Positions 1 through 39,272 of a stretch of 39,272 nt of DNA are shown here, in pieces. Numbering within the stretch: position 1 is the stretch's first letter; each line of letters opens with the position of its first letter. A model generated the notes under the pieces. The model was not told the DNA's origin. It ran no database searches and saw nothing but the letters and a program-made list of their open reading frames with translations. A program made the translations under genes and the position numbers. Source of the stretch: Burkholderiaceae bacterium (GTDB taxonomy: Bacteria; Pseudomonadota; Gammaproteobacteria; Burkholderiales; Burkholderiaceae_B); the NCBI GenBank assembly GCA_020851995.1, contig JADZBO010000084.1, positions 1 through 39,272 on the forward strand. The letters run 5' to 3'.

Positions 1-437
1 ACGCGCTGACGCTGGCCGCCCGACAACGCACGCGGCTTGCGATCCAGGTAAGGCATCAGCTCGAGAATTCCGGCGGCCTTCTCGACGCGGGCACGGATTT
101 CACTGGGCGGAACGCGTGCGATCTTCAGGCCATAGGCCATGTTGTCGAACACGGTCATGTGGGGATAGAGCGCATAGTTCTGAAACACCATGGCGATATC
201 CCGCTCGGCGGGTTCAAGGTCATTGACGACGCGACCCCCAATCGAAATTTCACCGGCCGTGATCACCTCGAGCCCGGCGACCATGCGCAATAGGGTGGAT
301 TTGCCACAGCCCGAGGGTCCCACGATGACGACAAATTCCCCGTCCGCAACTTCGGCAGATAAGTCGTGGATGATCTGAACTGAGCTTTTGCCCGTTCGGT
401 ACTGCTTGACGACGTGGTTGAAGGTAATCGCGGCCAT
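1..437 (-). CDS. ugpC: sn-glycerol-3-phosphate ABC transporter ATPase UgpC (partial, N-terminal part)
   Basis: This is the cytoplasmic ATPase of a carbohydrate-type (CUT1) ABC importer that powers glycerol-3-phosphate uptake through UgpA/UgpE. About 145 codons from the start are visible; the C-terminal half lies beyond the window edge. My translation begins [13 protein letters not shown] and contains Walker [10 protein letters not shown] (about residues 40-48), the Q-loop [11 protein letters not shown] (about 85-95) and the ABC signature LSGGQRQR near the cut. The ATG at 437 lies 22 nt downstream of the ugpE stop, so it is the last visible gene of ugpB-A-E-C. The family is certain. The UgpC name rests on the clear UgpB homologue in the same operon. 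The regulatory C-terminal domain cannot be assessed. Confidence 0.9.
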
Positions 438-459
438 GAAGATTTCCGGTATCGGGGTG

Positions 460-1317
460 CTATTTTTCAGTATCGACCAGGCCCTTGACGAACCATTTCT
501 GCATCAGGATGACGACAATCGCCGGCGGAATCATCGCCAGCAGCGCATTGGCCATGACGACGTTCCATTCGGTGTAGGCCTCACCGGGTGAAATCAGCCG
601 CTTGATCCCCATCACGACCGGGTACATGTCCTCGCTCGTTGTCACCAGTAACGGCCAGAGATATTGATTCCATCCATAGATGAACTGGATCACGAACAGC
701 GCGGCGATACTGGTGCTTGAAAGCGGCAACAGCACATCGCGGAAAAAGCGCATGGGGCCAGCGCCGTCCATGCGTGCGGCCTCGACCAGTTCGTCGGGAA
801 TCGTCAGGAAGAACTGCCGGAAAAGAAACGTCGCGGTGGCGGACGCGATCAGCGGAATCGTGAGGCCAGCATAGGTGTTGAGCATTCCCAGATTGGATAT
901 CACTTCGTATGTCGGACCGATGCGTACCTCGACAGGCAGCATGAGGGTGATGAAGATCATCCAGAAAACCAGCCCGCGAAAAGGAAACCTGAAGTACACG
1001 ATCGCAAACGCCGACAGCAACGAAATGGCGATTTTCCCGATGGTGATCACCAGCGCGCTGATCAGACTGACCCACATCATCGGCCAGGCAGGCGCGATAC
1101 GACTTCCTGCGGCCGTGTCGCCACCAAACAGGGCGACGCGGTAGGTATCGAGGAAATGACTTCCTGGCACCAGCGATATCGGCGCCGACTGCGCAATTTG
1201 CTCGGACGTCTGCGTCGAGGCGACAAACGCGATGTAGACAGGAAAGGCGACGATGAGCACGCCAAGCACCAGCACCAGATGGGAAAGCACGGTCAGCGCG
1301 CCACGACGTTCAACCAT
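460..1317 (-). CDS. ugpE: glycerol-3-phosphate ABC transporter permease UgpE
   Basis: Inner-membrane permease of the Ugp importer, 285 aa, the usual length for UgpE. It starts [20 protein letters not shown], has about six hydrophobic segments, and carries the cytoplasmic EAA loop [20 protein letters not shown] that contacts the ATPase. It follows ugpA with a 12-nt gap and precedes ugpC by 22 nt, so the genes are very probably co-transcribed. It should pair with UgpA to form the translocation channel. Nothing is truncated. Other CUT1 permeases look alike, so substrate assignment depends on UgpB and the adjacent glpK/glpD. Confidence 0.93.
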
Positions 1318-1329
1318 TGGCTGCCCCTG

Positions 1330-2211
1330 TCAGTATTGAACCCGGCGTTCGACGAAGCGAAACTGCAGCACCGTCAATGCCACCACAACGACCATCAGGA
1401 TGACCGATTGCGCGGCCGACCCCCCCATATCCATCGCCTTGAATCCATCGTAGTAGACCTTGTAGACCAGGATCGAGGTCGCCTTGCCAGGACCGCCGTG
1501 GGTCGTCGCATCGACAATCGCGAATGTGTCGAAAAATGCGTAGACCACATTGATCACCAACAGGAAAAACGTGGTCGGCGAAAGCAACGGAAAAACAATC
1601 GTCCAGAATCGACGCCAGGGGCTTGCGCCGTCGATCGCTGCGGCCTCGATCAGGGAGCGCGGAATCGACTGCAGTCCGGCGAGGAAAAACAGGAAGTTGT
1701 ATGAAATCTGCTTCCAGACTGCCGCCACGACAATCAGCGTCATGGCGTCACCCGCGCTGAGCAGGTGATTCCAGTTGAAGCCGATGGCGCGCAGCGCGAA
1801 GGCGACCACGCCCATCGGTGAGTTGAACATGAACAGCCAGAGCACGCCGGCCACCGCAGCGGCGACGGCATAGGGCCAGATCAGCAGCGTTTTGTAGATC
1901 GCCGCGCCGTGTATGACGCGGTCCGCCATCAGTGCCAGCAGCAACGCCAGCCCAAGGCCGAACACCGCGACCAGCAAGGAAAAAATGGCCGTCGTCTGAA
2001 ATGACTCAAGATAGGTGGAATCGGCAAAAAGCCGCGCAAAGTTCTCCATGCCGACGAACTCGGTCGACATGCCAAAGGCGTCCTGGGTCAACAGGCTCTG
2101 GTAGAGCGCCTGGGCGGCGGGCCAGAAAAAAAACACCAGCACCACCGCCATCTGCGGCGCAACCAGAAGCCACGGCAACCACCGCGAGTTGAACCGGACG
2201 CGCTTTTCCAT
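1330..2211 (-). CDS. ugpA: glycerol-3-phosphate ABC transporter permease UgpA
   Basis: Inner-membrane permease partner of UgpE, 293 aa, typical length. It begins [20 protein letters not shown], has the long first periplasmic region and transmembrane helices of MalF/UgpA-type permeases, and an EAA loop [20 protein letters not shown]. Its ATG overlaps the ugpB stop by one base (TGATG), which indicates translational coupling. It ends YAFFD...FVERRVQY like other UgpA proteins. The family and role are secure; specificity for glycerol-3-phosphate rather than glycerol or a diester is inferred from UgpB and the neighbours. Confidence 0.93.
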
Positions 2212-3533
2212 CAGCGGCTATTGGCCTTCTGGAAGCGTTCAAGCTGCTCGTTGCCCCGCGCCACCGCCGAATCCAGCGCCTGCTTGGCGGTCTTCTTACC
2301 CGACCAGACCTGCTCGGTTTCCTCGTCGATGATGGTGCGGATCTGTACGAAGTTGCCCAGGCGAATACCGCGCGAATTGTCGGTCGTCTTGCGGATCATC
2401 TGCGTCACCGCGACGTCGGTGCCGGGGTTATTCTTGTAATAGCCCGACTTCTCGGTCAGTTCGAACGAGGCGATCGTCAGCGGCAGGTAGCCGGTACGCT
2501 GGTGGCTCTTGGCGGCCTCCTCCGGGCGTGAAAGGAAGGCAAAGAATTCGGCCACGCCCTTATAGTCGTCTGGCTTCTTGCCCGACATCACCCACAGGCT
2601 CGCGCCTCCGATGACTGTGTTCTGCGGTGCTCCCGGTACATCGGGATAGTACGGAAGCGTCGAGATGCCGCCCGCGAACTTGGCGTTGCGCTTGACGTTA
2701 CCGTACAGCGCCGACGACCCCGTGATCATCGCGCACTCGCCCGAAACAAACACGCCGTCCGGAGTGTTGCCGCGGCCCTTGTAGACAAACAGACCGTCCT
2801 TGGACATCTTGGCAAGGTTCTCAAAATGCCTGGTCTGCAGTGGTCCATTGAACGTCAGCCGGGCGTCGATACCCTGCATTCCGTTGCCCTTGGTGGCAAA
2901 CTCAGTGTTGTGCCAGGCGCTGAAACTCTCGAGCTGTGTCCAGCTGATCCAACTGGTCGTGAAGGGACATTGATGGCCCGCGGCCTTGAGCTTGGCGGCA
3001 GCCTCGATCAATTCAGGCCAGGTCACCGGGGGCTTTTCCGGGTTCAGGCCGGCCGCCTTGAATGCGTCCTTGTTGTAGTGCAGCACGGTGGTCGAACTAT
3101 TGAACGGGAAGCTCAGCATTTCGCCGTTCGGCGCGGTGTAGTACCCGGCGACCGCGGGCACGTAGGCTGCCGGATCAAACTTCACGCCTGCCTGTTTCAT
3201 CACATCAGCAACCGGCACGATGGCACCCTTGCTCGCCATCATCGTCGCGGTGCCGACTTCGAATACCTGAAGGATGTGCGGCGCATTACCGGCGCGGAAT
3301 GCGGCGACGGCAGCGGTCATGGCCTCGTCGTAGCTGCCCTTGAAGACCGGCACCACCTTGTAGTTTTTCTGGCTCGCGTTGTAATCTTTGGCGAGGTCGT
3401 TGACCCATTCGCCCAGCGCCCCGCCCATGGCATGCCACCACTGGATTTCGGTCTGCGCCTGGACTGGCGCGGCGGCAAGCGCGCCGAGCATCAGCGTGGC
3501 GCTCGCTGCAATTGTTGAAATCATTCGTTTCAT
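2211..3533 (-). CDS. ugpB: glycerol-3-phosphate ABC transporter periplasmic binding protein UgpB
   Basis: Periplasmic solute-binding protein (440 aa). I start it at the ATG at 3533 because [20 protein letters not shown]...VQAQ is a standard signal peptide and a GGGAG ribosome site lies 6 nt upstream; the reading frame stays open further upstream but only as antisense of glpK. The mature protein begins [20 protein letters not shown] and contains stretches very close to E. coli UgpB as I remember it: [51 protein letters not shown] and [20 protein letters not shown]. It is the first gene of the ugpBAEC operon and is divergent from glpK, which supports a role in glycerol-3-phosphate supply. Confidence 0.95.
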
Positions 3534-3665
3534 GACGTCTCCCTGACATTGATCGCACCGCGTACGGTACAACGCATTTATGACAAGCAACGGTTTAGAC
3601 CGTGTTGCATACTTGTAACATTTATAAGGTTCAGTGGGTATACGGTCACAAAAGGGAGCAATCCG
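3534..3665. promoter_or_regulatory. divergent ugpB / glpK control region
   Basis: This 132-bp interval must hold the promoters for both ugpB (minus) and glpK (plus). It is richer in A+T than its flanks and contains short inverted repeats (CGGTttagACCG near 3589-3602, ACCGcgtaCGGT near 3557-3568) and hexamers such as TTGTAA and TATAAG. None is a convincing -35/-10 pair with normal spacing. I see no E. coli-type GlpR site. Joint control of the two operons is inferred from the layout only. Confidence 0.5.
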
Positions 3666-5198
3666 TTGGCAGCAAACGCGCAGTACATCCTTGCCCTGGA
3701 TCAGGGCACGACCAGTTCCCGGGCGATCCTTGTGGATCGCTTTGGCAACAGCGCCGGCATGGCGCAGCAGGAGTTCCGTCAGTTTTTCCCCCAGCCAGGC
3801 TGGGTCGAACATGACGCTGCGGAAATCTGGGATTCCCAACTGGCAGTGATCCGCGAAGTGCTGTCCAGAGGCGTCGATGGCAAACCGGTCGCGGCCGATC
3901 AGTTGCGCGCGATCGCCATCACCAATCAGCGCGAAACCACCGTGCTCTGGGATCGCGCGACAGGCAAGCCACTGGCCAACGCAATCGTCTGGCAAGACCG
4001 CCGGACACGAGAGCGGTGCACGGAATTGCAGGCGCAGGGTCGCGCAGCGGATATCCAGGCGCGAACCGGTCTGCTGCTGGATCCGTATTTTTCCGCGACC
4101 AAACTGCAGTGGCTGCTCGACACTCTGCCGGGCGCCCGCGAAAGGGCCCGGCGGGGTGAGCTTGCTTTCGGCACCATCGACACCTGGCTGGCCTGGAACC
4201 TGACGGCAGGACGTGTGCACGCGACGGACCCGAGCAACGCTTCGCGCACGATGCTGCTCGATCTGCACACACTGCAATGGGATGAAACGCTGCTGGAACT
4301 CTTCGACATTCCCCATGCGTTGCTGCCCGCCGTCGTTCCAACCTCCGGGGTGATCGGCGAGAGCGACCCCGGACTGCTCGGCTGCGCCGTGCCGATTGCC
4401 GCGATGGTCGGCGACCAACAGGCTGCGATGTTCGGTCAGGCGTGTTTCTCTCGCGGGATGGCAAAGAACACCTACGGCACGGGCTGTTTCATGCTGCTCA
4501 ACACGGGTGAACACCCCGTTCCCAGCCACAGTCGGTTGCTCACCACGGTCGGGTGGCAACTCGGACGGCCCCAGGGTACTGTGCCCGTGACGACCTACTG
4601 TCTTGAAGCGTCGGTCTTCATGGGTGGGGCAACGATTCAGTGGCTGCGCGACGGACTCGGAATCATCGGCAGCGCGCCGGAGGTCGAAGCCCTGGCCGCC
4701 TCAGTTCCGGACGTCGCGGATACCTACCTGGTTCCCGCCTTTACCGGACTGGGCGCGCCCATCTGGGACAGCGACGCGCGCGCGACCCTGATTGGCATGA
4801 CGCGAGGCACCACGCGGGCGCACATCGCGCGGGCGGCGCTCGAAGGAATTGCACTACAGGTCGTTGATGTCTTTGATGCAATGCAGCGCGACTCCGGCAT
4901 CGCGCTTGCAGAGTTGCGCGTGGACGGCGGGGCGTCGAAAAACGATCTCCTGATGCAGATGCAGGCGGATTTCCTGGGCATCCCCGTGGTGCGGCCACGC
5001 ATCACGGAGACAACGGCGCTTGGCGCTGCTTACCTTGCAGGATTGGCCACGGAGATCTGGCACGACACCGAATCCATTGAATCCCACTGGACTGAGGAAC
5101 GCCGCTTCGAGCCCGCCATCACCTCCGATCAGCGTGAAGCAAAACTCGATCGCTGGCATCAGGCGGTCGAGCGATCCGAGGGATGGGCGAACCCCTGA
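3666..5198 (+). CDS. glpK: glycerol kinase GlpK
   Basis: ATP-dependent glycerol kinase of the FGGY family, converting glycerol to sn-glycerol-3-phosphate in the cytoplasm. I choose a TTG start at 3666 (510 aa): AAGGGAG ends 7 nt before it, the family's N-terminal strand [17 protein letters not shown] begins seven residues later, and the open frame upstream shows no family sequence. Other landmarks are [47 protein letters not shown], and the C-terminal [19 protein letters not shown] with [13 protein letters not shown]. The length is close to the usual 500 aa. It is divergent from ugpB and followed by glpD after 84 nt. No glpF facilitator is present in the window. Confidence 0.97.
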
Positions 5199-5204
5199 AC
5201 TTTT

Positions 5205-5240
5205 GCGCGCTGATGATGTGCCCGCTGCACATTGGCGCGC
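5205..5240 (+). repeat. inverted repeat between glpK and glpD
   Basis: ATGTGC (5216-5221) and GCACAT (5227-5232) form a 6-bp stem with a 5-nt loop. It is flanked by two self-complementary GCGCGC runs (5205-5210 and 5235-5240) that could extend the pairing. There is no T-run, so this is not a standard terminator; it might be an mRNA processing or attenuation element within the glpKD transcript, or chance. Confidence 0.3.
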
Positions 5241-5282
5241 TGCAGTTCCCCACCTCCCGGCCAACACAATGGAACACGTAGC

Positions 5283-6899
5283 ATGAATCAGGCAGACCGC
5301 CGCCGCCCGACCCAGCGCGACGCACTGGTGCACAACCTGAAAGATGGCCGCACCTTTGACGTCGCCGTGATCGGAGGCGGCGCCACGGGCCTGGGTGTGG
5401 CCCTGGACGCCGCAGCGCGAGGTTACTCAGTCGCACTGTTTGAATCAGAAGACTTCGCCAAGGGCACCTCGTCGCGGTCCACCAAACTGGTGCACGGTGG
5501 CGTGCGCTATCTGGCGCAGGGCAATATCGCGCTGGTGCGCGAGGCGTTGCACGAGCGCGCCACCGTGCTGCGCAACGCGCCACACCTTGCGCACCGACTC
5601 GCTTTCGTGATGCCCTGCTACAAGCTCTGGGAGATTCCGTTCTACGGTGCCGGCCTGGTCATGTACGACGCGCTGGCAGGCAAGCGCGGATTGGGCAAGA
5701 CGTCAGTCCTGGGCCCCCAGGGCACGCTCGATGCCTTGCCCAACGTGCGAACCGCTGGCCTGAAGGGTGCCGTGAAGTACTGGGACGGACAGTTCGACGA
5801 TGCGCGACTAGCCATTGCCCTTGGCCGCACCGCTGCGCAACTGGGCGCACAACTCCTCAACTACTGCGGCGTCACTGGGTTGCTGCATAACGACGACGGC
5901 AAGGTCGACGGCGTGGTCGCGCGCGACGGGGAAACCGGCGAGCAATTCAATGTCAAGGCCAGGTGCATCATCAACGCGACCGGAGTCTGGGTTGATGGGC
6001 TGCGTCGGCAGGACGACGAGCACGCGGGGCGGGAAGCCGAGGACATCGTGGCACCCAGCCAGGGGGTTCATGTGGTGGTGGACCGCGAATTCATGCCTTC
6101 GGATCACGCGCTGATCATCCCCGGCACATCCGATGGGCGGGTATTGTTCACGGTCCCCTGGCTCGGCAAGGTCATTATCGGCACAACGGATACACCGCGC
6201 CACGATCTGAGCCGGGAGCCGGACCCTTTCAGGGAAGAACTCGACTTCATCCTGCGCGAATCCTCCAAATACCTGAATCGCGCACCTACACCGGCCGACA
6301 TCCGGAGCATCTGGGTCGGTCTGCGTCCGCTGGTCAAACCGCCAAAGAGCGCGGGCACTGACACCAAGGCGCTCAGCCGCGAGCACACAGTGCTCGTGAG
6401 TCAGAGTGGGATGGTGACGGTCACCGGAGGCAAGTGGACGACTTACCGAGCCATGGCAGCGGACGTTTTGCAGCAGTGTATCGACCGCGGCTTGCTACCC
6501 GCCGGTACGGCGTGCACCACGGATCATCTCGCGCTGGTCGGTGCACAACGGGGGATGCCGGTGACGCATGCGCTTTCCGATCCGCCAGATATTCGCGCTT
6601 ACGGCGATGAGAGCGAAGCGGTGGAATCTTTGCCTGGCGCGCAAAATGCGCTCGGCGGTGGCCTGACCGAAGCCATGGTGCGGTTCGCCGCCCGTTACGA
6701 ATACGCGCGACGCGTTGAGGACGTTCTCGCGCGGCGCTCGCGCCTGCTGTTTCTCGACGCGGCGCTTGCCGCATCGATGGCCGGTCCGGTGGGTCGGATC
6801 CTGCAGGAAGAAACCGGCATCGACCCCGAGGTTGAAGCCTTCAGGGCGCTGACAAGGCATTATCTGCACCCGGCGCTGCTGCAGGGAGCAGCAACCTGA
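5283..6899 (+). CDS. glpD: aerobic glycerol-3-phosphate dehydrogenase GlpD
   Basis: FAD-dependent, membrane-associated dehydrogenase oxidising glycerol-3-phosphate to dihydroxyacetone phosphate and passing electrons to quinone. The start at 5283 (538 aa) places the FAD-binding motif FDVAVIGGGATGLGVALDAA about 25 residues in. Further landmarks are the family segment GTSSRSTKLVHGGVRYLAQG, INATGVWVDGLR, and VTGGKWTTYRAMAADVL. It is somewhat longer than E. coli GlpD (501 aa), mostly in the N-terminal tail and the C-terminal domain. It follows glpK in the same direction, so imported or newly phosphorylated glycerol-3-phosphate feeds directly into central metabolism. Assignment is secure. Confidence 0.96.
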   Translation: MNQADRRRPTQRDALVHNLKDGRTFDVAVIGGGATGLGVALDAAARGYSVALFESEDFAKGTSSRSTKLVHGGVRYLAQGNIALVREALHERATVLRNAPHLAHRLAFVMPCYKLWEIPFYGAGLVMYDALAGKRGLGKTSVLGPQGTLDALPNVRTAGLKGAVKYWDGQFDDARLAIALGRTAAQLGAQLLNYCGVTGLLHNDDGKVDGVVARDGETGEQFNVKARCIINATGVWVDGLRRQDDEHAGREAEDIVAPSQGVHVVVDREFMPSDHALIIPGTSDGRVLFTVPWLGKVIIGTTDTPRHDLSREPDPFREELDFILRESSKYLNRAPTPADIRSIWVGLRPLVKPPKSAGTDTKALSREHTVLVSQSGMVTVTGGKWTTYRAMAADVLQQCIDRGLLPAGTACTTDHLALVGAQRGMPVTHALSDPPDIRAYGDESEAVESLPGAQNALGGGLTEAMVRFAARYEYARRVEDVLARRSRLLFLDAALAASMAGPVGRILQEETGIDPEVEAFRALTRHYLHPALLQGAAT

Positions 6900-6917
6900 A
6901 TGCTGCCCGGAACTGAT

Positions 6918-6946
6918 CAACGAGAAGCGCGCACAGCTGCTCGTTG
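6918..6946. repeat. inverted repeat between convergent glpD and SDR gene
   Basis: CAACGAG (6918-6924) and CTCGTTG (6940-6946) form a 7-bp stem around a 15-nt loop in the 91-bp gap between the converging glpD and SDR transcripts. No T-run follows on either strand, so any terminator role is weak. Confidence 0.3.
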
Positions 6947-6990
6947 CTGACACGACGTCTGACGGAGCCCAGGCGTGCTTAACCAGACCG

Positions 6991-7731
6991 CTAACCGGCC
7001 ATGTGCAGACCGCCATTCACGTGAATCACTTCACCAGTCACAAAGCTCGCTGCCGCGCTGCAGAGGAAGGCAATCACCGAAGCCACCTCTTCCGGCTTGC
7101 CCAGACGTCTGAGCGGCGTCTGGGCAATGGAATCGGCTCCGCGCGCCTTGATCAGGTCAGTCGCCATGGGGGTCTCGATCACGCCGGGCGACACCGCGTT
7201 GACACGCACATCCGGGCCAAGTTCGCGCGCAAGAGACCGCGTGAGACTCAGCAAAGCGCCCTTGGACGCGCTGTAATGGGCGTTGTAGAAAGCACCCCGG
7301 TGCGCCGCCATTGAACTCAGAAAAACGATCGAGCCTTGCGGGCGCAGATGCGCGACGACCCGCCGCACCAGAAAGAAGACACCGTCCAGGTTCAGCGCCA
7401 GCGTCTCGCGCCATTGCGCATCCGTCATTTCTCTTACCGGCTGTGCGCGGTAAATGCCGGCGGACGGCACAAGAAAATCAATGCCCCCGAAGGTATCCAG
7501 GGCCCGCTGAACAAGGTGCTCGCAATCGGCGGGCGAGGCGGCGTCCATGCCACAGGCAATGACGCGACCGGATGGGGCGTCAAGCGCGGCCACGAATTCC
7601 GTCAGGGCCTTCTCGCTCAAGTCCGCCAACACCAGATTGGCGCCCTGTGCGAGAAACAGCCGGGCCACTTCGCGACCAATGCCGCCATTGGCCCCGGTCA
7701 AGACCAACGTGCGACCAGAAAAATCGAACAT
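6991..7731 (-). CDS. SDR-family NAD(P)-dependent oxidoreductase (operon gene 6)
   Basis: Classical short-chain dehydrogenase/reductase, 246 aa. The Rossmann motif TGANGGIGR is near residue 13, the active-site Tyr-Lys pair is in YSASKGALLSLTRSLARELG, and the C-terminus GEVIHVNGGLHMAG is typical of FabG-like enzymes. It is the last gene of the minus-strand operon starting at 14479, 22 nt behind the E2 gene. FabG proper is unlikely because of the catabolic context. A secondary alcohol or diol dehydrogenase acting on a pathway intermediate is more plausible. The substrate cannot be read from the sequence. Confidence 0.85.
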   Translation of the reverse strand: MFDFSGRTLVLTGANGGIGREVARLFLAQGANLVLADLSEKALTEFVAALDAPSGRVIACGMDAASPADCEHLVQRALDTFGGIDFLVPSAGIYRAQPVREMTDAQWRETLALNLDGVFFLVRRVVAHLRPQGSIVFLSSMAAHRGAFYNAHYSASKGALLSLTRSLARELGPDVRVNAVSPGVIETPMATDLIKARGADSIAQTPLRRLGKPEEVASVIAFLCSAAASFVTGEVIHVNGGLHMAG

Positions 7732-7753
7732 GTGATGGACTCCGGTTCTATGT

Positions 7754-9058
7754 TCAGATAAGCAGGGAGACTGGCGTCTCGATCAATCGCCGGAAGGCTG
7801 CCAGCCAGCGTGCCGCCAGGGCGCCGTCGACAACGCGGTGATCGACCGAAAGCACGCAGCGCATGATCTGACCCACCGCAAGCTGCCCGTTGACGTCGAC
7901 GACAGGCTGAGCACGCACGGCACCGACGGCAAGGATGCCAGCCTGTGGCGGATTAATGATGGCGGCGAACTCATCCACCCCGTACATACCCAGGTTACTC
8001 ACACAAAAGCTGCCACCGATAAATTCCTCCGGTCGCAGTTGACCGTCACGCGCGCGTTGCGCGAGGCGGCGCGCCTCGGAATGGATCTCAAGCAGACTTC
8101 GGCCAGCCGCATCACGGATGATGGGCGTGATCAGCCCACCGGGGGTCGACACTGCGAGCGCAAGATCCACGCGTTCGAACTGGAGGACGGCATCATCAGA
8201 CCAGGCAACGTTTACGGCGGGTTCTTCACGCAATGCAAGGGCTGTTGCGCGCAGAACGAGGTCGTTGACGGAGACCGGCTCGCTGCGTCCCTCGTTGATC
8301 TGCGTGCGCAACTCGATCAATCGATCGGCGCGGCAGTCCGCTGTAAGGTAAAAGTGAGGCACGGATGACTTGCTCTCGACCAGTCGGCGAGCGATCGTGC
8401 GGCGCATGCCCGTGTGCGGGATTTCGGTCCACGGGGACGCAGCACGCGCAAAACTTCCTTCAGCAATCGGTCGCGCGCGGGCGGTGAGGTCGGCAGGGTT
8501 TGCCTCAGGGGCGCGAGCCACCGTGCTCGTCAGTTCTTCGCGGCGATCCGCAAGAAGGGCGGCGGCAAGCATCACGTCGTACTTCACGACGCGCCCGTTG
8601 GGTCCGCTGCCTCGCACTTGTGTCAGATCCAACCCGTGCCGCCTGGCCAACAAGCGCGCAACCGGACTTGAAAAGATACGTTTTCCCGGACCCTGCGGGG
8701 TTTCCAGTGTGGTGTGGACGTCACCGGCCGGCTCGCCGGATGAATTCGCGGCACCGGATCGAGCGTCTGCGCGCCCCGCGCCATCATCCACGAAACTACG
8801 CACCGCGTCGGCAGATTCTCCGGGAACCAGCAGCACCGCAATGGGCGCACCGACCGCGTAGTCGGTGCCCGCCTGGGCGAGGATCTTGCCCAGAATGCCG
8901 TCTTCCTGCGCATTGACTTCAATCACGGCCTTGTCGGTTTCGATTTCAGCGATGCAATCACCGGCGGAAAACGGCTCGCCTTCAGCCTTGGTCCACTGCA
9001 CGAGCGTTGCCTGCGTGGCATTGGCGGCCACCTCGGGCATGCGCAATATGGTTGCCAT
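7754..9058 (-). CDS. dihydrolipoamide acyltransferase (E2) of an acetoin/2-oxoacid dehydrogenase complex
   Basis: E2 core protein, 434 aa, which accepts an acyl group from E1 on a lipoyl lysine and passes it to CoA. Domains in order: one lipoyl domain (residues 1-80, lipoylation lysine about K43 in EIETDKAVIEV), a linker, an E3/E1-binding domain (about 127-165, KRIFSSPVARLLARRHGLDL) and the catalytic domain ending with SVDHRVVDGALAARWL (active-site His about 407, Asp about 411). It lies 9 nt behind the E1 gene. No lipoamide dehydrogenase (E3) is encoded in the operon, so a housekeeping E3 may be shared. The acyl specificity is unknown; the AcoC-like single-lipoyl layout fits an acetoin-type complex. 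Confidence 0.9.
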   Translation of the reverse strand: MATILRMPEVAANATQATLVQWTKAEGEPFSAGDCIAEIETDKAVIEVNAQEDGILGKILAQAGTDYAVGAPIAVLLVPGESADAVRSFVDDGAGRADARSGAANSSGEPAGDVHTTLETPQGPGKRIFSSPVARLLARRHGLDLTQVRGSGPNGRVVKYDVMLAAALLADRREELTSTVARAPEANPADLTARARPIAEGSFARAASPWTEIPHTGMRRTIARRLVESKSSVPHFYLTADCRADRLIELRTQINEGRSEPVSVNDLVLRATALALREEPAVNVAWSDDAVLQFERVDLALAVSTPGGLITPIIRDAAGRSLLEIHSEARRLAQRARDGQLRPEEFIGGSFCVSNLGMYGVDEFAAIINPPQAGILAVGAVRAQPVVDVNGQLAVGQIMRCVLSVDHRVVDGALAARWLAAFRRLIETPVSLLI

Positions 9059-9067
9059 TATTGTCCC

Positions 9068-11257
9068 TTAGTGTTGAGCGCTCTCGCGCATGGTGCGCCG
9101 AAGGCCGTCGATGACTTCCTCGGTACGCGCACAGGCAGCGCGCTCAAGCACCTTGGAAATGCTGGGCGAAGCCTCGCCTCCGGTGACGCGCTGCACCGGC
9201 TGATCCAGCCAGTCGAAAAAGCGCCGCTGGATTTCATCCGACAACCATCCGCCATAGGAAGTGCCAAGCGCCCCCTGTTCCACGATCAGTACCTTGTTGG
9301 TCTTCTGGATACTGCGTTCAATCGTATCCCAGTCGATGCTGGCACGATCCAGCCAGCGCAGATCAATCACTTCTGCGTCGATTCCGCTCTGGTCGACCGC
9401 CTCGAGCGCATGCGCCACCATCGACAAATACGTGATGACAGTGACATCCGCCCCAGCGCGGCGCACTGCAGCCTTGCCGGGTGCGATGGTGAAATCCAGA
9501 TCGCCGGCCGGCACCTCGCCCGAGCTCGCATACAGATCGACGTGCTCGATGACGAGCACCGGATCCTGGCAACGCAACGCGGCATTCATCAGCCCGATAT
9601 AGTCCGACGGACAAGAGGGGGCGACGATGCGCCATCCCGGGCTGGTTGCGAAAATCCCGGCCGGATCCATCAGATGCTGCGAACCGTACCCCGAACCCAT
9701 CGCGACCTTGGTTCTCAGTACCAGAGGCACCGGGTGGTCGCCGCCGAACATGTGACGTGCCTTGCCAATCTGGTTGAACACCTGGTCACCCGCAACCCAC
9801 ATGAAGTCCGGGTACATGAACTCGACCACCGGCCGGTAGCGACCATCCATGGCGAGCCCGCCGCCCAGGCCGGCGAAGGCACATTCGCTGATCGGCGTGC
9901 CGAGCACCCGATCAGGAAAGGCCGCCTTCAATCCGCGGGTGGCACCGTTCGTGCCACCCTTGAGCCGGTGTACGTCCTCGCCCATCACCACGATCGAAGG
10001 TTCCTGCTCCATGCGGCGGTGCATCACGTCCGCGACCACATCGATGAACTTGCGCGTCACGCGCTCGCCCGTTGGCGCAGAGTCCTGGGTCGATGCGATG
10101 CCGCTGAATTCCGAGAGGTCGCCACGGATGCCCACATCGCGAAAATCCGGCCGGGGCCACAATTCGGGGCGAATGCGACGCATGCCAGCCTTGCCGTCCG
10201 GATCGGGCTCGATCAGGGCTTCGACAGCGCGCGCCATGCAGGCCTGGACTTGCGCGCGCAACGCCTTGACTTGCGATGCCGTGATGCGCTTGCTGTCCTG
10301 CATCCTGCGCGCGAGCAATTCGAGCGGATCGCGTTTGCGCCAGGCCGCTTCCTCCTGCTTGGTCCGGTAGCCAAAGGCGCTGCCCGGGAACGGACCGTTC
10401 TGGTGGAAGTAGCGGTAGACCCGCGCCTCAATAATCGTCGGTCCCTTGCCGGCCCGCATATGCGCGAGTGCCTGCGTCATGGCCAGATGAACCGCCAGGG
10501 GGTCCATGCCATCGACCGACCAGCTCGGAATATTGAACGCCTGGCCACGCGCCGCGAGCCGGGGTTCGCCCGTTGCCTCGTCGACCGTGGTCGACACCGC
10601 GTAGCCGTTGTTCTCAACGAAGAAGCATAAAGGCAGTTTCCAGGCGCTTGCCAGATTCATGGTCTCCAGCACGGAGCCGATATTGATCGCGCCATCGCCG
10701 AAATACGTCACGGCGACCGCGTCGGATCCAGCGTGCGCGTTGGCCCATGCGGATCCGGCGGCCAGCGGCACGCCACCACCGACAATCGCGTTGGTTCCCA
10801 GAGCACCCGCGGGCAGGTACTGAAGATGCATCGAACCGCCACGCCCCTTGCAATAGCCCTGTGACAACCCGAGGATTTCCGCCAGCGTGCGCTGCAGCAT
10901 CGTCGCAACTTCCGGTGCGATCGGCGCCCGCGGGTCGATTCCGTCGGGCTGCAAATACCCGAGCATCTTGGCGACGAACTGGTGGTGTCCGCGATGCGAG
11001 CCATTGACCTGATCGCGCGCGGTGAGACCGACGATTGACCCCGCCGCGCCGCCCTCCTGGCCAATACTCGAATGCGCGGGGCCGTGCACCAGGCCTTGCC
11101 CGGCAAGCTCAAGCACGGTTTCCTCAAAAGCGCGGATGATGTGCATGGACGCAAGCATCGTGTCGAGCAATCGGGAATCGGCGCGCTTCCAGTCCTGCTC
11201 GGTCGCCTGCAACTCGACCCAGGGTGCGGAAGAATGAAGTGAAGTGGACTTTGGCAT
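9068..11257 (-). CDS. fused alpha-beta E1 component of a thiamine-diphosphate 2-oxoacid/acetoin-type dehydrogenase
   Basis: A 729-aa protein joining both halves of an E1 heterodimer. Residues about 25-355 are the alpha part, with the thiamine diphosphate motif starting GDGAINIGSV (187) and ending at Asn-Asn 216-217. About 400-729 are the beta part (RKFIDVVADVMHRRM, VVMGEDVHRLKGGTNG, FNQIGKARHMFGG, transketolase C-terminal domain). A 45-residue charged linker joins them. E1 decarboxylates or cleaves its substrate with thiamine diphosphate and transfers the acyl group to the lipoyl arm of the E2 encoded 9 nt downstream. Separate alpha and beta genes are more usual; fused forms exist in the family. 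The substrate is open: a 2-oxoacid, or an alpha-hydroxyketone/diketone as in acetoin cleavage. Confidence 0.9.
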   Translation of the reverse strand: MPKSTSLHSSAPWVELQATEQDWKRADSRLLDTMLASMHIIRAFEETVLELAGQGLVHGPAHSSIGQEGGAAGSIVGLTARDQVNGSHRGHHQFVAKMLGYLQPDGIDPRAPIAPEVATMLQRTLAEILGLSQGYCKGRGGSMHLQYLPAGALGTNAIVGGGVPLAAGSAWANAHAGSDAVAVTYFGDGAINIGSVLETMNLASAWKLPLCFFVENNGYAVSTTVDEATGEPRLAARGQAFNIPSWSVDGMDPLAVHLAMTQALAHMRAGKGPTIIEARVYRYFHQNGPFPGSAFGYRTKQEEAAWRKRDPLELLARRMQDSKRITASQVKALRAQVQACMARAVEALIEPDPDGKAGMRRIRPELWPRPDFRDVGIRGDLSEFSGIASTQDSAPTGERVTRKFIDVVADVMHRRMEQEPSIVVMGEDVHRLKGGTNGATRGLKAAFPDRVLGTPISECAFAGLGGGLAMDGRYRPVVEFMYPDFMWVAGDQVFNQIGKARHMFGGDHPVPLVLRTKVAMGSGYGSQHLMDPAGIFATSPGWRIVAPSCPSDYIGLMNAALRCQDPVLVIEHVDLYASSGEVPAGDLDFTIAPGKAAVRRAGADVTVITYLSMVAHALEAVDQSGIDAEVIDLRWLDRASIDWDTIERSIQKTNKVLIVEQGALGTSYGGWLSDEIQRRFFDWLDQPVQRVTGGEASPSISKVLERAACARTEEVIDGLRRTMRESAQH

Positions 11258-11274
11258 TTCTGTTCCGAAAAAAG

Positions 11275-12081
11275 TCAGAAGCCGTTAGCGGTGAATCCGC
11301 CGTCGGCAACCATGGCGTGACCGGTGATGTAGGCCGCCGCATCTGAGGCGAGAAACAGCGCAGCTTGCGCGACCTCCTGTGGCGTGCCCAGACGCCCAAG
11401 CGGCGTGCGCCGCTCGATCACGCCTTCGTCGAGCGCACCCCGGGCAATCAGATCGTCGACCAGCGCGGTACGGATATAACCGGGGCAAATCGCGTTGACG
11501 CGGATGTTGTGCTCGGCCCACTCGACCGCGAGCGTCTTGCACAGGGACACCACGGCGGCTTTCGACGCGCAGTACGCTGCGCGGCGCGCAGCCGATACCA
11601 GACCAAACATCGACGCCGTGCTCAGGATGACCCCGCCGCCCTGGTGCACCATGCGACGGGCAGCGGCCTGGGAGCAATAGAACACACCCGAAAGATCAAT
11701 ATCGATCGCGCGACGCCATTCTTCGGCAGTAACATCGAGTGACGGCTTGTTCATCGAAATTCCGGCGTTGTTCAGCAGGATATCGATCCGGCCGAACCGC
11801 TCAACCGTTTGCGCAACCGCGCGTTCAACCGCGACGTCATCGGTAATCGAGGCCACGTATGTGTCGACTTGCAGCTGCGGAAATTGTGCCCGCAGCGTGT
11901 CGCGCGCCTCGCCAAGCGCGATCGGATCGATATCGAGCAGCATCAGTCGCGCGCCCTGCCCTGCGAACGCCATCGACATCGCGTGGCCGATTCCGCGTCC
12001 TGCACCGGTATTGAGTACGACCTTGCCGTCGAGACCCGGCACCGCACCCGCCGGCATCTGGCCGCTGGCTGACTGCGTCAT
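11275..12081 (-). CDS. SDR-family oxidoreductase (operon gene 3)
   Basis: Short-chain dehydrogenase/reductase of 268 aa with cofactor motif TGAGRGIGHAMSMAF near residue 26, NNAG in IDILLNNAGISMN, and catalytic YCASKAAVVSLCKTLAVEWA. Its ATG overlaps the stop of the upstream GMC oxidoreductase by 4 nt (ATGA), so the two are probably translationally coupled. The first 15 residues are a polar extension before the Rossmann fold. The coupling suggests that it acts on the product of, or alongside, the GMC enzyme. NAD versus NADP preference is not decided by inspection. Confidence 0.87.
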   Translation of the reverse strand: MTQSASGQMPAGAVPGLDGKVVLNTGAGRGIGHAMSMAFAGQGARLMLLDIDPIALGEARDTLRAQFPQLQVDTYVASITDDVAVERAVAQTVERFGRIDILLNNAGISMNKPSLDVTAEEWRRAIDIDLSGVFYCSQAAARRMVHQGGGVILSTASMFGLVSAARRAAYCASKAAVVSLCKTLAVEWAEHNIRVNAICPGYIRTALVDDLIARGALDEGVIERRTPLGRLGTPQEVAQAALFLASDAAAYITGHAMVADGGFTANGF

Positions 12082-13688
12082 GCGCCTGCCCCTTTCGCAT
12101 CCTCAAGAATGAGGTCTGCACCGCGCTCGGCGACCATCATGACGGCCGCCTGCGTGTTGCCCGACACCATCGCCGGCATCACCGAAGCGTCCACGATGCG
12201 CAGTCCCTCAAGCCCGCGAAAGCGCAGACGCGGATCGACCACCGCACCGGCGTCGGATCCCATGCGGCACGTACCGATCGGATGGTAGATGGTCTGACCG
12301 TTTTCACGTGCAAAATCGAGCCACTGATCGTCGGACTGAACTGCATTGCCCGGACTCATTTCATGATCGATGTAATGGGCCAGCGCGGGGCGGCCAAAAA
12401 TCCGCCGTGCCACTTTCATGCCATCGATAATAGTCTGGCGGTCTTCCTCGGTATCGAGAAAGTTCGGCCGGATTGCGGGTCCTTGCATCGGATCTCTTGA
12501 CTGCAGGTGGATGCTGCCCTGCGATGTGGGACGCAGGCCTGCGACCCCCATGGTCATGCCGGGTGCATTGTCCAGCTTGCGCACGGCGGCATTCGCATAG
12601 CTCGCGTGCATAAAAAAATACTGCACATCGGGCGTGGCCAGCGCGGGTCTTGTGCGCACGAATCCACTCACAAGTCCCGTACCCAGCGTCAGGATGCCCG
12701 TGCGACGCGTGAAGTACTGCAGGGCAGCGAGCATCACGCGCCATCCCTGCGCCATTTCATTCAGTGTTTGCGTGTTGCGCACGCGCCAGTTCATGCGGGT
12801 CGCAAAGTGGTCGATATAGTTTTCTCCGACACGCGGCGCCGCATGGATCACATCGATCCCCAACTTCTTGAGCAAAACCGGGTCGCCGATTCCGGAAAGC
12901 TCCAGAAGTTGCGGTGTCTGGATTGCGCCCGCAGCGAGTACGACCTCCCGGACTGCGTCCACGGTATGCACAACACCATCCCGTCGGTAAGTCACCCCGC
13001 AGACGCGCCCCTGTCGCACGACCACGCTGAGCACATGTGCACCCGTCAGGATGGTCAGATTGGGGCGCGATCGCGCGGGTTCCAGATACCCTTGCACCAC
13101 GCTCCAGCGACGGCCATCTTTTTGCAGCGCCTGGTAATAACCAAAGCCCTCCTGCGTGCTCCCGTTATAGTCCTCGTTCAGAGGCTGCCCATCCTCCGCT
13201 GCGGCCTGAAGCACCGCATGCGCAATCGGAAACCGCTCCGCGACCTGCAGGATATGCATCGGGCCGGATCTGCCGCGCGCCTCGCCACCGGGCGCATAGC
13301 ACTCGAGCTTGCGGAAGTATGGCGCCACGTCGGCCGCCGACCATCCGGTCGCGCCCAGGCTTGCCCAGTGGTCGTAATCCCCGGGCTGACCCTGCACATA
13401 AATCATTCCGTTGATCAGGCTGGAACCGCCCAGCCCTTTGCCGCGCGGAATCGCGATCACACGGTCCCTGGTGGCCTTCTCGGGTTGCGTTTCAAACCGC
13501 CAGTTATAGACCGGATCATTCAGCAGCTTGGTAAAACCAGCGGGGATCCGGATCCACATGCTTTTGGGTTCACCGCCGGCTTCGAGCATCAGCACCCGGT
13601 GCCGACCGTTTGCCGTGAGACGATTGGCCAGCACGCAGGCGGCCGTACCGCCACCCACGATCACGTAGTCGTAGGAAGCGGTGGTCAT
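12078..13688 (-). CDS. GMC-family FAD-dependent alcohol oxidoreductase (choline-dehydrogenase-like)
   Basis: Glucose-methanol-choline oxidoreductase, 536 aa from the ATG at 13688. That start has GGGGG 4-8 nt upstream and overlaps the previous stop by 4 nt; a longer open frame upstream is only readthrough of the aroE-like gene's other frame. Motifs: FAD-binding DYVIVGGGTAACVLANRL at the N-terminus, GMC signature 1 region GKGLGGSSLINGMIYVQGQP, signature 2 region GAIQTPQLLELSGIG, and the C-terminal active-site segments YHPIGTCRMGS and SGNTQAAVMMVAERGADLI. Such enzymes oxidise primary or secondary alcohols and donate electrons to quinone or another acceptor. There is no signal peptide, so it acts in the cytoplasm or at the membrane face. 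Confidence 0.92.
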   Translation of the reverse strand: MTTASYDYVIVGGGTAACVLANRLTANGRHRVLMLEAGGEPKSMWIRIPAGFTKLLNDPVYNWRFETQPEKATRDRVIAIPRGKGLGGSSLINGMIYVQGQPGDYDHWASLGATGWSAADVAPYFRKLECYAPGGEARGRSGPMHILQVAERFPIAHAVLQAAAEDGQPLNEDYNGSTQEGFGYYQALQKDGRRWSVVQGYLEPARSRPNLTILTGAHVLSVVVRQGRVCGVTYRRDGVVHTVDAVREVVLAAGAIQTPQLLELSGIGDPVLLKKLGIDVIHAAPRVGENYIDHFATRMNWRVRNTQTLNEMAQGWRVMLAALQYFTRRTGILTLGTGLVSGFVRTRPALATPDVQYFFMHASYANAAVRKLDNAPGMTMGVAGLRPTSQGSIHLQSRDPMQGPAIRPNFLDTEEDRQTIIDGMKVARRIFGRPALAHYIDHEMSPGNAVQSDDQWLDFARENGQTIYHPIGTCRMGSDAGAVVDPRLRFRGLEGLRIVDASVMPAMVSGNTQAAVMMVAERGADLILEDAKGAGA

Positions 13689-14479
13689 AAAGCCCCCATG
13701 AACCTGGCCATCAGTTCGACCTGCGCGGCCAGCATCGGCAATCCCAGCTGAATTCGGCACCCTTTATCACGCGCGGCGACCAGCAGCGGCGTCATTTCCG
13801 GCCGCATGATGATTTCGGCAACCGTCTGACCGGGTTGCAGGCGATCGACATCCAGCGGATACGGATCACCTTCGGCCATGCCCAAGGAGGTCGCATTGAC
13901 GACGAGATCATGCCCGGTCGGGTCCGGCGAACCCACCTGCATGCTGATATCCGGGTAGGCCTGGCGCAAACGGACCAGCATTTCCTCCGCCTTGTCGCGG
14001 GTGCGGTTATGTACCGTCAGCGCAGACACGCCTGCTTCGGCCAGAGAAAATGCAATGGCGTTGGCGGCACCGCCCGCGCCAGCGAGATACGCCCGCTGGC
14101 CAGACGGCTCAATCCCGCTGGTACGCAAGCCAGCCACAAAGCCACGGCCATCCAGAATATCGCCAACCAACCTGCCGCCTGGCTCGACCCGGATGACATT
14201 CACTGCGCCAACCATGGCCGCGGCCGGCGTCAGCTCATCGCACAACCGGGCGATCGCCGTCTTGTGGGGCACTGTGACCACGACGCCACCCAGGTTCAGC
14301 ACGCCACGCATTGCCGTGACCCAATCGGCAAGGCGCGTAGCTGGCACCTGCATCGGCACGAGCACCGCGTCGATACCGCGCGCCTCAAACAAGCGGTTCA
14401 GATTCTGTGGCGTCTTGACCTGCAGGACGGGGTCCGCGACGATGGCATACAGCTTGGTCTTACCTGTTATTTCACTCAT
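13685..14479 (-). CDS. shikimate/quinate dehydrogenase-like protein with altered substrate pocket
   Basis: First gene of the catabolic operon, 264 aa, of AroE/YdiB/QuiA fold. The N-terminal catalytic domain keeps the lysine of VTVPHK (K73), the Asn of AVNVI (N94) and the Asp of ILDG (D110). The NAD(P) domain has GAGGAANAIAFSLAEAG and NRT. The usual HSxSP shikimate-binding serines are replaced (QVKTP, residues 20-24), and NTDG has become ILDG. It is therefore probably not the biosynthetic AroE. Its position in a catabolic operon suggests a dehydrogenase for a related cyclic or polyol substrate. The stop overlaps the GMC start by 4 nt (ATGA). Family confidence is high; function is inferred. Confidence 0.82.
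   Translation of the reverse strand: MSEITGKTKLYAIVADPVLQVKTPQNLNRLFEARGIDAVLVPMQVPATRLADWVTAMRGVLNLGGVVVTVPHKTAIARLCDELTPAAAMVGAVNVIRVEPGGRLVGDILDGRGFVAGLRTSGIEPSGQRAYLAGAGGAANAIAFSLAEAGVSALTVHNRTRDKAEEMLVRLRQAYPDISMQVGSPDPTGHDLVVNATSLGMAEGDPYPLDVDRLQPGQTVAEIIMRPEMTPLLVAARDKGCRIQLGLPMLAAQVELMARFMGAL
14455..14465. promoter_or_regulatory. possible extra operator inside the aroE-like gene start
   Basis: TGGTCTTACCT matches 10 of 11 bases of the palindromic core TGGTCTTACCA found at 14542 and 20981. It lies within codons 5-9 of the aroE-like gene (encoding Thr-Gly-Lys-Thr-Lys), 87 bp from the main site. It could be an auxiliary operator allowing looping, or a coincidence of codon choice. Confidence 0.3.
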
Positions 14480-14541
14480 GATGTCTCGCTTCCATTATTT
14501 TTGTTTGTTTCGCCTTAAGCCTCGGATTGGCTGAACTCATG

Positions 14542-14573
14542 TGGTCTTACCAGTATATACAGTGGACTGACCA
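14542..14573 (-). promoter_or_regulatory. operator-promoter element A of the catabolic operon
   Basis: On the minus strand this 32-bp element starts TGGTCAGTCCA, then has a TATACT -10-like hexamer (14557-14552) and ends with the palindrome TGGTAAGACCA (14552-14542), TGGT-N3-ACCA. The two half-elements are 21 bp apart, about two helical turns. The same arrangement, 27 of 32 bases identical, occurs at 20981-21012. TGGT-N3-ACCA is the type of operator used by FadR-subfamily GntR repressors such as PdhR and LldR. The element lies in the 202-bp gap between the aroE-like operon and the FCD regulator, so autoregulation is possible. No good -35 is seen. Confidence 0.7.
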
Positions 14574-14681
14574 TTATGATCGGGACTTACCCTAAATTCA
14601 ACCAGCAGACGCATTAATTGCTTATGATGTCGCATACTCGATCAGTGTCCACTCTGACCTGGCTTCCGTAACCTGACCCCT

Positions 14682-15392
14682 ATGACCGACAGCACTGCCG
14701 AATCCATCCACCTGCCCGATGAAATCGCGCAGGAACTTGGTCGCCTGATCCAGAGCAAGCAACTGCTTGCCGGCGACCGGCTGCCCAGCGAACGGGATCT
14801 CTGCGAGCAATTTTCCGTCAGTCGGCCAGTGATTCGTGAAGCCCTCTCGCGTCTGAAATCCGAAGGACTCGTCGCAATCCGTCGCGGCGTGGGCGTATTC
14901 ATCACCGAGCGTGATCCGCGCGAAGGCTTCAAGATCGCCGAAATCGACATTGACCAGCGACTCTCGGTTTCCCATGTGATGGAACTCATCGCGACGGTCG
15001 AAGTCGCGGCAACGCGTCTGGCTGCTGCACGCAGATCGGCCGACGATCTCAAGCAAATCCGCCGCTGCCTGCTCGGGATGGAGTACGCCATCGCCAGCGA
15101 CCGCCTCGGGGACGAGGAGGACTATGAATTCCACCAGTCCATTGTCGTCGCCACGCACAACCCTTACTTCCTCACCCTGAGCCAGCACCTGGAACACACT
15201 GCCCGCAAGATGATCCGTCATCTGCGCAGCAACACAAAAACCCGTCACACCAATCTGATCGAGGCAGTTCAGGCGGAACACCAGGCAATTTTCAACGCCA
15301 TCGCCGCAAGCGATCCCGCTGCCGCAGAGCGTGCCGCGCGCGATCACCTCGAGAACGCGGAACGGCGCCTCGTCAAATACATGAAATCCTGA
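14682..15392 (+). CDS. GntR-family transcriptional regulator with FCD domain (FadR subfamily)
   Basis: 236-aa regulator. Residues about 10-75 form the winged helix-turn-helix (GDRLPSERDLCEQFSVSRPV, then IREALSRLKSEGLVAIRRGV). Residues about 90-230 form an all-helical FCD effector domain with conserved Asp/His positions in YEFHQSIVVATHNPYF, AEHQAIFNAIAAS and RDHLENAERRLV, which usually hold a metal next to a carboxylate ligand. It is divergent from the six-gene catabolic operon and convergent with the SDR gene ending the importer operon. The neighbouring TGGTnnnACCA-type element and its copy before the importer suggest that it controls both, most likely as a repressor relieved by a carboxylic-acid inducer. 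The ligand is unknown. Confidence 0.92.
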   Translation: MTDSTAESIHLPDEIAQELGRLIQSKQLLAGDRLPSERDLCEQFSVSRPVIREALSRLKSEGLVAIRRGVGVFITERDPREGFKIAEIDIDQRLSVSHVMELIATVEVAATRLAAARRSADDLKQIRRCLLGMEYAIASDRLGDEEDYEFHQSIVVATHNPYFLTLSQHLEHTARKMIRHLRSNTKTRHTNLIEAVQAEHQAIFNAIAASDPAAAERAARDHLENAERRLVKYMKS

Positions 15393-15406
15393 CGGTCTCA
15401 CGTCAG
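15389..15406. repeat. short hairpin over the convergent stops
   Basis: CTGACG (15389-15394), a 6-nt loop and CGTCAG (15401-15406) form a perfect 6-bp stem covering the regulator stop codon and the SDR stop codon, which are only 5 bp apart. It could act as a weak bidirectional terminator. No T-run is present on either side. Confidence 0.3.
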
Positions 15407-16171
15407 CAGCCATCCCCCGGCGACATCCACCACCTGCCCCGTCACGAAGCGGCTTTCCGGTGCGGTCAGAAAACAAGCCATCTCGGCAACTTCGGAAGGC
15501 TCGCCCAACCGGCGCAGCGCTGTCTCGGCGATCACCGCCTGATTCGTTTCGTTCGATGCCGTGCGCATGAGCGGTGTGTTGATGCGGCCCGGCGCAATCG
15601 CGTTGACGGTGATGCCGTACGGGCCAAGCTCTCCCGCCAGGTCACGGGTCAGACCAATCAGTGCGGCCTTGGTGGTGCCATAGTGGGCCGCCGTGAATCC
15701 GACAAAGGCCTTGCCTGCCACGGAAGACATATTGACGATACTGCCAAACCGCCGCTGCACCATACCGGGGGTGACCAGTCGCGCGAAGTTGAACGCGCCG
15801 TGCAAATTCACGCCGACCACCTTTTGCCATTCGGCGGGCTGCATTTCCCAGAAATTGGCTGGTTTGCCATTGGTCTTCGGGGAGATGCCGGCATTATTGA
15901 CCAGTGTGTCGACCGGGGCGTCCAGGTGCTGCTCAATCTGACCGAGCGCCACCTCGCACTGGGCGTAGTCCGACACATCGGCGCAGGCCCAGGCAACCGT
16001 GGCGCCTTCGCGCTCAAGCCCGGCGGCAAAAGCGGCAAGCGCCTCGGCATTGACATCGATCAGCGCAACCGAAGCACCCTCGAGCGCGTATTGCCTTGCG
16101 ATCGCCGCACCAATCCCGCTCGCGGCACCCGTCACCAGTACGACCCTGCCCTTGTGTCGGTTTGAATGCAT
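15398..16171 (-). CDS. SDR-family oxidoreductase (last gene of the importer operon)
   Basis: 257-aa short-chain dehydrogenase with VLVTGAASGIGAAIARQYAL near the N-terminus, VNNAGISPKTNGKP, the catalytic Tyr-Lys pair in AAHYGTTKAALIGLTRDLAG and the C-terminal TGQVVDVAGGWLLT. It lies 4 nt behind the LivF-type ATPase gene and is therefore part of the importer operon, not of the AroE/GMC operon. It is the third SDR in the region. A role in the first oxidation of the imported compound would fit its coupling to transport, but that is inference. Confidence 0.87.
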   Translation of the reverse strand: MHSNRHKGRVVLVTGAASGIGAAIARQYALEGASVALIDVNAEALAAFAAGLEREGATVAWACADVSDYAQCEVALGQIEQHLDAPVDTLVNNAGISPKTNGKPANFWEMQPAEWQKVVGVNLHGAFNFARLVTPGMVQRRFGSIVNMSSVAGKAFVGFTAAHYGTTKAALIGLTRDLAGELGPYGITVNAIAPGRINTPLMRTASNETNQAVIAETALRRLGEPSEVAEMACFLTAPESRFVTGQVVDVAGGWLLT

Positions 16172-16175
16172 CGCG

Positions 16176-16889
16176 TCAGATTCCCAAATATGCTTTCTTG
16201 ATGTGCGGATTGTCCAACAACTCCTGGCCGGTGCCAGTCATGGTGATTTCGCCGTTCTCCAGAACATAGCCACGGTCAGCGATGCGCAGCGTGTGCACGA
16301 TGTTCTGCTCGACGATCAGCACCGTCGTCCCCATGTCGACGATCTGGTCAATCACCGCAAACACCTGCGACACGAGCAACGGCGACAAACCCAGCGAGGG
16401 CTCGTCGAACATCAGCAGATCCGGATTCGACATGAGTCCGCGGGCGATCGCGACCATTTGCTGCTCACCGCCTGAGAGACTGCCTGCGAACTGGTCGAGG
16501 CGCTCGCGAACCCGCGGAAAGATTTCCAACACCTCGTCCATGCGCTGATGCCAGGTCGCGCGCGCGGTTTTCTTGTAGGCACCCATCAACAGGTTGTCAC
16601 GCACCGAGATGTACGGAAAGAGCTGGCGACCTTCCGGGACCATGGTGACGCCGGCAGTCACAATCTGATCCGAACGCAGGCCGTCGATGCGGTCACCCTC
16701 GAACTCAATCGTGCCCCCTGTGGGCCGGACGATGCCGCAAATTGTGCGCAACGTGGTGGTCTTGCCTGCGCCGTTTGCACCGACAATCGTCACAACCTCG
16801 CCCCTGTGAACTTCGAGCGACACGTTGCGAATGATTTCAGTGCCCCCATAGCCGGCAGACACTCCGTTAAGCTTAAGTATGGTGTGCAT
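16176..16889 (-). CDS. LivF-type branched-chain ABC transporter ATPase
   Basis: Second cytoplasmic ATPase of the HAAT-type importer, 237 aa from the ATG at 16889. I prefer this start because AAGGAT lies just upstream and the ABC domain begins at once (MHTILKLNGVSAGYGGTEII); a start 30 nt earlier is possible. It has Walker A GANGAGKTTTL, signature LSGGEQQMVAIARGL, Walker B LLMFDEPSLGLSP and the LivF-like ending NPHIKKAYLGI. It overlaps the preceding LivM-LivG gene by 17 nt, indicating coupling. The family transports branched-chain amino acids, but many relatives carry amides or aromatic acids, so leucine specificity should not be assumed. Confidence 0.93.
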   Translation of the reverse strand: MHTILKLNGVSAGYGGTEIIRNVSLEVHRGEVVTIVGANGAGKTTTLRTICGIVRPTGGTIEFEGDRIDGLRSDQIVTAGVTMVPEGRQLFPYISVRDNLLMGAYKKTARATWHQRMDEVLEIFPRVRERLDQFAGSLSGGEQQMVAIARGLMSNPDLLMFDEPSLGLSPLLVSQVFAVIDQIVDMGTTVLIVEQNIVHTLRIADRGYVLENGEITMTGTGQELLDNPHIKKAYLGI

Positions 16890-18696
16890 AATCCTTGCCC
16901 AGATAAGCCTCGATGACACGCGGGTCGCTCACGACTTCCACCGGTGTTCCCTCGCACAGCACGCTGCCCGAATTGATCACCACCACGCGGTCGGACAACT
17001 GCATGACCGCCTGCATGATGTGTTCGATCATCAGAACCGATACTCCGGAATCGCGAACCCGGCGAATGATTCCAATGGCGCGCGCAACGTCGGCAGGGTT
17101 TAACCCCGCCAGCACTTCATCCAGAAGCAGCACGCGCGGCTGCGTTGCCAGCGCTCGCGCCATCTCCAGGCGCTTCATGCCGCCCACGGTCAAATTTCGG
17201 GCGCGCATGTCGAGCATCGGTGAAAGGTCAGTCAGTTCGGCCACGCGGCGCGCCTGACGCGCCGCCTCGGCGGGCGCACTCGTATTCAGGAAAGCGCCCA
17301 GCATGATGTTCTCCAGCACCGTCAGATCAGCAAATGGCTGGGCAATCTGGAAGGTGCGGCCAATGCCCGCGCGTGCGAACTCCTCAGGTGTGCCGGGATG
17401 TACCCACTGCCCGTTCAGCAGCCGAACCTTGATGTCGCCGCTGTTTGGGCGCAGGAATCCCGAAAGCTGATTGAATACCGTCGTCTTGCCCGCGCCATTT
17501 GGGCCGATGACTCCGAGAATCTCGCCCTGGCAGAGTTCGATCGACACGTTATTGGTGGCGTGCAGACCACCGAAGTACAGGTTCAGTTGCGTCGCCTGCA
17601 GGATCACTTCCGGCTCGGAACCCTTGGGAGCACTTATCTTCGCGCTCGCCGCGGCCGGTGCCGGTGCCGGTGCCGATGCCGATGCCTGACCAGTGTCCGC
17701 ACTGTGCTCTGACGCGGAGCGACTGCCAGGCAGGCGATCGACCCAGCGCATGAACGGCGCGCCGAACCGCCCCACCAGGCCCTTGGGGATTGTCAGCACG
17801 ACGACCACCAGCACGATGCCATAGACGAGGCCGTGAAAGCCGTTGCCAAAATCGCTGAGCCAGCCGCGCGCGAGCTCGGCGATCGGCAAGACCAGTACCG
17901 TGCCCACCAGTGGCCCGAACACAGTGCCCAGGCCACCGATCAGCGCAAACATCGCGATCTGAATCGACAACTCGAGGGAAAAGGCCGAACTCGGATCAAT
18001 AAAAGTAAGGTACATGGCCTGAAAGCTGCCGACCAGACTGGTCAGAAAGGCAGACACCATCACCGCTGCAAGCTTTGCACGCACCGCATTGACACCGACC
18101 GCGCGCGCAGCATCCTCGCGTTCCCGCACCGCGACCAGATAGTACCCGAGGCGGGAATGCACGATGCGCCAGGAAACCGCCAGCGACAGCAGCAGGAAGC
18201 CGAAGGCGATGACGAGATAGACCCATTTCTCTCGGAACATCATCCACTTCAGACCAATGTTCAGCGGTGGCGCAAGGCCGCCCGCGCCGCCGGTCAGACC
18301 GGTCTGGTGGATCGCCAGCAAACGCACAACCTCAAGCACCGCGATCGTTGCCAGTGCGAAAAAGGGACCGCGCAGCCGAAAGCAGGGGTAGCTGATCAGG
18401 ACTGAAACGATGGTTGAAATCACCGCCCCCACCAACATGCCGATCCAGGGCGAAATCTGAAACTTCAGCATCAGCAGAACCGCTGCGTAGGAGCCGATCC
18501 CGTAGAACACCGCGTGCCCGAGGGACAACTGACCGGCAAAACCTCCGACGATATTCCACGCAGTCGCGAGCGCCGCAAAGCTGCAGAGCAGCACGAAGAT
18601 GTGATAGAGGAAGGGCGAGCCTGCAACGAGCGGGATCACCAGCAATAAGGAGAGGGCAATAATCGCGACATACGCCCGGGGATTCAGAATGTTCAC
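16873..18696 (-). CDS. LivM-LivG fusion: ABC permease fused to ATPase
   Basis: 607-aa protein combining a LivM-type permease (residues 1-322, about eight to ten hydrophobic segments, with the loop REREDAARAVGVNAVRAKLA) and a LivG-type ATPase (about 363-607). The ATPase has Walker A GPNGAGKTT at 398-406 and Walker B VLLLDEVLAGLNP. Its signature motif reads LTVGGMKRLEMARAL rather than the common LSGGQ form, as in some LivG subgroups. The two parts are joined by an Ala/Pro/Ser-rich linker (about 323-362) partly encoded by a hexanucleotide repeat. It is located 10 nt behind livH. Such fusions occur in this transporter class. Confidence 0.92.
   Translation of the reverse strand: MNILNPRAYVAIIALSLLLVIPLVAGSPFLYHIFVLLCSFAALATAWNIVGGFAGQLSLGHAVFYGIGSYAAVLLMLKFQISPWIGMLVGAVISTIVSVLISYPCFRLRGPFFALATIAVLEVVRLLAIHQTGLTGGAGGLAPPLNIGLKWMMFREKWVYLVIAFGFLLLSLAVSWRIVHSRLGYYLVAVREREDAARAVGVNAVRAKLAAVMVSAFLTSLVGSFQAMYLTFIDPSSAFSLELSIQIAMFALIGGLGTVFGPLVGTVLVLPIAELARGWLSDFGNGFHGLVYGIVLVVVVLTIPKGLVGRFGAPFMRWVDRLPGSRSASEHSADTGQASASAPAPAPAAASAKISAPKGSEPEVILQATQLNLYFGGLHATNNVSIELCQGEILGVIGPNGAGKTTVFNQLSGFLRPNSGDIKVRLLNGQWVHPGTPEEFARAGIGRTFQIAQPFADLTVLENIMLGAFLNTSAPAEAARQARRVAELTDLSPMLDMRARNLTVGGMKRLEMARALATQPRVLLLDEVLAGLNPADVARAIGIIRRVRDSGVSVLMIEHIMQAVMQLSDRVVVINSGSVLCEGTPVEVVSDPRVIEAYLGKDYAHHT
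17657..17686. repeat. hexanucleotide tandem repeat in the LivM-LivG linker
   Basis: Five head-to-tail six-base units, three GGTGCC followed by two GATGCC on the plus strand, encode the alternating Ala-Pro/Ala-Ser linker (residues about 337-347) of the permease-ATPase fusion. Gain or loss of units keeps the reading frame, so the linker length may vary between strains. Confidence 0.8.
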
Positions 18697-18706
18697 AGGC
18701 GCACCT

Positions 18707-19582
18707 TTACTCGGAGCCTCGACCCAGGCCGAGCAAGCCGGTCGGTCGAAGAATCAGGATCCCGATGAAAATCAGGAAATAAACGACTTCCTTGAGATCG
18801 GGCGCAATGTAATAGCCCGACAGACTGTCAATCAGTCCGATGATGAGCGAGCCGAGGAACGCACCGCTCAGGCTGCCGAGACCGCCAAGTACGACAATCA
18901 CGAACGTGGTCAGCACAAAAAAGGTCCCGACCGTCGGGAAGACCGGAAACTGCGGAAGCAACAAGCCGGAGGCGAGGCCAAGACAGGCGCAACCCAGTCC
19001 GAATGCGAAGACGTAGATCTTTTCGACATTCACACCCATGAGTTGTGCGGCGTAACGGTGCTGCGCGGTTGCGCGCACTGCACGCCCCAGAAACGTGCGC
19101 TGCAAGAACCAGTGCAATCCGCCCATCAGAGCGAGCGACACGCAAAAGGTGATGAGTTGCCCGCTGACCACCGAGATCGGTCCCACCCGCAGCGTCGCGG
19201 ACGTGAAATCATTGAGCTTGACCGGATAGACATCGGCGCCAAACGTCAGCAACGCAAGGTTCAGTAATGCCGTCGACACGCCGACGGTGGCAAAGATCTG
19301 AATATGCGGATCGGCGTTGAGCAAGGGCTGGATGACAAAACGTTGCATCAGCGCACCGCCGGCGAACAGGATGATGACCGCAACAAAGGCCGAGACGTAG
19401 GGATGCAGGCCGAGTTTCGCGTACATCAGGTAGACCGCATACATCCCGATCATCAGGAATTCACCGTGCGCGAAGTTAACCACGCGCACAATGCCGAAAA
19501 TCAGCGTCAAACCGATGCTGATGATGGCCAGCGTGCCGCCGAGCAGCAAACCGTTGACCACGAGCTGAAGAAATATGTCCAT
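18707..19582 (-). CDS. LivH-type branched-chain ABC transporter permease
   Basis: Inner-membrane permease, 291 aa from the ATG at 19582 (MDIFLQLVVNGLLLGGTLAI). I prefer this to a start seven codons earlier because it matches the family N-terminus. It carries the LivH hallmark LTLIFGIVRVVNFAHGEFLM, multiple transmembrane segments, the loop RTFLGRAVRATAQHRYAAQL and the late helix GLGSLSGAFLGSLIIGL. It pairs with the LivM part of the next gene to form the channel. It is separated from the binding-protein gene by 63 bp that include a strong hairpin, which probably lowers expression of the membrane components relative to the binding protein. Confidence 0.94.
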   Translation of the reverse strand: MDIFLQLVVNGLLLGGTLAIISIGLTLIFGIVRVVNFAHGEFLMIGMYAVYLMYAKLGLHPYVSAFVAVIILFAGGALMQRFVIQPLLNADPHIQIFATVGVSTALLNLALLTFGADVYPVKLNDFTSATLRVGPISVVSGQLITFCVSLALMGGLHWFLQRTFLGRAVRATAQHRYAAQLMGVNVEKIYVFAFGLGCACLGLASGLLLPQFPVFPTVGTFFVLTTFVIVVLGGLGSLSGAFLGSLIIGLIDSLSGYYIAPDLKEVVYFLIFIGILILRPTGLLGLGRGSE

Positions 19583-19609
19583 TGCAATCCGCGTTCCGGG
19601 CAAAAGAAT

Positions 19610-19629
19610 GGGGGGCGTGGACGCCCCCC
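19610..19629 (-). terminator. intra-operon hairpin between binding-protein and permease genes
   Basis: GGGGGGCGT (19610-19618) and ACGCCCCCC (19621-19629) form a very stable stem. On the minus strand it is followed by ATTCTTTTG, a weak U-tract. It sits 16 nt after the binding-protein stop. It is probably a partial terminator or a 3'-stabilising mRNA structure, as is common after highly expressed binding-protein genes. Confidence 0.6.
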
Positions 19630-19645
19630 TTGTGACATCGCGTGA

Positions 19646-20869
19646 TTACTTGCCGACTTTGCCGACGACAGGCGCAACCACAGCGGCCTCTTTCGGGTAA
19701 ACCGTGGTCAGCTTGCCGTCAAGCCACTGCATGACGAACGGAAGCGCGCGCTGGTTTTGCCCTGTCTCATCGAACTTGGCACCCCAGCCGCTGGGGGTCG
19801 AGCCGACTGGCACATCCACAGCGAGGACTGCAGCCCGGATCTTGTCCTTGTCCATGGAGCCAGCACGAGCAATCGCGTCAAAGAATATGTTGGCACCCGT
19901 GAAGTTCGCCAGGCTATGACCTGAACGCGGCTCAATGCCGTACTTCTTCTTGTAGGCCTCGACAAAAGCCTTGATTCCCGGTGCGCCCGCTTCGTTGGTC
20001 AGATACTGCGTGAAGTCGATGTCGAAGACGCCATGCATGTTGTCAGGACCTGCGGCGTTGACCGTGTCCTGGGTCGAGTAACCACCCCCCGCACCGATCA
20101 CCGCCTTCGGCGCGAACCCGCCTTCCTTCATCTGGCGGAAGAACAGCACCGTGTCGTTCTGGTAGGACGTCTGCAACACCACATCGACCTTGGCACCCTT
20201 GAGGCGCAGGATCAGCGAGGACAGGTCCACCGCCTTGGCTGAATAGGGCAGGGTTTCGACGATCGTCAGACCCGCCTTCTTGGCGGCTTCAGTCTGATAT
20301 TTCGCCACCGTCGTGCCGTAGAGCGCATCTTCGTGGATGATTGCAATCCGCAGATCCTGCGGCTTGACATTCAATCCCGGGGCGATCACCTCATTGATGA
20401 CATCGACCGAACGCAACGCAAAATTCTTTGCCGTCGGATTGGTGCGGAAAACATACTTGTAGCCACGCTCGGTAATCGGATCGGAAATCGCACCAAGCTC
20501 GAAATACGGAACCCCGGCAAGTTCGCTGACCTGCGTGGCCGCAAACGAAATCGGCGAGGCGTAGCTGCCGAAGATCGCCTGCACATTTTCGATGGAAGTC
20601 AGTTTGCGCGCTGTGCCGACTGCCTGGGTGGCGTCCACGGCGTCACCCTTGACGATCTGGATCTTCTTGCCAAGCAATCCGCCGTCGGCATTGCGCTTTT
20701 CAACGGCAAGCTCAAATCCGCGATAGCTTTCATCGCCCAACAGCGCGAGGCCTCCGCTCAGCGGATACAAGGCTCCGAACTTGAGATCTTGGGCATGGGC
20801 AGTGCCGATAGCGCTTGCCGCACCGACCAGGGCAAGCGCCAGCGCGCCCAGGGTTTTCTTGATTTTCAT
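19646..20869 (-). CDS. Liv-type ABC transporter substrate-binding protein
   Basis: 407-aa periplasmic binding protein of the leucine-binding-protein-like (Peripla_BP_6) family. The signal peptide is MKIKKTLGALALALVGAASA...HAQ, with the mature start near DLKFGALYPLSGGLALLGDE. Typical features are GFELAVEKRNADGGLLGKKI, the hinge segment AIFGSYASPISFAATQVSEL, and EDALYGTTVAKYQTEAAKKA in the second lobe. It is the first gene of the importer operon. Its promoter carries the 32-bp operator shared with the catabolic operon, so it is expected to deliver that pathway's substrate. The ligand cannot be deduced from sequence alone. Confidence 0.94.
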   Translation of the reverse strand: MKIKKTLGALALALVGAASAIGTAHAQDLKFGALYPLSGGLALLGDESYRGFELAVEKRNADGGLLGKKIQIVKGDAVDATQAVGTARKLTSIENVQAIFGSYASPISFAATQVSELAGVPYFELGAISDPITERGYKYVFRTNPTAKNFALRSVDVINEVIAPGLNVKPQDLRIAIIHEDALYGTTVAKYQTEAAKKAGLTIVETLPYSAKAVDLSSLILRLKGAKVDVVLQTSYQNDTVLFFRQMKEGGFAPKAVIGAGGGYSTQDTVNAAGPDNMHGVFDIDFTQYLTNEAGAPGIKAFVEAYKKKYGIEPRSGHSLANFTGANIFFDAIARAGSMDKDKIRAAVLAVDVPVGSTPSGWGAKFDETGQNQRALPFVMQWLDGKLTTVYPKEAAVVAPVVGKVGK

Positions 20870-20980
20870 CGCGTCTCCAGCGTGTCAATGGATGTAGTCA
20901 CCGAGTCATCCCCCTTTTACAATCAAACGAACCGCATCACCTGCAGGGCGATTGCCAGGCCGCTTGAGGGAATTTCTCAG

Positions 20981-21012
20981 TGGTCTTACCAGTATATCCA
21001 GAAGTCAGACCA
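20981..21012 (-). promoter_or_regulatory. operator-promoter element B of the importer operon
   Basis: On the minus strand it starts TGGTCTGACTT, contains a TATACT -10-like hexamer (20996-20991) and ends TGGTAAGACCA (20991-20981). It matches element A (14542-14573) at 27 of 32 positions and has the same 21-bp spacing of half-elements. It lies 112 bp before the binding-protein start and about 20 bp before the ATG of the divergent hydrolase gene, so a bound regulator could affect both directions. Confidence 0.7.
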
Positions 21013-21033
21013 AAGATTATAGGGGGATACCCG

Positions 21034-21936
21034 ATGCCGAATCACGCTGTCAGGCTGTTTACGTGGATGCTGGCCCTGAGTGTCGCGGCGATTGCGCCCT
21101 CGCCCGCGCGGGCCCAGGCCAGCCTGCACGACGGCAGCTTCGTCACCTCGGACGGCGTCAGGTTGCACTACCTGGAGGCTGGTTCGGGTGATCGTGTGAT
21201 CGTGTTCATACCCGGCTGGTTGATGCCAGCGGCGGTTTTCGAACGCCAGTTGTCCGTGTTGGGTGAAGAGTTCCGGATCCTCGTCCTCGATCCTCGCTCG
21301 CAGGGGCAATCGGAGCTGACATCAAAATCGCATGATCCGATACGACGCACGCAGGATATTCTGGAATTTCTCAAAGCGACCGGTACGCACGAATTCATTC
21401 TGGCCGGATGGTCTCTGGGCGTGATGGAAGTGCTCGATCTGATCGCAAGACATCCCCAGGCCGGGTTGCGTGGTCTCATCCTGATCGATAACTCGATCGG
21501 CGAAGGCCGTCCCCCTGCTCCGCGCAAATCCGATTTTGCTGCGATCATGAAGGACGATGCGCGCCGCGAGGCCTACATGCGCCAGTTCAGCAAGGAACTC
21601 ACCAAAATCCCACCGCCCGCCAACGTCAGTCAGGCTATTCTGGAATCCACGTTGCGTGCGCCGGGCAACGTCGCGATCGAGTTGCTGAATCAACCCTACC
21701 CGCGCGAATACTGGCGTCAGACGGTCGAGAAGCAGAGCGTGCCTGTGATGTATGCGGTGACGCCGCGACTACGCGACCAGGCGGACGCACTGCGCAAGAA
21801 ACGACCGGGCGATCGATCGATGGTCATGGTGTTCGCCAATGCTGGCCACGCGCTGTTTCTGGACGACCCGAAAGCGTTTAACGCCGCAACGGCAAAGTTC
21901 GCCCGCGCAGCGTTTGATCACCGCAGCCGTCATTGA
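21034..21936 (+). CDS. exported alpha/beta-fold hydrolase
   Basis: 300-aa hydrolase. The ATG at 21034 has AGGGGG 7 nt upstream and gives a clear signal peptide (MPNHAVRLFTWMLALSVAAI...ARAQA), so the enzyme is probably periplasmic. The alpha/beta-hydrolase core includes the oxyanion-side motif FIPGWLMPAAVFERQ, the nucleophile elbow GWSLGV (serine) and the late histidine NAGHALFLDD; the acid residue is not obvious. It is divergent from the importer operon and shares operator B, which suggests that it releases the transported compound, for instance from an ester. Its last 7 bases overlap the convergent downstream gene. The precise reaction is unknown. Confidence 0.85.
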   Translation: MPNHAVRLFTWMLALSVAAIAPSPARAQASLHDGSFVTSDGVRLHYLEAGSGDRVIVFIPGWLMPAAVFERQLSVLGEEFRILVLDPRSQGQSELTSKSHDPIRRTQDILEFLKATGTHEFILAGWSLGVMEVLDLIARHPQAGLRGLILIDNSIGEGRPPAPRKSDFAAIMKDDARREAYMRQFSKELTKIPPPANVSQAILESTLRAPGNVAIELLNQPYPREYWRQTVEKQSVPVMYAVTPRLRDQADALRKKRPGDRSMVMVFANAGHALFLDDPKAFNAATAKFARAAFDHRSRH

Positions 21937-23018
21937 GCCACGGTGCCGCGGCGCACGACTTGCAGGGCACGCCGCTCATTCGTCTTGTTGTAACTAAAAG
22001 CGAACGGCAGGGGTTTGACCGTTTTTGACGCCTTGTACGCCGCCGCAAGCGATGCCTGGCGATTCCGGTTGAAGAGTTCGTGCGGATACAGGAAGTTACC
22101 GTAGAGTTCGACGTTGCCGATCCGCGAAAGAACACTGTAATCCAGGCCGGTTTCGTCCTGTACCACCATGGTCACGTTGTTTGCCAGAATATCGCGCAAC
22201 ACCGTGAAACTGGGCATCTGCAACAGGTGGGATGCAGCCTTCAGCAGTATGGGGTTGCGCGACATGTTGGCAAGCCATTCACGCGCACCCTGGTTCTGGT
22301 TGAGAAAGCCATCGGAAAGGTCGACGCTGACATAGTCAACCGTGGTGGACGCGTCCCCCTTGCGCAGAACCAGCCGCACGGATTTCCAGGGGCCGGAAGC
22401 GCGCACGTAATGACCGGCCTGTGGCTCGAGCACGATCGGATGCACGTCGACCACATCGTAGCCGGCGAAAAGAGCGAAAGAAATGAGAATCGTGGTGACG
22501 CCGATCTGAGCCCTCTGGTCGCGCTGGTCGTCGTTGAGGTCGTCCGTGCGGAAAAACCCGAGGCGGGTGAACTTCAGCCACTCGCGAAGAAATTTTGCCT
22601 GGAAGTTTTGCAGCCGCGTTGCCGACATTTTGCCGACCGCGGCAGGTTCGCCCGCAAACTGGTTAGCGACCATCACGTAGCGACCCGCGTTGGGAAATAA
22701 CTGCAGCAACGTGACGAGGTCGGGGCCGGAAAACGGGTAGAGCACCGTACCACCGCCCGGGAAGCGAATTTCAGAGCGCGCCCACTGCGCCATGGGCTGA
22801 CCCATATTCTTCTGGTAGAGCAACCAGCCCTGCTCAGCCTGCGCCTTGCTGGCGCCCTGCAAATACGGAAATCCCTCCGCCGGCTTATCACCGTCGGGGA
22901 AAAAGCGCCCCATCGCAGCAACCTGGGCCGAAGCACCAGACCAGGGCAGGAACCCCGCAACCGCACACCAGGCCAAGGCCACAAACAACAGAATAGACCG
23001 CTTTGACCGGCTGCGCAT
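21930..23018 (-). CDS. uncharacterised exported protein
   Basis: 362 aa with an N-terminal signal sequence (basic MRSRSKRSILLFVALAWCAV..., probable cleavage after GASA). I know no function. The body resembles an uncharacterised family that I recognise by an early segment like VLYPFSGPDLVTLLQLFPNA, a middle section on an Asp/His-rich strand (YDVVDVHPIVLEPQAGHYV), and late motifs MVVQDETGLDYSVL, VELYGNFLYPHELF and KTVKPLPFAFSYN. No catalytic motif stands out. It overlaps the hydrolase gene tail to tail by 7 bp. The 89-bp gap to the EamA gene upstream is A+T-richer and may hold its own promoter. Confidence 0.75.
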   Translation of the reverse strand: MRSRSKRSILLFVALAWCAVAGFLPWSGASAQVAAMGRFFPDGDKPAEGFPYLQGASKAQAEQGWLLYQKNMGQPMAQWARSEIRFPGGGTVLYPFSGPDLVTLLQLFPNAGRYVMVANQFAGEPAAVGKMSATRLQNFQAKFLREWLKFTRLGFFRTDDLNDDQRDQRAQIGVTTILISFALFAGYDVVDVHPIVLEPQAGHYVRASGPWKSVRLVLRKGDASTTVDYVSVDLSDGFLNQNQGAREWLANMSRNPILLKAASHLLQMPSFTVLRDILANNVTMVVQDETGLDYSVLSRIGNVELYGNFLYPHELFNRNRQASLAAAYKASKTVKPLPFAFSYNKTNERRALQVVRRGTVAQ

Positions 23019-23107
23019 TTAGACAAAAACCCCGAACTTCGTGTCGATTGGAAAATTAAGTACGCGATTTTCCCACATTTAGGCAAATCGCCCGCAAATT
23101 GGCCGAC

Positions 23108-24010
23108 CTAGCCTTTCGCGGTGGGCGCGGACGGCCGATTCGCCATGAAAATCCCTGACACGATCAGCGCCAGCCCCACAAGATGATAGGGATAAGGAAA
23201 TTCGCCGAGCAGCGCAATCGACATCATCGCGGCGAAGACCGGCGTCAGGTTGAGAAAGAACATCGGCAGTTGGGACCCGGTGCGGGCTACCGCCTGCTGC
23301 CAGCAAAGGTAGCCGAGCAACGCGGGCACAATCGCCACATAACAGACAAACCCGATCGTCGACGACGTCCATTCGATCGGCGCATAGCCTCCCCAGGCTA
23401 GTTCAGCCAGCACCATGGGGGCCGCCAGAATCAGCCCAAGGATCATCTGCATGATCAGTACCGTGTTGGTGGCCATTGCCGGCGGCCGGTCGCGCAGCAG
23501 CCAGGTGTAAACGCTCCAGAGCGCGATCGCCAGCAACATAAAGAGGTCGCCCGACACAAAAGCGATCTGGGTGAGGTTAGCGAAATCACCCCGGAGCAGA
23601 ACCCAGGCAACGCCGGCGATGGACAACACGGCACCAACCGCCGCCTGGCGACTGATTCCTGCGTTGAAAAAGGCGCGGCCGACCAGCAGGGTAAAAATCG
23701 GACCGGACGCCGTGATCAGCGCGATATTGATCGGGCTTGACGTGATCAGAGCGAGGTACTGCAACGCGTTATACAGCGTGATGCTGAGCAACGACGTCAC
23801 GGTCAGCAGGCGCAAGTGTGTGCGCACCAGGGGCCAGTCCTCTCGCAAGCGGCGGGCGACGAACGGGTAAAGGATCACCAGCGCCAGCGCCCAGCGCAGG
23901 AAGTTCAGCGTGAACGGCGGAATCGCCCCTGCCGCCATGCGCCCCACAATGGCATTGCTCGCCCAGAGCAGGGGCGGCAGCGTCAGGACGGCAAGCGTGG
24001 AAGCGCGCAT
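23108..24010 (-). CDS. EamA/DMT-family transporter (RhaT-like exporter)
   Basis: 300-aa inner-membrane protein with ten predicted hydrophobic segments arranged as two EamA repeats. The first begins PPLLWASNAIVGRMAAGAIP, with the family-typical N-FLRWALALVILYPF. The second includes GDLFMLLAIALWSVYTWLLR and ends LLGEFPYPYHLVGLALIVSG. Members export amino acids, nucleosides or other metabolites. Nothing in the neighbourhood fixes the substrate. The start at 24010 (MRASTLAVLTLPPLLWASN) fits the family. The upstream 281 bp to the proline-rich gene contain no convincing gene. Confidence 0.9.
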   Translation of the reverse strand: MRASTLAVLTLPPLLWASNAIVGRMAAGAIPPFTLNFLRWALALVILYPFVARRLREDWPLVRTHLRLLTVTSLLSITLYNALQYLALITSSPINIALITASGPIFTLLVGRAFFNAGISRQAAVGAVLSIAGVAWVLLRGDFANLTQIAFVSGDLFMLLAIALWSVYTWLLRDRPPAMATNTVLIMQMILGLILAAPMVLAELAWGGYAPIEWTSSTIGFVCYVAIVPALLGYLCWQQAVARTGSQLPMFFLNLTPVFAAMMSIALLGEFPYPYHLVGLALIVSGIFMANRPSAPTAKG

Positions 24011-24291
24011 TTCAGGAGCATCGTGAAAAGGTCATCCACTTTACAGTCATTCTTGCCGGTTGATAAAAATCCACCGTCTTTTCGAAATCGGTCGCCCGCG
24101 ACCTGCTGAATGAAATGGGCTGAAACAACTGGCCTCAGCGGATCAGGCACCATTTGAACCAAACGGGCAGTGTGTTCTCTAGAATTCGCCACATGCGCTG
24201 GTGTCAACACGACAACGTAAACACCCGCACTGCGTAGCCGGAATCCACTGTCTGCGCCAATGCCAGTCACCTGGGATATACGGAGGTTGTC

Positions 24292-27462
<3,171 letters not shown>

Positions 27463-27468
27463 CAAGGC

Positions 27469-28221
27469 TCACTGCATGCGCACGACATCGGCGCCCGCAG
27501 GGGCGACGAACTTGAAGGTCTCCGGCGCCAGCGCGGGATTGCGTTTCAGACCCGAGAACTCGACCTTGGTGGTTTGGCCAAATGCATCAAGCAACACGAT
27601 GCGCGCCGGCAAGCCATCGCGAAAACCCAGATCGACCGAGGTAAACCCGGCTTCACCGCCGCGGGGTTTGGCGCGCAACCACGCCAGATCGTCCCGGTCC
27701 GGCAAAGCAGTGACGTCGAATGCCTGTTCAAGCGCCACGTTTCCGAACAGGATCGATGCAGGCGAGGCCCCAATCGCCTGATCGACCTTGCGCACCGTGA
27801 CCTGGTTGAGATCCGGGTCAAACTGGAAGACTTCACGGCCATCGGACACAATCCGCTGGGCATACGGCCGGATCACATCCCAGACAAATCGACCCGGCCG
27901 TTCGAATGTGAAGCTTCCGCTCTGCGCTGGCCGGGTCTGGCCTTGCGGGCCCACCGTGATCTGCATGAAGCTGCCCGAGGCCGAATGCACATCTGACACA
28001 AACGCGGCGAGTTGCTCCTGCGCGGTCGCAGCTTGCGCCTGACCCGCCATGACGATCAGGGCAACCAGCAGGAGCGCGGCCTCAAGACAACGCCGCAAGC
28101 CGACCTCAAGTCGGCGCAGAAATCCGGCCTCAGGATGATGCAGTGACTGTGTGTCGCACCGACGCAGGGATCCGGCGCCAAGGTGACCGAACCGCATTGC
28201 AAACGCGGTCAAACGCATCAT
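27469..28221 (-). CDS. lolA: outer-membrane lipoprotein carrier protein LolA
   Basis: Periplasmic chaperone moving lipoproteins from LolCDE to LolB. From the first ATG (28221, overlapping the ftsK stop as ATGA) it is 250 aa. The recognisable signal peptide, [20 protein letters not shown] followed by QA, begins only about residue 43, giving an unusually long, Arg-rich N-terminus. The true start may be an internal GTG or TTG. The mature part ([40 protein letters not shown], and the LolA core [15 protein letters not shown]) is of normal size, about 185 aa. Its place between ftsK and rarA matches the conserved gene order. The function is secure, the start is not. Confidence 0.9.
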
Positions 28222-30587
28222 TCTTCCTTGGAGGTATTGGGCGCGAGAATTTCGCGGTTACCGTTGGACTGCATGGCCGACACCAACCCCGAATTTTCCA
28301 TTTGCTCGAGCAATCGCGCGGCGCGGTTGTAACCGATGCGCAAGTGCCGCTGGACGAGAGAAATCGAGGCGCGGCGATTTTTAAGGACCACCTCGACCGC
28401 CTGGTCATACATCGGATCCGATTCTGCATCGGCCATTCCGGTCACGCTGCTCACGCCATCCCCGGTTTCACCGTCGGTGCCACCTTCGAGCAGACCCTCG
28501 ATGTAGTCCGGTTCGCCATTGGCGCGCAGCGATTCGACGACGCGATGCACCTCGTCGTCGGACACAAAGGCACCGTGTACCCGCACCGGCAGGCCGGTGC
28601 CGGGCGGCATATAGAGCATATCGCCTTGTCCGAGCAGCGTTTCGGCACCCATCTGGTCGAGAATGGTGCGCGAATCAATGCGTGAAGAGACCTGAAACGC
28701 GATACGCGTCGGGATGTTGGCCTTGATCAGGCCCGTAATGACATCGACGCTGGGACGTTGAGTGGCAAGGATCAGGTGAATACCGGCGGCCCGCGCCTTT
28801 TGTGCGAGTCGTGCAATGAGTTCCTCGATCTTCTTGCCCACGACCATCATCAGGTCGGCAAGCTCATCGATCACCACGACGATGTTGGGAAGTTCCTGGA
28901 TCGGCTCGGGCGCATCCGGCGTCAGCGAGAACGGATTGGGAATCGGCTCCTCGCGCTTGACCGCGTCGCGCACCTTGGCGTTGAAACCCGCCAGGTTGCG
29001 AACGCCCAGCTTGCTCATGAGCCGGTAGCGCCGGTCCATTTCGCCGACGCACCAGTTGAGCGCGTTTGCGGCATGGCGCATATCGGTGACAACCGGGGCA
29101 AGCAAATGCGGAATCCCTTCGTAGGCGCTCATTTCGAGCATCTTGGGATCGATGAGGATGAGTCGGGTCTGGCTGGGATGGGCCTTGTAGAGCAGCGACA
29201 GAATCATCGCGTTGATCCCGACCGACTTGCCCGAGCCCGTGGTACCCGCCACCAGAAGGTGCGGCATTTTGGCCAGATCGGCCACCACCGGGTTACCAGC
29301 GATGTCCTTGCCCAGCGCCATGGTCACCATGGAGTGGCTGGAGTGGTAGGTCTGCGAACCCAGGATTTCGGAGAGCTTGACGATCTGGCGCCGCGGGTTG
29401 GGCAACTCGAAACCCATGAGGTTCTTGCCCGGTATGGTCTCCACCACACGGATGCTGACCAGGCTCAGGGCGCGGGCGAGATCCTTGGCCAGATTGACGA
29501 TCTGGCTGCCCTTGACGCCCGTGGCGGGCTCGATCTCGTAGCGGGTGATCACGGGCCCCGCCTGAGCGGCAACCACCTGCACCTCGACACCGAAGTCGGC
29601 CAGTTTCTTTTCAATGAGCCGCGAGGTGAACTCGATGGTTTCGTCGGTCACCGTCTCGGTCGGGGGCGGCGCCGGATCGAGCAGGCCGAGGGCGGGCAAA
29701 TCGCCCGCATTGGTGGGTTCGACGAAAAGGGTCTGCTGTTTTTCCTTGAAAGCGCGCTCGGAAGTCGGCACGGCCACGATGGCGGGTTCGATTCGAACCG
29801 GTTGTTCGTGCACGATTTTTTCGTGCTTGGCCTCGACCTGCTCATGGCGCACCGCCTTGGCGACCTCGCCAGCGCGACGATCCTGGCGGGCATTCCGAAA
29901 ATTGCGCAGGCTGAAGAAGGCGACTTCGAGCCAGCCGCCCAGGCGCTCGGACACCGCCAGCCAGGAAAAACCGAAGAACAGGCTCGAACCGATACACACC
30001 AGCGCCAGCAGAATGACCGTACTGCCCGTGAAACCGACCGCCTGCGCCAGAAACAGAGACCATGCGTGGCCAATGACACCACCGGCGCCGCTGGTGGTAT
30101 CGGTGCGGCCGGGCAACTGAAGACCGAACGACGAAAGGCGATGCGCCTCCAGGCCGACTGAACCGACCAGCGCCATGAAAAAGCCGATTCCCTGCTCCCA
30201 GCGGACGCGCGCGAGGACTTCAGGCTCGCCGCGGGCACGGATCTGATTGGCCAGCCGACGATAGCCGGCGCGCACCCGATGCAACAGCAGGATCACCCAC
30301 CACCAGGCCGAAAATCCGAAGAGGTACAGCAGGATGTCGGCAAGGTAGGCGCCAACCAGCCCGCCGCGATTGTGCAATACGGAAGACTGGGAAGAATGCG
30401 ACCAGCCAGGATCCGCCGGGCTCCAGGTCAGGAGCACCAGAGTCAGCCAGGCGGCAAGAATTGCGAAGAGAATCCAGCGTGCCTCGCGCAGGAGGGACAC
30501 CAGGCGCGTCTGGAGCGCGGTGGGGCCGTTACGCGTGTTGCGGGTCTTGGGCGAGGCGCGCGTCGTGGCGGCAGAAAGTCGTGACAT

Positions 30588-30596
<9 letters not shown>
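28218..30596 (-). CDS. ftsK: DNA translocase FtsK
   Basis: 792-aa septal DNA pump that clears the chromosome terminus and activates XerCD. The N-terminal membrane domain has four to five hydrophobic segments between residues about 40 and 215. A short linker follows (about 235-320), then the RecA-like motor with Walker [10 protein letters not shown] at 451-459 and Walker [15 protein letters not shown], and a C-terminal gamma winged helix (about 725-785, [20 protein letters not shown]) that reads KOPS sites. The start could also be the ATG three codons later (30587). The linker is much shorter than in E. coli FtsK, as is usual in betaproteobacteria. It is divergent from trxB. Confidence 0.96.
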
Positions 30597-32234
<1,638 letters not shown>

Positions 32235-32252
<18 letters not shown>

Positions 32253-34295
32253 GAAATCAACCAGCTCTTGGGTGGCGGCATCCGGGCGCTTGGTCAATAG
32301 CGACACTACGACGATCACAATAAATGCAACGGGCGCTCCGAAGGCGCCGGCAGCAAATGGCTGGATACCCATGAATAATTCGATGGGCTCGGTTCGGGCG
32401 ATGCCAAAAAGCAGTTCGCGCAACCACGGCTGGGTATTGGCCATGTAGGTCGCTGTGACCAGCAGTCCCGACAGCATGCCAATCGTTGCGCCAAGCGCGG
32501 TCGCCCGCTTCCAGAAAATCCCCATGACCAGGGCCGGAAAAAAGGACGCCGCTGCGAAGGAAAATGCCGCGCTCACCAGAAACAGAATATCCGCCGGCGT
32601 GCGGGTGGCAACCCAGGCCGCGGCGAACGCAACCACCAGCAGCAGAACTTTCGAGACGATCACGCGACGACCGGCGCTCATCCGCGGCGACACAATCCGA
32701 AACAACGTGTCGTGTGAGAGTGCGTTGGACAGCGTCAGGAGCAAACCGTCAGCGGTCGAGAGCGCGGCAGCCAGCGCCCCCGCCGCAACCAGCCCCGAAA
32801 TGACATAAGGCAGACCGCCGATCTCCGGCCCGGCCAGCACGATCACATCGGCGCCGATATGAATTTCGCCCAGTTGCACGATTCCGTCCAGATTGATGTC
32901 GGTAATCGCTATGAGCGATCGATCCACCGATGACCAGGCATGCACCCAGGCGGGAAGATCCGACATGGGTGACCCGACCAGATGGGCATAGATCTCGTTC
33001 TTGACGAGAATGGCGAACGCAGGTGCCGTCAGGTAAAGCACCAGGATGAACAGCAGGGACCAGAATACTGACTGTCGGGCAGCCCGGACAGAAGGCGTGG
33101 TGAATGATCGCATCAGAATGTGGGGAAGCCCCGCAGTACCAAGCATCAGGCAAAACGCCAGCGCGATAAAGTTATTGCGTGCAGCGTCGCGCGCTGCCGG
33201 GGACTTGCCCGGAAAGGGTTCGGCATGGCTCAGAGGACTCGATGCGCGCGCCAGGTAATCATCGCGCGCGCTCGACCACGCAGTCCGCGCGGCATCGACT
33301 GACCGCGGATAAGTTTCAAGCTCCCGCTCAAGCGATCTGACTTCCACCATCGAGCCGTCGTTGGCACGTGAGCGAAGCAGTTGCAGCCTCAGTCGCTGGC
33401 GTTCGGTATCCCAGGACCGCGGCAGTTGTGCAATGCGTTCCTCCATTTGTTGCGCACGCTCCTGCCAGAGAAGCCGGACGACTTGCTCAGACTGGTCATT
33501 GGCCAGTTTGTGCTCCCGCTCCGTCACTTGTTGCAGAACCGAACTTGCCGCCATCTGGGGCACTGGATTTCCGGTCTGTTTCACGGCAAGCCAGACGACC
33601 GGAATCAGATAGGCAATCATCAGGACGATGTATTGGCCAACCTGGGTCCAAGTTACCGCGCGCATCCCGCCAAGAAACGAGCAGACCAGCATGCTGCCCA
33701 ACGCGACGAAAATCCCGAGCTCAAAAGAAATCCCGGTCATGCGGGTCGTGATGATTCCGACGCCGTAAATCTGTGCCACCAGGTAGGTAAAGGAGCACAA
33801 CACCGCGCACACGACGCCGGTCAAGCGCGCCAAATTGCTCCCGTACCGGGCCCCCAGGAAATCCGGAATCGTGTAGCGGCCAAACTTTCGCAGGTAGGGT
33901 GCGAGCAGGAGAGCCACCAGCGCGTAGCCGCCTGTCCAGCCGAGGATAAAAACCAGTGCGTTGTAGCCCGACAAGTACAAGGTGCCTGCGACCCCGATAA
34001 ACGAGGCGACCGACATCCAGTCCGCGGCGGTTGCCATGCCGTTGTAGACAGCGGGAACCCGTCGGCCCGCAACGTAGTACTCCACTGGATCCGACGTGCG
34101 GCACATGATGCCGATGCCGGCGTACAGTGCGACCGTGGTCAGCAACAGGATATAGCCGATCCATTGGCGATCCAGCCCCATGACCTCGAAAAGCGCCAGA
34201 ACCAGAATCAGCAGGGCAAATCCGAACGCATAGAGGCCGTACCCGCGACCGAGTTGAGCGATGAACTCCTGCTGGGACTGCGACTCTGGCGCCAT
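32235..34295 (-). CDS. sodium:solute symporter of the VC_2705 type
   Basis: 686-aa inner-membrane transporter of the SSS family, ActP/PutP-related. Family landmarks: EYYVAGRRVPAVYNGMATAA, DWMSVASFIGVAGTLYLSGY, TIPDFLGARYGSNLARLTGV, the Na+-site region GTAGLPHILMRSFTTPSVRA and the later SGLVAAGALAAALSTADGLL. A hydrophilic, probably coiled insertion of about 130 residues (241-372; for example LWQERAQQMEERIAQLPRSW) interrupts the membrane core. It starts directly after the stop of the DUF4212 gene, its usual partner, so the two may form a two-subunit symporter. The substrate is likely a short carboxylate such as acetate or lactate, which is not proven. Confidence 0.88.
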
Positions 34296-34610
34296 TTATT
34301 CGTCCTGCTCCGGAGAACTGGCCTCGTCATCAAGATGATCCATGCGCCAGGCGTAGAACCAGATCACGAAAAGATAGGTCAGCGGTGCGCCAAACGCAGC
34401 CACCCAGAACGGAAACGGCCATCCGAACACACTGAATGTCGTCAGGTCGCGGGCAAAATATGCCGGCACGAACGTCACTAAAAACCAAATGAACAGCAGG
34501 CCCGCGATCAGTCGAAGGTTCCTGCGCCAATAGCGCTCAAAACGTGAGGAGGATGCGATGATGGGCCTCCGGCAGGAATACAGTTTCACAAGCGACAACG
34601 GCTGACACAT
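34296..34610 (-). CDS. DUF4212-family small membrane protein (symporter partner)
   Basis: Small protein with two transmembrane segments. The core YWRRNLRLIAGLLFIWFLVT, PFPFWVAAFGAPLTYLFVIW and FYAWRMDHLDDE matches the DUF4212 family that accompanies VC_2705-type symporters. From the ATG at 34610 it is 104 aa, but that ATG lies in the loop of a 9-bp inverted repeat and the first 20 residues do not look like the family. Alternatives are GTG at 34589, or even an ATC at 34562/34559 that follows GGAGG at suitable spacing. There is no ATG nearer the conserved core. The start is therefore unresolved; the gene itself is well supported. Confidence 0.85.
   Translation of the reverse strand: MCQPLSLVKLYSCRRPIIASSSRFERYWRRNLRLIAGLLFIWFLVTFVPAYFARDLTTFSVFGWPFPFWVAAFGAPLTYLFVIWFYAWRMDHLDDEASSPEQDE
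34558..34605 (+). CDS. possible 15-residue ORF before an intrinsic terminator
   Basis: ATGATG at 34558 is preceded by GAGGAGG with 5-nt spacing, an almost ideal ribosome site. It encodes MMGLRQEYSFTSDNG, with the TGA inside the first arm of the plus-strand terminator at 34596. It overlaps, antisense, the 5' end of the DUF4212 gene. It may be a leader peptide, a real small protein, or chance: the AGGAGG is also the antisense of two Ser codons. I have no homologue in mind. Confidence 0.2.
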   Translation: MMGLRQEYSFTSDNG

Positions 34611-34645
34611 CTTGTGCCAGCCGTTGCGCGATTTTTTTATTTTTT
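34596..34645 (+). terminator. strong Rho-independent terminator reading on the plus strand
   Basis: CAACGGCTG (34596-34604) pairs perfectly with CAGCCGTTG (34618-34626). An inner CACA/TGTG pairing extends the stem, which is followed after CGCGA by T7-A-T6 (34632-34645). The orientation is unambiguous: the minus strand has no T-run after the stem. No recognised plus-strand gene precedes it; the genes on both sides are on the minus strand. Confidence 0.8.
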
Positions 34646-34798
34646 CAGGCTTTGCCTGTATTGTTGGCCGATGCTGCCAGCCTGCCCGTCAAGAGCTTTG
34701 TCTCCATCACCTGCATGCGTTTGATTTTGCACCACAAATGGGACAACCGCATCAGGGAATGCCCTAATTTGAGAAATATTCTTAGATTTATCACGCAT
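34637..34798 (-). CDS. doubtful small ORF in the A+T-rich gap after icd
   Basis: A 53-residue frame from ATG 34798 (MRDKSKNISQIRAFPDAVVP...GQQYRQSLKK), with only a weak upstream GGG and A+T-rich codons unlike the neighbouring genes. It fills the space between the icd terminator and the plus-strand terminator. I do not recognise it. It could be a small protein, part of a non-coding RNA, or chance. Confidence 0.2.
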   Translation of the reverse strand: MRDKSKNISQIRAFPDAVVPFVVQNQTHAGDGDKALDGQAGSIGQQYRQSLKK

Positions 34799-34835
34799 AT
34801 CAGGCCCTGCGCGCACTGCTTTGGTGCGCATTACA

Positions 34836-34880
34836 CAAAAGAAAACCCCCGGTCGGTCTCAACGAGTCGCCGGGGGTTCA
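34836..34880 (-). terminator. Rho-independent terminator of icd
   Basis: AACCCCCGG (34844-34852) pairs with CCGGGGGTT (34870-34878). On the minus strand the stem is followed by TTCTTTT. An inner CTC/GAG pair may shorten the loop. It lies 72 bp after the icd stop and is well placed to end that transcript. Confidence 0.85.
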
Positions 34881-34950
34881 TTGCAATCCATCACCCGACC
34901 GTCTGCGCGATCCGCCGGTCGGCCGGCAAATGCGCAGTAACGGGCGCTGA

Positions 34951-36207
34951 TTACATATGGTCGATCATGACCTGGCCAAAGCCGGAGCACGACACTTGGG
35001 TCGCACCTTCGAGCAGGCGCGCGAAGTCGTACGTGACCTTCTTGGACAAGATCGATTTTTCCATGCTCGAAATGATCAGGTCTGCTGCTTCGAACCAGCC
35101 CATGTGACGCAGCATCATTTCTGCCGAAAGAATCTCGGAACCGGGGTTCACGTAATCCTTGCCGGCGTACTTCGGTGCGGTACCGTGGGTGGCTTCAAAC
35201 ATCGCAACGGAATCCGACAGATTGGCTCCCGGAGCAATGCCGATACCGCCAACCTGTGCAGCCAGCGCGTCGGAAACGTAGTCGCCGTTCAGGTTCAGCG
35301 TGGCGATGACGTCGTATTCGGCCGGGCGCAGCAGAATCTGTTGCAGGAAAGCGTCAGCGATCACGTCCTTGACAATGATTTCGCGACCCGTCTTCGGATT
35401 CTTGAACTTGCACCACGGACCGCCGTCGATCAGCTGGGCACCGAACTCTTCCTGCGCGAGTTCATAGCCCCAGTCACGGAAGGCGCCTTCCTTGACCTTC
35501 ATGATGTTGCCCTTGTTGACCAGAGTCACTGAGGAGCGGTCATTGTCGATCGCGTACTGCATCGCCTTGCGTACAAGGCGCTTGGTGCCTTCACTGGAAA
35601 CCGGCTTGATGCCGATACCCGAGGTGCTCGGGAAACGGATCTTCTTGACACCCAGTTTGGTTTGCAGAAATTCGATCAGTTGCTTGCACTGCTCAGTCCC
35701 GGCTGCGAACTCGACACCTGCGTAGATGTCTTCGGAATTCTCGCGGAAGATGACCATGTTGGTCTTCTCGGGCTCGCGCACCGGAGAGGGAACACCCTTG
35801 AAGTAGCGCACCGGGCGCAGGCAGACATAGAGATCAAGCTCCTGGCGCAGCGCCACGTTCAGCGAACGGATGCCGCCGCCGATGGGGGTGGTCAGCGGGC
35901 CTTTGATCGAAACGACGTAATCCTTGATGGCGCCAAGCGTTTCAGCTGGCAGCCAGACATCCGGGCCATAGACCTTGGTCGATTTTTCACCGGCGAACAC
36001 TTCCATCCAGTGGATCTTGCGCTTGCCGCCGTAGGCCTTCGCAACTGCGGCGTCAACAACCTTGATCATCACCGGGGTGATATCCGCACCCGTGCCATCG
36101 CCCTCGATGTAAGGAATGATGGGCTCGTCAGGCACGTTGATCGAGTAGTCAGCGTTGACCGTGATTTTCGTGCCCGCGGTCGGGATCTTGATATGTTCGT
36201 AAGCCAT
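34951..36207 (-). CDS. icd: NADP-dependent isocitrate dehydrogenase
   Basis: TCA-cycle enzyme converting isocitrate to 2-oxoglutarate, 418 aa from ATG 36207 ([20 protein letters not shown]), with GGAG 7 nt upstream. It is of the E. coli homodimeric type: [20 protein letters not shown], the substrate loop [20 protein letters not shown] with the serine that AceK phosphorylates in E. coli, [34 protein letters not shown], and the NADP-binding [12 protein letters not shown]. The longer frame upstream has no family similarity. It is monocistronic, with its own terminator, and divergent from the DUF1841 gene. Confidence 0.97.
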
Positions 36208-36547
36208 GAGTGCTCCGGTTGCTTCGTGAAATTTAGTTATTCGATATTTAACGCGTTTCAGCTCGCGAGATCTGCCATCCATGAACAGGCGAGCCTGGGC
36301 GATCAGCGCCGTATTTTATCCTGCATTGTGGTTATTCGCGCTGCGTGCGATTGACAAAGGTTAATATTTACCCCATTCGACAGGGTGTGCGCGTCACGAG
36401 CGCGTGTGACCTACGCACTCCCTAAGCTTTGCTGAACTCCTCGCTGCTCGTTTAAGTCGATCGCAGGGTCGTCCGCCGTACACAGAACTTTCACTCTGCC
36501 GCTCTGCCATCCCGGAGCGAAGCTACACCACCGCCCACAGCCAGCTC
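36208..36547. promoter_or_regulatory. icd / DUF1841 divergent intergenic region
   Basis: 340 bp without a gene. Facing icd (minus strand) is a -10-like GATAAAATAC near 36315, without a clear -35. Facing DUF1841 is TTGACA at 36351-36356, but no TATAAT-like hexamer at 17 bp. An inverted repeat with arms GTCAC (36393-36397) and GTGAC (36406-36410) could be a regulator site. The stretch 36420-36547 shows nothing I can name. Confidence 0.35.
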
Positions 36548-36976
36548 ATGTTCAATCCGTCGCGCGATCAGGTTCGTCAGTTTTTCGTCGAATCCTGGAG
36601 CAAACACCGCATGCACGCGCTTTTGACACCGCTCGAGTCAATGGCGCTCGACTGGATCCTGGCGCATCCCGAGTACCACGCAGCGCTGGAAGATCCGGAT
36701 GCGCTGTCTCAGGACTTCGCCGTCGAAGCCGGAAAAACCAACCCGTTTCTGCACCTTTCCATGCACTTGGCGATCGCCGAACAGGTGTCCGTCGATCACC
36801 CCCGGGGCATCCGCGCGGCGCACGACGCATGCGCTGCACGAACAGATCCGCACCAGGCGGCACACGAAATCATGGAGTGTCTCGGTCAGGTGGTGTGGGA
36901 GGCCCAGCGCCTTGGGACACCCCTGGACAGCGACGCCTATATTGACCTGATCCGTCGACGCATCGGGACAGGCTGA
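36548..36976 (+). CDS. DUF1841-family protein
   Basis: 142-aa cytosolic protein. MFNPSRDQVRQFFVESWSKH at the N-terminus, LESMALDWILAHPEYHAALE and FLHLSMHLAIAEQVSVDHPR are characteristic of DUF1841, found widely in betaproteobacteria and of unknown function. It is mainly helical, with several conserved His residues in HLSMHLAIAEQ and DPHQAAHEIMECLGQVVWEA. It is divergent from icd and convergent with the cytochrome c genes. The ribosome site is weak (ACAGCCAGCTC before the ATG). Confidence 0.88.
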   Translation: MFNPSRDQVRQFFVESWSKHRMHALLTPLESMALDWILAHPEYHAALEDPDALSQDFAVEAGKTNPFLHLSMHLAIAEQVSVDHPRGIRAAHDACAARTDPHQAAHEIMECLGQVVWEAQRLGTPLDSDAYIDLIRRRIGTG

Positions 36977-36998
36977 TCGCGATCAGGCCACCTATGGC

Positions 36999-37020
36999 AA
37001 AAACCCGCCGGCTGGCGGGT
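36999..37020 (-). terminator. Rho-independent terminator of the cytochrome c genes
   Basis: ACCCGCC (37003-37009), a GGCT loop and GGCGGGT (37014-37020) form a 7-bp stem. On the minus strand a run of five T follows directly (36999-37003). It may also serve DUF1841 in the other direction, where only CTT follows. Confidence 0.8.
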
Positions 37021-37069
37021 CTTCACATCGAACCTGGTCGGCGACTTGCCGCGCACCGACCGTCCGAAA

Positions 37070-37432
37070 TTACGGGGCGACCTTGAGCGGGCCAGGCTGC
37101 GTGCTGAGCCAGGTGGACACGTTGTCGATGTCCTGTTTGGACAACTGCGTCGCGAAGGCGCCCATCACCGCGTTCTTGCGGACGTTGGCCGAAGCCGGCG
37201 CACCGGTGGCTCCCCGCTGGTAGGCCAACAACGCGTGCGCCAGGTAATCGGCGTGCTGACCCGCAAGGATCGGGTACGCAGGATCGATTGCCGATTTGGC
37301 GTCCGGGCCATGGCACGAAGCACAGTTGAACTTTTCCCATACGGCCTTGCCCGCAGCGGCGTCACCCGCCACGGATTGCGCTGCGAGCAGCGAGAGTGCA
37401 GTGCCAGCAAGGGCGAGCGAAATGCGTTTCAT
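37070..37432 (-). CDS. periplasmic class I cytochrome c
   Basis: 120-aa monohaem cytochrome. The signal peptide MKRISLALAGTALSLLAAQS...AG is followed by the haem-binding CASCH (in KFNCASCHGPDAKSA) and a distal methionine in RKNAVMGAFATQLSKQDIDN as the likely sixth ligand. ILAGQHADYLAHALLAYQRG resembles halves of cytochrome c4 and c553. It lies 12 nt after a similar cytochrome gene, so the two are co-expressed and may act as an electron-transfer pair towards a terminal oxidase. The partner oxidase is not in the window. Confidence 0.92.
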   Translation of the reverse strand: MKRISLALAGTALSLLAAQSVAGDAAAGKAVWEKFNCASCHGPDAKSAIDPAYPILAGQHADYLAHALLAYQRGATGAPASANVRKNAVMGAFATQLSKQDIDNVSTWLSTQPGPLKVAP

Positions 37433-37444
37433 GGAGCCCCCTGC

Positions 37445-37846
37445 CTATTTCTTTGTGGAGTATGTGGAGTAGTACGCGGCCAGGTCAGCCATGTCCTGTT
37501 CCGACAGGCTCATTGCAATCGCATCCATCGTGGGATGGGTGCGCTCGCCCGTCGCGTATGCACGCAGGGCGGCCTGAAGATACTTGGCGTTTTGCCCGCC
37601 GATCAACGGCACTGAATAGATTTCAGGGAAACTGGCCCGGTAACCGGGAATACCATGGCAACCGATGCACATGGACACTTTGCTTTTGGCGGCCTGGGCA
37701 TTGCCGACGACCGGAGCATCGGCCGCAAACGCCGGCACTGCGGCACAGGCGACTGAAAGTGCGATGGCGGAGAGACCGGTTGACAGCGACGAAGGCAGTC
37801 TGGCGCTGCGCGTCTTCTTGAACGACGTAGTGATCGGCAACTTCAT
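37445..37846 (-). CDS. periplasmic class I cytochrome c (first of a pair)
   Basis: 133 aa, starting MKLPITTSFKKTRSARLPSS, a long basic n-region before the hydrophobic signal segment TGLSAIALSVACAAVPAFAA. One haem site, CIGCH in SMCIGCHGIPGYRASFPEIY, and a probable Met ligand in HPTMDAIAMSLSEQDMADLA. The stretch LIGGQNAKYLQAALRAYATG is shared in type with the next cytochrome, so the pair looks like a tandem duplication or a split cytochrome c4. It is the first gene of the two-gene unit and divergent from the MoxR-type ATPase gene. Confidence 0.9.
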   Translation of the reverse strand: MKLPITTSFKKTRSARLPSSLSTGLSAIALSVACAAVPAFAADAPVVGNAQAAKSKVSMCIGCHGIPGYRASFPEIYSVPLIGGQNAKYLQAALRAYATGERTHPTMDAIAMSLSEQDMADLAAYYSTYSTKK

Positions 37847-37986
37847 GTGAAAAGGCTCTTGGTCTGGCAGTTGAAGTTCCGGGTCAAATTTCCCGGCCGC
37901 AAAACGAACGGATTGTACGATAATTGAAAACTTTACAATGCAGTGAAAATGTTTTTCACTTAAATCCCCTACAGGCTGTGTGACTA
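37847..37986. promoter_or_regulatory. divergent cytochrome c / MoxR control region
   Basis: An A+T-rich 140-bp gap. ATTGTA (37912-37917) and TACAAT (37934-37939) form an inverted repeat that reads as TTGTA(A/C)-15 bp-TACAAT on both strands, a possible symmetrical divergent promoter with short spacing. Beside it AGTGAAAA (37942-37949) and TTTTCACT (37953-37960) make an 8-bp palindrome with a 3-nt centre, a plausible operator. No protein can be named for it. Confidence 0.45.
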
Positions 37987-38865
37987 ATGACCAATACCGC
38001 CCCCGCCTCCGTCCAGCGTTTTGACGGCACCGACCGCTATGTGGCCACCGACGACCTCAAACTTGCCGTCAATGCCGCCCTGACGCTGCAAAGACCCCTG
38101 CTGATCAAGGGCGAGCCCGGCACCGGCAAGACCATGCTCGCCGAGGAAGTCGCGCGGGCGCTTGGCCGGCCGCTGCTGCAATGGCACATCAAGTCCACCA
38201 CCAAGGCGCACCAGGGCCTGTACGAGTATGACGCGGTTTCGCGGCTGCGCGATTCGCAACTTGGCGAGGAAAAGGTTCGGGATATCCGCAACTACATCAA
38301 GCAAGGCGTACTCTGGCAGGCGTTCGTCGCGCCAGAGCCCGTGGTGCTGCTGATCGATGAAATCGACAAAGCCGACATCGAGTTTCCCAACGATCTGCTG
38401 CGCGAACTCGATCAGATGGAGTTCTACGTCTACGAGACGCACGAAACGGTGCGCGCGCGCCACCGTCCGCTGGTCGTGATCACCTCCAACAACGAAAAGG
38501 ACCTGCCGGACGCCTTCCTGCGCCGCTGCTTCTTTCACTACATCCGCTTCCCCGACCGCGACACGCTGCGCGCGATCGTCGATGTGCACTTCTCCAATCT
38601 GCACGCCGATGTGCTGCGCGCGTCCCTGGACACCTTCTTCGCCCTGCGCGATGCGCCCGGTCTGAAGAAAAAGCCGTCGACTTCGGAATTTCTCGACTGG
38701 CTGCGCCTGCTGATTGCGGAGGATGCAACCGCGGCCGAGATCGACGCCCATGCAGCCACGTCAGTCCCGATGCTGGCAGGCGCCCTGCTCAAGAATGAGC
38801 AGGATATGCATCTGCTAGAGCGGCTTGCCGCCGTCACGCGCAGTTCGGCGCGACGCCAGCAGTAA
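37987..38865 (+). CDS. MoxR-family AAA+ ATPase
   Basis: 292-aa AAA+ protein. Walker A GEPGTGKTM is at about residues 40-48, Walker B is VVLLIDEIDKADIEFPNDLL, and sensor 1 is VVITSNNEKDLPDAFLRRCF. MoxR proteins act as chaperones, often with a von Willebrand factor A (VWA) protein, to assemble or activate complexes such as metal enzymes. Here the next gene in the window is an acetyltransferase, not a VWA partner, although one could lie beyond the edge. The start MTNTAPASVQRFDGTDRYVA has little Shine-Dalgarno sequence upstream. Confidence 0.93.
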   Translation: MTNTAPASVQRFDGTDRYVATDDLKLAVNAALTLQRPLLIKGEPGTGKTMLAEEVARALGRPLLQWHIKSTTKAHQGLYEYDAVSRLRDSQLGEEKVRDIRNYIKQGVLWQAFVAPEPVVLLIDEIDKADIEFPNDLLRELDQMEFYVYETHETVRARHRPLVVITSNNEKDLPDAFLRRCFFHYIRFPDRDTLRAIVDVHFSNLHADVLRASLDTFFALRDAPGLKKKPSTSEFLDWLRLLIAEDATAAEIDAHAATSVPMLAGALLKNEQDMHLLERLAAVTRSSARRQQ

Positions 38866-38992
38866 TCAGGGCAGGCGCGATCCACACGGTGACGACAGCA
38901 GAGTTCACGGGGCAACAACAGCGCAGTTCGCGCGACCGCAGCCACACAGGTCGCATGGCAAGGCCAGTACAACGTATTAAGGAAGCAACTTC

Positions 38993-39272
38993 ATGAGCAA
39001 GGATCAGGGATTCCGGATCGCGCCGACGCCAACCACACTGGGCGGACACGGTGTAAGGCTGGAGCCGATGAGTTTCGCGCACGAGTCTGGCCTCGAGAAA
39101 GCCGCCCGCGACGGGAACCTCTGGAACCTGCGCGTGACGTCTGTTCCCGAGCCGGGCAAGACTGGTGCCTACATTCAGCAGGGTCTTGACGGTCTCGCGG
39201 CGGGCCACATGCTGCCATTTGTCGTGATCGACGAAGCCAGCGGCAACGTCATCGGTACGACGCGGTATCACG
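38993..39272 (+). CDS. GNAT-family N-acetyltransferase (partial, N-terminal part)
   Basis: My translation from ATG 38993 (AAGGAAG about 7 nt upstream) reads MSKDQGFRIAPTPTTLGGHG, with VRLEPMSFAHESGLEKAARD and later PFVVIDEASGNVIGTTRYH, cut by the window end after 93 codons. This is the N-terminal half of a RimJ/RimL-type acetyltransferase fold; the acetyl-CoA-binding motif lies outside. It is on the same strand as the MoxR-type gene, 127 bp behind it. The substrate is unknown. Confidence 0.85.
   Translation, partial: MSKDQGFRIAPTPTTLGGHGVRLEPMSFAHESGLEKAARDGNLWNLRVTSVPEPGKTGAYIQQGLDGLAAGHMLPFVVIDEASGNVIGTTRYH

Follow-up and report, generated by a model that had tools for sequence, protein, structure and literature searches.

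In the sections of Suvorova et al. (2015, PMC4494728) that deal with FadR-subfamily divergons, double sites at a nearly constant distance are described and read as cooperative. PdhR of E. coli, an FCD/GntR regulator, was footprinted on the pdh operator; according to the operator passages of PMC10572922, the core of this operator is TGGTAAGACCA and a single palindrome extends from +11 to +27. We describe here a locus in which the same core is the strong 11-bp palindrome of two elements, each having a pair of palindromes in place of the single one at pdh. In the literature passages retrieved, the operator 11-mers were found in the PdhR operator and also in predicted Mycobacterium sites. The sections on FadR-subfamily divergons of PMC4494728, a many-family study, name neither the regulator nor the gene cluster described below. 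Our literature searches found no title on this regulon, and it is unreported to the extent of those searches.

The DNA analysed (the window) is a stretch of 39,272 nucleotides from a Burkholderiaceae bacterium. A sequence-only reading had proposed near-identical 32-bp elements at 14542–14573 (site 1) and 20981–21012 (site 2). These coordinates were right, and 27 of the 32 positions are equal. Both elements are predicted double operators read on the minus strand, site 1 located 5′ of the AroE-like operon and site 2 located 5′ of the importer operon. Each consists of two 11-bp palindromes (14542–14552 and 14563–14573 at site 1; 20981–20991 and 21002–21012 at site 2) with a spacing of 21 bp. The palindrome and the TATACT hexamer named in that reading were both found on the minus strand at both sites, and the second half of the element was observed to be an imperfect palindrome too (TGGACTGACCA in site 1, AAGTCAGACCA in site 2). 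At both sites, TGGTCTTACCA carries TKGT/ACMA boxes 3 nt apart, as these are defined in the FadR-subfamily sections of PMC4494728. The proposed orientation towards the minus-strand operons applies to both elements; however, site 2 also ends 22 bp short of the start codon of a hydrolase gene on the plus strand (21034–21936), and so faces more than the minus-strand operon.

The genome of 3.9 Mb, which is 97.4% complete in 290 contigs, was scanned for the 21-bp core with up to three mismatches, and these two places were the only ones found. In an all-versus-all comparison of 32-mers within the window (up to five mismatches), the only other direct pairs came from one local repeat at 24424–24521, and inverted pairs were absent; three shuffled windows compared in the same way gave no direct pairs. 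The 32-bp pattern, which was derived from these two sites, has two matches in the window, whereas 100 shuffles averaged 0.00.

The predicted AroE-like operon (minus strand) encodes an AroE-like protein with a shikimate dehydrogenase N-terminal domain (13685–14479), a GMC oxidoreductase (12078–13760), SDR B (11275–12081), a fused alpha-beta E1 of a pyruvate-dehydrogenase-like complex (9068–11257), an E2 acyltransferase with lipoyl and E3-binding domains (7754–9058) and SDR A (6991–7731). These assignments came from domain and family matches and, for E1, from structure matches as well. The predicted importer operon, also on the minus strand, encodes a periplasmic solute-binding protein (19646–20869), a LivH-type permease (18707–19603), a LivM-LivG-type permease fused to an ATPase (16873–18696), a LivF-type ATPase (16176–16919; domain matches) and SDR C (15398–16171; domain and family matches). 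The alpha/beta hydrolase, encoded divergently to the importer operon, is a possible extra member. It adjoins site 2 in three relatives (L033, L037 and L070) and was not detected beside site 2 in L034, L035 and L036. Of the 13-gene regulon proposed earlier, the two-operon regulon was borne out by comparison; the individual genes are tied to it by position only, and the hydrolase stands at site 2 in some relatives only. The domain and structure matches named no substrate. From its gene content, the pathway likely imports and oxidises a compound and ends in the pyruvate-dehydrogenase-like complex.

Beside site 1, the plus-strand gene at 14682–15392 encodes an FCD-domain GntR regulator of 236 aa. 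Its Pfam scores place it in the FadR/FCD subfamily of the GntR family (GntR, 77.4 bits with a cut-off of 27; FCD, 79.2 bits with a cut-off of 24.3). Among NCBIfam models it scored best with NanR, at 113.8 bits against a cut-off of 260, and it reached 101.4 bits with the PdhR equivalog model, against a cut-off of 330. PdhR is its closest relative of solved structure.

The motif scan suggested along with the sequence-only reading also covered related genomes. The element pattern occurs in 5 of 32 genus genomes, exactly the five that have a regulator at least 79% identical. Across the family it is present in 8 of 268 genomes, and seven of these are exactly the seven whose regulator reaches at least 66% identity; the remaining 261 family genomes gave a lone weak match in one. 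We collected 16 sites from eight non-redundant genomes, and the palindromes were 21 bp apart in every one (16/16), in line with the nearly constant spacing described for cooperative double operators of FadR-type regulators. Each site has kept its own signature, TGGTMAGTCCA in all seven copies of site 1 and ACTTCT in eight of the nine copies of site 2 or site 3. Site 3 is a further site in the relative G292, 5′ of a quinone-oxidoreductase-like gene, a homologue of which is inside the cluster in 8/8 Chelatococcus/Microvirga loci. Site 1 is absent from G125.

The pairing extends to more distant regulators. In Rhodobacterales, a 31-bp TGGTC...GACCA element adjoins the regulator in 7/7 loci with a palindrome spacing of 20 bp, and single palindromes are found at the regulator's own start. 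Where the regulators are 49–58% identical, the half-site is TTGTC, not TGGTC, and the spacing is 20–22 bp in 22 of 26 loci; the paired TTGTC model scored no better than shuffles in L080, L086 and L090, and its best score in L008 was at a spacing of 33. Examination of Chelatococcus/Microvirga for a paired operator revealed one strongly conserved palindrome, not two. With operator types labelled by eye, the TTGTC/TGGTC change coincides with Lys to Arg at HTH position 28, a switch that maps to one event on the tree. According to the FadR-subfamily sections of PMC4494728, in FadR this position contacts the very base by which the operators of the two groups are told apart, and Arg there goes with a preference for G. 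HTH position 58 separates the two groups as well, and L090, with Arg and yet a CTGTC-type operator, does not fit. Since the operons co-occur with the regulator, co-occurrence alone cannot single the regulator out; co-occurrence in 268 genomes taken together with operator/regulator co-variation makes the neighbouring FCD protein, as had been claimed, the likely ligand.

The promoters are less settled than first stated, judging from the alignments and scans. The sequence-only reading had the elements covering the promoter from −35 to about +1. In its favour, TATACT is kept in 12 of the 16 sites: at 14552–14557 (minus strand), where it is one of two −10 candidates for the AroE-like operon, in 5/7 site-1 copies, and at 20991–20996 (minus strand), as candidate −10 of the importer operon, in 7/9 site-2/site-3 copies. 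However, a second −10 candidate lies close upstream of TATACT, a −35 box common to the sites was found neither by alignment nor by consensus scan, and an extra conserved box is present. The consensus promoter scan did not report TATACT at either site; at site 1 it favours TTGAAT-17-CATAAT, ending at 14573, which in the alignment is present in the window and L033 only. At site 2, TATAAT lies directly upstream of TATACT.

The extra box emerged from the alignment as GGGTAAGTCCCGATCA (14577–14592, minus strand), 19 bp upstream of site 1, and as GGGTATCCCCCTATAA (21017–21032, minus strand), 20 bp upstream of site 2. It is also 20 bp upstream of site 3 and is degenerate at site 1 of L037. Exact matches to the 16-mer numbered five, every one at site 2, the source of the pattern. 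In six genomes, up to one mismatch gave 15 matches and the reversed control pattern gave 18, which puts the one-mismatch matches at chance level. Nine of ten such matches were inspected; eight had no adjoining double operator and one was off a contig end.

We propose that the conserved palindrome pairs are probably double operators for two side-by-side dimers of the neighbouring FCD regulator, which likely keeps both operons repressed as long as no pathway compound releases it. The protein encoded next to site 1 would bind both elements, with two dimers per element on one face of the DNA. A spacing of 21 bp corresponds to two helical turns. Repression would come from cover of the core promoter or its start, to judge from the position of the elements. 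A pathway intermediate would act as the inducer and free the regulator from DNA. The regulon would include the branched-chain-amino-acid-type importer, the three SDRs, the AroE-like protein, GMC, fused E1, E2 and the regulator and, in some species, the hydrolase. A wider proposal is made only tentatively: the FCD family may keep the stacked-dimer geometry (20–22 bp), TTGTC may have become TGGTC via Lys-to-Arg at HTH position 28, and a second factor may read the AGGG-N5-CCCT box.

The number of dimers bears on the earlier claim of two half-elements under one dimer. Its 21-bp spacing stood, but the unit proved to be two palindromes at 20–22 bp. Because each element has two 11-bp palindromes 21 bp apart, the binder is likely two dimers. 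One dimer, or a tetramer looping out the middle, could instead bridge the element ends with the outer TGGTC/GACCA arms as half-sites; conservation of the ends is indeed best at these arms, and the second palindrome has a weak inner half (AAGTC in site 2). We consider such bridging unlikely, since all 16 sites have an intact first palindrome (TGGTNNNACCA), which by itself equals a FadR-family site, the TTGTC-type loci have two near-complete palindromes, and lone palindromes exist at the Rhodobacterales regulator start and in Chelatococcus/Microvirga. That element presence tracks the FCD orthologue across the 268 genomes, that the genome has no further copies of the element and that operator and HTH vary together make it very unlikely that a different GntR-family protein, such as a PdhR-like one, binds here while the FCD regulator acts elsewhere, even though TGGTAAGACCA is a generic FadR-family core and the window genome holds nine matches to the regulator.

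The lack of a conserved −35, as in activator-dependent promoters, and the conserved box upstream would suit a regulator that binds the elements but activates, repression then falling to the second box or to a distal site. We regard this as highly improbable, as the element overlaps both candidate −10 hexamers or lies immediately downstream of them, the place of a repressor, and the operator through which PdhR represses is located shortly after the start (operator passages of PMC10572922). Recent copying of one promoter without regulatory meaning might explain 27 of 32 shared positions, but is scarcely credible: the signatures of site 1 and site 2 stay distinct across eight genomes, so both sites are old and kept.

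If double operators for the FCD regulator are the correct reading, an uncharacterised 13-gene block becomes a single regulon open to test, its regulator named and its sites defined exactly, and the quickest way to the substrate is to find what frees the regulator from DNA. Across the regulator family, moreover, the operator sequence changes and its paired geometry is retained; such a natural series is useful for tests of specificity change in GntR proteins.

Among described systems, Atu1419 of Agrobacterium fabrum is likewise an FCD regulator of a catabolic region that places two dimers on two palindromes. It belongs, however, to the VanR group and recognises the palindrome ATGTATACAT, and its sites are 109–190 bp apart and bridged by a looping tetramer, compared to 21 bp here (operator sections of PMC7797058). 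E. coli NanR, another FCD regulator, binds as several dimers cooperatively on adjacent repeats over the promoter, but its repeats are direct GGTATA ones and its N-terminus is extended by 32 residues (DNA-binding passages of PMC8012715). The FadR-subfamily divergons, in the sections of PMC4494728 on them, share the near-constant spacing of paired sites and the TKGT/ACMA boxes; unlike in those divergons, the pair here also precedes an operon without a regulator gene. As with PdhR targets, the genes here include pyruvate-dehydrogenase-type E1 and E2, although an importer, SDRs, GMC and an AroE-like protein set them apart. By their sequence, the elements fall within the known FadR/PdhR-type operators.

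The two 32-bp elements, site 1 (14542-14573, flanked by the AroE-like gene (-) and the gene for the FCD regulator (+)) and site 2 (20981-21012, flanked by the solute-binding-protein gene (-) and the hydrolase gene (+), with the hydrolase start codon beginning 22 bp beyond the element), were identical at 27 of 32 positions by direct comparison, confirming the shared element claimed in the sequence-only reading. They form the sole similar direct 32-mer pair in the window except for a local repeat at 24424-24521, and shuffled windows yielded no such pair. The repeat itself is short and tandem-like, with a 48-bp period. A scan of the 3.9-Mb genome, proposed earlier as a check, found the 21-bp core (≤3 mismatches) at sites 1 and 2 only.

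Five of the 32 genomes in the genus had the pattern, and these were exactly the five that encode a regulator at least 79% identical to that of the window; each had two sites, with one additional 3-mismatch match in genome G026. We then considered 268 family genomes, scoring at most 10 candidates per genome. A regulator match (E ≤1e-55) was obtained in 77, and was at least 66% identical in seven of those 77. The element tracked the latter group: it was found in 7/7, six with two sites and one (G125) with a single site and no element between the regulator and AroE-like genes. Among the other 261 genomes, one (G095) had a single 2-mismatch match, with its right end missing.

The sites were aligned as a non-redundant set (16 sites in 8 genomes, duplicate records removed). 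TGGTMAGTCCA at the upstream end of site 1 was kept in 7/7, and ACTTCT in sites 2 and 3 in 8/9. As site 1 and sites 2/3 each keep their own signature, the copies are old and have been maintained separately. The third site was observed in the genome of locus L036, which has three sites in 3.9 Mb; it lies at L036 2223-2254, oriented like the others, before a gene (2307-3296) labelled quinone-oxidoreductase-like by eye from its sequence, without a family scan. A homologue of this gene (55-58% identity) lies inside the cluster in 8/8 Chelatococcus/Microvirga loci, which supports the third site being functional.

Each element consists of two 11-bp palindromes, 21 bp start-to-start: TGGTCTTACCA then TGGACTGACCA at site 1, and TGGTCTTACCA then AAGTCAGACCA at site 2. 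FadR-type regulators usually bind at one TKGT-N3-ACMA palindrome (PMC4494728). The two palindromes per element therefore suggest two regulator dimers, and the single dimer proposed in the sequence-only reading is corrected accordingly. The predicted dimers would lie on one face of the DNA, 21 bp being two helical turns.

Position 28 of the regulator HTH corresponds to FadR Arg-35, the residue in contact with the variable TKGT-box base (PMC4494728). It was Arg in 15/15 rows labelled TGGTC and Lys in 22/22 labelled TTGTC, the operator labels being given by eye; it was Gln in all 8 Chelatococcus/Microvirga rows. Since each label requires one change on the tree, regulator and operator changed together in a single event. 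HTH position 58 likewise splits the groups (Arg or Ala versus Gln). L090 is an exception: it has Arg at position 28 but shares its CTGTC-type site with its sister L086, which has Lys.

The cluster with its FCD regulator also occurs in Rhodobacterales, Achromobacter-type Alcaligenaceae, Chelatococcus and Microvirga. In Rhodobacterales (regulator 57-60% identical), a 31-bp TGGTCTTACCAGT...GACCA element adjoins the regulator in 7/7 loci; the TGGTCTTACCAGT 13-mer occurs once per genome in 6/7 and twice in 1/7, and a single unit, CTGTCAGACCAGT (CTGTCAGACCGGT in L045), was seen by eye near the regulator's own start. A paired TTGTCTGATAA model (maximum score 22, one shuffle per locus) was applied to 26 loci with regulators 49-58% identical, some being near-copies of one another. 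The best pair scored at least 19/22 at spacing 20-22 in 22/26 loci (21 bp in 17, 22 in 4, 20 in 1), and shuffles reached at most 16. L080, L086 and L090 scored 16, the level of shuffles, and L008 scored best at spacing 33. Chelatococcus/Microvirga have one conserved palindrome. In L047-L054, the binding-protein/quinone-oxidoreductase-like intergenic region holds a fully conserved block, AGATAACCAAGTTGCCTGACAAGT, with a single palindrome, the regulator having Gln at HTH 28. At L068 864-896 (G026), a second FCD homologue (59%) with Arg at HTH 28 stands beside a different binding-protein/importer cluster and a mixed TTGTC/GACCA pair of 33 bp; this may be a paralogous regulon.

TATACT is present in 12/16 sites, its AC overlapping the extended palindrome. 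A second candidate -10 lies just upstream (TATAA-like at site 2; CATAAT at site 1 in the window and L033). No common -35 was found among the aligned sites or by consensus scan. The alignment also revealed a second conserved box, AGGG-N5-CCCT-like (window 14577-14592 and 21017-21032 (-)), whose start lies 19 bp upstream of site 1 and 20 bp upstream of site 2 and of the third site in L036; at site 1 of L037 it is degenerate. Exact matches to its 16-mer, a pattern derived from site 2, occurred at site 2 only, in 5/6 genomes; at 1 mismatch, matches in the 6 genomes were at control level. The box may be a candidate site of a second factor. Many TTGTC-type loci (L081-L099) have palindromes such as TAGGGATTAACCCTA immediately ahead of the SDR start codon, and these resemble the box, both points being judged by eye.

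Besides a hydrolase and an ABC importer of the branched-chain-amino-acid type, the genes encode three SDRs, an AroE-like protein, a GMC oxidoreductase and two pyruvate-dehydrogenase-type proteins (a fused alpha-beta E1 and a lipoyl E2). The pathway would import a hydroxyl- or keto-bearing compound and oxidise it stepwise to acyl-CoA. The hydrolase gene adjoins site 2 in L033, L037 and L070; in L034, L035 and L036 it was not detected. The adjoining region 460-6899 holds a further ABC importer, with two permeases and, in the 2211-4559 frame, a binding protein, as well as a divergent gene resembling glycerol-3-phosphate dehydrogenase (DAO, DAO_C); a pattern scan of the window found no copy of the 32-bp element there.

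The two-operon regulon put forward in the sequence-only reading is well supported by comparison of genomes and loci, and we infer regulator binding, repression, stoichiometry and an inducer. TGGTAAGACCA is also the core of the E. coli PdhR operator as mapped by footprinting (PMC10572922). The paired operator falls within a known kind, of which this example is new.
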